From Oscillibacter valericigenes (GTDB taxonomy: Bacteria > Bacillota > Clostridia > Oscillospirales > Oscillospiraceae), in contig NZ_JAFBIQ010000019.1 in the NCBI RefSeq assembly GCF_021531315.1, forward strand, positions 1 through 39,071: 39,071 bases of DNA, read 5' to 3'. Both the position numbers and the translations under genes were made by a program. The notes under the pieces were generated by a model, which had not been told where the DNA came from, did no database searches, and saw only the letters and a list, made by a program, of their open reading frames with translations. The first letter of the stretch is position 1. Each line of letters opens with the position of its first letter. Of this stretch, positions 1-39,071 are shown piece after piece.

Positions 1-62
1 TGCTTCTTTGTTCTTCGTTGTTTAATTTACAAGGTACACGCTCCAACCGCGGAACAGTTGAT

Positions 63-91
63 AGATTACCACACCTCTCTCGCTTTGTCAA
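63..91 (-). promoter_or_regulatory. Sigma-A promoter facing off the left edge, possibly of an rRNA operon
   Basis: On the minus strand, TTGACA (86-91) and TAATCT (63-68) are separated by 17 bp. The sequence downstream, running off the left edge, contains an ACCTTGTAAATTAAACAACG-like stretch. That resembles the leader usually found ahead of 16S rRNA in Firmicutes. The promoter is seen directly; the rRNA assignment is an inference because the gene itself lies outside the window. Confidence 0.5.
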
Positions 92-134
92 CTCCTTTTT
101 TCATATTTTTTGACATTTGTTAAAAAATATTTTG

Positions 135-163
135 GAGACAAACCGAAAAAAAGATGCTATACT
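135..163 (+). promoter_or_regulatory. Extended -10 promoter for rmuC
   Basis: GAGACA (135-140), 17 bp, then TATACT (158-163) preceded by TGC, which makes an extended -10 element. It lies about 55 bp upstream of the chosen rmuC start. A second TATACT occurs at 168-173. Confidence 0.5.
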
Positions 164-218
164 ATTTTATACTGTTTTACAGGTCTTATACCACATTGAT
201 TGTTCGAGGGTTTTTCTT

Positions 219-1598
219 ATGGATACATGGGCTCTTATTCTCTCCGCCGCCGCGGCGCTGCTCGCGCTCGCGTCGCTCCTCCTGCTCCTGCGGCTCATAA
301 AGCGTCAGCCGGACTACGAGCGCCTTCTGCGCGAGAGCTGGGACGATAACCTGCCGCCGCTTCGCGCCGATCTCGCGGGTGAGCTGCGCGCCACGCGCGG
401 CGAGCTGACCGGCACCGTGCAGGCAACGACGAAGGCCTTTGCCGACTCGCTCTCGCTCGTGCAGGCGCAGGCCGCCGAGCGGCAGGATGTCCGCCTGCGG
501 GAGCTGATTGAGAGTCTTGAGAAGAATCAAGCGCAGCTCAAAGCCACCATTGCCGAAACGAACCGCATCGTCGCCGAGGCGCAGGAGAAGCAGTTCTCCA
601 TGCAGGACAAGCGTATGCAGGGCATCGAGGAGCAGTTCACCGCCTTCACCGCCGCTGTGCAGAGCCGGCTGGACGCGATGCAGAAGGACAACAGCGAGCA
701 GCTCGAGAAGATGCGCGTGACCGTGGACGAAAAGCTGCAAAAAACGCTCGACGAGCGCATCAGCCAGTCCTTCCAGCTCGTCAATGAAAGATTGCAGGAG
801 GTCTACACCGGCCTCGGTGAGATGAAGACGCTCGCCAGCGGCGTAGGCGATCTGAAGAAGGTCCTCTCCAATGTCAAAACGCGCGGCATTGTCGGCGAAT
901 ACCAGCTTGGCGCGCTCATCGACGACATCCTTACCCGTGACCAGTTTGAGGAGAATGTCATCACCAAGAAGGGCTCGACCACCCGTGTGGAGTACGCCAT
1001 CAAGATGCCCGGCGAGGACGGCAGCTTCGTCTATCTGCCCGTGGACTCCAAATTCCCCGGCGATGTCTACGCACAGCTTGTGGATGCCTACGAGGACGGC
1101 GACAGTGCCGCCATCGCCGCCGCGCAGTCTCTTCTCTCCTCCCGCGTCAAGGGCTTTGCGAAGGACATTCACGACAAGTATATCGACCCGCCCAACACCA
1201 CGGATTTCGGCATCATGTTCCTGCCCTTCGAGGGACTGTATGCTGAGGTCGTCCGCCTCGGGCTGGTCGAAGTGCTCCAGCGGCAGTACAAGGTCAACAT
1301 TGCCGGCCCCACGACCTTCGCCGCCCTGCTCAACAGCCTGCAAATGGGCTTCCGCACGCTCGCCATCCAAAAGCGCTCGAGCGAGGTGTGGAGCGTCCTC
1401 GGCGCGGTCAAGACCGAGTTCGCCACCTTTGAGGATGTGCTCGCCGCCGCGCAAAAGCGCATTGAGCAGACAGGCGCGGAGCTCGATAAGCTCGTCGGCG
1501 TGCGCACGCGCAAGATCAACAGCAAGCTCCGCTCCGTCTCCGTGCTCCCCGCCGAGGAGAGCGCACGGCTGCTGGAGGACGGCGCCGACACCGAATGA
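219..1598 (+). CDS. rmuC: RmuC-family DNA recombination protein
   Basis: 459 aa. RmuC proteins carry an N-terminal membrane anchor, a long coiled coil and a C-terminal PD-(D/E)XK-like nuclease domain; the E. coli protein limits recombination at inverted repeats. Here residues about 5-25 are a hydrophobic anchor, about 60-220 are Gln/Glu/Lys-rich coiled coil, and about 245-420 form the conserved domain (GEYQLG, PVDSKFP, MFLPFEGLYAE). The reading frame is open upstream to 117, but the ATG at 219 is preferred: GAGGG lies 8 nt upstream, the protein then begins directly with the membrane anchor, and a promoter at 135-163 would fall inside the longer version. The CmpB-like gene follows 51 bp downstream. 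Confidence 0.9.
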   Translation: MDTWALILSAAAALLALASLLLLLRLIKRQPDYERLLRESWDDNLPPLRADLAGELRATRGELTGTVQATTKAFADSLSLVQAQAAERQDVRLRELIESLEKNQAQLKATIAETNRIVAEAQEKQFSMQDKRMQGIEEQFTAFTAAVQSRLDAMQKDNSEQLEKMRVTVDEKLQKTLDERISQSFQLVNERLQEVYTGLGEMKTLASGVGDLKKVLSNVKTRGIVGEYQLGALIDDILTRDQFEENVITKKGSTTRVEYAIKMPGEDGSFVYLPVDSKFPGDVYAQLVDAYEDGDSAAIAAAQSLLSSRVKGFAKDIHDKYIDPPNTTDFGIMFLPFEGLYAEVVRLGLVEVLQRQYKVNIAGPTTFAALLNSLQMGFRTLAIQKRSSEVWSVLGAVKTEFATFEDVLAAAQKRIEQTGAELDKLVGVRTRKINSKLRSVSVLPAEESARLLEDGADTE

Positions 1599-1649
1599 TC
1601 CGCTGTCCCCTATCGCACACTACATATATATAAATTAGGAGAATTTCCC

Positions 1650-2489
1650 ATGGCTACACTGACCCCGCTGCCTATTCCGCAGTCGTTTCAAAGCTGCTGC
1701 GCCCTCTTTCTGCTCTTCATCGCATACAGCACCCTCGGCTGGTGCGGCGAAATGCTTTACTGTTCAATTCCCAAGGGCAAGCTGTGCGAAAAGCGCGGCT
1801 TTTTGAACGGCTTCCTCTGCCCCATCTACGGCCACGGCGCGCTGCTCGTGCTCTATGGCCTGCGCGGCGGCTTTCAGAACCCGCTGCTGACCTTCTTTTT
1901 CGGCGCACTGCTCACAAGTGCGCTGGAATACTTCACGAGCTGGCTGATGGAAAAGCTCTTCCATATGCGCTGGTGGGACTACTCGCACTATAAGTTTCAG
2001 ATCAATGGCCGCGTCTGCCTTTTGAACTCCACCTGCTTCGGTCTCGCCTGCGTGCTGCTGTGCCATATCGTCCACCCCTGGCTGTGGGGGCACATCCTCG
2101 GTCTCGGCGATGTGGTGATCGTGCCGCTTGCCTCGTTCATCTGCGGCATCTACCTCACCGATACCGTCCTCTCCGTCCGCAGCGCCATCCAGCTCAGTGC
2201 GCAGATGGGCAAGCTGCGCGATCTGCAAAGCGAGATCAAGAGTTTTGTCGCCGAAAAGCGCGAGGAGAACCTCGAGCGCCGCGCCGAACGCCGCGAGGAG
2301 GCGCGCGAGCGCGCCCGCGCCCTGCGTTACAGCACGGATATTTTCGAGCGCCGTCTGCTCCACTCTCACCCGCAGCTGCGCGCCGCGCGTGAAGATCTGC
2401 TTGCCGGCATCCGCGCCCGCTTGAACGAGAGCGAGTCTGCCGCAAAACGCGAGGCGGACAGTGTCCGCACCGGCAAGAAGAGCCTATAA
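1650..2489 (+). CDS. CmpB-type putative ABC transporter permease (polytopic membrane protein)
   Basis: 279 aa. The first 175 residues or so are hydrophobic, with about five membrane segments, and carry the family signatures LGWCGEMLYC, KRGFLNGFLCPIYG, LEYFTSWLMEKLFH and WDYSHYKFQINGRVCL. These match the Pfam ABC_trans_CmpB type, which is usually annotated as a putative ABC permease without a proven substrate. The C-terminal 100 residues are a highly charged Arg/Glu helix, probably a cytoplasmic coiled coil. An AGGAG sits 9 nt before the ATG. It follows rmuC on the same strand; no partner ATPase gene is nearby. The family assignment is good, but no function can be stated. Confidence 0.8.
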   Translation: MATLTPLPIPQSFQSCCALFLLFIAYSTLGWCGEMLYCSIPKGKLCEKRGFLNGFLCPIYGHGALLVLYGLRGGFQNPLLTFFFGALLTSALEYFTSWLMEKLFHMRWWDYSHYKFQINGRVCLLNSTCFGLACVLLCHIVHPWLWGHILGLGDVVIVPLASFICGIYLTDTVLSVRSAIQLSAQMGKLRDLQSEIKSFVAEKREENLERRAERREEARERARALRYSTDIFERRLLHSHPQLRAAREDLLAGIRARLNESESAAKREADSVRTGKKSL

Positions 2490-2495
2490 GCGCGG

Positions 2496-2524
2496 TTGAC
2501 TTCCCGCGCCGTCAGGTATACACT
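2496..2524 (+). promoter_or_regulatory. Promoter for the mrp-like gene
   Basis: TTGACT (2496-2501), 17 bp, TACACT (2519-2524); an alternative -10, TATACA, starts at 2517. The -35 box contains a TTG that could be mistaken for an upstream start codon of the mrp frame. The promoter therefore supports the later ATG at 2559. Confidence 0.5.
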
Positions 2525-2558
2525 AAGTAAGATCAATAACAAAGGAGCGTGCAGCGCC

Positions 2559-3380
2559 ATGAGTGAATGCACCCACAACTGCTCGACCTGCGGCGAAAAC
2601 TGCGGCGAGCGCACCAGCCCCCATTCCTTTTTGAAGCAGCCCCACGCCGACTCCCGCATCGGCAAGGTGTTCGGCGTCGTGTCCGGCAAGGGCGGCGTCG
2701 GCAAGTCGATGGTCACGAGCCAGCTTGCCGTCAGTCTGCGACGCAAGGGCTACCGCGTCGGCATTCTAGATGCCGATGTCACCGGCCCCTCCATTCCGAA
2801 GGCCTTCGGGATACACGACAAGGCCGTCGGCACCGAAAACGCCCTCCTGCCCTGCCGCAGCTCGACCGGCATTGAGGTCATGTCTATCAACCTGCTGCTC
2901 GACGATGAGACCGACCCCGTCATCTGGCGCGGACCTGTTATCGGCGGCGTCGTCACCCAGTTCTGGACCGATGTCCTCTGGGATGTGGACTACCTGCTCG
3001 TCGATATGCCGCCGGGCACCGGCGATGTGACGCTGAGCGTATTCCAGTCCATCCCGCTCTCCGGCATCGTGGTCGTCGCCTCGCCGCAGGAGCTTGTCGG
3101 CATGGTGGTGGAAAAGGCCGTGAAGATGGCCGAAAAGATGGCCGTACCCATCGTGGGCCTTGTGGAGAACATGAGCTATCTCATCTGTCCCGACTGCGGC
3201 AGAAAGATCTATCTCTTCGGCGAGGGCCGCTGCGCCGAGGCAGCGAAAAAGCATGACATTCCACTGCTCGCGCAGATGCCCATCGACCCGCAGCTCGCCG
3301 CGCTCACCGACGAGGGGCGCATCGAGGAGTTCAAGGGCGACTGGCTTGCCGACACCGTCACCGCGCTCGAAGCGCGCTGA
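2559..3380 (+). CDS. Mrp/NBP35-family ATP-binding protein (Fe-S cluster carrier)
   Basis: 273 aa. P-loop ATPases of this family carry Fe-S clusters to target apoproteins in the cytoplasm. A deviant Walker A, SGKGGVGKS, spans residues 42-50. DADVTGPSIP and the VDMPPGTGDVTLS block follow, and a CPDCG pair near the C-terminus fits the bridging cluster at the dimer interface. The short N-terminal extension has Cys 4, 8, 11 and 15, a ferredoxin-like arrangement typical of NBP35-type Mrp proteins. AAAGGAG is 11 nt upstream of this ATG. The gene has its own promoter and is convergent with ftsH, sharing the terminator at 3426-3456. Confidence 0.9.
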   Translation: MSECTHNCSTCGENCGERTSPHSFLKQPHADSRIGKVFGVVSGKGGVGKSMVTSQLAVSLRRKGYRVGILDADVTGPSIPKAFGIHDKAVGTENALLPCRSSTGIEVMSINLLLDDETDPVIWRGPVIGGVVTQFWTDVLWDVDYLLVDMPPGTGDVTLSVFQSIPLSGIVVVASPQELVGMVVEKAVKMAEKMAVPIVGLVENMSYLICPDCGRKIYLFGEGRCAEAAKKHDIPLLAQMPIDPQLAALTDEGRIEEFKGDWLADTVTALEAR

Positions 3381-3425
3381 CCGTCGCGCCCATGTCCCCG
3401 GTAAACCAATGACCCGATCATCTCA

Positions 3426-3456
3426 AAAAGGCAGCCGCTTCAAGCGGCTGCCTTTT
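3426..3456. terminator. Bidirectional terminator between mrp and ftsH
   Basis: A 15-bp inverted repeat (AAAAGGCAGCCGCTT and its complement) is flanked by A and T runs, so it can act in both directions. It sits between two convergent genes. Confidence 0.85.
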
Positions 3457-3485
3457 CCTATCATATATCAGATTTCTTTTGTCCT

Positions 3486-5315
3486 TTATCCCCTCTCGCC
3501 GACCATGCGCTCAAATTCCTCTCCGCTCATGGTCTCGTTTTGCAGCAAGTACTCCGCCACAGCGGTCAGCGCCGCACGCCGCGCCGTGAGGATCTCCTCG
3601 CAGCGGCCATACGCCCGGTCGATGATGGCCTTGACCTCATCGTCGATCTCCGCCGCTGTCTTTTCCGAGTAGCTGCGCGTCTGTCCCATCGTTTTGCCGA
3701 TGAACACCTCGTCGTGTCCGCTCTCAAAGGCGATGGAGCCGAGCTTATCGCTCATGCCGTAGGCCGTGACCATCTTGCGCGCAATGTGCGAGGCCCGCTC
3801 AATGTCGTTCGACGCGCCGGTGGAAATATCGCCGAGCATCAGCTTCTCCGCCGCGCGCCCACCGAGCAGCGAGACGATCTGCTCCTCCATGTAGCGCTTG
3901 GACTGGTACGCGCGGTCCTCATCGGGCAGCGCGATGGTCATGCCGCCCGCCTGTCCGCGCGGCACGATGGTGATGCGATGCACCGGCTCGTGCGTCGGCA
4001 GCGCGTGCATCACGATGGCATGGCCCGCCTCGTGGTAGGCCGTCAGCTTCCGCTCATGCTCCGGCACCACGCGGCTGCGCTTTTCGGGGCCGGCGAGCAC
4101 CTTGATCTCCGCCTCCTCGAAGTCCGCCATGGTGATGAAATGCTCGCCGCGGCGCGCGCACAGCAGTGCCGCCTCGTTGGAAAGGTTTTCGAGATCCGCG
4201 CCGGTGAAACCCGCCGTTCCCCTTGCCACCTTGCCGAGGTCGACATCCTCGGCAAGCGGCTTGTTGGCGGTGTGGATCTTGAGCACCTCCTCGCGGCCCT
4301 TGATGTCGGGATAGCCGACGTAGATCTGGCGGTCGAAGCGGCTGGGACGCAGCAGCGCGGGGTCGAGAATGTCCGCGCGGTTCGTCGCCGCGAGCACGAC
4401 CACGCCGTCATTCGTGCCGAAGCCGTCCATCTCCACCAGAAGCTGGTTGAGCGTCTGCTCGCGCTCGTCGTGGCCGCCGCCGAGGCCGGTGCCGCGCTGG
4501 CGTCCCACCGCGTCGATCTCGTCGATGAAGATGATGCAGGGCGCGATCTTCTTGGCCTGTTCAAAGAGGTCGCGCACGCGGCTCGCGCCGACGCCGACAT
4601 ACATCTCCACAAAGTCCGAGCCGGAGATGGAGAGGAACTCCACGCCCGCCTCGCCCGCGACCGCGCGGGCCAGCAGTGTCTTGCCCGTGCCCGGCGGGCC
4701 GACGAGCAGCACGCCCTTGGGGATGCGCGCACCCAGCTCAGCGAATTTCTGCGGGTCGCGCAAAAAGTCCACGACCTCGCCCAGTTCCTCCTTCTCCTCG
4801 TCCGCGCCCGCGACATCCTTGAAGCTGGTCTTGCGGCCGCTCTCGCTGCCGTGCTTGAAAGATGCGTTGCCGAACTTCGCCATGCGGTCGCCCCCACCGC
4901 CTGCGCCGCGCACGGAGAGCAGGTACCAGATGGCGAACAGCCCCGCTACGGCGATCACATAGGGCAGCGCGATGGCAAGGTAGTTGGGCGAATGATTGGC
5001 GGAATAGTTATAGTCCTCTAAAATACCGGCGGCCTTCTGCGCCACAACAAGGTCGTTGAGGTCGTCGTAGAAGAGGTCGAAGTCGTAAAGCTCCTTGCGG
5101 ATCTCCGTCTTGCCGTCCACCGCATCGCGCAGCGTGAGCGTGAGCGTGGTGTCCCGCACGGTGAAGGACTTCACTTTCTCCTGCTCAAAGAGCTGCACGA
5201 CCTCGGCGTAGCTGATCTCCTGCTCCTTCGGGCGCGAGAGGAACGAATAGGCGGACAGCAGCATCAGCAGGCACAGCAGAAATACGATGTGATTCGGTCG
5301 TTTGGTCTGGGTCAA
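3486..5315 (-). CDS. ftsH: ATP-dependent zinc metalloprotease FtsH
   Basis: 609 aa, the usual size. This is a membrane-anchored hexameric protease that degrades misfolded membrane proteins and some regulators. Two transmembrane helices (about 10-27 and 112-133) enclose an extracellular domain. The AAA module has Walker A GPPGTGKT at 206-213, Walker B IIFIDEID at 261-268 and the second region of homology near 311-330. The zinc motif HEAGH is at 428-432. One oddity is [10 protein letters not shown], where most FtsH proteins have LLRPGRFDRQ; the arginine fingers are intact. The start is TTG at 5315 with AGGAGG 8-9 nt upstream. It is the last gene of the gdpP-to-ftsH operon, and tilS-hpt-ftsH is a conserved Firmicutes arrangement. 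Confidence 0.97.
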
Positions 5316-5345
5316 CGGTTTCCCCTCCTTTTTTAGGGCGGAAGA

Positions 5346-5367
5346 AAAGAGGCGAGATCGCCTCTTT
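5346..5367 (-). terminator. Hairpin between hpt and ftsH, probable partial terminator
   Basis: A 10-bp inverted repeat, AAAGAGGCGA / TCGCCTCTTT, with a 2-nt spacer. On the minus strand it is followed by TTCTTCC. It lies in the 74-bp hpt–ftsH gap just ahead of the ftsH SD, so it may attenuate transcription or protect the mRNA rather than end it. Confidence 0.5.
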
Positions 5368-5389
5368 CCCCAATCAAAGTATGGCCATT

Positions 5390-5944
5390 TTACTTGGAAT
5401 AGACCTCGGGCTTGAGCACGCCGATGTAGGGCATATTGCGGTACTGCTGGGCATAGTCCAAGCCATAGCCCACGACGAACTCGTCGGGAACCTCAAAGCC
5501 GGCCATATCCGCCTTGACGGGCTTGACGCGGCGGGAGGGCTTATCGAGCAGGGTGACGACGGTCACGCTCTTTGCCCCCTTGGTCATGAAGTAATTTTTC
5601 AGGAAGTAGAGCGTGTTGCCGGAGTCGAGAATGTCCTCGATCACGATGATCTCGCGATCGGTGATGTCCTGCTGCAAATCGTGCGTGATCTGCACCACGC
5701 CGGACGAGGAGGTGCCGTTCTGGTAGGACGACACGGCGATGAACTCGATGTCACTTTTGATCTGGCAGGCGCGGACGATGTCCGCCATGAAAATAAAGCT
5801 GCCCTTGAGCACGCCGAGGAACAGCGGATTGCGGTCCTTGAACTGCTCATAAAGCTCGTCGCCCATCTCCTGTATGCGGGCCTTGATCTGCTCCTCGCTG
5901 TAAAGCACCTTCAGCATATCCCGATCCATCATGCTTTTTGCCAT
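5390..5944 (-). CDS. hpt: Hypoxanthine phosphoribosyltransferase
   Basis: 184 aa. The enzyme salvages hypoxanthine (and guanine) using PRPP to make IMP (or GMP) in the cytoplasm. The PRPP-binding signature [12 protein letters not shown] is present. The N-terminal [13 protein letters not shown] segment and the C-terminal [22 protein letters not shown] segment are typical of bacterial HPRT. The frame is open far upstream, but the ATG at 5944 gives the normal family length and has a GGGAGAGGG purine tract about 7 nt before it. It lies between tilS (35 bp gap) and ftsH, as in Bacillus. Confidence 0.95.
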
Positions 5945-5979
5945 AGTTTTTCCCTCTCCCCTTGTTTTATGTTCTTTTT

Positions 5980-7329
5980 TCAGTCGGAGACCTGCTCCGC
6001 CGCTTTCACAAAGGTCAGCACACACACGCTCTCGCCGTCGGACGGCAGAAACAGCGCGTCCGTTCCGATGCCGTACACCGCCGCGACCGCGCCGCCGGAA
6101 CGGATGACGGGTGTGCGCTCCCGCTCGTCGGGCGAGAAACCGCGCTCGGCAAAAAGCCGCTTGAGGCTCCGCGAGCCGCGTGAAATGGGCAGAGACATGC
6201 TCTCCCTCGCGTCCCACGCGCCGACCGAGAGCGGCGCGTCAAATACAGCTTCTCTTAATATAACGGTATTCTCGGAATTTTCAACCGTTTTTTCGCATTT
6301 TTCACAGCGGATGACAAACTCGCCCCAGCGGACGCTCTCTCCCACGCGGAGCAAAACGCGCTCGGGCCGCTCCTCCCGCCGCACCGAAAGTGTCAGCACA
6401 GCGTCCTCGCGCCGCGCGGTCACGCCGCAGGGCAGGTCGAGCTGGGCGCTCCCCGCCCCCTCGCAGAGCTGCACGAGGGCGTCATAGTGCGCGGCGGCGA
6501 AGTCCTTCTTTCCCGCGCCGAGCGCATCGAGCGCAAGGCGCAGCGCGCGCGCTCGCAAAACGGCGGGGGCACGCAGGACCGCCGCGCAGGGCAGCGTCAG
6601 CATACCGTCCTCCGCTTTCATTTCACGCAGGGCTTCTGCGGCGAGGGAATTGAGAAATTCATCCTCCTGCCGCAGCCGCAGCGCGGTCTCTCCGATGTGC
6701 TCGACCGCCTGCGCGTTGACATGGCAGAGCCGTGGCAGCACCTCCGCGCGGATGAAGTTGCGTGTGAGCGCTGTGTCCCCGTTCGTTGCATCTGTGCGGT
6801 AAGGCACATGATGCTCCTTAGCGTAGTCCGCGATCTCATCGCGCGTCAGGCAGAGGAAGGGGCGCACGCGCGCGCCGTTTTTCGGCGCGATGCCGGCAAG
6901 TCCCGTCATGCCCGTGCCGCGGGCAAGGTGAAAGAGCACCGTTTCGGCGTTGTCGTTCGCGTGGTGGGCGGTGACGATGCGCGCCGCGCCGGTCTGCCCG
7001 GCAACGGAGTCGAGGAAATCGTAGCGCAGCTTACGCGCGGCCTCCTCGACCGTCATGCCGTTCTCCTCGGCATAGGCCGCCACATCGCCCGTGCCGACGC
7101 ACAGCGGAATGCGCCGCGCCGCGCACCATGCGCGCACAAGGTCCTCGTCCATGTCGGCCTCCGCCCCGCGCAGCTGGTGGTTGTAGTGCGCCGCGCACAC
7201 ACGGTAACCGTTTTCGTATAAAAAGTCCAGCAGGCACATCGAATCCATGCCGCCCGACGCCGCGGCCAAAAGCAGTTCGTAGCGCGGCAGCAGGTCATAG
7301 CGCTGCACAAAGTCCAATACCTTTTTCAT
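5980..7329 (-). CDS. tilS: tRNA(Ile)-lysidine synthase
   Basis: 449 aa. TilS modifies the wobble cytidine of tRNA-Ile(CAU) to lysidine so that it reads AUA; the gene is essential. The N-type ATP-pyrophosphatase P-loop SGGMDS is at residues 25-30. AHYNHQLRG and the HHANDNAET / LARGTGMTGLAGI blocks follow, and a C-terminal substrate-binding domain (SLKRLFAERGFSPDERERTPVI) is present. The start codon overlaps the dnaB stop by 4 bp (ATGA), so the two are translationally coupled. The gene is in the gdpP–rplI–dnaB–tilS–hpt–ftsH operon. Confidence 0.95.
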   Translation of the reverse strand: MKKVLDFVQRYDLLPRYELLLAAASGGMDSMCLLDFLYENGYRVCAAHYNHQLRGAEADMDEDLVRAWCAARRIPLCVGTGDVAAYAEENGMTVEEAARKLRYDFLDSVAGQTGAARIVTAHHANDNAETVLFHLARGTGMTGLAGIAPKNGARVRPFLCLTRDEIADYAKEHHVPYRTDATNGDTALTRNFIRAEVLPRLCHVNAQAVEHIGETALRLRQEDEFLNSLAAEALREMKAEDGMLTLPCAAVLRAPAVLRARALRLALDALGAGKKDFAAAHYDALVQLCEGAGSAQLDLPCGVTARREDAVLTLSVRREERPERVLLRVGESVRWGEFVIRCEKCEKTVENSENTVILREAVFDAPLSVGAWDARESMSLPISRGSRSLKRLFAERGFSPDERERTPVIRSGGAVAAVYGIGTDALFLPSDGESVCVLTFVKAAEQVSD

Positions 7330-8672
7330 TCGTCCTCGTACCGCCTCTCAAGCGTACCGAAGGTCGTGTACTCCGGCATCCAGCGCAGCTCGACCTTGCC
7401 CGTCTCGCCGTGACGGTTCTTCGCCACGATGCACTCGGCGATGTTGTGCTTTTCGGAGTCCTCGTTGTAATAGTCGTCGCGGTAGAGAAACATCACGATG
7501 TCCGCGTCCTGCTCGATCGCGCCGGATTCGCGCAGGTCGGAGAGCATGGGGCGCTTGTCGTCGCGCTTTTCGTTCGCGCGCGAGAGCTGAGAAAGGCACA
7601 GCACGGGAACCTGCAATTCCTTTGCCATGATCTTGAGCATACGCGAAATGTCGCTCACCGCCTGCTGGCGGTTCTCGCCGCTGTATCCCTTGCCGCCCGC
7701 GGAGGTCATCAGCTGCAGATAGTCGATGACCACGAGGCCGAGGTTATCGATCCGGCGGCACTTGGCGTTCATGTCCGCAACCGTGAGGAGCGGGTTATCG
7801 TCGATCTTGACATCCGTGCGGCTGAGCGTCGAGGCGGCCTCAGCGATCTTCACCCAGTCGCTCTCGCGCAGATTGCCGGAGATGAGCCGCCCGTTCTCCA
7901 CCAGCGCCTCGTTTGACAGCACGCGCGTGACGAGCTGCTCCTTCGACATTTCCAGCGAAAATACTGCGACGGCTTTGCCGCTTGCCTTGGCCACATTGAG
8001 CGCCACATTGAGTGCAAAGCTCGTCTTGCCCATGCCGGGTCGGGCGGCGAGCAGGATAAGGTCGGACTTGCTCAGACCGTTGATCTTGTCGTCCACCGCG
8101 CTCAAGCCGGTGGAAAGCCCAGGCAGCGTTTTGCCGCCTGATGCGGAAAGCTCGGCAAGGTGGTCGAGCACGCCCTGCAAAACCACGCCGATCTGCTCCA
8201 TATCCTGCGCACTGCGCCCGCGGCGCACCGCGTAGATCTTCTGCTCGGCGGCGTCAAGCACGGCGGAGGCTCCGCCCGTACCGTCCTGCACCATGGCGGT
8301 GATGTCGCTCGCCACGGTGGCGACGGCGCGCAGCAGCGCCTTGTCGCGCACGATGTCGGCATACTCATTTACATTTGCGGAGGTCGGCGTGACCTCCATG
8401 AGCTGCACAAGATAGCTGCGCGTGGTATTTTCATCGTAGGTGCCGTTGCGCTCCATCTCGCCCGCGACGGTCACGCCGTCGATGGGCTTGGAGTAGAGGA
8501 ACATGGAATAGATGGTCTCGAAGATCTCCCGATTCTGACGCAGGTAGAAATCCTCGGGCCGCAGCTTTTCCATCACATCCTTGATGCAGTTTGCGTCAAT
8601 GAGCATCGAGCCGAGCACCGCCTGCTCCGCCTCAAGTGAGTGCGGCATCTGGCGGTAGAGCAGTTCGTCCAT
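7326..8672 (-). CDS. dnaB: Replicative DNA helicase DnaB (B. subtilis DnaC equivalent)
   Basis: 448 aa. This is the hexameric 5'-3' helicase of the replication fork. The N-terminal domain starts MPHSLEAEQAVLGSML. The RecA-like domain carries Walker A ARPGMGKT, then FSLEMSKEQLVTR, Walker B LVVIDYLQLM, and the final QDADIVMFLYRDDYY and VAKNRHGETG blocks. No intein is present. AGAGGTG is 9 nt before the ATG. It is preceded by rplI and coupled to tilS by a 4-bp overlap. Confidence 0.97.
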   Translation of the reverse strand: MDELLYRQMPHSLEAEQAVLGSMLIDANCIKDVMEKLRPEDFYLRQNREIFETIYSMFLYSKPIDGVTVAGEMERNGTYDENTTRSYLVQLMEVTPTSANVNEYADIVRDKALLRAVATVASDITAMVQDGTGGASAVLDAAEQKIYAVRRGRSAQDMEQIGVVLQGVLDHLAELSASGGKTLPGLSTGLSAVDDKINGLSKSDLILLAARPGMGKTSFALNVALNVAKASGKAVAVFSLEMSKEQLVTRVLSNEALVENGRLISGNLRESDWVKIAEAASTLSRTDVKIDDNPLLTVADMNAKCRRIDNLGLVVIDYLQLMTSAGGKGYSGENRQQAVSDISRMLKIMAKELQVPVLCLSQLSRANEKRDDKRPMLSDLRESGAIEQDADIVMFLYRDDYYNEDSEKHNIAECIVAKNRHGETGKVELRWMPEYTTFGTLERRYEDE

Positions 8673-8706
8673 CGCAGGGCACCTCTTTTCCTCGTAAAGT
8701 GGGGGC

Positions 8707-9153
8707 TTATTCCTCCGCCACGGTCACAGTGAATTTGCCCGTGACCTCATAGCCGAGCTTGGCGCGGATCTCATAGCTGCCAAAGGCCTTGATCGGCTCG
8801 TCGAGCACGATCTTCTGCTTACCGACATCGAGGCCGAGCTGCTCCGCGAGCGCCTCGGAGATCTCCTTACCGGTGATCGCGCCGAAGAGCTTACCGTTCG
8901 CGCCGCCCTTGGCGGTGAGCTTCACGGTGCGTCCCTTGAGCTTATCCGCCGTTTCCACAGCGGCGGCGCGGTTGGCCGCCTCCTCGGCGCGGCGCGCCTT
9001 TTCCTTGAGGTTCATGGTGTTGATGGCGTCGGGCGTAGCGGGGATCGCCAGCTTGCGCGGCAGCAGGAAATTGCGGGCGTAGCCCTCGGCTGCGTCGATC
9101 ATCTGACCCTTTTTACCCTGACCTCTGACATCCTGTTGTAAAATGACTTTCAT
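8707..9153 (-). CDS. rplI: 50S ribosomal protein bL9
   Basis: 148 aa, the normal length. The N-terminal signature MKVILQQDVRGQGKKGQ and the GYARNFLLPRKLA motif bind 23S rRNA. A long connecting helix rich in Ala, Glu and Arg (about 45-75) and the C-terminal domain (GKLFGAITGKEI) follow. GGAGG lies 8 nt before the ATG. It sits between gdpP (23 bp upstream) and dnaB, as in many Firmicutes. Confidence 0.97.
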   Translation of the reverse strand: MKVILQQDVRGQGKKGQMIDAAEGYARNFLLPRKLAIPATPDAINTMNLKEKARRAEEAANRAAAVETADKLKGRTVKLTAKGGANGKLFGAITGKEISEALAEQLGLDVGKQKIVLDEPIKAFGSYEIRAKLGYEVTGKFTVTVAEE

Positions 9154-9176
9154 TGTACTATCCTCCCGATGGTAAA

Positions 9177-11165
9177 TTATCCTTCTAAATACTGGTCAAT
9201 GGCGGCGACGAGCTGCTCGCGCACCTCGTCCACCGTCCCGTCCGGGATCTGACCGCCCGCAGTGGTGGAGTTACCGCCGCCGCCGAGCTTTTCCATGATG
9301 AGCTGCACATTGATCTCGCCGAGCGAGCGCGCCGAAAGGTTCACGCCCTTGTCGTGCTTGAAGAGCACGAAGGACGCGCGCACGCCGCGCAGCGTCAGCA
9401 GCTCATCAGAGGCCTTGGCCGCGGTCACGCGGTCGATCTCCTGCTCCACCGCCGCAATGGCGATGTCGTCGCGGTAAAGCTCCGCGTGGCGGATGATGTC
9501 GTAGCGCTCGATCATGTCGGAGAGCGTCCCCTGGAACAGCCGCTGCACATCTGCCGTGTCCACGCCCGCGCGGCGCAGCAGCGCCGCCGCCTCAAAGGTG
9601 CGCCCGCCTGTGCGCATGGTGAAATTCTTGGTGTCGAGCACGATGCCCGCAAACAGGGCCTCGGCCTCGGCGCGCAGCAGGTCGCTCGGGTCGACGAGGT
9701 ATTGCAGCAGCTCGCTCACCAGCTCCGAGGCCGACGAGGCGTAAGGCTCGTGGAAGTTGAGCGCAGCGGATTCGATGTAGCTTGCCGCGCGGCGGTGGTG
9801 GTCGATGACCGCCACGCGGTTGCAGGTGTCGAGCAGCTGCTCGGACTCCACAAAGTCGGGTCGGTTGGTGTCCACCACCACGAGCAGCGCGCCGGCCTGC
9901 GCCTTGATGAAGGCGTCGCTGCCGCTGATGAAAGCATCCTTATACTCCGGCAGGGCTGAAAGGCGCTTGAGCACGGGGGCAGCGGCGCTGCCGTCCATGT
10001 CAATGACGATCTGTGCCTTCTTGCCGCGCTTGCGCGCGATGCAGCAAACGCCCGCCGCCGCGCCCACGGAGTCGAAGTCGGCGTGCTTGTGCCCCATGAC
10101 GAACACCTGGCTCGCGTCGGAGATCAGCTCGCCGAGGGCGTTGGCCATCACGCGGGACTTGACCTTCGTGCGCTTTTCGGTGGACTTCGTCTTGCCGCCG
10201 TAGAACTCGAAGTCAAGGCGGTTGCGCACCACGACCTGATCGCCGCCGCGCGAGAGCGCCATTTCGATGGAGAGCCCCGCATTCTTAAAGAGCGTTTCAT
10301 AATCGTCAAAGTCCTTGCCGATACCGATGGAGAGCGTCGCGGCGACGCCGTCCTCGGTGACGACGGAGCGCACCGCGTCGAGCACGCTGAACTTACCCTC
10401 AAGGAGCGTGTGATAGTGCTGCTCGGTCAGCAGCAGCAGATAGCGGTTGCGGTCGTACTTGCACAAAAGCCCCTGCGTGTCCGCCACCCACGCGCTGATC
10501 TTCTCGTCGATCTGCGCGAGCACCGACGAGCGTGCGGCCTCGGTGCCGGCCTTCATCAGCTCCTCGTAGTTATCGAGCATGAGAACGGCCACGATGGGGC
10601 GATTTTCCTCGCTTTTCTTTTTCAGCTCGTCCTGCTCGGTGGTGTCCATCCAGTAGGTCAGCGCAAGAAGCCCGCGCGCGCCGCCGCGCCCGCTCGGGTG
10701 CGTGAGGCTGCCGAACACGCGGAAATTCCTGCCGTTGACGCGCACCGTTTCGGGGCATTCGTTCTTTCCCTCCAGCAGCCACTGGTCGGAAAAGCCCGGC
10801 AGCGCGTCCTCCAGGCGGTTATCGAAGAGATTTTCCTTCATGCCTGTGAGCTGCAGAAAAATCTCGTTGCTCCACAGCACCTCCTGCGTGTCGGGGCGGA
10901 AGACCATCATCGCAAAGGGCGCGGAGAGCATCGACGCCTTGCCCGCGCTCGCCACATCGTCGGTCATATCCTCCACATAGCGCTGGATGCTCTCGCGGCG
11001 TTTCTGCGCCGTGCGGCGAAAGTAGACATAGGCCAGCGCGACCACAGCGGTCTCGATGGCGCCGAGAATGGGCTCTGCCCACAGCGTCGCTGCGCAGAAG
11101 ACCGCGGCGATGAGAAAATACAGCCGCATATTCGGTTCGGTCAGCTTGTTGACCCGTTTGCTCAT
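9177..11165 (-). CDS. gdpP: GdpP-type cyclic-di-AMP phosphodiesterase (DHH/DHHA1)
   Basis: 662 aa, matching B. subtilis GdpP/YybT. The family hydrolyses the second messenger c-di-AMP, which controls potassium and osmotic balance. Two membrane helices (about 14-50) precede a PAS-like region (MMVFRPDTQEVLWSNEIF), a degenerate GGDEF-like domain, and a DHH domain with HKHADFDSVGAA and IDHHRR plus a DHHA1 tail ending GGGNSTTAGGQIPDG. The frame is open about 100 codons further upstream, but the promoter at 11227-11255 falls inside that extension. The ATG at 11165 has GGGAGG in place and starts just before the membrane helices. It heads the operon. Confidence 0.93.
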   Translation of the reverse strand: MSKRVNKLTEPNMRLYFLIAAVFCAATLWAEPILGAIETAVVALAYVYFRRTAQKRRESIQRYVEDMTDDVASAGKASMLSAPFAMMVFRPDTQEVLWSNEIFLQLTGMKENLFDNRLEDALPGFSDQWLLEGKNECPETVRVNGRNFRVFGSLTHPSGRGGARGLLALTYWMDTTEQDELKKKSEENRPIVAVLMLDNYEELMKAGTEAARSSVLAQIDEKISAWVADTQGLLCKYDRNRYLLLLTEQHYHTLLEGKFSVLDAVRSVVTEDGVAATLSIGIGKDFDDYETLFKNAGLSIEMALSRGGDQVVVRNRLDFEFYGGKTKSTEKRTKVKSRVMANALGELISDASQVFVMGHKHADFDSVGAAAGVCCIARKRGKKAQIVIDMDGSAAAPVLKRLSALPEYKDAFISGSDAFIKAQAGALLVVVDTNRPDFVESEQLLDTCNRVAVIDHHRRAASYIESAALNFHEPYASSASELVSELLQYLVDPSDLLRAEAEALFAGIVLDTKNFTMRTGGRTFEAAALLRRAGVDTADVQRLFQGTLSDMIERYDIIRHAELYRDDIAIAAVEQEIDRVTAAKASDELLTLRGVRASFVLFKHDKGVNLSARSLGEINVQLIMEKLGGGGNSTTAGGQIPDGTVDEVREQLVAAIDQYLEG

Positions 11166-11226
11166 AAATGCTCCCTCCCTGCTCCAACAGCAATAGAAAA
11201 GGCGGAAAGATGGATATAGATATGAT

Positions 11227-11255
11227 ATTATAGCACAACGGCGCGCGGGGGTAAA
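11227..11255 (-). promoter_or_regulatory. Sigma-A promoter of the gdpP–rplI–dnaB–tilS–hpt–ftsH operon
   Basis: On the minus strand, TTTACC (11250-11255), 17 bp, TATAAT (11227-11232), with TGC before the -10. It lies about 60 bp upstream of the gdpP start and is divergent from the RNase J promoter. Confidence 0.7.
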
Positions 11256-11307
11256 TAGTCTTTGCGATAAAAAATTCACCCCCGCAGACGGGGCGACAAA
11301 AAAAGAG

Positions 11308-11336
11308 TGTACATTTTCGGGAAATCGTGGTATACT
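11308..11336 (+). promoter_or_regulatory. Sigma-A promoter of the RNase J gene
   Basis: TGTACA (11308-11313), 17 bp, TATACT (11331-11336), preceded by TGG, making an extended -10. It predicts a 5' leader of roughly 205 nt before the TTG start at 11549. Confidence 0.65.
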
Positions 11337-11410
11337 ATACAATACAGATCGTATTGAACCGACTTTGCGCGGTTTGAATAGAGCAAAAGTCCATAGGAAA
11401 ACGAGCAAGG

Positions 11411-11470
11411 GCGCCAACGGTGCGAAGCGCTCCGCGGAACAGGGCGGAGCGCGCGGCACGGACGCCGTTG
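11411..11470 (+). promoter_or_regulatory. Structured 5' leader of the RNase J mRNA
   Basis: Within the roughly 205-nt leader, GCGCTCCGC (11427-11435) pairs perfectly with GCGGAGCGC (11444-11452). An outer helix, CAACGG (11415-11420) with CCGTTG (11465-11470), encloses it. No T run follows, so it is not a terminator. RNases often autoregulate through their own leaders; that role here is inference. Apart from the two promoters and this structure, I see nothing else in the 11166-11548 gap. Confidence 0.5.
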
Positions 11471-11548
11471 TTTCCGTGCGGTCATTTCCGCGCGGCGCAG
11501 GCTTTGCTCCTCAATTTTTGAAAACCCAATTTAAGGAGTGAACACATT

Positions 11549-13210
11549 TTGGCAGAAAATCTGAAGATCATCCCGCTTGGCGGGCTCAACGAGATCGGCA
11601 AGAACATGACCGTTTATGAATACGGCGGTGAGATCATCGTCGTGGACTGCGGCATGGCCTTTCCCGACGACAATATGTACGGCATCGACCTCGTCATTCC
11701 CGATGTGAGCTATCTCGCCAAGCACAAAAACCGCATCCGCGGCCTTTTCATCACCCACGGCCACGAGGACCACATCGGGGCCATTCCCTATGTCCTCAAG
11801 CAGGTCAATATGCCCATCTACTGCACCCGCCTGACCGCGGGGCTGATCCGGCTGAAGCTCGAAGAGCACGGTCTTTTGAAAACGACGAAGATCGTCACGG
11901 TCGAGAGCGGCATGACGGTCAAGGCAGGCAAGTTCAGCGTGGAGTTCATCCATGTCAACCACTCGATCGCCGACTCCGTGGCCTTCGCCATCCACACGGG
12001 TCTCGGAACCGTCGTCCACACGGGCGACTTCAAGATCGACTCCACGCCCATCGACGGCGAGGTCATCGACCTCGCGCGCCTCGGCGAGCTGGGCAAGCAG
12101 GGCGTGCTCGCGCTGCTCGCGGACTCGACGAATGTCGAGCGCCCCGGCTACACGATGAGCGAGCGTATGGTCGGCAAGACCTTTGACCGTCTCTTTGCCG
12201 GCTGCAAGCAGCGCATCATCGTCACCACCTTTGCCTCCAATGTCCACCGCATCCAGCAGGTCATCGACGCGGCGGCGGCGGTGGGCCGCAAGGTCGCCGT
12301 TACGGGCCGCAGCATGGAGAATATCACCAAGGTCGCGGTCGATCTCGGCTATATGAAGCTGCCGAAGAACACCGTGACGGACATCAACAAAATAAAGTCC
12401 CTCCCGCTCGACAAGCAGGTCATCGTCACCACCGGCTCGCAGGGCGAGGAGATGAGCGCGCTGCACCGCATGGCGTTCTCGCAGCACAAGCAGATCGAGG
12501 TCGGCCCCGGCGACCGCGTCATCATCTCCGCGAGCGCCATTCCCGGCAACGAAAACACGGTCTCGCGCGTCATCAACGAGCTCTTCCGCAAGGGCGTGGA
12601 GGTCATCTACGACCGCGCGGATATGCTCCATGTCTCCGGCCACGCCTGTCAGGAGGAGCTGAAGATCATCCACGCGCTCACAAAGCCGAAGTATTTTATC
12701 CCTGTTCACGGCGAGCAGCGGATGCTCCAGATCCATAAGAACCTCGCCATGTCCATGGGCATGGACCGCAAGAACATCGCCATCTGCGAAAACGGCGACG
12801 CGGTGGAGATCACCGCGCGCTCGATGAAGCTCGTGCCGGGCATGGCGCCCGCTGGCGAGGTGTTCGTGGACGGCAGCGGCGTGGGCGATGTCGGCGCGGT
12901 GGTGCTGCGCGACCGCAAGCACCTGGCCGAGGACGGCATGGTCGTGGTCGTGCTGCCCGTTTCCTCGCACGACGGCTATATGCTCGCCGAGCCCGAGATC
13001 ATCACCCGCGGCTTCATCTATGTTAAGGAGTCCGAGGAGCTGCTCAACGAGCTGAAAACCGTGGTCATGTCTGCCGCCGAGAGCGTGCTCGGCCGCCGCA
13101 GCCGCGACATGGGCGAACTCAAGGGCGCGATCAAGTCGGGCGTAAGCAACTACCTGTTCAAAACCACCAAGCGCAGCCCGATGGTCATTCCGGTCATCAC
13201 AAGGCTGTAA
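11549..13210 (+). CDS. rnj: Ribonuclease J
   Basis: 553 aa, the usual length. RNase J is a metallo-beta-lactamase/beta-CASP enzyme with 5'-3' exo- and endonuclease activity in mRNA turnover and rRNA maturation. The motif HGHEDH (H70, H72, D74, H75) binds the metals. GDFKID, the beta-CASP block (ADSTNVERPGYT, TTGSQGEEMSAL), VSGHACQEELK and PVHGEQRML are all present. The start is TTG with AAGGAG 10 nt upstream; no ATG fits. It cannot be assigned to J1 or J2 from the sequence alone. The gene is monocistronic and ends at a strong terminator. Confidence 0.95.
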   Translation: MAENLKIIPLGGLNEIGKNMTVYEYGGEIIVVDCGMAFPDDNMYGIDLVIPDVSYLAKHKNRIRGLFITHGHEDHIGAIPYVLKQVNMPIYCTRLTAGLIRLKLEEHGLLKTTKIVTVESGMTVKAGKFSVEFIHVNHSIADSVAFAIHTGLGTVVHTGDFKIDSTPIDGEVIDLARLGELGKQGVLALLADSTNVERPGYTMSERMVGKTFDRLFAGCKQRIIVTTFASNVHRIQQVIDAAAAVGRKVAVTGRSMENITKVAVDLGYMKLPKNTVTDINKIKSLPLDKQVIVTTGSQGEEMSALHRMAFSQHKQIEVGPGDRVIISASAIPGNENTVSRVINELFRKGVEVIYDRADMLHVSGHACQEELKIIHALTKPKYFIPVHGEQRMLQIHKNLAMSMGMDRKNIAICENGDAVEITARSMKLVPGMAPAGEVFVDGSGVGDVGAVVLRDRKHLAEDGMVVVVLPVSSHDGYMLAEPEIITRGFIYVKESEELLNELKTVVMSAAESVLGRRSRDMGELKGAIKSGVSNYLFKTTKRSPMVIPVITRL

Positions 13211-13215
13211 AACGA

Positions 13216-13259
13216 GAAAGAAGGACGGAGCGTTCCACAGAACGCTCCGTCCTTCTTTC
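13216..13259. terminator. Bidirectional terminator after RNase J
   Basis: A 19-bp perfect inverted repeat (arms 13216-13234 and 13241-13259, loop CCACAG) with A-rich and T-rich ends. It serves both RNase J (+) and the SLH/transglutaminase gene (-). Confidence 0.9.
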
Positions 13260-13269
13260 CGTATTTCGC

Positions 13270-14697
13270 TCACCATGCGTGGCGGGCGCGGGATTGCGCC
13301 TCGCTCATGCCGAAAAAACTCATATCCACGCGCGCGCCCTGGTCGCCCCAGGTCGTGTCGATGTGATAGCTCGTGCCGTCGAGCGTGGCGACCGTCCAGA
13401 TGTGGTCACTGTTCATCAGCGCGGTACACTCGATGCCCTCAAGCCGCAGCAGGAGGTTATAGGCGCCCGTGTAGCCGTCGCAGACGGCCACGCCGTCCAC
13501 CAGCGCACTGTACGCCAAGTGGCTCAGAGAGCTGCCGGAGACCGTCCCCTCGTCGTAGGCGCAGTTGTTGCACAGCCAAACAAAGTAGGCGCGGGCCAGC
13601 TCATACTGGCTCATGTCTCTTGTAAGATAGCCGCTCTCCCACAGCGCGTCGTGAACGAGGATCGCGCGCGAAAGCGTTGTCGCGCGGTATTTCCTCAGCT
13701 GCGCATCGTCGCAGGCTGTGGAGGAGAAGGTCAGCTCCACCTTGCCGCTGGGATAACTGCGGCAGGCGGCGGAATTATACATCTGCTCGCAGTAGCGCTT
13801 GACGCCCACGGTGAAGGCACGGGTAAGCTTTGTGGCCTCGTCGGCGCTCAGCGCGCGGTCATATTGCAGTGTGACGGTGTTGGCCTCGTCGCGGAGCATC
13901 CGACGCAGCACCGCGTCGACGGCACCCGCATCGTCGATCGCCGGTGCGGCGGAGACCTCGGCGGGCGCGGCAGCGAGACTTCCCCAGGTCGCACCCTCGA
14001 CGCTGCGATAGGGCAGCACCTGCCACGAAAGCGTCAGGCGCGCGGAGGGTTCAAGCATCCGCACGAGCAGCGCCGCGACCTCGCTGCGGCGGAGCGTGTC
14101 GTTCGGGCGGAAGGAGCCGCTCGCGTCTACGCCGCCCGCGATGCCCCACTTATAAAGAAGAAGGATGTCGCCTTGATAGGGCGTGTAGTCGTCCACATCG
14201 GTGATATACTGCCGCGCGGCGTAGCCGACGGTCACCGCCTCGGCATTGCGCTCATCGTAGCACTCCGCGCGCAGCGCAGGCGCAAGAATGCCCGCCGCCT
14301 GTGCGCGCGTGGCGGCGTCGGCGTAATGCCCGTCAAACGCATCGCTGAGCGCTCCGGCGGACTTGAGATAGTCCACGCCGGACTGGTACCACGCCTCCCC
14401 CGCCGCAGGCGCGGGGACGCGCTCGCCCATGTCGAGCGCGCGCAGGCGCGCGGCAAAGGCCGTCAGCTCCGCGACCGTGACGCTCTCGTCCGGCGCGTAG
14501 ACCGTGCGGCTCACGCCCTCGGTCAGGCCGTATTCATACAGCGCCGCAACGGGATCGTGATACCACGCCCGCGCACTCACATCGGAAAAGCGCTCGTCAT
14601 AGCTGCGCGTACGCGCAAAGGGCGCCGCCTCCGCCCGCGCGGCGGTGGAAAGCAGCAGGATCATTGCACAGAGGAAAAGCAAAGGCCGTTTTTTCAT
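13270..14697 (-). CDS. Secreted SLH-domain protein with transglutaminase-like domain
   Basis: 475 aa. A signal peptide (residues 1-22, ending AARAEA) is followed by three S-layer-homology-like repeats within about 36-215 (for example DVSARAWYHDPVAALYEYG and YKWGIAGGVDASGSFRPN). These would anchor the protein to cell-wall polymer. The C-terminal half is a transglutaminase/protease-like domain with a Cys in VAVCDGYTGAYN, a His in SDHIWTV and an Asp in YHIDTTWGD, the expected triad. Such proteins are thought to cross-link or cleave surface proteins; the substrate is unknown. AAGGAGC lies 7 nt upstream. It is in an operon with the LCP gene, 17 bp downstream of it. Confidence 0.8.
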   Translation of the reverse strand: MKKRPLLFLCAMILLLSTAARAEAAPFARTRSYDERFSDVSARAWYHDPVAALYEYGLTEGVSRTVYAPDESVTVAELTAFAARLRALDMGERVPAPAAGEAWYQSGVDYLKSAGALSDAFDGHYADAATRAQAAGILAPALRAECYDERNAEAVTVGYAARQYITDVDDYTPYQGDILLLYKWGIAGGVDASGSFRPNDTLRRSEVAALLVRMLEPSARLTLSWQVLPYRSVEGATWGSLAAAPAEVSAAPAIDDAGAVDAVLRRMLRDEANTVTLQYDRALSADEATKLTRAFTVGVKRYCEQMYNSAACRSYPSGKVELTFSSTACDDAQLRKYRATTLSRAILVHDALWESGYLTRDMSQYELARAYFVWLCNNCAYDEGTVSGSSLSHLAYSALVDGVAVCDGYTGAYNLLLRLEGIECTALMNSDHIWTVATLDGTSYHIDTTWGDQGARVDMSFFGMSEAQSRARHAW

Positions 14698-14714
14698 GGT
14701 GCTTGCTCCTTATC

Positions 14715-15731
14715 TCATGGTGTGAGAATATCCATATCCTCCAGCGTGAGCGGCTCGTTGTAGGGGTTGAGCGCCTCGTTGACAAGGTCGCAGGTGGCCT
14801 GTGCGTCGAGCACGTAGACCGACTGCTTTTTGTAATAGCCGGAGCCGTCGCCGGGAAGTGTGGCAAAATGGATGTTCTCCATGCCGATGTTCAGCGCCTC
14901 GTTGCCGAGCCAGACGAGGTTTCCGGCAGTAAGGTCGGTTTTGACATAGGTGCAGAAAATATCGACCATAGCGGGGATGTTTTTCACATTGCTCAGCTGC
15001 AAAAGCTGCTTGGCGACCGCCTTGAGAAACGCCTGCTGGGTGCCGATGCGGCCAATGTCCTCCGTACCGTAGCCGGAGCCGTCGTTGTTGTGGCGGAAAC
15101 GCACGACCTCCATCGCCTCCTGTCCGGTGAGGTGGCGCAGACCCTTGGTAAAGTGGATGTGCAGATCCTGATAGGGGTCGTCGTAATCCATGTTGATAGG
15201 AATATCAAAGTCCACGCCGTCGATCTGGTCGACCAGCGCGATGAAGCCCTTGAGATTGACCGTGACGTAGAAATTTACCGGCACGCCGAGCAGATTTTCG
15301 ATCTCGCTCATCAAAAGCTCCGTGCCGCCCTTGGCGTAGGCAAAGTTGAGCTTGTTGTTTTTGTACTCGTTGTGCAGCAGCGTGTCGCGCGGCAGACTCA
15401 CCAGGTCGATGCGCTTGTTGGGCACATCGAAACGAACAAGAATGTTCGTGTCGCTGCCGCCGTTGTCGTCGTCAAGGCCCGAGACGAGGATATTGTAGCA
15501 ATAATCCCGCTGCACGCGGCCCGCGGGAGCGGGATCGCCCGCCTGTCCCTCGTCCGTGGGCGTGTTGTCCGTCGGTGTCAAGACGGGCTTGTCCTTGTCA
15601 AGCTCCGGCGCACGAAAGACATATTTGACCGTCGCAAACACAGCGGTCGACAAAAAGAGAAGCGACAACAGCATGGCCGCAAGGCGCTCGCCGCGGCGCT
15701 TTGTGGAAGGTTTTTTCTGCATAGGGGACAT
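14715..15731 (-). CDS. LytR-CpsA-Psr (LCP) family cell-envelope protein
   Basis: 338 aa. LCP enzymes transfer polyprenyl-linked glycopolymers to peptidoglycan on the outside of the membrane. One N-terminal helix (about 18-38) follows a basic stretch. The LCP domain has NILVSGLDDD, DTNILVRFD, DLVSLPRDT, LNFAYAKGG, DFDIPINMDYDD, RFRHNNDGSGYGTEDIGRIGTQQAFL. The chosen ATG has AAAGGA 7 nt upstream; an ATG at 15722 is also possible. It is co-transcribed with the SLH/transglutaminase gene from a promoter at 15771-15799, which suggests joint work on wall polymers. Confidence 0.9.
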   Translation of the reverse strand: MSPMQKKPSTKRRGERLAAMLLSLLFLSTAVFATVKYVFRAPELDKDKPVLTPTDNTPTDEGQAGDPAPAGRVQRDYCYNILVSGLDDDNGGSDTNILVRFDVPNKRIDLVSLPRDTLLHNEYKNNKLNFAYAKGGTELLMSEIENLLGVPVNFYVTVNLKGFIALVDQIDGVDFDIPINMDYDDPYQDLHIHFTKGLRHLTGQEAMEVVRFRHNNDGSGYGTEDIGRIGTQQAFLKAVAKQLLQLSNVKNIPAMVDIFCTYVKTDLTAGNLVWLGNEALNIGMENIHFATLPGDGSGYYKKQSVYVLDAQATCDLVNEALNPYNEPLTLEDMDILTP

Positions 15732-15770
15732 GGTCCTTTCCTTTGGTGTCGAAAACGGAAGAATATTGTT

Positions 15771-15799
15771 ATTATACACATTATGTCAACAGACCGCAA
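15771..15799 (-). promoter_or_regulatory. Promoter of the LCP–SLH operon
   Basis: On the minus strand, TTGCGG (15794-15799), 17 bp, TATAAT (15771-15776). A TTGACA also lies nearby, but too close to that -10 to work with it. Confidence 0.55.
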
Positions 15800-15905
15800 G
15801 AGGAAAAAAAGAGCCTGCGCGGCCGACGGGAGCAAAGCACCTGCCTGCCGCGCGGTATTGCGATCGCCCCTTTTCTTTATAGGACGAAATTTTCAGGAAA
15901 AAGTT

Positions 15906-16154
15906 TCAGCTTCCCTTATATTTTTTTCTTGTGGCGATGCCGCCGCGGATGTGCCTCTGGGCCTTGTTGATCTCAAGGATCTCCTTGACCTGTCGGTAGA
16001 GGCCGGGGTTGAGCTGCGGCAGTCTGTCCTGCAGGTCCTTGTGGACGGTCGATTTGCTCACGCCGAACTTCTTGGCCGCGGCGCGCACCGTGGTGCGGTT
16101 TTCTATGATGTAAACTGCCAGATCGCAGGCCCGTTCTTCAATATTACCCTTCAT
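15906..16154 (-). CDS. spoIIID: Sporulation transcription factor SpoIIID
   Basis: 82 aa. SpoIIID is a DNA-binding regulator active in the mother cell during sporulation. The helix-turn-helix VRAAAKKFGVSKSTVHKDL and the following RLPQLNP, VKEILEINKAQRHIRGG and ATRKKYK segments match the family closely along its full length. AGGGAG is about 10 nt before the ATG. The promoter region has a good match to sigma-E consensus (16185-16213), as known for spoIIID in Bacillus. Its presence marks the host as an endospore former, at least genetically. Confidence 0.95.
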   Translation of the reverse strand: MKGNIEERACDLAVYIIENRTTVRAAAKKFGVSKSTVHKDLQDRLPQLNPGLYRQVKEILEINKAQRHIRGGIATRKKYKGS

Positions 16155-16184
16155 GCACGAAACACTCCCTATTCGAGTTGCTTC

Positions 16185-16213
16185 AATCTATGCGCACATG
16201 GGGGCGAATATGT
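16185..16213 (-). promoter_or_regulatory. Putative sigma-E promoter of spoIIID
   Basis: On the minus strand, ACATATT (16207-16213), a 14-bp spacer, then CATAGATT (16185-16192). This compares with the B. subtilis sigma-E consensus KMATATT – 14/15 bp – CATACANT. The position, about 30 bp ahead of the start codon, fits. Confidence 0.55.
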
Positions 16214-16233
16214 GCAAAGGCGGCGCACACAGC

Positions 16234-16262
16234 TTGAAAAGCAGCGCGCGGTCTGCTACAAT
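16234..16262 (+). promoter_or_regulatory. Sigma-A promoter of the envelope cluster
   Basis: TTGAAA (16234-16239), 17 bp, TACAAT (16257-16262), preceded by TGC. It is divergent from the spoIIID promoter and would drive the EamA gene and the four genes behind it. Confidence 0.7.
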
Positions 16263-16290
16263 GGGCAAAACAGTGATCGGGAGAGCGGCT

Positions 16291-17214
16291 ATGAGTGAGA
16301 AAAAGAGAACGCTGCGCGGCTTTTTGTGCGCGGCGCTCGGCGGCGTGTGCTGGGGCGCATCCGGCACGGTGGGGCAGTATCTCTTCACCCGCGAGGGCGT
16401 GGACAGCGGTTGGCTGACCGTGGTGCGGATGTTCCTCGCCGGCATTGTGCTGCTCGGCGGTGCACTCGTCAGGCACCGCGCAGCGCTGCGCGCGCTTTGG
16501 TCGGACCGACACGACGCTCTGCGCCTCGTGCTCTTCTCCGTCGGTGGGCTGATGACCTGCCAGTACACCTATCTCGCAGCCATCCGCCACTCCAACAGCG
16601 CGACCGCCACGGTGCTGCAATACATGGGGCAGGCGCTGATCCTGCTGTGGGTCTGCCTTCGCGCGCGCCGCCTGCCGACGCGGCGGGAGGGGACCGCTCT
16701 CATCCTCGCCCTCGGCGGCGCCTTCCTGCTTGCAACGCACGGCAGCCTGACCGCGCTCGCGCTCTCGCCGCAGGCGCTCTTCTGGGGACTGAGCGCAGCA
16801 GTGGCACTGATGCTCTATACGCTTCTCCCGGGCGATCTGCTGCGGCGCTATCCCGTGAGCGTCTGCACGGGCTGCGGTATGTTCATCGGCGGCGCGGTGC
16901 TGCTCCTGCTCACGCAGGCGTGGCGTATTCCGGTCACGCTCAGCGCGGCGGTCGTGCTCGGCACGCTGGAAATTTCCGTCGTCGGCACGGCACTGGCCTT
17001 CACCCTCTATCTTCAGGGCGTGAGCGATGTCGGCGGTGTGCGCGCGAGCCTGCTCGCCTGCACCGAGCCGGTCAGCGCGGCGCTGTGCGCGGCGCTCTGG
17101 CTGCGCACCAGCTTCGCGTGGCAGGACCTTCTCGGCTTTGCTTTCATTCTGGCGATGGCGGTGCTCATCGCGCTGCCCGAGCGCAGGCCGCGAGCGGAAC
17201 AAAAAAACATCTGA
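16291..17214 (+). CDS. EamA (DMT) family transporter
   Basis: 307 aa with about ten membrane helices in two EamA repeats (about 8-140 and 155-300). This is the usual plan of drug/metabolite exporters of the inner membrane. Signatures include GGVCWGASGTVGQYLF near the start and YLQGVSDVGGVRASLLACTEPVSAALCAALWL near the end. The frame is open to 16153, but the ATG at 16291 has GGGAGAG 6 nt upstream and lies after the promoter. The substrate cannot be told. It is 31 bp from the next gene, so probably co-transcribed. Confidence 0.85.
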   Translation: MSEKKRTLRGFLCAALGGVCWGASGTVGQYLFTREGVDSGWLTVVRMFLAGIVLLGGALVRHRAALRALWSDRHDALRLVLFSVGGLMTCQYTYLAAIRHSNSATATVLQYMGQALILLWVCLRARRLPTRREGTALILALGGAFLLATHGSLTALALSPQALFWGLSAAVALMLYTLLPGDLLRRYPVSVCTGCGMFIGGAVLLLLTQAWRIPVTLSAAVVLGTLEISVVGTALAFTLYLQGVSDVGGVRASLLACTEPVSAALCAALWLRTSFAWQDLLGFAFILAMAVLIALPERRPRAEQKNI

Positions 17215-17245
17215 TACACAAACATTTCGATCAGGAGGCGGAGAA

Positions 17246-18685
17246 ATGAAAAGAGAGACCGATCGACTCCGCGTTTTCACCATGCTCGCGCTCGCCGCGG
17301 CGCTTTTTGCGCTCTTTCGCACCTTCCCGCTCAGCGGGGACGACTGGTTCCGCGAGGGGCTGGGCGCGTCGCTGCACAGCGTCGGCGACCTTGCGTGCGT
17401 TGTCGCGGAAAAGTGGCGCACGACGAACGGCCGCATCCTCGGCAACATCCTCGCTTACAGCGCGGGCAGCCGCCCGATCCTGCGCGACCTTCTGCGCGCG
17501 CTCATCACACTTGTGCTCATCGCGCTGCTCGCGCGCGTTTCCAAGCTGACTTCCACAGCAGGACTGCTGCTGTGCGCCGCGGCGGTGTTCACGCTGCCGC
17601 GCGAGCTCTTCCGCGAGGCGTACCCCTGGGCGGCGGGCTACTTCAACTATGTTCCGCCGGTGGCCTGTCTGCTCGCGGCTCTCGCGCTGACCGACGCGGT
17701 CTTTGCGGGCAAGGCGCTGCGCGAGAGCGCACCGCGCTGCCTCGCGCTCTTCGCGCTCGGCTTCGCCTCGCAGCTTTTTGTCGAGAATGTCACCCTCTGC
17801 ACGCTCTGCGCGGCGGGACTGATGACGCTTTGGTATCTGCTCCGCGAGAGAAAGCTCTCACCCTCGCTTTTGTGCTGGCTGCTCGGCGCGCTCGGCGGCG
17901 CGGCGCTGCTGTTCGCCTCGCCGTCCTACGCGGTCATCCTGCACGGGGGCGGTATGTATCACGCGGGCGTTTCCGGCGGGCTTGCCGGTCTGCTCGCCTC
18001 CGCGCAGAAAAACAGCGCGACGGTGTTCCGTTTCCTGCTCGCGGACTGTCCGGTGCTCTATGTCTCCGTGGCGGCGCTGCTGACACTCTTTTTCGCGCGC
18101 GGACGCAGGCGGGCAGCGGACATCTCGCTGCTCGCGGCGCTGCTGTCCTGCACGGCAGCTTTGCCGCTGCACACGCTGCTTCGTCTTTCGAACGGCGCGC
18201 TCGCGGCGCTCTGCCTCGCGTGGTTCCTGCTCGCGATCCTCGGCACGCTGTGCTGGACGGCGGGGGCGCTCCGCGCGCGGGGGTGCTTTTTCCTGCTTTT
18301 GTCGCTCAGCGCGGCGCTGCCGCTGCTGTTCGTGTCCCCTGTCGGGCCGCGCTGCCTGTACGCGAGTTATCTGCTCACGCTTGCCGCGGCCTTCAGCCTG
18401 CTCGCCGAAAGCGACCTCAAGCCGGACTTTGCCCTCCCGCTCTGCGCGGGACTTTGCGCGGCGGTGCTCGTCTTTTACACCCTCTCCTACCTCCCGCTGC
18501 GCCGCGCGGTCGCGGCGCAGGAAACGCTGCTGCGCGAGGCGATGCTGCGCGGCGAGCGCACGGTCCGCGTCCCCGCCTGCGGCGATACCTCTGGCCTTTT
18601 GTGGGAGCCGGACACGCCGAAGATGGAGTATGCCTATTTCTACATCACGCCCGGTGACCTGAGCATCGAATTTGAAACGAGGTGA
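17246..18685 (+). CDS. Polytopic membrane protein, GT-C glycosyltransferase-like (DUF6056-like)
   Basis: 479 aa with about 11-12 hydrophobic helices. The first loop after helix 1 contains SGDDWFREG and later TNGRILGN, resembling the acidic first-loop motif of GT-C glycosyltransferases that use polyprenyl-phosphate sugars, and of DUF6056 proteins. A strong AGGAGG precedes the ATG. It is immediately followed (4 bp) by a UbiA-type phosphoribosyltransferase and two SMR-like half transporters, which supports a role in moving a lipid-linked sugar onto an outer acceptor. The membrane topology is clear; the glycosyltransferase role is inference. Confidence 0.6.
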   Translation: MKRETDRLRVFTMLALAAALFALFRTFPLSGDDWFREGLGASLHSVGDLACVVAEKWRTTNGRILGNILAYSAGSRPILRDLLRALITLVLIALLARVSKLTSTAGLLLCAAAVFTLPRELFREAYPWAAGYFNYVPPVACLLAALALTDAVFAGKALRESAPRCLALFALGFASQLFVENVTLCTLCAAGLMTLWYLLRERKLSPSLLCWLLGALGGAALLFASPSYAVILHGGGMYHAGVSGGLAGLLASAQKNSATVFRFLLADCPVLYVSVAALLTLFFARGRRRAADISLLAALLSCTAALPLHTLLRLSNGALAALCLAWFLLAILGTLCWTAGALRARGCFFLLLSLSAALPLLFVSPVGPRCLYASYLLTLAAAFSLLAESDLKPDFALPLCAGLCAAVLVFYTLSYLPLRRAVAAQETLLREAMLRGERTVRVPACGDTSGLLWEPDTPKMEYAYFYITPGDLSIEFETR

Positions 18686-18689
18686 GCGC

Positions 18690-19541
18690 ATGAAAAACTA
18701 CCTTCGCCTGCTGCGCCCCAAGCACTATGTGAAAAATGTTCTCGTGCTGCTGCCGCTTTTTTTCAGCGGACGGTTTTTCGAGCGCACGCCGCTGTGCGTG
18801 GGGCTGCTCGGCTTTGCGGCGTTCTGCCTGCTCTCCTCGCTCGTCTACATCGTCAACGACCTGCGCGACGCGCCCGCCGACCGCCTGCACCCGACCAAGT
18901 GCCGCCGTCCCATCGCCAGCGGCGCGGTGGGCGTTCCCTCGGCCCTCGCGCTTGCCGCCGCGCTCGGCGCGGCAGTGCTGCTCCTCGGTATCCTCGCGCA
19001 CTTTTCGGCAGGCAGTTGGCTCTGCATGGGCGTGTATCTGCTCGTCAACCTCGGTTACAGCTTTGGGTTGAAAAATGTCCCCATCCTCGATGTGGCGCTG
19101 CTGGTCTCCGGCTTTTTGCTGCGCGTTCTCTTCGGCGCGTCGGTCACAGGCATCACGATCTCCAACTGGCTCTACCTCACCGTCGTGTCCATTTCCTTCT
19201 ACCTCGCGCTCGGCAAGCGGCGCGGCGAGCTGCGCCGGCAGAGCGACACCGCGCGGCCCGTGCTGCGCTATTATAACGACGCCTTTCTCAGCCGCAACAT
19301 GAGCAGCTGCCTGACGCTCGCGGTCGTGTTCTACTCGCTTTGGAGCGTGGACGAAGCCAACGCCGGCACTCACCTTGTCTGGACAGTGCCGCTCGTTCTC
19401 TGCCTGTGCCTGAAATACTCTCTCACGGTCGAGGGCAACTCGGACGGCGATCCCGTCGAGGTCATCTACGGCGACAAGGTCCTGCTCGTGCTGATCGCGC
19501 TTTTTGCCGCCGTGACGACGGCGCTGCTCTATGGGGTATAG
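18690..19541 (+). CDS. UbiA-superfamily decaprenyl-phosphate phosphoribosyltransferase-like protein
   Basis: 283 aa with about eight or nine membrane helices. The key signature NDLRDAPADR (residues 56-65), followed by HPTKCRRPIASG, is the pattern of the DPPR-synthase branch of UbiA. That branch moves 5-phosphoribose from PRPP onto polyprenyl phosphate, the first step to lipid-linked ribose or arabinose. A second acidic motif (DNDGDPVEVI-like, SDGDPVEVIYGDK) lies near the end. GAGGTGAG is 4 nt before the ATG, which follows the previous stop by 4 bp. The family is clear; the exact lipid and sugar are not proven. Confidence 0.8.
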   Translation: MKNYLRLLRPKHYVKNVLVLLPLFFSGRFFERTPLCVGLLGFAAFCLLSSLVYIVNDLRDAPADRLHPTKCRRPIASGAVGVPSALALAAALGAAVLLLGILAHFSAGSWLCMGVYLLVNLGYSFGLKNVPILDVALLVSGFLLRVLFGASVTGITISNWLYLTVVSISFYLALGKRRGELRRQSDTARPVLRYYNDAFLSRNMSSCLTLAVVFYSLWSVDEANAGTHLVWTVPLVLCLCLKYSLTVEGNSDGDPVEVIYGDKVLLVLIALFAAVTTALLYGV

Positions 19542-19545
19542 AGCG

Positions 19546-19890
19546 ATGGCGGGAGGAAAAAATCTCGCGCGCGGCGTCGCGCTGATGCTGACCTCGTCGC
19601 TGATGACCTGCGTGGGCCAGCTTTTGTGGAAGCTCTCGGCGGACGGCTCGCTGCCGCTCCTGCTCGGCGGCTTTGCGCTCTACGGCGCGGGCGCGCTGAC
19701 CATGATCTTCGCCCTGCGCTGCGGAGAGCTTTCCGTGCTCCACCCGATGCTCGGCGCGGGCTATGTGCTCTCGCTGCTGCTCGGAAGCGTATTCCTGAAT
19801 GAGCCGCTCTCGTCGGCAAAGCTCATCGGCGTGGCCGTCATCGTCGCGGGACTGGTGCTGCTCGCGCGCAGCGGGGAGGTCGGACGATGA
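19546..19890 (+). CDS. SMR/EamA-like four-helix membrane protein, first of a pair
   Basis: 114 aa with four helices, about half of an EamA transporter, and LLWKLS, LSVLHPMLGAGYVLSLLLGSVFLNEPLS typical of the ArnE/SMR type. Its stop overlaps the start of the next, similar gene by 4 bp (ATGA). ArnE/ArnF, which flip undecaprenyl-phosphate-aminoarabinose, have the same paired layout. The position directly after the phosphoribosyltransferase suggests flipping of a polyprenyl-phosphate-pentose. The start is uncertain: an ATG at 19531 also exists and neither has a strong SD. Confidence 0.75.
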   Translation: MAGGKNLARGVALMLTSSLMTCVGQLLWKLSADGSLPLLLGGFALYGAGALTMIFALRCGELSVLHPMLGAGYVLSLLLGSVFLNEPLSSAKLIGVAVIVAGLVLLARSGEVGR

Positions 19891-20216
19891 ACCTTGCACT
19901 CTCCGTTGCGCTCATGACGCTCTGCGGCTCGCTCGGCGCGCTCTTTTTCAAGCGCGGCGCGGCGGATGTGAGTGGTCTGCGCTCGCTCCTTACCTCGCCG
20001 CGGCTCTGGCTGGGCGGCTGCTGCTACCTCGTCGGCGCGGCGCTGAATATCCTGCTTCTGCGCGGCCACGATTACTCCGTGGTTTATCCTCTCACCTCAC
20101 TGACCTATGTGTGGTCGCTCGCCCTCTCCGCCGCGCTGCTGCACGAGCGTGTCACGGCACAAAAGCTCCTCGGCGTCGCGGCGGTCTGCCTCGGCGTATT
20201 CCTGCTCACGCGGTAA
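19887..20216 (+). CDS. SMR/EamA-like four-helix membrane protein, second of a pair
   Basis: 109 aa with four helices. VYPLTSLTYVWSLALSAALLHERVTAQKLLGVAAVCLGVFLL is split over the last two helices and is the usual end of an EamA half domain. It is translationally coupled to the preceding gene (4-bp overlap), so the two probably form a heterodimer. It is the last gene of the envelope cluster before a strong palindromic terminator. Confidence 0.75.
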   Translation: MNLALSVALMTLCGSLGALFFKRGAADVSGLRSLLTSPRLWLGGCCYLVGAALNILLLRGHDYSVVYPLTSLTYVWSLALSAALLHERVTAQKLLGVAAVCLGVFLLTR

Positions 20217-20228
20217 GGCAAAACGCAA

Positions 20229-20266
20229 GGGTGCCGAAAACCGGAAGCTTCCGGTTTTCGGCACCC
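20229..20266. terminator. Perfect 38-bp palindromic bidirectional terminator
   Basis: Arms of 19 bp with no unpaired spacer (GGGTGCCGAAAACCGGAAG and its exact complement), then CTTTTCTCT. It separates the + envelope cluster from the - AEC transporter gene, which end towards each other. Confidence 0.8.
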
Positions 20267-20281
20267 CTTTTCTCTCCGTCC

Positions 20282-21214
20282 TTACAGCAGCAGCATCAGC
20301 ACCGGTGTCACCACAAAGCAGGCAAGCGTGGAGATCGCCGCACCCTGCGCGGCAAGCTGCTCGTCCGCGCCGTATTCCGACGCAGCCACGACCGTCTGCG
20401 TCACGACCGGCATTGCCGACTCGACGATGTAGACATTTCTTGCCAGCCCCGTCACGCCGAAGAGGGCGCAGAACAGCACACAGATCGCGGGGGCTGCAAC
20501 GAAGCGGAAGAGCAGCATCACGCCGATCGTGCGGTCGAGCCGCAGATTTTTCACCCCAAGCTCGTGGATGATATATCCCGTGAGCAGCAGCGCCAGCGGT
20601 GTGACCATGCTGTTCATATACCGCCCGTAGGAGAGCACGAGGGTCGGCAGATGAATGTCCAGCAGCACAAGGGCAAGTGCGGCCAGCGTGCCGAGGATCG
20701 TCGGCGTTTTCAGAAAGCGCAGCAGCATTTTCGATGAGAAGGCGGTCGTTTCGCCGGACCATCGGACCAGCGAGATGCCACCGAGCTGCATGAAGGTGGT
20801 GCTGACCATCCAATAGAGCATGACAGAGGGTGTGCACTCGCTGCCGAACAGCTCGGTACACATCGCAAGGCCGATGAAAATGCTGTTGGACAAGGCGCAC
20901 ATCATGATAAAAACGCCGAGTCGGCGGCGCGGGATGTGCAGAAGCTTTCCGAGGGCAAACGCCAGTGCAAAGTCCAGCACGCAGGAGCAAAAGCCTGTGA
21001 GCAGCATACGGCCCGACTGCTCCAGCAGCTCGCGGGACAGGTTGACCTGGAAGCTATATATACACATACAGGGAACGGCGATATTCATCAGCAGCTTGCT
21101 GATAAACGCCTTGCCCTGCGCGCTCATCCAGCCCTTTGCCGCGCAGAAATAACCGGTCGCCGTCAGCAGCAATATGATGGTGACGGACGTGACGGCGTGA
21201 AGAAAGGTTTCCAT
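20282..21214 (-). CDS. AEC-family (auxin efflux carrier-like) transporter
   Basis: 310 aa with about ten helices. The N-terminus (AAKGWMSAQGKAFISKLLMNIAVPCM, with the conserved NIAxPC) and the C-terminal half (RFVAAPAICVLFC, ESAMPVVTQTVVAASEYGAD) are typical of AEC permeases. These export small organic acids or related anions. The frame is open far upstream, but the ATG at 21214 has GAGGTG 7 nt before it and begins at the first helix. It is monocistronic, with its promoter at 21249-21277. Confidence 0.88.
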   Translation of the reverse strand: METFLHAVTSVTIILLLTATGYFCAAKGWMSAQGKAFISKLLMNIAVPCMCIYSFQVNLSRELLEQSGRMLLTGFCSCVLDFALAFALGKLLHIPRRRLGVFIMMCALSNSIFIGLAMCTELFGSECTPSVMLYWMVSTTFMQLGGISLVRWSGETTAFSSKMLLRFLKTPTILGTLAALALVLLDIHLPTLVLSYGRYMNSMVTPLALLLTGYIIHELGVKNLRLDRTIGVMLLFRFVAAPAICVLFCALFGVTGLARNVYIVESAMPVVTQTVVAASEYGADEQLAAQGAAISTLACFVVTPVLMLLL

Positions 21215-21248
21215 AGCCTTACACCTCGGAAAAAGCATTGATGGGATC

Positions 21249-21277
21249 AGTATAGCAGTCCGATGCCGAAGAAACAA
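21249..21277 (-). promoter_or_regulatory. Promoter of the AEC transporter gene
   Basis: On the minus strand, TTGTTT (21272-21277), 17 bp, TATACT (21249-21254), with TGC before the -10. It lies back-to-back with the + promoter at 21298-21326. Confidence 0.6.
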
Positions 21278-21297
21278 GCCCGCCCCCCGAAAAGAAG

Positions 21298-21326
21298 TTG
21301 AAAAAAGCGAGGAAATGGAGTATCCT
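21298..21326 (+). promoter_or_regulatory. Promoter of the nucleotidyltransferase gene
   Basis: TTGAAA (21298-21303), 17 bp, TATCCT (21321-21326), 33 bp upstream of the start codon. Confidence 0.55.
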
Positions 21327-21358
21327 ATTAAAAAATCAGCCCATAGGGAGGAACAGCG

Positions 21359-22285
21359 ATGAAAGCGGCACTGGTCATTATGGCGGCGGGCATGGGCTCG
21401 CGCTACGGCGGCAGCAAGCAGGTAGACGGCATCGGGCCCAACGGCGAAATTTTGATGGAATACTCCATCTACGACGCGATCCGCGCGGGCTTCACCAAGG
21501 TGGTGTTCATCATCAAGCCCGAGATGCGCGCGCAGATGGAGTCGCTGTGCGGCAAGCGCGTCGCCGGCATGACGGCGGCGGACGGCTCGCCGGTCGAGGT
21601 CTGCTACGCCTATCAGGATTTTTCCAGCGTGCCCGCGTTCTACCACGTTCCCGCGGAGCGCACCAAACCCTTCGGCACGGCGCACGCCGTGCTCTGCGCG
21701 CGGGACTGTGTCAGCGAGCCGTTCATCGTCATCAACGCCGACGACTACTACGGTGCGGACGCCTTCCGCGTGATCTACGGGGCGCTCGGCGCGCTCAAGG
21801 CCGAGGGCAAGGCCGCGATGGTCGGCTACCGCCTGGATAAGACCGTCAGCGAGCACGGCAGCGTGACGCGCGGCGTGTGCCATGTGACAGACGGTATGCT
21901 CGACCGGATCGTCGAGACCTTCAAGCTCACCGTGTTCCCCGACGGCACGATCCGCGACGTGGACAAAAATCCCGCGGGCGAGCTCTACGCGCCCGATACG
22001 CCGGTGTCCATGAATTTCTGGGGCTTCACGCCGTGGATCTTCACAAGGCTGGAGGAGTATTTCACCGCCTTCCTTCGCTCGCTTCCCGCGGATGAACTCA
22101 AAAAGGAATGTCTGCTGCCGGGCATGGTCGGCGAGCTCATCGAAAAGGGCGCGCTGCGCGTGCGCGTGCTGCACTCGGACGCGAAATGGTTCGGCATGAC
22201 CTACCACGAGGACAGGGCCGCGGTCGCCGCCGCGCTCAGGGCACTGCACGAGGCGGGCGTCTACCCGCCGACGCTGCGCGGATAA
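21359..22285 (+). CDS. Nucleotidyltransferase family protein (sugar-1-phosphate NTase-like)
   Basis: 308 aa. The N-terminal ALVIMAAGMGSRYGGSKQ is the NTP-binding signature of GT-A-fold sugar nucleotidyltransferases. GTAHAVLCARD and INADDYYGADAF supply the usual substrate and metal sites, and MNFWGFTPWIF follows. Such enzymes activate sugar phosphates; the sugar and nucleotide cannot be read from sequence. GGGAGG is placed correctly before the ATG. It may be co-transcribed with the 75-aa gene, but a hairpin with a T run lies between them. Confidence 0.85.
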   Translation: MKAALVIMAAGMGSRYGGSKQVDGIGPNGEILMEYSIYDAIRAGFTKVVFIIKPEMRAQMESLCGKRVAGMTAADGSPVEVCYAYQDFSSVPAFYHVPAERTKPFGTAHAVLCARDCVSEPFIVINADDYYGADAFRVIYGALGALKAEGKAAMVGYRLDKTVSEHGSVTRGVCHVTDGMLDRIVETFKLTVFPDGTIRDVDKNPAGELYAPDTPVSMNFWGFTPWIFTRLEEYFTAFLRSLPADELKKECLLPGMVGELIEKGALRVRVLHSDAKWFGMTYHEDRAAVAAALRALHEAGVYPPTLRG

Positions 22286-22298
22286 AGCATAAAAGCGT

Positions 22299-22334
22299 CA
22301 CCTTCGGGCAAGATAGCCCGGAGGTGATCTTTTT
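22299..22334 (+). promoter_or_regulatory. Hairpin that buries the SD of the 75-aa gene and ends in a T run
   Basis: CACCTTCGGGC (22299-22309) pairs with GCCCGGAGGTG (22316-22326) through 11 pairs, one of them a G-U, around the loop AAGATA. The 3' arm contains GGAGGTG, the SD of the ATG at 22335. TTTTT (22330-22334) follows 3 nt after the stem. It can therefore act as a terminator for the gene upstream, as an SD-sequestering switch, or as both. Confidence 0.6.
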
Positions 22335-22562
22335 ATGGACAAGGAAAAGAAGGAGCGCAAGCACTGCCCCTTACCCGACGCGCCGTTCACCGACCCAATA
22401 TTCGGCCAGCCGGAGAGCTGCGCCGAGCTGGTGAACAAATACGGCACCTACAACATCCAGCCGACCGCGGACACAGAGAACACCTTCCCGCTCATCGCCC
22501 ACGCCCTGCCCGAGGCGTGGAGGGATATGGCGCTCGGGAAAGAGGACTTGGAGCAGGAATGA
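22335..22562 (+). CDS. Small hypothetical protein, 75 aa
   Basis: I do not recognise this protein. It is hydrophilic and acidic towards the end, has no membrane segment, and contains DAPFTDPIFGQPESCAELV and TYNIQP. The SD is exceptionally strong (GGAGGTGAT) with 8 nt to the ATG, which supports a real gene, but it lies in the 3' arm of the hairpin at 22299-22326. A terminator follows directly at 22563-22590. Codon use is like its neighbours. Confidence 0.7.
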   Translation: MDKEKKERKHCPLPDAPFTDPIFGQPESCAELVNKYGTYNIQPTADTENTFPLIAHALPEAWRDMALGKEDLEQE

Positions 22563-22590
22563 GAAAAGCGCGGCTTTCGCCGCGCTTTTC
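22563..22590. terminator. Bidirectional terminator between the 75-aa gene and tex
   Basis: A 12-bp inverted repeat (GAAAAGCGCGGC / GCCGCGCTTTTC) with loop TTTC, A-rich on one side and T-rich on the other, between convergent genes. Confidence 0.85.
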
Positions 22591-22593
22591 CTT

Positions 22594-24738
22594 TTACTCC
22601 TTGGGGACCTGCTTCATCGAGAGCGAAATGCGGTGCTTTTTCTCGTCCACCTCAAGCACAATGACCTTCACCACATCGCCCACGGCGACCACCTCGCTCG
22701 GATGCCGAATGAATTTATCGCACACCTGCGAGATGTGCACCAGCCCATCCTGATGCACGCCGATGTCCACAAACACGCCGAAGTCGATGACATTGCGCAC
22801 CGTGCCGGTGAGCACCATGCCGCTCTTTAAGTCCTTGATGTCCAGCACATCGGTGCGCAGAATGGGCGCGGGCAGTTCGTCGCGCGGGTCGCGCCCGGGC
22901 TTTGAAAGCTCCCTTGCGATGTCGCGCAGCGTCGGCACGCCGACGACGAGCGCCCCGGCGGCCTTCTCCGCGCCGTAGGCGTCAAGCCTTGCGGGGAGGT
23001 CCTGCGCGTCCTTCGGCGTCACGCCGAGCAGGTCGAGCAAGCCCTTGGCGGCGGCGTAGCTTTCGGGATGGACACCGGTATTGTCGAGCACATTTTTGCT
23101 CTCCGGCACGCGCAGGAAGCCCGCGCACTGCTCGAATGCCTTGGGCCCGAGCTTGTCGACCTTCAAAAGCTGGCGGCGCGTGGTGAACACACCGTTCTCC
23201 TCGCGGAAGGCGACGATGTTCTTGGCGATCGTGCCGTTGAGCCCCGCCACGCGTGTGAGCAGCGAGGGTGAGGCGGTGTTGAGGTCCACGCCGACCGCGT
23301 TCACGCAGTCCTCGACCACGGCGTTGAGACTCGCGTCCAGCTCCTTTTGCGGCATATCGTGCTGATACTGCCCCACGCCGATGGCCTTGGGGTCGATCTT
23401 CACCAGCTCCGCGAGCGGGTCCTGCAAACGCCGCGCGATGGACACAGCGGAGCGGAGGTTAACATCGAACTGCGGAAACTCCTCCGCGGCGAGCTTGCTC
23501 GCGGAGTAGACCGACGCGCCCGCCTCGCTCACGATCATGTAGCTGAGGCTCCCGCCGACCTTGTGGATGAGCTCGACGGTCATCTGCTCGGTCTCGCGGC
23601 TCGCGGTGCCGTTGCCGATGGCAATGTGCTCCACGCCGTGCCGCTTCACCAGCTGCGCAAGCTTTGCAATGGCCTCGTTTTTCTGCCGCTCACCGTAGGT
23701 GGGGTAGACCACCGCGGTATCGAGCACCTTGCCGGTCGCGTCGACGACGGCGACCTTGCAGCCGTGCGCGTAACCGGGGTCAAGCCCCATCGTCACATGG
23801 CCCTTGACCGGCGGCTGCATCAAAAGCGGCTTGAGGTTGAGGGCGAACATCCTGATCGCGCCCTCACTGGCGCGGTCGGTCAGCGCCGTGCGCATCTCGC
23901 GCTCGAGCGAGGGATAGATGAGGCGGTCGTAGGCGTCCTCGGCAGCGGCCTTGACGAGCTCCATCGCGGCGGAGCCGGGCTTCACCACCGCGCGGCGCAG
24001 CAGCGGCAGCGCCAGCTCGCGGTCGAGCAGCACGGTCGCGCTGAGCATTTTTTCCTTCTCGCCGCGGTTGACGGCAAGAATTTGATGGCCCTGTAAGCGG
24101 CTGAGCGGCTGCTCGAAATCGTAGTACAGGCGGTAGACGCTGTCCTCCTCCGTCGCGGCGAGGGAGCGCAGCGTCCCGCGCTTTTCCAGCAGCTCGCGCA
24201 GCGACCTGCGGACAGCCGCGTCGTCGCTGATCCACTCGGCAATAATGTCGTTTGCGCCCTGAAGGGCGTCGGCAAGCGTCTCCACGCCCTTTTCCGCGCT
24301 GAGATAGTCCGCGGCGGCTTCCTCCGGTCGGGGGCAGTCGCGCTCCTGCGCGAAGAGCAGCGCCGCGAGCGGCTCAAGCCCCTTTTCCTTGGCGACGGTC
24401 GCGCGGGTACGGCGCTTGGGCTTGTAGGGGCGGTAGAGGTCCTCGACCTCGGCGAGCGTCTGCGCCGCGTCGAGCGCGGAGGCAAGCTCGTCTGTCAGCT
24501 TCCCCTGTTCGTCGATGCTCGCCTTGACGCTCTCCCTGCGCTCGGCAAGGCTGCGAAGATACGCAAGCCGCTCTTCGAGCGTGCGCAGGGCGGTGTCGTC
24601 CATCGAGCCATGCAGCTCCTTGCGGTAGCGGGCGATGAAGGGAATGGTGTTGCCCTCGTCGAGCAGCTTCACAACATTTTCAATGTGCTCAACGGGGCGG
24701 TTCAGCTCGCGCGCGAGCTGTTCGATGATGGTGGGCAT
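22594..24738 (-). CDS. tex: Tex-family RNA-binding protein with S1 domain
   Basis: 714 aa, the normal length. Tex proteins act with RNA polymerase and nucleic acids in transcription; the detailed role differs between species. An N-terminal helix-turn-helix region (IEQLARELNRPVEHIENVVKLLDEGNTIPFIARYRKE) is followed by a YqgF/RuvC-like domain (MGLDPGYAHGCKVAVVDATGKVLD), a helix-hairpin-helix region (GVDLNTASPSLLTRVAGLN), and a C-terminal S1 domain (GMVLTGTVRNVIDFGVFVDIGVHQDGLVHIS). It lies downstream of the DUF1846 gene, with a terminator between them. Confidence 0.95.
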   Translation of the reverse strand: MPTIIEQLARELNRPVEHIENVVKLLDEGNTIPFIARYRKELHGSMDDTALRTLEERLAYLRSLAERRESVKASIDEQGKLTDELASALDAAQTLAEVEDLYRPYKPKRRTRATVAKEKGLEPLAALLFAQERDCPRPEEAAADYLSAEKGVETLADALQGANDIIAEWISDDAAVRRSLRELLEKRGTLRSLAATEEDSVYRLYYDFEQPLSRLQGHQILAVNRGEKEKMLSATVLLDRELALPLLRRAVVKPGSAAMELVKAAAEDAYDRLIYPSLEREMRTALTDRASEGAIRMFALNLKPLLMQPPVKGHVTMGLDPGYAHGCKVAVVDATGKVLDTAVVYPTYGERQKNEAIAKLAQLVKRHGVEHIAIGNGTASRETEQMTVELIHKVGGSLSYMIVSEAGASVYSASKLAAEEFPQFDVNLRSAVSIARRLQDPLAELVKIDPKAIGVGQYQHDMPQKELDASLNAVVEDCVNAVGVDLNTASPSLLTRVAGLNGTIAKNIVAFREENGVFTTRRQLLKVDKLGPKAFEQCAGFLRVPESKNVLDNTGVHPESYAAAKGLLDLLGVTPKDAQDLPARLDAYGAEKAAGALVVGVPTLRDIARELSKPGRDPRDELPAPILRTDVLDIKDLKSGMVLTGTVRNVIDFGVFVDIGVHQDGLVHISQVCDKFIRHPSEVVAVGDVVKVIVLEVDEKKHRISLSMKQVPKE

Positions 24739-24756
24739 AGGCGGTTCCTTTCCGAG

Positions 24757-24785
24757 AAAAAGAGGGAGAACAGCTCCCTCTTTTT
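24757..24785 (-). terminator. Terminator between the DUF1846 gene and tex
   Basis: A 12-bp inverted repeat (AAAAAGAGGGAG / CTCCCTCTTTTT) with loop AACAG. On the minus strand it includes part of the TAA stop of the DUF1846 gene, so that gene ends inside its own terminator. Readthrough into tex remains possible, because I see no separate tex promoter. Confidence 0.8.
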
Positions 24786-26268
24786 ACTTATGATAGAGTT
24801 TTTTGACCTCGTACCTCGGCTCGCAGGTCACATGGATGCCGAGGCGCTTGTAGAGCTTGACATCCTCCTCCGAGATGATAACGGAGAAATGCGCGTCGCA
24901 GCCGCGCAGGCTGCCGAGCTGCTCCTGCGCGAGCTGGGCGATGGGGTTCGTCAACGCGGAGATGCACAGCGCGATGAGCACCTCGTCCGAGTGCAGGCGC
25001 GGGTTGTGGTGGCCGAGGCTCTTGATCTTCAGCTGCGAGATCGGCTCGATGACCTGTGCGGAGATGAGGTCGAGACGGTCGTCCACACCGCCCTGCGCCT
25101 TGAGCGCGTTGAGCAGCAGCGACGCGCTCGCGCCGAGCAGCGAGCTGGTCTTGCCTGTGACCACGCGGCCGTCCGGCAGCACCATCGCACCGGCAGGCTT
25201 GCCGGTCTCCTCGGCCTTTCGGTGCGCGGCGGCGACGGCGGGGCAGATGTCGGGCGTGACATTTGCCTGCCGCATCACCAGCTCGAGCTTGCGCAGCTGG
25301 CACTCGTCCGCCTCTCCACGCGCGACAGCGACCTCGGCGGTGTAGTAGCGGCGCAGGATCTCCAGCCGCGATGCCTCGCGGCAGACCTCGTCGGCGATGA
25401 TGCAGTTGCCCGCCATGTTCACGCCCATGTCGGTCGGGGACTGATAGGGGCTCGTCCCCTGGATTTTTTCAAATATCGCGCGCAGCACGGGAAAGATCTC
25501 CACGTCGCGGTTGTAGTTGACGGTCGTGACGCCGTAGGCCTCAAGGTGGAAGGGGTCGATCATGTTCACATCGTTGAGGTCGGCGGTCGCCGCCTCATAG
25601 GCGAGGTTGACGGGGTGCTTGAGCGGCAGGTTCCAAATGGGGAAGGTCTCGAACTTCGCATAGCCCGCCGCAACGCCGTGCTTGTGCTCGTGGTAGAGTT
25701 GGGAGAGGCAGGTGGCCATCTTGCCGCTGCCGGGGCCGGGCGCGGTGACGACGACGAGCGAGTGCGTGGTCTCGATGTAGTCATTCCGCCCGAAGCCCTC
25801 ATCGCTGACGATGTGGGCAACATCCGAGGGATAGCCCGCGATGGGGTAGTGACAGTAGTGCTTCACGCCGAGCGTGTCGAGGCGCTTCAAAAAGGCGTCG
25901 GCGGAGGGCTGGCCGGCATATTGCGTCACCACGATGCTGCCGACATACAGTCCCAGCGCGCGGAAAGCGTCCACCAAACGCAGGCAGTCGTCGTCGTAGC
26001 TGATACCGAGATCACCGCGCAGCTTGTTCTTTTCAATGTCGTTCGCGCAGACCGCGATCACGATCTCCACATCGTCGCGCAGCTGCTGGAGCATGCGGAT
26101 CTTGCTGTCGGGCTGAAAACCGGGCAGCACACGCGAGGCATGAAAGTCGTCAAAGAGCTTGCCGCCGAACTCCAGATACAGTTTCCCGCCGAAGAGCGAG
26201 ATGCGCTCGCGAATATGCTCAGACTGCATTAAAAGGTATTTTTCATTGTCAAAACCGATCTTCCCCAT
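24784..26268 (-). CDS. DUF1846 family protein
   Basis: 494 aa, typical for this large conserved family, which has a structure but no settled function. Conserved stretches include MGKIGFDNEKYLLMQSEHI at the start, LYLEFGGKLFDD, HYCHYPIAGYPSDV, the glycine-rich APGPGSGKMATCLSQLYHE (P-loop-like) and the C-terminal VLIALCISALTNPIAQLAQEQL. AGAGGT is 10 nt upstream of the ATG. It is preceded by a near-perfect promoter at 26303-26331. It is the last host gene before the inserted element. Confidence 0.9.
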   Translation of the reverse strand: MGKIGFDNEKYLLMQSEHIRERISLFGGKLYLEFGGKLFDDFHASRVLPGFQPDSKIRMLQQLRDDVEIVIAVCANDIEKNKLRGDLGISYDDDCLRLVDAFRALGLYVGSIVVTQYAGQPSADAFLKRLDTLGVKHYCHYPIAGYPSDVAHIVSDEGFGRNDYIETTHSLVVVTAPGPGSGKMATCLSQLYHEHKHGVAAGYAKFETFPIWNLPLKHPVNLAYEAATADLNDVNMIDPFHLEAYGVTTVNYNRDVEIFPVLRAIFEKIQGTSPYQSPTDMGVNMAGNCIIADEVCREASRLEILRRYYTAEVAVARGEADECQLRKLELVMRQANVTPDICPAVAAAHRKAEETGKPAGAMVLPDGRVVTGKTSSLLGASASLLLNALKAQGGVDDRLDLISAQVIEPISQLKIKSLGHHNPRLHSDEVLIALCISALTNPIAQLAQEQLGSLRGCDAHFSVIISEEDVKLYKRLGIHVTCEPRYEVKKLYHK

Positions 26269-26302
26269 CGAAAGTGTACCTCTTCACAATAATTATCAAT
26301 TT

Positions 26303-26331
26303 ATTATACCCGAGGGTATCCTGCTTGACAA
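26303..26331 (-). promoter_or_regulatory. Strong sigma-A promoter of the DUF1846 gene
   Basis: On the minus strand, TTGTCA (26326-26331), 17 bp, TATAAT (26303-26308), about 35 bp upstream of the start codon. Confidence 0.8.
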
Positions 26332-26353
26332 GGAAAGCCGCCGCAGAAAAATA

Positions 26354-26379
26354 ACAGAAAATCCACGCGGATTTTCTGT
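26354..26379 (-). terminator. Terminator that shields the DUF1846 promoter
   Basis: An 11-bp repeat (ACAGAAAATCC / GGATTTTCTGT) with loop ACGC. On the minus strand it is followed by TATTTTTC, and on the plus strand by CATTTTT. It would stop transcription coming leftward out of the element. Confidence 0.7.
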
Positions 26380-26466
26380 CATTTTTCCATCTTTACATTT
26401 GCTCTCTGCCGGCGTATGCTGTAAATAGTCTCCCTATGTGAAGACGCGACGCACACCCGAAGAGAA

Positions 26467-26484
26467 AAAGTTCTCAACACAGCG
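26467..26484 (+). repeat. Left 18-bp direct repeat of the inserted element
   Basis: AAAGTTCTCAACACAGCG occurs identically at 38605-38622 and nowhere else that I could find. The pair brackets the whole lower-GC, phage-like gene block. They look like the two copies of a target or attachment site. Confidence 0.75.
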
Positions 26485-26535
26485 CAAAAGTCAAGAGTAA
26501 AAGCAGAAAAAACTAAAATATTTTTTCAGAAGGCT

Positions 26536-27573
26536 TCAAGCGGCGGCGGCAACGTATCTTTCAAAGAGCGATCCGGACGTTTCAAAGCCTAAAATCTCGC
26601 GCGGGTAATTGTTGATCCATGCTTCGACGCGCTGAATATATGCGGCGGTTACTTTCCGGAAGTCCGTTCCTTTCGGCAAGAACCGCCGTATCATTTTGTT
26701 TATGTTCTCGTTCGTGCCGCGTTCGTATGCGCTGTACGGGTGGCAATAGTAAACCTTCGTGCGCTTCCGGTCTTTGCCGTAGACGGATTTTTCAATTCCG
26801 GCGCAATCCATGAATTCCGATCCGTTGTCAAATGTAATGCTTTTGAATATCTGCGGAAACTTCCGCCCATATCGGCGTTCCAGCTTGTTCAGCGCCGCCA
26901 CGACGCTTGCGGCTGTCTGATCCGGCATTTTAATTATTATTTCCTGCCGCGTCAAGCGTTCCGAAAGCACGAACAAGGTTTCCTTCGTCCGCTTCTTCCC
27001 GCATACGCAATCGCCTTCCCAATGTCCGAAGGTCTGCCGATCGTTGATTTCCTGCGGGCGTTCCTCTATGCTTTCGCCCTGCGGCGCGCGGGCGGCTTTC
27101 TTCCGCTCCACTTTGTCATACTTCCGCTTCCGCTCCCCGTGTTCCGGCAAGCTCTCGCGGCTGATCCCGTAGAATATGCCCTTGTCGATGTAATTATAGA
27201 TCGTCTTTTCGCTGATCTCCGTTTTGAAGGTCAGTCCCAGCCGTTTGATTTCTCCGACAACTGCGGCGGGGGAATAACCTTCTTCGCCGATCTTCTTTTC
27301 GATGAAGGCGGCTAATTCGTAGTCGTTGCCGATCTTCAATTCGCCGCCTTTGGCTTTTAGGTTCTCTTCATAGCGCTGTTGCGCGATCTCCGGCGAATAG
27401 CGTTCTTCGGTCGTCAAGTCGGAATTCAAATGCGTATATCGTCCGCGCTTCAACTCCCTGTATATCGTTGTGTTGTGGACGTGCAGACGGTCGGCGATCG
27501 CGCACGGCTTCAAGCCCTCTTTCAAGCCTTTTTCGATTTTTAGGCGGTCTGTCCAAGTCAAGTGTTTGTGCAT
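26536..27573 (-). CDS. IS30-family DDE transposase
   Basis: 345 aa. An N-terminal helix-turn-helix (LKEGLKPCAIADRLHVHNTTIYRELKRG) is followed by a second DNA-binding region and the RNase H-like core with D188 (HWEGDCV), D249 (ITFDNGSEF) and E289 (ERGTNENINK), the IS30 DDE triad. The chosen ATG has GGAGG upstream; the frame is open a little further to 27615. It appears intact. A terminator at 27607-27626 separates it from the operon ahead. I could not find clear IS30-type inverted repeats tight around the gene, and it sits at the extreme left end of the element. It may therefore mobilise the whole element rather than itself alone, as the IS30-like enzyme of staphylococcal ICE6013 does. Confidence 0.9.
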   Translation of the reverse strand: MHKHLTWTDRLKIEKGLKEGLKPCAIADRLHVHNTTIYRELKRGRYTHLNSDLTTEERYSPEIAQQRYEENLKAKGGELKIGNDYELAAFIEKKIGEEGYSPAAVVGEIKRLGLTFKTEISEKTIYNYIDKGIFYGISRESLPEHGERKRKYDKVERKKAARAPQGESIEERPQEINDRQTFGHWEGDCVCGKKRTKETLFVLSERLTRQEIIIKMPDQTAASVVAALNKLERRYGRKFPQIFKSITFDNGSEFMDCAGIEKSVYGKDRKRTKVYYCHPYSAYERGTNENINKMIRRFLPKGTDFRKVTAAYIQRVEAWINNYPREILGFETSGSLFERYVAAAA

Positions 27574-27606
27574 TCTTCCTTCCTCCAGCTTCCGAATATG
27601 ACAAAA

Positions 27607-27626
27607 GGGCGGCATTTCTGCCGCCC
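27607..27626 (-). terminator. Terminator ahead of the transposase gene
   Basis: GGGCGGCA / TGCCGCCC with a 4-nt loop. On the minus strand it is followed by TTTTGTC. It should keep transposase expression low by stopping readthrough from the RHH operon. Confidence 0.7.
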
Positions 27627-27636
27627 CTGCCGATAG

Positions 27637-27822
27637 TTACTTATCCCGCGCCGCTTCGCAATACGCCGCAATAAACTTCTTGATTTCCGTTGTCGGCGTT
27701 GTCCCGTTGTCCGCGCAAGCCTTTTTGAATTCCTCCAGCACTTCCGGACGAAGATCAAGCGGGAAGCGGGCGTAATGCGTCCGAATGTGTTTCTTTTGCG
27801 CTGAATAGTCCTTTTCGTTCAT
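27637..27822 (-). CDS. Small ribbon-helix-helix-like protein
   Basis: 61 aa. RFPLDLRPEVLEEFKKACADNGTTPTTEIKKFIAAYCEAA has the strand–helix–helix pattern of Arc/MetJ-type DNA-binding proteins (short basic strand, then two amphipathic helices). GGAGG lies 10 nt before the ATG and overlaps the end of the 28-aa peptide gene. It is the last gene of the operon driven from 28136-28164, whose spacer carries a palindrome. It could be the repressor of that operon or an antitoxin; the fold call is moderate and the role is inferred. Confidence 0.7.
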   Translation of the reverse strand: MNEKDYSAQKKHIRTHYARFPLDLRPEVLEEFKKACADNGTTPTTEIKKFIAAYCEAARDK

Positions 27823-27826
27823 TTTG

Positions 27827-27913
27827 TTACTTCCTCCGCTTCAAGGATAAGACGATAGCAACGATCGACAAAGCAATGCTAATCGCCACAAGAATATAAA
27901 TCGCTGTATCCAT
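27827..27913 (-). CDS. Tiny hydrophobic peptide, 28 aa
   Basis: The peptide begins MDTAIYILVAISIALS and ends LSLKRRK. It is one membrane helix with a basic tail, the plan of type I toxin peptides and other small membrane proteins. The codons are typical of the element, and its stop overlaps the SD of the RHH gene. The weak point is initiation: GGAG lies only 1 nt from the ATG, so translation may depend on coupling. I do not recognise a named family. Confidence 0.4.
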   Translation of the reverse strand: MDTAIYILVAISIALSIVAIVLSLKRRK

Positions 27914-27954
27914 GCTCCATTGACGTTAAGCGTTTTTTGTGTTATACTTATCAA

Positions 27955-27979
27955 GGCAAGGGGGATTTCTCCCCCTGCC
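27955..27979 (-). terminator. Hairpin between the 42-aa and 28-aa peptide genes
   Basis: GGCAAGGGGGA / TCCCCCTGCC with loop TTTC and one bulged A. It has no T run on the minus strand, so it is more likely a partial terminator or stability element directly after the 42-aa gene. Confidence 0.4.
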
Positions 27980-27981
27980 CG

Positions 27982-28110
27982 TTACCTTGTCAGCTTTTCT
28001 ATCAGAAGAAGAATTGCAATTACAAGGTTTACGATCGCGGTAATAAGATTGATTGTGCTTGCTGGCTGGTCTTTCTTATTGCCGCTTTTCTTTTGCTTTT
28101 TCTTGCTCAA
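27982..28110 (-). CDS. Small single-span membrane peptide, 42 aa
   Basis: Residues 1-15 are almost all Lys/Ser/Asn/Gln, followed by one hydrophobic helix (INLITAIVNLVIAILLLIEKL, split at about 20-40). The start is TTG at 28110 with GGAGG 8 nt upstream; a longer frame to 28164 would overlap the promoter. It is the first gene behind a perfect consensus promoter with a palindromic spacer. Similar tiny basic-plus-helix peptides are common in Clostridia phages, but I cannot name a function; a membrane-active toxin or holin-like role is possible. Confidence 0.6.
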   Translation of the reverse strand: MSKKKQKKSGNKKDQPASTINLITAIVNLVIAILLLIEKLTR

Positions 28111-28135
28111 CGTCTTAACCTCCTTTCTGTCTATT

Positions 28136-28164
28136 ATTATACTATATACGTGCGTATATGTCAA
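28136..28164 (-). promoter_or_regulatory. Perfect consensus promoter with palindromic operator
   Basis: On the minus strand, TTGACA (28159-28164), 17 bp, TATAAT (28136-28141). The spacer holds a 7-bp dyad with a 2-bp centre, ATATACG-TG-CGTATAT on the plus strand (28144-28159). That is an operator-like site placed where a bound repressor would block RNA polymerase. The RHH protein of the same operon and the nearby Xre protein are candidate repressors. Confidence 0.75.
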
Positions 28165-28221
28165 TAGTCTTTGCGAAAAAAGCAGAAAAAAATAAGCGGC
28201 GACGGGATCACCCCGCCGCCG

Positions 28222-28467
28222 TCATTCGTCTATGCCTAAAAGCCATTGCACCGAAACGCCCAGCACTTCCGCAAATATCTTCAATTCAAAGTCGGATACG
28301 AAGCGCGTACCGATTTCAATTCGGCTTATGCTGTCCCGCTCCATGTTGATCCCTTTCAACTGTATTTGTGCGGCTAAATCCTCTTGACGTAGCCGCCGGA
28401 CGACGCGCGCTTCGCGCAATCGGTCGCCGCAAATGTTCTTTTTGCCGTTGTAATCATATATCTTCAT
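28222..28467 (-). CDS. Xre-family HTH repressor
   Basis: 81 aa. The HTH_3 domain has LREARVVRRLRQEDLAAQIQ, then MERDSISRIEIGTRFVSDFEL and a closing LGVSVQWLLGIDE, the standard cI/Xre layout without a separate C-terminal domain. A GAGGG lies upstream at a long distance from the ATG, so initiation may be weak. It is divergent from the + membrane gene at 28629, and a candidate promoter (TTTACA-17-CAGAAT) lies in the shared intergenic region. It is probably the element's maintenance repressor. Confidence 0.85.
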   Translation of the reverse strand: MKIYDYNGKKNICGDRLREARVVRRLRQEDLAAQIQLKGINMERDSISRIEIGTRFVSDFELKIFAEVLGVSVQWLLGIDE

Positions 28468-28531
28468 TGCCGCCGCGTTCCCTCTTCATTCTGATTATTT
28501 GCAAACGGTGTGTAAATATTCCGCTTTATTC

Positions 28532-28560
28532 TTGATTTTAGCGTATGACGGGCGTATAAT
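28532..28560 (+). promoter_or_regulatory. Strong promoter of the divergent membrane gene
   Basis: TTGATT (28532-28537), 17 bp, TATAAT (28555-28560). It is one of only two rightward promoters in the element and leaves a leader of about 60 nt. Confidence 0.75.
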
Positions 28561-28628
28561 TGTGTTAAAGGTCAGAATAGGCGAATTCTGCCTTGAAAAT
28601 TTACATTTAAGAAGGGGGATTTGCTCTA

Positions 28629-28934
28629 ATGTTCGTCAGCTTTACAAAGACATTGAAGAAGATGTCCGGTTTCCGGCTGGGCTTCGGTGTGCGCGTGAAT
28701 AAGCGAAACGCGCCGTTGTGGTGCTTCGCTATGCTCTTCGCCGGAATGTTCTATTTGATGTGGTATATGATTATCGGCGCGGGCTGGTGTCTGTACTTCT
28801 TCTTGTGGGCGTTTTACAAGATTTATTACTATCTATTCAAGGGAATTGCGGTCGGCTGTAAGAAGCTGTATCAACTCATTAAAGGAAAAACCGCCGCGCC
28901 GTCGGAAGCGTCGGTCGAACCGCCGAAGGAATGA
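28629..28934 (+). CDS. Membrane protein encoded against the element's main direction
   Basis: 101 aa. A basic N-terminus of about 28 residues is followed by two adjacent hydrophobic segments rich in aromatic residues (about 30-50 and 52-72, with MFYLMWYMII and CLYFFLWAFYKIYYYLF), then a Lys-rich tail. GAAGGGGG is 9-10 nt before the ATG. It is expressed from its own strong promoter opposite the repressor, and so probably in the dormant state. That arrangement is typical of lysogenic-conversion genes such as superinfection exclusion. I do not recognise the family; the role is inferred from position only. Confidence 0.7.
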   Translation: MFVSFTKTLKKMSGFRLGFGVRVNKRNAPLWCFAMLFAGMFYLMWYMIIGAGWCLYFFLWAFYKIYYYLFKGIAVGCKKLYQLIKGKTAAPSEASVEPPKE

Positions 28935-28946
28935 ACCAAACAAAAA

Positions 28947-28985
28947 AATCCCCCGTGCAAGGCTCGAAAGCCCGCACGGGGGATT
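28947..28985. terminator. Bidirectional terminator after the membrane gene and the lysis cassette
   Basis: AATCCCCCGTGC (28947-28958) pairs with GCACGGGGGATT (28974-28985), with an inner GGCT/AGCC helix. On the minus strand it is followed by seven T, which makes it the strong end of the lysis operon. Confidence 0.88.
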
Positions 28986-29039
28986 GTTCTTTATGCGGCG
29001 GAAGGCTGAAAGGGGAAGCGCGATCCGCCGCGCGGTCAA

Positions 29040-29381
29040 TTACTCTTTGTTGCTGTCGGTATCCGCCGGAATGCCGGAAATAGTGAAGTAGTCCGGAAGA
29101 TTAAAGACGGCGGCTTCGATCAGTTTATCCAGCGTTTCCGCGTCGATCTTGAAGCCCTTGCTATTCAGAAATTCAACGACGTATGCTTTCTTCTCTGCGC
29201 CCCTGCCGCTTCCGGTGTAAAGCTGTTCGGCGGCTTCGACGGCAACCGTTACCCACATTTTGATTTTCTCAAACTGTGCGGCGGTCGTCTTGCTTCTGAT
29301 CCACGGGATCACGAAGGCGGTAATAATAGCCGCGATAAGAGCGATCACGGCGTTTGCAATGCTGGTAAGATCAATAGTCAT
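29040..29381 (-). CDS. LL-H-type phage holin
   Basis: 113 aa. One N-terminal helix (about 8-27, ANAVIALIAAIITAFVIPW) is followed by a soluble part with KIKMWVTVAVEAAEQLY and KKAYVVEFLNSKGF, which match the Phage_holin_6_1 (LL-H) family. Holins form membrane lesions that release the endolysin. It overlaps the preceding membrane gene by 11 bp and ends the lysis cassette. Confidence 0.82.
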   Translation of the reverse strand: MTIDLTSIANAVIALIAAIITAFVIPWIRSKTTAAQFEKIKMWVTVAVEAAEQLYTGSGRGAEKKAYVVEFLNSKGFKIDAETLDKLIEAAVFNLPDYFTISGIPADTDSNKE

Positions 29382-29679
29382 TGTTTGTATCCTCGCTTTC
29401 TGTTATGTCGATTTTTTCTTTTTTCTTGATCCTGCCGACGATTACTTCGGCAAGACGCTTCATCATCATTGCGCCGCATTCGATCACGACGGCGCGGAAA
29501 TACCATTCGATCAGAACGGTTTGTTCCTGCCGCGTGATAAGGAATGAAACGTACTGTGCGACGATGAAAGCCGCCGTTGTAATTGCGATCACAATAACGG
29601 CTTTCGTTGCGAAGCGTTCGTCAGCCTTGAAGAAGCGGCGCTTCGCCACCCGCTTCCCGCTCGAAGGTTTGTTTTTCAT
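29371..29679 (-). CDS. Two-helix membrane protein of the lysis cassette
   Basis: 102 aa. A basic N-terminus is followed by a helix at about 27-48 (AVIVIAITTAAFIVAQYVSF), a second weaker helix at about 58-78, and a charged tail (GRIKKKEKIDITESED). AAAGGGGG precedes the ATG. It sits between the amidase and holin genes, so it may be a second holin or an antiholin. I do not recognise a named family. Confidence 0.7.
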   Translation of the reverse strand: MKNKPSSGKRVAKRRFFKADERFATKAVIVIAITTAAFIVAQYVSFLITRQEQTVLIEWYFRAVVIECGAMMMKRLAEVIVGRIKKKEKIDITESEDTNNDY

Positions 29680-29730
29680 TGCGTCCCCCTTTCATAGCGC
29701 AATTAACGCACGGCGCGCGTTGTGCGTGTG

Positions 29731-30735
29731 TTAAACAAGCGTTAGATCATCGACGTTCACCGCCGCGACAACCGTTCCGCCGTAGGTAATCACGGCGCGC
29801 TTTCCGGAAAGCTCTTTGACGACGTGATCGCGGGAATAGACGAAGGAAGCAAGGCTTCCGCCGGAATAGGTTTTCGCGCCCGCTTTCACGCGCACTTTGC
29901 TTCCCGTTGTGATCTTCCGCGCCGATGTCCCGCCGGACGTGCCGGAATAGGTAATGAAAGCGTCGTCGTGTCCCGCCTTCTTCAACTTCTCCAGCATAGC
30001 TTCCGCGTTCTTCTTGACGCTGAACGCGCCCACTTGAACCTTGTAAAACTTGCCGATCTGCACGATGTAGGTATCGAAGCCTTCCTTTTTCAGCTTCGCC
30101 GCGAACGCTGTTGCGTTGTCCTTCTTCTCAAACGCTCCAAGCTGGACGCGGTAAAGGTTCTTCGCGTCGCCCTGCGGCTTCTGCTCCGGCTTCTGTTCCT
30201 CTGCCGGAACGCCCAGCCGCCTGTTTACCTCCGCCGCGATCTCGCCGTGTCGGTTATACAGATAATCGCCGGGGCAAGACTTGTTCGCGTAATCCCTGTG
30301 AACGGTCATATTGCACCCGTTCTTGTGGTTTACGCGGTCGTCTTTGCTTGTACTCCATACCAGCTTTTTGATCCCGTTCCGGCGGCAAATATCTTCGACA
30401 AGATCAAGAAGCGCCGCGTATGCTTTATCATTCACGGCGTATGGGTGCTTTGTGTCGCTTGCAACCTCGATCGTGATTGCGCGGTTATCGTTCGCCGCCG
30501 AAGAACTGCACCACGAACGATCGGCTTCATCGACGTAAAGCCCGATCCGCCCGTCGTAGCCGATCCCGTAGTTTGAACTCGCCTGTCGCGAAGTCGGCTT
30601 GAAGATTTCGCCGATCCTCTCGGCGGAACATTGCCCGACGACGCAATGAATTGTGATCGTGTCGATCTTGTGATTTCGTGGGCTGTTCTTGTTCGGCGAA
30701 ATCAGCGTACACGAAATAAGTTTGCTATTGCTCAT
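29731..30735 (-). CDS. Endolysin: N-acetylmuramoyl-L-alanine amidase with SPOR repeats
   Basis: 334 aa. The amidase_2 domain occupies about 20-175, with zinc ligands His30 (TITIHC), His146 (TVHRDY) and Cys154 (KSCPGD); Glu90 fits the catalytic position. A Pro/Glu/Gln linker leads to two SPOR-like repeats within about 192-265 (LYRVQLGAFEKKDNATAFA, FYKVQVGAFSVKKNAEAML) that bind glycan. An SH3-like C-terminus follows. No signal peptide is present, as expected for a holin-dependent lysin. AAAGGAGG precedes the ATG. SPOR domains suggest activity on denuded septal-type peptidoglycan. Confidence 0.9.
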   Translation of the reverse strand: MSNSKLISCTLISPNKNSPRNHKIDTITIHCVVGQCSAERIGEIFKPTSRQASSNYGIGYDGRIGLYVDEADRSWCSSSAANDNRAITIEVASDTKHPYAVNDKAYAALLDLVEDICRRNGIKKLVWSTSKDDRVNHKNGCNMTVHRDYANKSCPGDYLYNRHGEIAAEVNRRLGVPAEEQKPEQKPQGDAKNLYRVQLGAFEKKDNATAFAAKLKKEGFDTYIVQIGKFYKVQVGAFSVKKNAEAMLEKLKKAGHDDAFITYSGTSGGTSARKITTGSKVRVKAGAKTYSGGSLASFVYSRDHVVKELSGKRAVITYGGTVVAAVNVDDLTLV

Positions 30736-30789
30736 TGCTGAACCCTCCTTTGCAATGAAGAAGCGGCGGGGAAGCCCCCGCCGCTGGTG

Positions 30790-31089
30790 TTACTCTGCTT
30801 GATCCATTCGTTTTTCGATGTGGTCAAGCCGCTTGTGTGCCTGTTTCGCCGACGCTTCAACGTCGGTCAAGCGCGTTACGAACTCCGTATTCGTCTTTCG
30901 CTGTTCCTTCTGCTCCGCCTTGATTTCGTCCGTGTTCGCCTTGATGTATCCGATCTCGGTTAAAACGGTCGCGTCGTGCTTCACGTTGCTTTCCTTGTCC
31001 TTGTCCCTGTTACGAACAAAAGCGATATAGCCGAACACGATAGCGCATACGGTAGAAAAGACGGAAAGAACCGTTGTGAAAGTGTCCAT
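30790..31089 (-). CDS. Membrane-anchored coiled-coil phage protein (XhlA-like layout)
   Basis: 99 aa. The N-terminal helix (about 5-24, TTVLSVFSTVCAIVFGYIAF) is followed by a long charged coiled coil (DEIKAEQKEQRKTNTEFVTRL and later heptads to the end). Proteins of this plan lie next to holin and endolysin genes in many Firmicutes phages. AGGAGG is well placed. It is 54 bp upstream of the amidase gene and probably co-transcribed with it. Confidence 0.75.
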   Translation of the reverse strand: MDTFTTVLSVFSTVCAIVFGYIAFVRNRDKDKESNVKHDATVLTEIGYIKANTDEIKAEQKEQRKTNTEFVTRLTDVEASAKQAHKRLDHIEKRMDQAE

Positions 31090-31110
31090 CGTTGATCCTC
31101 CTTCCTGCCG

Positions 31111-31572
31111 TTATGTTATCTCTTCCCACTTCGTCGAATTGACGCGCGGGGAATAGACGGAAGATTTGAAGTGCTGGGCGACGCATACCCACTTCTTCCC
31201 GTTGTGCGTTACCTTTGTTCCCTCCGTGATTACTTCGCCGTCCGGAAGGTCAGCCCATGCGCCGATTTGCTCTTCGGTCGGTGTAAGCGTCCATTTGTCC
31301 GGATTTGAAGCAGGGGATTTCCCACGGCTGTAATGCGTCGCCGTGTAGCTCACGCCGTCAAGCGTTACCACGTCGCCCGTGATATAGCTTTTCTTCTCGT
31401 TCCACTCTTCGCCTTGCTCCGGAATAGAAACAAGGTTATTGCGGATACTCGAAATAATGCTTTCTTCGGTTTCGGTGCGGGCGGCTTCAACCTCCGCCAT
31501 GATCGAAGCGCGTAAGGCTTCAAGCTCTGCCGCGCCGATCTGCTTTTCGCTCTTCTTGTGTGTTACGCTCAT
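31111..31572 (-). CDS. Tail-type carbohydrate-binding protein
   Basis: 153 aa. An N-terminal helical part (about 10-45) is followed by two chitin-binding-like modules: EEWNEKKSYITGDVVTLDG..SPASNPDKWTL (about 55-95) and a second around WADLPDGEVITEGTKV..SPRVNSTKWEEI (about 105-153). Such modules occur at the ends of phage tail proteins that contact the cell surface. GGGGG lies 8-9 nt before the ATG. It is the only tail-related gene left in the element and may be the remaining end of a tail module. Confidence 0.65.
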   Translation of the reverse strand: MSVTHKKSEKQIGAAELEALRASIMAEVEAARTETEESIISSIRNNLVSIPEQGEEWNEKKSYITGDVVTLDGVSYTATHYSRGKSPASNPDKWTLTPTEEQIGAWADLPDGEVITEGTKVTHNGKKWVCVAQHFKSSVYSPRVNSTKWEEIT

Positions 31573-31633
31573 TCAAAATTACCCCCGATCCCCGATACCC
31601 AGCAAGCTGTCAGCGCGTCGCCGCGCTGGACGG

Positions 31634-31816
31634 TTACGCTTCTTCATCGGCTACAAGCGCCGCCAGCTTCTTGTAGTTATACAGCAATTTTTCCATTGCC
31701 TTGAAGTAATTTACGTACCCCGTGTTCTGTGTGTATGCTTCCGCCGCCCCTGCGCGCGCGGCTTCAAATACGGCTTCCCGCAACTCTTCGGAAAGCTCTG
31801 TTTGCTTTTTAGTCAT
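31634..31816 (-). CDS. Short regulator-like phage protein, 60 aa, possibly truncated
   Basis: The sequence TKKQTELSEELREAVFEAAR and NYFKAMEKLLYNYKKLAALV resembles the N-terminal helices of ArpU/RinA-type late-gene regulators. Those proteins are much longer, with a sigma-like helix-turn-helix that is absent here. GGAGG is 9 nt before the ATG, which overlaps the VRR-NUC stop. It sits exactly where a phage would begin its packaging and structural genes, and the next gene is already from the end of a tail module. The truncation reading is inference; resemblance is moderate. Confidence 0.6.
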   Translation of the reverse strand: MTKKQTELSEELREAVFEAARAGAAEAYTQNTGYVNYFKAMEKLLYNYKKLAALVADEEA

Positions 31817-32201
31817 GTGTGCCACCTCCGGTTAGATATTCAATAATTGTTCCCGCCGCCTGTTCCCAGCCGTAGCAAAGCGCGGCTTTGTAGCCCTGCG
31901 CCGAAAGAGCGTCCAGCCACTCCGATTGATGATCGCTTGTCCTGCCGCCGCGTTGCCGTTTAAGCTCTATGTAAAGCCCATGATACCGCCCGCGCGCGAC
32001 TGGCAAGCATAGATCGGGAACGCCCGCTTTCACGCCCTCCGCCCGAAGCCGTCCCGCTTCCGCCTTGTGTCTGCTCCCGCCGTTCGGGACGTGATAAAGC
32101 AAATTCAATTCGGGATATTTCCCGCTTTGCATAGCCGCCCACGAAAACAGCGTCATTTGCTCTTGCGCTTCCGTCGGAACGGGCATTTTATTTTTCTGCA
32201 T
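31809..32201 (-). CDS. VRR-NUC domain nuclease
   Basis: 130 aa. VRR-NUC is a small PD-(D/E)XK nuclease domain found alone in many phages. The core is visible: VPNGGSRHKAEAGRLRAEGVKAGVPDLCLP (split in two strands), then LYIELKRQRGGRTSDHQSEWL, with the catalytic D in VPDL and E-x-K in IELK. GGAGG lies 9 nt before the ATG, inside the end of the DUF4406 gene (14-bp overlap). It probably acts on recombination or replication intermediates. Confidence 0.88.
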   Translation of the reverse strand: MQKNKMPVPTEAQEQMTLFSWAAMQSGKYPELNLLYHVPNGGSRHKAEAGRLRAEGVKAGVPDLCLPVARGRYHGLYIELKRQRGGRTSDHQSEWLDALSAQGYKAALCYGWEQAAGTIIEYLTGGGTHD

Positions 32202-32517
32202 TCTGTGATCCCTCCCGTTCCCAATCAGCGAAGAAGAAAAACGGCTTGTTCTGCGCCATTGCTTCGCCGAATTCATATTTCGCGCCTTTGCTCTCTTTCC
32301 AGTCCGGAAGAAAACAGACTTCGGCGCACTCTGCAAGCATAGCGCCGGACATACGCATATAGGCTTCCCACGTGAAGCCCTCCGCCGGAAGAAGCGCCGG
32401 ATTTACGACGATGAAGCCGCCTTCCTCCAGCTTCTTTTGTGCGTTGTAAAACTTCGTGAAATAATACGGATCGCCCGTGATCTTTCCGGCAAGATATAGC
32501 GTCCTTTTTTCCTGCAT
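32188..32517 (-). CDS. DUF4406 protein (nucleoside deoxyribosyltransferase-like)
   Basis: 109 aa. LYLAGKITGDPYYFTKF, VVNPALLPAEGFTWEAYMRMS and KGAKYEFGEAMAQNKPFFFF match DUF4406, a phage-rich branch of the nucleoside 2-deoxyribosyltransferase-like fold. The Tyr/Gly N-terminal motif and Glu-containing YEFGEA are the expected active-site region. GGAGG is 7-8 nt before the ATG. The biochemical role is unproven; it may act on phage nucleotides. Confidence 0.8.
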   Translation of the reverse strand: MQEKRTLYLAGKITGDPYYFTKFYNAQKKLEEGGFIVVNPALLPAEGFTWEAYMRMSGAMLAECAEVCFLPDWKESKGAKYEFGEAMAQNKPFFFFADWEREGSQNAEK

Positions 32518-32531
32518 TGTGTTTCCTCCCT

Positions 32532-33227
32532 TCATTTCGTAAAAAGCGTTACTTGCGCTTTCCGTTCTTCCTGCTCCAAGAGATCAAAAAGCCGGATTTG
32601 TGCTTGTTCCTGTTCCAGCCGTTCATTTGCCGCGCGGCAATAATCTTCGTCGATCTCAAAGCCGACGAAATCAAGCCCGCCTTGACGATAGCAAGCGATC
32701 AAGGAACTTCCGCTTCCGGCGTGTGTGTCCAATATCTTCATACCTTTTCGGGCGAAGAGGGAAAGAACCCACGAATACAGCTTCACGGGCTTTTGTGTCG
32801 GGTGAATTGTCCCGTCGTTCAGCAATTCAACGCGATTGCAGACAAAAACGCGCGTCGGCGTGTCGAAGCTGGTATACGCTAATTCGCAATCGCTCATTGT
32901 CAAGCCGTGTTGCCCCTTGTCCCATACAAGCCAGCCTTTATGTCCTTGTTCAAGATACGGAACGAAGTAATTTCCGCCCCATATCACTTGTGCTTTTGAA
33001 ACGCGTTCCAATTCGCGGAAGTATTCGGGCGGGGGAATAGCCTTGTCCCAGCTTTTCCGGATATGCTCTTTCCGGTTATGCTTCGGATTGCCGCATACGC
33101 GCTTCTTCTGTCCGTCTATGCCGATACCGTAAGGCGGATCAACGATCGCAAGATCGAAGAAGCCGTCCGGAAACTCTTTCATTCCCTGCATACAGTCCAT
33201 GTTATACAGCTTGTTCAATTCAAGCAT
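32532..33227 (-). CDS. Site-specific DNA methyltransferase (beta-class N4/N6 type)
   Basis: 231 aa. Catalytic DPPYGIG begins at residue 30, HPTQKP lies at 142-147, and the S-adenosylmethionine motif DTHAGSGSS (usually DxFxGSG) at about 167-175. This order is that of beta-class adenine or cytosine-N4 methyltransferases. No restriction enzyme gene is nearby, so it is probably a solitary phage enzyme that masks element DNA from host restriction. AAGGTG is 8 nt before the ATG. It lies after the large palindrome that follows rep. Confidence 0.92.
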   Translation of the reverse strand: MLELNKLYNMDCMQGMKEFPDGFFDLAIVDPPYGIGIDGQKKRVCGNPKHNRKEHIRKSWDKAIPPPEYFRELERVSKAQVIWGGNYFVPYLEQGHKGWLVWDKGQHGLTMSDCELAYTSFDTPTRVFVCNRVELLNDGTIHPTQKPVKLYSWVLSLFARKGMKILDTHAGSGSSLIACYRQGGLDFVGFEIDEDYCRAANERLEQEQAQIRLFDLLEQEERKAQVTLFTK

Positions 33228-33263
33228 ACGTTGTTCACCTTCTTTCTTTTTCTCCCCCCTCCG

Positions 33264-33278
33264 CCCCCCGATGGGGGG
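33264..33278. repeat. C6-GAT-G6 hairpin upstream of the methyltransferase gene
   Basis: CCCCCC-GAT-GGGGGG, a short, very stable stem in the same non-coding gap as the large palindrome. It has no T run. It could be part of a single-strand origin or just a leader hairpin. Confidence 0.4.
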
Positions 33279-33352
33279 AACGGGCTTAAAGGAATAAATC
33301 TATCGGCGATCCAGCGGGCTTCCTCGATCCGTGTTCTGAACCGATCCTTCAC

Positions 33353-33504
33353 GATTGATTTTATATCCCCGCCGCCTTCCCGCTTTTATCACTCCCGCGC
33401 TTTCATTATCAAGGGCAAGCGGCTTCGCCGTGCTTCGCACCCTTGACAATGCGCGCGTTCGTGATCTCTGAAAAGCGGGCGACGGGGAATAAATAAAATC
33501 AATC
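33353..33504 (-). other. Large imperfect palindrome with a CTTGATAAT motif: candidate rolling-circle origin
   Basis: This fills most of the 354-bp gap between rep and the methyltransferase gene (33228-33581). Outer arms: GATTGATTTT (33353-33362) with AAAATCAATC (33495-33504); next CCCCG..CGCTTTT (33367-33387) with AAAAGCGGG..CGGGG; then ATCAC/GTGAT and GCGC/GCGC. The inner hairpin is ATTATCAAGGG (33405-33415) with CCCTTGACAAT (33440-33450), capped by CGGC-TTC-GCCG. The minus strand of 33405-33413 reads CTTGATAAT, which matches the nick region I know from pC194-type plasmids and resembles phiX174 (CTTG/ATA). I see no coding potential here. Confidence 0.6.
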
Positions 33505-33581
33505 TTCCGGAAGGAAAAGCGCTGGTCGTAAAACTTTACACATTTACAAGGCTTTTTATTGCGCCCCTTCGGGCGTTCCCG

Positions 33582-34322
33582 CTATTCGCGTTTCTTCCGG
33601 CGTTTCGGTTTCTCCGGTTCGCGTACATATTTATAATATATGTAGCCCCACTTTGTCGCGCGGGCTTCCACCAGCTTGTAGCCCTTCGGCGCGATCGGTG
33701 CTTTCTTTTCCGTATACGTCCGAAGTGCAAGCGTCGGCGCTTCCTTCTCCGGCTGGCGAAGATTGCGCGTCGCCTTCCAACGGTGTCCGCCCTGTTCCGG
33801 TGTCCAATGGTTGAAGAGGTAATCCGCAAGCCCCGTGTAATCCTGCCCGTAGTCAACGCCGTTATAATAATTGTGTTCGCGCAAGTGCCGAATATGGATT
33901 ACTGATCCGTCGTTCCACTTGCCGCTGATCGTTTCTTCCGGTATGCCGTCCGAAATCATGTGAAAATGAATTCGGTTCGTAGACTTGCCGCGCCCCATGT
34001 AAATAATGATCTTCGCGTCGGGACAAGCCCTTTGAAGCCGCCGGAAGTAATTATCGCGTATTCTGCGCGCTTCGCTGAATGTATGAACTTCGCTGTCGTC
34101 GTCGAACGTCAGCGTACTATATAAGGAAAGCGGCGAAAAGTTTTCATTTACCAGCCGCTGGTGTTTCCGTTTTGATATGCCGATCCGGTGTTGCGCGCGC
34201 TCTTCGTCGTCCTTGAAGCGCTGGCGCGGTTCAGCCTTCTTTATGTTCGCTCGATCGGATACGGTGTAAACCTCTTGTTCACATACAACGCCCGAAAAAA
34301 TACGTCTTTTAACCCTCTGCAT
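33582..34322 (-). CDS. HUH-endonuclease Rep (rolling-circle replication-associated, ORF2/G2P-like)
   Basis: 246 aa. Motif 1 is SLYSTLTFDDD (about 66-76). The metal-binding HUH motif is IHFHMI, with His119 and His121. Catalytic tyrosine candidates are Tyr162 and Tyr168 in DYTGLADYLFNHW. The tail is very basic (KPKRRKKRE). Such enzymes nick one strand at an origin and stay bound to its 5' end during rolling-circle replication. The ATG at 34322 has a purine-rich AAGGAAGGG region upstream; an in-frame TTG lies at 34346. The leader is covered on the opposite strand by the small RNA at 34375-34453, and the candidate origin lies 80-230 bp downstream. Confidence 0.82.
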   Translation of the reverse strand: MQRVKRRIFSGVVCEQEVYTVSDRANIKKAEPRQRFKDDEERAQHRIGISKRKHQRLVNENFSPLSLYSTLTFDDDSEVHTFSEARRIRDNYFRRLQRACPDAKIIIYMGRGKSTNRIHFHMISDGIPEETISGKWNDGSVIHIRHLREHNYYNGVDYGQDYTGLADYLFNHWTPEQGGHRWKATRNLRQPEKEAPTLALRTYTEKKAPIAPKGYKLVEARATKWGYIYYKYVREPEKPKRRKKRE

Positions 34323-34339
34323 AATCCCGCCGCCCTTCC

Positions 34340-34368
34340 TTGACAAAAGCGCCGTAAAATGCTATAAT
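34340..34368 (+). promoter_or_regulatory. Perfect consensus promoter of the small RNA
   Basis: TTGACA (34340-34345), 17 bp, TATAAT (34363-34368), with TGC before the -10. It has full consensus in both boxes plus an extended -10 and reads rightward, against rep. The predicted transcription start is near 34375. Confidence 0.88.
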
Positions 34369-34374
34369 TTTAAT

Positions 34375-34390
34375 ATTGAATAGCTCCTTT
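34375..34390 (-). repeat. SD box copy 1 (rep leader, overlaps the small RNA)
   Basis: On the minus strand this reads AAAGGAGCTATTCAAT, shared with copies at 35620-35634 and 38256-38271. Here the following codon is ATT rather than ATG, and a 22-codon frame runs into the rep start. It could be a relic or weak leader peptide. Confidence 0.7.
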
Positions 34391-34407
34391 TACAGCTTTG
34401 TAAGAGG

Positions 34408-34449
34408 AAAAGAGAACGTCCGGAACGTCGCAACCGGACGTTCTCTTTT
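34408..34449. terminator. Bidirectional terminator of the small RNA and the early operon
   Basis: AAAAGAGAACGTCCGG (34408-34423) pairs perfectly with CCGGACGTTCTCTTTT (34434-34449), 10-nt loop, followed by TTG and more T on the plus strand. It ends the small RNA (+) and also the leftward early operon just after the Cys-rich gene. Confidence 0.9.
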
Positions 34450-34457
34450 TTGTTTTG

Positions 34458-34850
34458 TCAGCCGTTATTAAATCCTGCGCCCTGCTCGAAGTCGGCGCAC
34501 CGTTCTTCTTCACAAGGTTTGAAGCGCATTCCGTCCGCGCACCCGACGCAAGGGAACGGGCGTACCCCGTCCGGAAGCGCGCCTTCGCGTAAGTGAACGC
34601 ATTGTTCCAGCTTCGCGCATTGATCGCACCAGCACTTCCGGCAATCGCCGATCAGCGTTTTTTCAACCGGACGTTTCAAGCCCTCTTCGGCTTCCTGCTC
34701 ATCGTGTTCTTCCTGCATTTCCCGCGCCGCCTGTTCGATCGTGTAATCTTCAACGCCGTTCATAATGCCCCGAAAGAAGGGCGCGAACGCGTAGCCGATC
34801 CCAAGCCCTGCGCGCAAAAGCATTTCTTCGTCGATCTTAATATCTGCCAT
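34458..34850 (-). CDS. Cysteine-rich phage protein, function unknown
   Basis: 130 aa. The N-terminal half is mostly helical and acidic (EDYTIEQAAREMQEEHDEQEAEEG). The C-terminal half has ten cysteines, in CRKCWCDQCAKLEQC, FPCVGCADG and KPCEEERCADFEQG, probably one or two zinc sites. I do not recognise it. Its start overlaps the small membrane gene by 14 bp; a GGAGG lies about 11 nt upstream. It is the last gene of the early operon before the terminator. Confidence 0.75.
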   Translation of the reverse strand: MADIKIDEEMLLRAGLGIGYAFAPFFRGIMNGVEDYTIEQAAREMQEEHDEQEAEEGLKRPVEKTLIGDCRKCWCDQCAKLEQCVHLREGALPDGVRPFPCVGCADGMRFKPCEEERCADFEQGAGFNNG

Positions 34851-34983
34851 TGTTCCCGCCGCCCCTCCGAAGCGCTCTAAAAAGCACGTTCAAAACGATG
34901 TAGACGATCACAACGGAAGCGGCGACGCAAGCAACGCCGCAAAGCATATAAAAGGCGTTCACCATGAATTGATACATTGTCAT
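34837..34983 (-). CDS. Small membrane protein, 48 aa
   Basis: A gene too short to stand out in a routine scan. It begins MTMYQFMVNAFYMLCGVACV, has one long hydrophobic helix (about 8-36) and a basic, Gly-rich end (LRRGGGNNGRY). Its ATG overlaps the stop of the DUF3310/DUF6273 gene (ATGA) and its end overlaps the next gene by 14 bp, the tight packing expected of a real phage gene. The codons match its neighbours. I can name no family. Confidence 0.65.
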   Translation of the reverse strand: MTMYQFMVNAFYMLCGVACVAASVVIVYIVLNVLFRALRRGGGNNGRY

Positions 34984-35864
34984 TCGTCAGCCCTCCCGAA
35001 TACCTCTTCCGCGTCGATGTCCCACGCGGCGGCAATATGCTTCATCATATCGACGGCTTCGGCTCGCTTCTTCTGTTCCTCTGCGTTCTCTCCGTTTAAG
35101 TACGATACCAAGATTTCAGATTTGAGATTGCAAAGCGGGCGAACGCCAGCGTCGCCGTTGTACGCGTCGCTGCTGTTCAACGAGCCGTCCGAATCGACGA
35201 TGCGGACGTAAGAGTTTGTCGGGCTATCCGGTGTTGCCGTCCACCACCAGCGATCCGGAAGTGCCGGAATGTTGCCGCGCAAAAGGCGGTATTCTTCGCA
35301 AGTGATAAGCCCGATCCGGACGCGATCGCCGCCGTAATTCTTCAAGCCGTCGTCGGCGGTCAAGTCGATGTTGAAATACTCGAACATTTCTTCCGGCGCG
35401 CCCGCCTTAACCAGACGGCGGAAGAAGTCGCCGTTCAGATAGGCACGAAGGGAAGAAACGGCAAAGTCGTTCTTGTTCTCTTCATCGAAGGCGCGTTCCT
35501 CGACGCAATCGGAAGCAATGCACTTCACCCAATCCGCGCCCGTCTGAATGACCGTCCAAGCGATCCCGCCCATTGTGAATTCCTGTTTCGGCTCGAAGCC
35601 GTGTTTGTTCTCTTTCATGTTGAATAGCTCCTTTCCTGCGGCGCTGTCTGCGCCCGCTCGTTGAATAAGTCTGTTGATATACCAAACCGCCTTTTGCAAG
35701 TCCTCTTCACCGTTTTTCAGCTTCCAGCGCCATAAATACTTGATCGCGTTCGCTGTGCAAAAGGCTTCGATACCTTGAAGCCCGCTTGTTGCGGCTTCCA
35801 GCGCGTCGATACACTCAATCCCGCCCGCGTTATAATGCGGCGGGTGGTTCACCCGCTCCGCCAT
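34980..35864 (-). CDS. DUF3310 domain joined in frame to a DUF6273-like domain, with an internal start
   Basis: 294 aa. Residues about 1-70 are DUF3310, often called a phage nucleotide kinase-like domain (VNHPPHYNAGGIECIDALEA, ANAIKYLWRWKLKNGEEDL, AVWYINRLI). Residues about 90-270 are a DUF6273-like, possibly C-type-lectin-like domain (WTVIQTGADWVKC, RWWWTATPDS, YVRIVDSDGSL, DAGVRPLCNL). At the join, AAAGGAGCTATTCAAC precedes an in-frame ATG at 35618. The second domain can therefore also be made alone (212 aa). That SD is an exact target of the small RNA at 34375. The start at 35864 is preferred; a GTG at 35873 overlaps the MazG-like gene. Confidence 0.8.
   Translation of the reverse strand: MAERVNHPPHYNAGGIECIDALEAATSGLQGIEAFCTANAIKYLWRWKLKNGEEDLQKAVWYINRLIQRAGADSAAGKELFNMKENKHGFEPKQEFTMGGIAWTVIQTGADWVKCIASDCVEERAFDEENKNDFAVSSLRAYLNGDFFRRLVKAGAPEEMFEYFNIDLTADDGLKNYGGDRVRIGLITCEEYRLLRGNIPALPDRWWWTATPDSPTNSYVRIVDSDGSLNSSDAYNGDAGVRPLCNLKSEILVSYLNGENAEEQKKRAEAVDMMKHIAAAWDIDAEEVFGRADE
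35620..35634 (-). promoter_or_regulatory. SD box copy 2 (internal start of the DUF6273-like domain)
   Basis: The minus strand reads AAAGGAGCTATTCAA, then C and the ATG at 35618. It is identical to the 15-nt box at 38257-38271 and complementary to the 5' end of the small RNA. It lies inside coding sequence and is read there as KELF. Confidence 0.75.
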
Positions 35865-35866
35865 GA

Positions 35867-36199
35867 TTAACACTTCTTGCCGCCGTGCCGATACGGGCGG
35901 CTTTTGTTGTATTCGTGCTTCTGTGAGATCGCCGCGTCAATGTCGATCCCTGCGTATCCGCAATAATCAAGAACGCGAATAATCACGTCCGCAAGCTCCG
36001 TCGGGATACCTTCGGGCTTGCCGCTGTCGCTGAAATAGATTTCCGTTGCGCCGCGCCCGTTGCGGTATTCCTCCAGTGCTTCGGATACCTCCGAATGAAT
36101 GAGCGCTAAAACCTCCGGAAAGCCGCGTTGTTCGTCCCACCAGCCGTGCGCGACGGCGTTTTCGTGAATTTCCTTTGCAACCTCGTTAATTCCTGTCAT
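35867..36199 (-). CDS. MazG-like NTP pyrophosphohydrolase
   Basis: 110 aa. The all-alpha NTP-PPase signature is present: LIHSEVSEALEEYRNG (E-E pair of the first metal helix) and IPTELADVIIRVLDYCGYAGID (second E-x-x-D helix), ending KHEYNKSRPYRHGGKKC, as in phage MazG-like proteins. These hydrolyse nucleoside triphosphates, which may clean nucleotide pools or lower (p)ppGpp. A GAGGG lies about 10 nt before the ATG. It overlaps the zinc-ribbon gene upstream by 14 bp. Confidence 0.9.
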   Translation of the reverse strand: MTGINEVAKEIHENAVAHGWWDEQRGFPEVLALIHSEVSEALEEYRNGRGATEIYFSDSGKPEGIPTELADVIIRVLDYCGYAGIDIDAAISQKHEYNKSRPYRHGGKKC

Positions 36200-36530
36200 T
36201 GTCTTTTTCCCTCTCTTTCAATTCATTTTCGGCGTTGTCGTCGGCTTCCGCCGCGCGGCAATCGCACTTTTCGCCGTAGTCAAGATGTGCGCCGCAATGC
36301 GGGCATTCCTTGTATGGTGTCGCCATGTCGTTCTCCTTCTTGATAATCAGCCGCCGGAAGCCGTCGGCGCATAGCGTCAAGCCGTGTTCCTTCACGTACT
36401 CCCGCCGCCGTGCGGCTTCTGCCGCTTCCCAGCCGCAAGAAGCGCATTCCGAAGGCTTGCATTTCTGCGTTTTCTCCGGATCAATGCCCAGCAAGCACTT
36501 CAAGGGCGGCTTTTCCTGTCGGTTATTCAT
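36186..36530 (-). CDS. Zinc-ribbon phage protein with an internal start
   Basis: 114 aa. The first part has CLLGIDPEKTQKCKPSECASCGWEAAEA (a Cys cluster, about 12-39), then an Arg-rich helix. The second part starts at an in-frame ATG at 36326 that has GAAGGAG 7 nt upstream, and holds a compact zinc ribbon (ECPHCGAHLDYGEKCDC). Two small genes may have joined, or two products may be made from one frame. It overlaps its neighbours on both sides. I do not recognise a function; nucleic-acid or protein binding is the usual use of such ribbons. Confidence 0.72.
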   Translation of the reverse strand: MNNRQEKPPLKCLLGIDPEKTQKCKPSECASCGWEAAEAARRREYVKEHGLTLCADGFRRLIIKKENDMATPYKECPHCGAHLDYGEKCDCRAAEADDNAENELKEREKDNDRN

Positions 36531-36753
36531 TCTTCACCCGCTTTCCGCACGAAGGGCAATAATTGAGCGGGTAGCCCTTGCCGTCCTTCATGTAATCCGT
36601 TGTCCGTCCGCATTTGCGCCCGTTTACTACTGCGTAGGAAACAAGCGCGGCGGATAAAGCCATTCCGAACCCTGCGGGCTTGCTGTGGTGTTCTTCAATG
36701 AACCGTTGAAGCGCGATCGCTTCGCAAAACGGGCATTTCTTTTTATCGCTCAT
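36523..36753 (-). CDS. Small zinc-ribbon phage protein, 76 aa
   Basis: CPFC near the start (residues 7-10) and CPSCGKR near the end are the two halves of a likely zinc site around a hydrophobic middle (GFGMALSAALVSYAVV). Its ATG overlaps the stop of the Dam-like gene (ATGA), and its end overlaps the next gene by 8 bp. The function is unknown; its appearance recalls the Lar/restriction-alleviation type of small phage zinc proteins, but this is weak. Confidence 0.7.
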   Translation of the reverse strand: MSDKKKCPFCEAIALQRFIEEHHSKPAGFGMALSAALVSYAVVNGRKCGRTTDYMKDGKGYPLNYCPSCGKRVKNE

Positions 36754-37201
36754 TCCTTCACCCGCTCCCCGTTATAGATAACTACCATTGAAGGGAAGGG
36801 CGCGGGATCGGCGGCGTTCCCGTCGTCGTCCGTGAACCGTAGCCGCCCGCGCACGAAGCGGATTTCCGCTTTCCCGTAAATGTAATCGTGAAAATATGCC
36901 GTATCCGTCCGCGCTGGGATAAGTAAAACAATCGGATACCCCCCCCCCGCGCTTCCTCGAAAGCCTTTTGAACCCACTTGCCGATCTCGCGTCCGTAAGG
37001 CGGATTGCAGAATACCGCGCCGCCGCGATCCCAGCTTTGCGAAAGCCCGTCCGTTTCCGGTGTGTAATACAAAGAGCATTTCGCCGTCTTGTCGGTCGCC
37101 GCCGGATCAAGCACGAAGCCGAATTCGGCGTTCAGCTTGTCGAAGAAGTCTTGCGGCGTACACCAGCACATATTTTTAGAGGATAGAAGCGCCGCGTTCA
37201 T
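36750..37201 (-). pseudogene. Dam-like phage DNA N6-adenine methyltransferase, frame broken at a G10 tract
   Basis: The first part (from ATG at 37201) reads WCTPQDFFDKLNAEFGFVLDPAA, CSLYYTPETDGL, the catalytic FCNPPYGREIGKWVQKAFEEARGGG and then shifts frame. The continuation, PIVLLIPARTDTAYFHDYIYG and RLRF..PFPSMVVIYNGERVKE, lies in another frame. The break is at ten G on the coding strand (C at 36939-36948). Eight or eleven G would restore one protein of about 150 aa, the normal family size. It could be a slipped-strand ON/OFF switch, a true mutation, or a sequencing error. Its start and stop overlap the neighbours by 4 bp (ATGA at both ends). Confidence 0.8.
36939..36948 (+). repeat. Homopolymer tract of ten C inside the methyltransferase gene
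   Basis: Ten consecutive C on the plus strand (G on the coding strand), the only such long tract I saw in the window. It sits exactly at the frame change of the Dam-like gene. Confidence 0.9.
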
Positions 37202-37872
37202 TCGTCCGCCACCTCGCTTTCCTCGACAACCTCGCCCGTGTCCGGATCGACGTTCAAGGAACATTGTTCCGGCTCTGTGAATGTGAAGCGGTCGCGGGCT
37301 TCGCGTTCCCTGCGTTCCTTTTCAGAAAGGGAAAATTCGCATTCCCGCGTTAAGCTCTGCAAGCTCTCCACGAACTGCTGATTGATAACGTCATAAGGCA
37401 TAATCACCGCTTGAAGCAGGAAGCCCGCCTTCGCGACGATGTAGGGCGCTCCCTCCGCCGTGCGGCGTTCGTAAAGCTCCAGCACGTCCAGCACGTCAGC
37501 AACGGGCGAAAGATAGCGGCTTTCGATGAATACCAGCCCGCGCGTTGTGCGGATCGGCTTCAATGTTCGTCCGGAATAGATGATCGAAATTCCTTCCCGC
37601 TCGACGTGCCTTTCCGTTTCGTCTGTGTCCTCGAAGCTGATACCCACCGGAACGCCCAGCGTTTTCACGAAGTAATTATCGCGGTCTTTCTCCGGAACGT
37701 CGAAGATCGTCAAAAGGCTTTCTTTGTCAAGCTGGGGAAGCCCGACAACCGGATAAACCGCCGATCCGTCGCCGATGTACTGCGTTAATATGTCGCCGTC
37801 GTCGCTGTACCGCTCGAAGATTGCAATATTCTTGTTCTTCTTGCAGATAGCGGCGATACTTTTAATCTTCAT
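37198..37872 (-). CDS. Phage protein of unknown function, 224 aa
   Basis: A soluble mixed alpha/beta protein beginning MKIKSIAAICKKNKNIAIF. Conserved-looking stretches are LPQLDKESLLTIFDVPEKDRDNY, GISIIYSGRTLKPIRTTRGLVFIES and GFLLQAVIMPYDVINQQFVESL, followed by an acidic tail (DPDTGEVVEESEVADE). A GGGGGTG stretch precedes the ATG, which overlaps the zinc-ribbon gene by 11 bp. It lies in the early block, so a role in element DNA metabolism or regulation is possible, but I recognise no family. Confidence 0.75.
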   Translation of the reverse strand: MKIKSIAAICKKNKNIAIFERYSDDGDILTQYIGDGSAVYPVVGLPQLDKESLLTIFDVPEKDRDNYFVKTLGVPVGISFEDTDETERHVEREGISIIYSGRTLKPIRTTRGLVFIESRYLSPVADVLDVLELYERRTAEGAPYIVAKAGFLLQAVIMPYDVINQQFVESLQSLTRECEFSLSEKERREREARDRFTFTEPEQCSLNVDPDTGEVVEESEVADE

Positions 37873-38254
37873 CTTCGCACCCCCACTTGATAGCCTGTCC
37901 GCATTGCCCGCAAAAAGCGTTTTCGTTTTCGTCTGCGTTGTGCAGATATTCACCGCTTCCGCAATTCGGGCAAGCCATAACGCCTTTGTCCCCGTCCGGA
38001 TACGGTGAAGCGGGAATGTTGAGCGCGTCCGCGTCGTGCCGTTCCGCATTGTCCGAAATGTCAACGCGGGGAACGCGGATCGCCAGCGCGATTTGGCAAC
38101 CGCAAATCGGGCAATCAACCGCCGAAAAGCGCGTCGGCGCTTTCGTCAGCATATCCGCCATAGAACGCGGTTCTTCCGCCGTGTAGATGTTTTCCCGCTC
38201 CGGTGTGAAGCGATAGCCGCAAACGCGGCATTCTGTCTTTTTCTTGCTGAACAT
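37862..38254 (-). CDS. Zinc-ribbon protein, target of the small RNA
   Basis: 130 aa with four CxxC pairs: CRVCGYRF (about 7), CPICGCQ (about 50), CPNCGSGEYL and FCGQCGQAIKW near the end, making probably two zinc ribbons. The start ATG at 38254 has AAAGGAGC with the full box AAAGGAGCTATTCAAT, which is the exact 16-nt complement of the small RNA made from 34375. Base pairing would cover the SD and block ribosome entry. The frame is open further upstream, but this SD fixes the start. The molecular function is unknown. Confidence 0.78.
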   Translation of the reverse strand: MFSKKKTECRVCGYRFTPERENIYTAEEPRSMADMLTKAPTRFSAVDCPICGCQIALAIRVPRVDISDNAERHDADALNIPASPYPDGDKGVMACPNCGSGEYLHNADENENAFCGQCGQAIKWGCEDED

Positions 38255-38255
38255 A

Positions 38256-38271
38256 ATTGAATAGCTCCTTT
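38256..38271 (-). promoter_or_regulatory. SD box copy 3 (zinc-ribbon gene)
   Basis: The minus strand reads AAAGGAGCTATTCAAT, then T and the ATG at 38254. It is the longest perfect match (16 nt) to the 5' end of the small RNA at 34375-34390. Confidence 0.78.
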
Positions 38272-38279
38272 CGTGTGAT

Positions 38280-38504
38280 TTAATATTTACCGTAGACGCG
38301 GACGGCGGTTTTCCCGCCATGCGTCGCCGCCGATACGATAGCCGAAGGCATAAAGGAAACGCGCAAGAAGTCCCGCGCGGCGCGCTTCGCAAGCCGCCAT
38401 GTAATCAACTTCGCGTTCGGCTCTTCCGCCGCCGTGTCGTCGATCGGATATTCGCAAATAAGCACGGTGTTTCCGAACGGGCGACGCGCCGGACGTTCCT
38501 TCAT
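38280..38504 (-). CDS. Small phage protein, 74 aa, first gene of the element
   Basis: KERPARRPFGNTVLICEYPIDD and a later basic helix (ITWRLAKRAARDFLRV) make a plausible folded protein, and codon use matches the neighbouring element genes. The ATG lies about 19 nt from the nearest good SD (AAGGAGG at about 38523-38529), which is too far. A TTG in another frame (38514) is better spaced but gives a protein that looks unnatural. The start is therefore uncertain. I do not recognise the family. Confidence 0.6.
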   Translation of the reverse strand: MKERPARRPFGNTVLICEYPIDDTAAEEPNAKLITWRLAKRAARDFLRVSFMPSAIVSAATHGGKTAVRVYGKY

Positions 38505-38553
38505 ATCCGTTCAATGTTTTAACCTCCTTCCGCCTGCCTTCGGATAAAAAAAT

Positions 38554-38588
38554 AATGCAGGAAAAACCGTAACGGTTTCTTCTGCATT
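38554..38588 (-). terminator. Terminator or attenuator at the element's right end
   Basis: AATGCAG..AACCGT / ACGGTT..CTGCATT, an 18-nt imperfect stem. On the minus strand it is followed by ATTTTTTTA. It lies upstream of the first element gene, so it either blocks transcription coming in from the right (the integrase-remnant side) or attenuates the element's early transcript. Confidence 0.65.
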
Positions 38589-38604
38589 TAATGATACTCT
38601 CAAC

Positions 38605-38622
38605 AAAGTTCTCAACACAGCG
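38605..38622 (+). repeat. Right 18-bp direct repeat of the inserted element
   Basis: AAAGTTCTCAACACAGCG, identical to 26467-26484. It ends 9 bp before the -35 box of the tRNA-Val promoter. A partial second copy (CTCAACAAAG) precedes it within the element. Confidence 0.75.
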
Positions 38623-38631
38623 AAAAAAGTG

Positions 38632-38660
38632 TTGACAAACGGCAGGTGATGCGTTAGTAT
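38632..38660 (+). promoter_or_regulatory. Promoter of tRNA-Val
   Basis: TTGACA (38632-38637), 17 bp, TAGTAT (38655-38660), 15 bp upstream of the mature tRNA. Confidence 0.8.
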
Positions 38661-38675
38661 AGTCGTGTTCGGTCT

Positions 38676-38751
38676 GCGCGGTTAGCTCAGCTGGTAGAGC
38701 ACATGCTTGACGTGCATGGGGTCACAGGTTCGAGTCCTGTACCGCGCACCA
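38676..38751 (+). tRNA. tRNA-Val (anticodon GAC), CCA encoded
   Basis: 76 nt including CCA. The acceptor stem GCGCGGT (38676-38682) pairs with ACCGCGC (38741-38747). The D arm contains AGCTCAGCTGGTAGAGC, the anticodon stem CATGC/GCATG encloses TTGACGT with anticodon GAC, and the T arm has GGTTCGAGTCC. Discriminator base A and CCA follow. It is a host gene with its own promoter and terminator; the element stops just upstream and leaves it intact. Confidence 0.97.
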
Positions 38752-38753
38752 CG

Positions 38754-38791
38754 AAAAAAGCCTTGAAACTCAACGGTTTCAGGGCTTTTTT
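38754..38791 (+). terminator. Terminator of tRNA-Val
   Basis: AAAAAAGCC-T-TGAAAC pairs with GTTTCA-G-GGCTTTTTT around a 6-nt loop, ending in six T, directly after the tRNA. Confidence 0.85.
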
Positions 38792-38828
38792 GCTGCCCTG
38801 AAACGCCATTTACCCTTTATCGTACCCT

Positions 38829-39008
38829 TTATAAATTGAGAACATTTGTAATGAAGCCTTCCATACGCTGCGCGCTGACCGAGCGCATATCGTCTGTAAA
38901 ATGACCGTAGACATCAAGAGTGAAAGCGGCGGTCGCGTGACCGAGATTGCTTTGCACAGTTTTGATATCATCACCGGCGCGGATGCAGTTCACGGCGTAG
39001 GTATGCCC
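38829..39008 (-). pseudogene. C-terminal remnant of a tyrosine integrase
   Basis: 59 codons are left. HTYAVNCIRAGDD, VQSNLGHATAAFTLDVYGH (conserved His and nucleophile Tyr) and RMEGFITNVLNL match the C-terminus of phage and ICE integrases common in Clostridia. The frame is closed just upstream by TAA (39009-39011), before the usual DLR that precedes HT, so the N-terminal part is lost or non-homologous. It lies outside the direct repeats and beyond the tRNA, so it comes from another element that once used the tRNA-Val locus. Confidence 0.75.
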
Positions 39009-39071
39009 TTACGGTATAATTACGACAAACCGGAAAAGCCCCGTATATCAAGGGTTTTCGGTTATCTGGCA

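Follow-up and report, generated by a model that had tools for sequence, protein, structure and literature searches.

The locus described here raises the question of what a short RNA gene is doing in the antisense orientation just upstream of the replication gene (rep) of a prophage. The first-pass annotation of the window (the whole stretch of Oscillibacter valericigenes DNA analysed, 39,071 nucleotides) had proposed that the RNA acts in trans on the Shine-Dalgarno sequences of several genes of the element, and also in cis on the rep leader to set copy number. Judged from sequence, the product of the locus is quite probably a trans-acting antisense RNA of the phage, which would block the translation of early genes carrying a complementary tag at their ribosome-binding sites (RBSs). 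An RNA aimed at the Shine-Dalgarno sequences of several phage genes found strong support at the level of seed classes, but the copy-number part of the proposal did not.

The small RNA gene

A promoter of the form TTGACA-17-TATAAT, with a TG preceding the -10 and 12 of 12 matches to the sigma-70 consensus, lies at 34340-34368 on the plus strand. It is the top scorer among nine promoter-like sites in a scan of 29000-39071, and the same full score was obtained for the corresponding units of the relatives L004, L007, L032, L033, L042, L089, L113 and L114. The predicted RNA of about 80 nt (34374-34453, plus strand) is antisense to the gap between the gene at 34458-34850 and rep. The fold predicted for 34374-34455 has an energy of -36.3 kcal/mol (z -6.95), and none of 200 shuffled sequences was equally stable. 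It comprises a first hairpin (34385-34408, plus strand) that contains the anti-Shine-Dalgarno bases and a terminator hairpin with its T-run (34409-34453, plus strand), in which a 16-bp inverted repeat lies ahead of the T-run. The perfect promoter, the transcript of about 79 nt and the 16-bp-stem terminator claimed in the first-pass annotation were thus borne out as predictions, and the unit has the promoter of its own and the intrinsic terminator expected of a trans-acting base-pairing sRNA.

The 5' part of the RNA (34375-34390, plus strand) consists of a seed, ATTGAATAGC, followed by the anti-Shine-Dalgarno TCCTTT, and is complementary to both tags found in the window. In the predicted fold the seed core is unpaired with a probability of 0.99, the value for the following 7 nt being 0.05. 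An RNA with a free seed and a hidden anti-Shine-Dalgarno would be expected to spare ordinary RBSs.

Tagged ribosome-binding sites in the window

The complement of the RNA 5' part, AAAGGAGCTATTCAA, occurs exactly at 34376-34390, 35620-35634 and 38257-38271, always on the minus strand. No fourth match was found in the window with up to three mismatches, a setting at which 3 of 100 shuffles gave at least three matches, and the exact 15-mer has no copies beyond these three in the host genome (2.48 Mb, 98.9% complete). Both distant copies are RBSs immediately 5' of a minus-strand ATG, one at 38254 and the other at 35618. The first belongs to a gene for a zinc-ribbon protein of 130 aa (37862-38254, minus strand; PF08271, E 5.6e-05 for the longer frame, under the curated cut-off), which starts with a Shine-Dalgarno. 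Here 16 nt of the tag (38256-38271, minus strand) are complementary to the RNA, confirming the earlier claim for this gene.

The second tag (35620-35634, minus strand; 15 nt complementary to the RNA) precedes a gene for a DUF6273 protein of 212 aa (34980-35618, minus strand; PF19789, E 8.5e-13). This position had been described as an internal start; the exact 15-nt tag stands, but a separate gene apparently begins at this site. The phrog_9958 alignment begins at residue 1 of the short form of the protein, and in L084 only five in-frame codons are open upstream of that start; in phage nd12, L004, L082, L032 and L105, 106 codons of the longer frame are open, as in the window. It had also been argued that such matches at two distant RBSs are very unlikely to arise by chance. 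The matches are real and unique in the host genome, but two sites alone are thin evidence, and the weight of the case therefore rests on the relatives of the element.

The host prophage and phage nd12

The RNA gene is located in a prophage related to phage nd12 (26467-38622), with 18-bp direct repeats at both ends (AAAGTTCTCAACACAGCG; 26467-26484 and 38605-38622). An IS30-type transposase gene (26536-27615) adjoins the end repeat and probably serves as the recombinase. A tRNA-Val gene (anticodon gac) was observed at 38676-38751, about 53 bases past the right repeat. Phage nd12 (OR777946.1, locus L158; 32,765 bp) is titled 'complete genome' in its record; according to the accessible part of PMC10743442 it is estimated at about 90% of a complete genome, a tail-sheath gene is reported, and no nd12-like prophage was found. 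It matches the window in blocks from 26472 to 38605, with about 95-98% identity in the main blocks. Missing from the window prophage are nd12 positions 2767-20805 and 26514-28808, and it is without the structural module and some of the nd12 early genes. The window element is an nd12-like prophage with large deletions relative to nd12.

Four tagged RBSs are present in nd12, two of them in a stretch missing from the window copy. The phage also encodes a transposase of a phage integration family and a CI-like HTH gene; since nd12 carries the latter, the idea of the RNA as the sole phage repressor was dropped. By eye, the nd12 circular junction (about 26399-26427) reads TTGACT-17-TATCAT, and in the integrated window copy (38590-38622) TGTGTT replaces that -35. 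An early promoter may exist in the circular phage genome only.

Target gene 2 contains a variable repeat of a diversity-generating retroelement (DGR; window 35133-35209), whose nd12 counterpart lies at 31950-32025 of L158. The nd12 template repeat and reverse transcriptase (RVT_1, E 3.1e-15) were located at 17800-19151 of L158, in a region missing from the window copy. Compared with the nd12 template, the window variable repeat has nine differences, eight of them at template adenines, and the nd12 variable repeat has 13, all at template adenines. The shared genome and the DGR-variable DUF6273 gene identify the host element as an nd12-like DGR phage. By size, domain and count of variable adenines, target 2 is probably the nd12_tgt2 of PMC10743442, which the accessible part of that paper describes as a lectin-like protein of 294 aa that has additional N-terminal sequence; the position of the tagged start argues for the shorter form. 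A scan with the target 2 protein gave 18 viral loci, all on already known contigs. For 11 of these loci, duplexes between the RBS of the probable start and the RNA of the same or a sister phage had raw energies of -19.7 to -33.9 kcal/mol, some of them with a mismatch, a bulge or a G-U pair. A recurrent DGR-variable, lectin-like target would tie retroelement diversification to RNA control.

Seed classes and the distribution of tags

Relatives were collected with the window rep as query (28 viral loci) and with an alignment of ten rep proteins, which gave 50 loci in bacterial genomes (titled as Oscillospiraceae, Clostridia and kin) and, in viral contigs, 98 loci, of which the best 80 were used. 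Many of them have the same unit of promoter, short RNA and terminator, antisense to and upstream of rep. With L001-L003 and L031 excluded, 155 loci formed 99 rep clusters at 95% identity; 14 promoter calls that looked spurious on inspection by eye did not enter the complementarity and 9-nt-match counts. Based on the seed, 11 of the 99 clusters were assigned to class A, six to class B and 11 to class C, and no RNA was found in the other 71. The class A seed is UUGAAUAGC, shared by the window, nd12, L004/L082, L007/L084, L013, L032, L033, L045, L089/L090, L098/L099, L105/L107, L109 and L114-L116. Class B, with GUAUAGCAAUC or GUAUAAGUAAUC, comprises L012/L034/L091, L014/L101, L016-L018, L026, L040, L041, L080, L106, L108, L110, L111 and L149.

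The tags follow the seeds. The A-tag was found at 14 RBSs, in eight of the 11 class A clusters and at RBSs of A clusters only, and the B-tag at 12 RBSs, in all six class B clusters and at RBSs of B clusters only; the tag patterns were derived from these same loci, the seed side being independent of them. For the three class A clusters without an exact tag, 2,395, 1,849 and 806 bases of upstream sequence are available. Neither tag was found at any RBS of the other 82 clusters (11 of class C and 71 without RNA; 1217 kb). Away from RBSs, the A core occurs once among the 71 RNA-less clusters, and the B core once, in antisense, in a class A locus. Runs of 15-18 nt complementary to the RNA are present at RBSs of the window, L004, L045, L099 (17 and 17 nt), L107 (18 and 15 nt) and L032; L091 has a run of 13 nt, and runs of 12 nt occur three times in L149 and twice in L101. 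Conserved complementarity to mRNAs encoded elsewhere, a mark of trans-acting sRNAs, is therefore present. This restriction of the tags to phages with a matching seed, and the switching of both between classes, were computed, as were promoter, fold and complementarity.

The tagged proteins of 26 chosen loci fall into 17 BLASTP groups, indicating that the tag was not inherited with one gene. Most had no named family in the domain scan; one has a weak PAPS-reductase match (E 0.0027, under the cut-off).

The tag makes a good Shine-Dalgarno, and genes are exchanged among these phages, so it might be argued that a favoured RBS cassette was simply copied before several genes, a reversed copy having landed by chance behind a promoter, with no regulation involved. 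However, the 82 rep clusters without a matching RNA have no such RBS, and most RBSs among the window starts scanned do not use it either. The same arrangement, moreover, is seen in two different seed classes, and the RNA structure has been kept. We regard this explanation as highly improbable.

Pairing energies

Ranked by duplex energy, the four tagged starts of nd12 take places 1 to 4 among 53 (-29.8 to -24.5 kcal/mol), as calculated with the window RNA, which differs slightly from that of nd12; the fifth start follows at -23.9 kcal/mol, 0.6 kcal/mol behind the fourth. Across 46 tag sites (48 rows minus two RNA self matches, several being near-duplicates), the phage's own RNA gives stronger pairing than the average of the other class at all 46, and than the average of same-class sister RNAs at 30. 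The first-pass annotation had suggested looking for seed changes without matching target changes. Between classes the outcome favours RNA-tag matching, and within a class these 30 sites make the covariation of seed and target weakly favourable.

When 60 shuffled seeds were used per locus, none reached the observed best pairing in any of the six class A loci tested. In class B, the observed value was reached by none in L091 and L080, by one in L101, and by eight, 13 and 15 in L108, L041 and L149, respectively. The best-pairing start of L080 and of L041 is not a tagged one; the L080 tags (-25.7) are still lower than every shuffle. At least one RBS match was recorded in 16 of 31 representative loci in a looser count of 9-nt matches, a result equalled by 0 to 25 of 200 shuffles.

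A second rep family and wider scans

A scan for the A-tag followed by ATG returned 35 viral contigs. Fifteen, which are AT-rich or differ from the rest in other ways, had a single match each and no visible RNA, and were taken as chance. Among the 20 remaining, which are richer in G+C, the RNA was present in nine and, through the longer piece L316, in a tenth (L294); in the other ten it was not found in the sequence examined. A tagged gene beginning MKKTALILWIVA was observed at -9315 from rep, on the strand opposite to rep, in L316, and also in L279, L286, L294 and L306.

A similar RNA was found upstream of another rep family (group D; PF23343, E 1.1e-13 for the L291 protein) in L288, L291/L315, L295/L319 and L294/L316. 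Since this group was found via the tag it is not a blind test, and three of the ten loci with a group D rep (L321-L323) have neither unit nor tag. L288 carries the seed UAGUUUGAAUAGCUC and two tags, GAGCTATTCAAACTATG; the extended tags match the extended seed, so that complementarity reaches into the start codon. One start with a 12-nt match in L316 is located on the opposite strand, which fits trans action.

A covariance model derived from 13 group A and D RNAs was run on 77 chosen sources. It matched the window at 34371-34452 with 81.6 bits (the window sequence itself being part of the model), gave a strong new class A match in L109 and a weak one in L042 of class C (27.2 bits), and scored about 18-21 bits in L297, L303, L294 and L306. 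Two matches in L048 (25.5 and 21.2 bits), downstream of rep, were dropped by eye. In the alignment of these 13 RNAs the two hairpins have 21 consensus pairs, and for 13 of them one or more double substitutions preserve pairing. Folds resembling that of the window RNA, with a free seed and a hidden anti-Shine-Dalgarno, were predicted for L082, L013, L045, L107, L090 and L291, and less clearly for L288. The seed is partly paired in L099, and no such fold was predicted for L084, L033, L115, L316 or five class B RNAs.

These data also bear on the possibility that the shared motif is a protein-binding site, either a DNA operator or the RNA operator of a translational repressor, which would control the RNA promoter as well through the copy at the RNA start. 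The CI-like HTH gene of nd12 and the overlap of the motif with the RNA start would agree with such a site. All of the A and B sites counted are directly 5' of start codons and in a single orientation, however, and some RBS variants preserve pairing with the RNA through a G-U pair or a bulge. The matching extensions of seed and tags in L288 and the compensatory changes in the conserved RNA fold likewise speak against a protein site, which we consider very unlikely.

Further scans yielded mainly rejected candidates. The promoter with the class A seed was sought in viral contigs, and the 80 listed of at least 120 matching stretches were mostly chance matches in AT-rich contigs. Among 156 added loci, the promoter-seed matches of L178, L207 and L216 were judged false by eye, and L211 is the contig of the known L114. 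A similar pattern matched in seven of 394 genomes of the order, and only the window's own genome was accepted as real; by eye, L330-L333 resemble T-box leaders and L329 a cobalamin riboswitch, and no tag was found in the 3 kb examined of L328. The tag followed by ATG was matched in three of 300 genomes of the family (G000, G070 and G142). G070 is the genome of L045, with the RNA gene and one tag, and so is not an independent case; at the G142 site, the RNA was not found in the 3 kb examined. A search for further seed classes that made no promoter assumption gave no clear new class: the own counts of L113, L146 and L150, all outside A and B, beat every swapped control, but they involve GC-rich or short words at overlapping starts. 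Positions 34300-34480 had no match at E 0.01 among 72,556 plasmids.

Control of rep in cis

The adjoining rep gene (33582-34322, minus strand) encodes an HUH-type replication protein (phrog_3584, E 1.5e-39; PF23343, E 0.00018, under the cut-off) and is untagged. A rival reading is control as in rolling-circle plasmids, in which the RNA would pair with the rep leader and limit rep, the RBS matches being secondary. In all three classes, A, B and C, the unit indeed sits upstream of rep in antisense orientation, with its -35 often about 17 nt from the rep start. Class C (L042, L044, L027/L071/L072, L028-L030/L076, L075/L077, L113, L035, L047 and L053) has promoter and terminator in this position with other seeds, L028-L030/L076 showing the promoter alone, and no RBS tags were found in its 11 clusters. 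Nor did duplex energies reveal a convincing target for its seeds; L044 has a single site that 1 of 60 shuffles matched. These units could reflect a cis role; alternatively, the position upstream of rep may be older than the tags.

For the window RNA, the claim that it governs the rep leader and copy number is without direct support. The 5' end of the RNA lies some 50 nt upstream of the rep ATG (34322), the RNA stops short of the rep RBS, and in nd12 the nine starts that pair best with the window RNA do not include rep. In group D the -35 of the unit sits 380 nt from rep in the five loci where the unit was detected, and 71 rep clusters have no RNA that could be found. Cis control would also leave unexplained why tags elsewhere are confined to phages with the matching seed. 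It is thus unlikely to be the main role of the RNA, and action in trans on the tagged genes remains the preferred reading.

Proposed mechanism and its implications

Under trans action, the RNA 5' end (seed UUGAAUAGC, then the anti-Shine-Dalgarno CUCCUUU) would pair with a tag of about 12-16 nt that covers the Shine-Dalgarno and the spacer to the start codon in several unrelated phage genes. Pairing would block ribosome binding and keep the tagged gene set down together. As the anti-Shine-Dalgarno of the window RNA is held in a hairpin and the seed alone is free, pairing would be nucleated at the tag, and opening of the hairpin would follow. Because the RNA gene is antisense inside the early cluster upstream of rep, a read-through transcript of the cluster would carry its full complement and could soak the RNA up. 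Such read-through would also collide with the RNA promoter, each holding the other down in a two-way switch. If the early promoter is confined to the circular genome, this would agree with a role of the RNA in silencing residual messages in the lysogen. Transcription, repression, timing and feedback are, in this scheme, what we infer from the arrangement.

By way of an RBS tag that they have in common, two to four or more unrelated phage genes seem to fall under the control of one RNA, and the seed/tag pair appears to have been exchanged between lineages during evolution. A possible, though speculative, extension is an RNA address code among the phages of gut Clostridia, in which a 5' seed and a movable RBS tag recruit unrelated genes, the non-matching codes (A, the two B forms and the D extension) forming an RNA layer of immunity that works with the circular-only early promoter. 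Because the codes of the lineages are mutually non-matching, an incoming phage that uses the same code would have its tagged early genes silenced by the RNA of a resident prophage, and phages with other codes would be spared. The arrangement allows direct tests of whether seeds and tags coevolve, whether genes are recruited to an RNA regulon and whether RNA sets specificity between phages.

Comparison with known systems

The RNA matches no Rfam 15 family at threshold, the only match in the window being a tRNA. The best score in 34300-34500 was that of ncr1015 (26.3 bits against a threshold of 60), and the ctRNA families were unmatched (ctRNA_pGA1, 23.6 bits against 45; ctRNA_p42d, 17.1 against 50). 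The literature searched, which mostly excluded subscription journals, yielded no account of a phage RNA for which many genes carry RBS tags.

In mode of action, the RNAs c4 of P1/P7 and sar of P22 come closest (PMC12197685). In the accessible part of that source, c4, sar, OOP, aQ and 24B_1 are phage antisense RNAs described with one phage target each. Like the window RNA, c4 is a phage antisense RNA that blocks translation around an RBS, and it has been tied to immunity differences between two phages; compared by description, it has one target mRNA (ant), against several unrelated tagged genes here (PMC12197685, accessible part). Similarly, sar (68/69 nt) and OOP of lambda (77 nt) are short RNAs pairing with a phage mRNA, but each has one phage target, ant and cII, respectively, and no tag common to many genes is described for them there (PMC12197685). 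VpdS of vibriophage VP882 does act on several mRNAs, of both phage and host; it is Hfq-bound and favours phage replication, and a tag shared by phage RBSs goes unmentioned in the accessible part (PMC12197685).

Unlike c4, the window RNA has its own promoter and terminator and is located upstream of rep. RNAs of the c4 type repress a single antirepressor gene and are processed from the same transcript as it. The window RNA does not fit this type, having its own promoter and several targets, with no antirepressor named among the tagged proteins scanned. Countertranscribed RNAs of plasmids are small antisense RNAs with a strong terminator upstream of an HUH-type rep, as is the window RNA; they act in cis on rep, whereas its seed matches other genes. 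GcvB and RsaE, which are regulators of the bacterial cell, resemble it in that one RNA serves many mRNAs by pairing near the Shine-Dalgarno. In contrast to these, the targets found here are the phage's own genes, the pairing is long, and the seed/tag pair varies by phage lineage.
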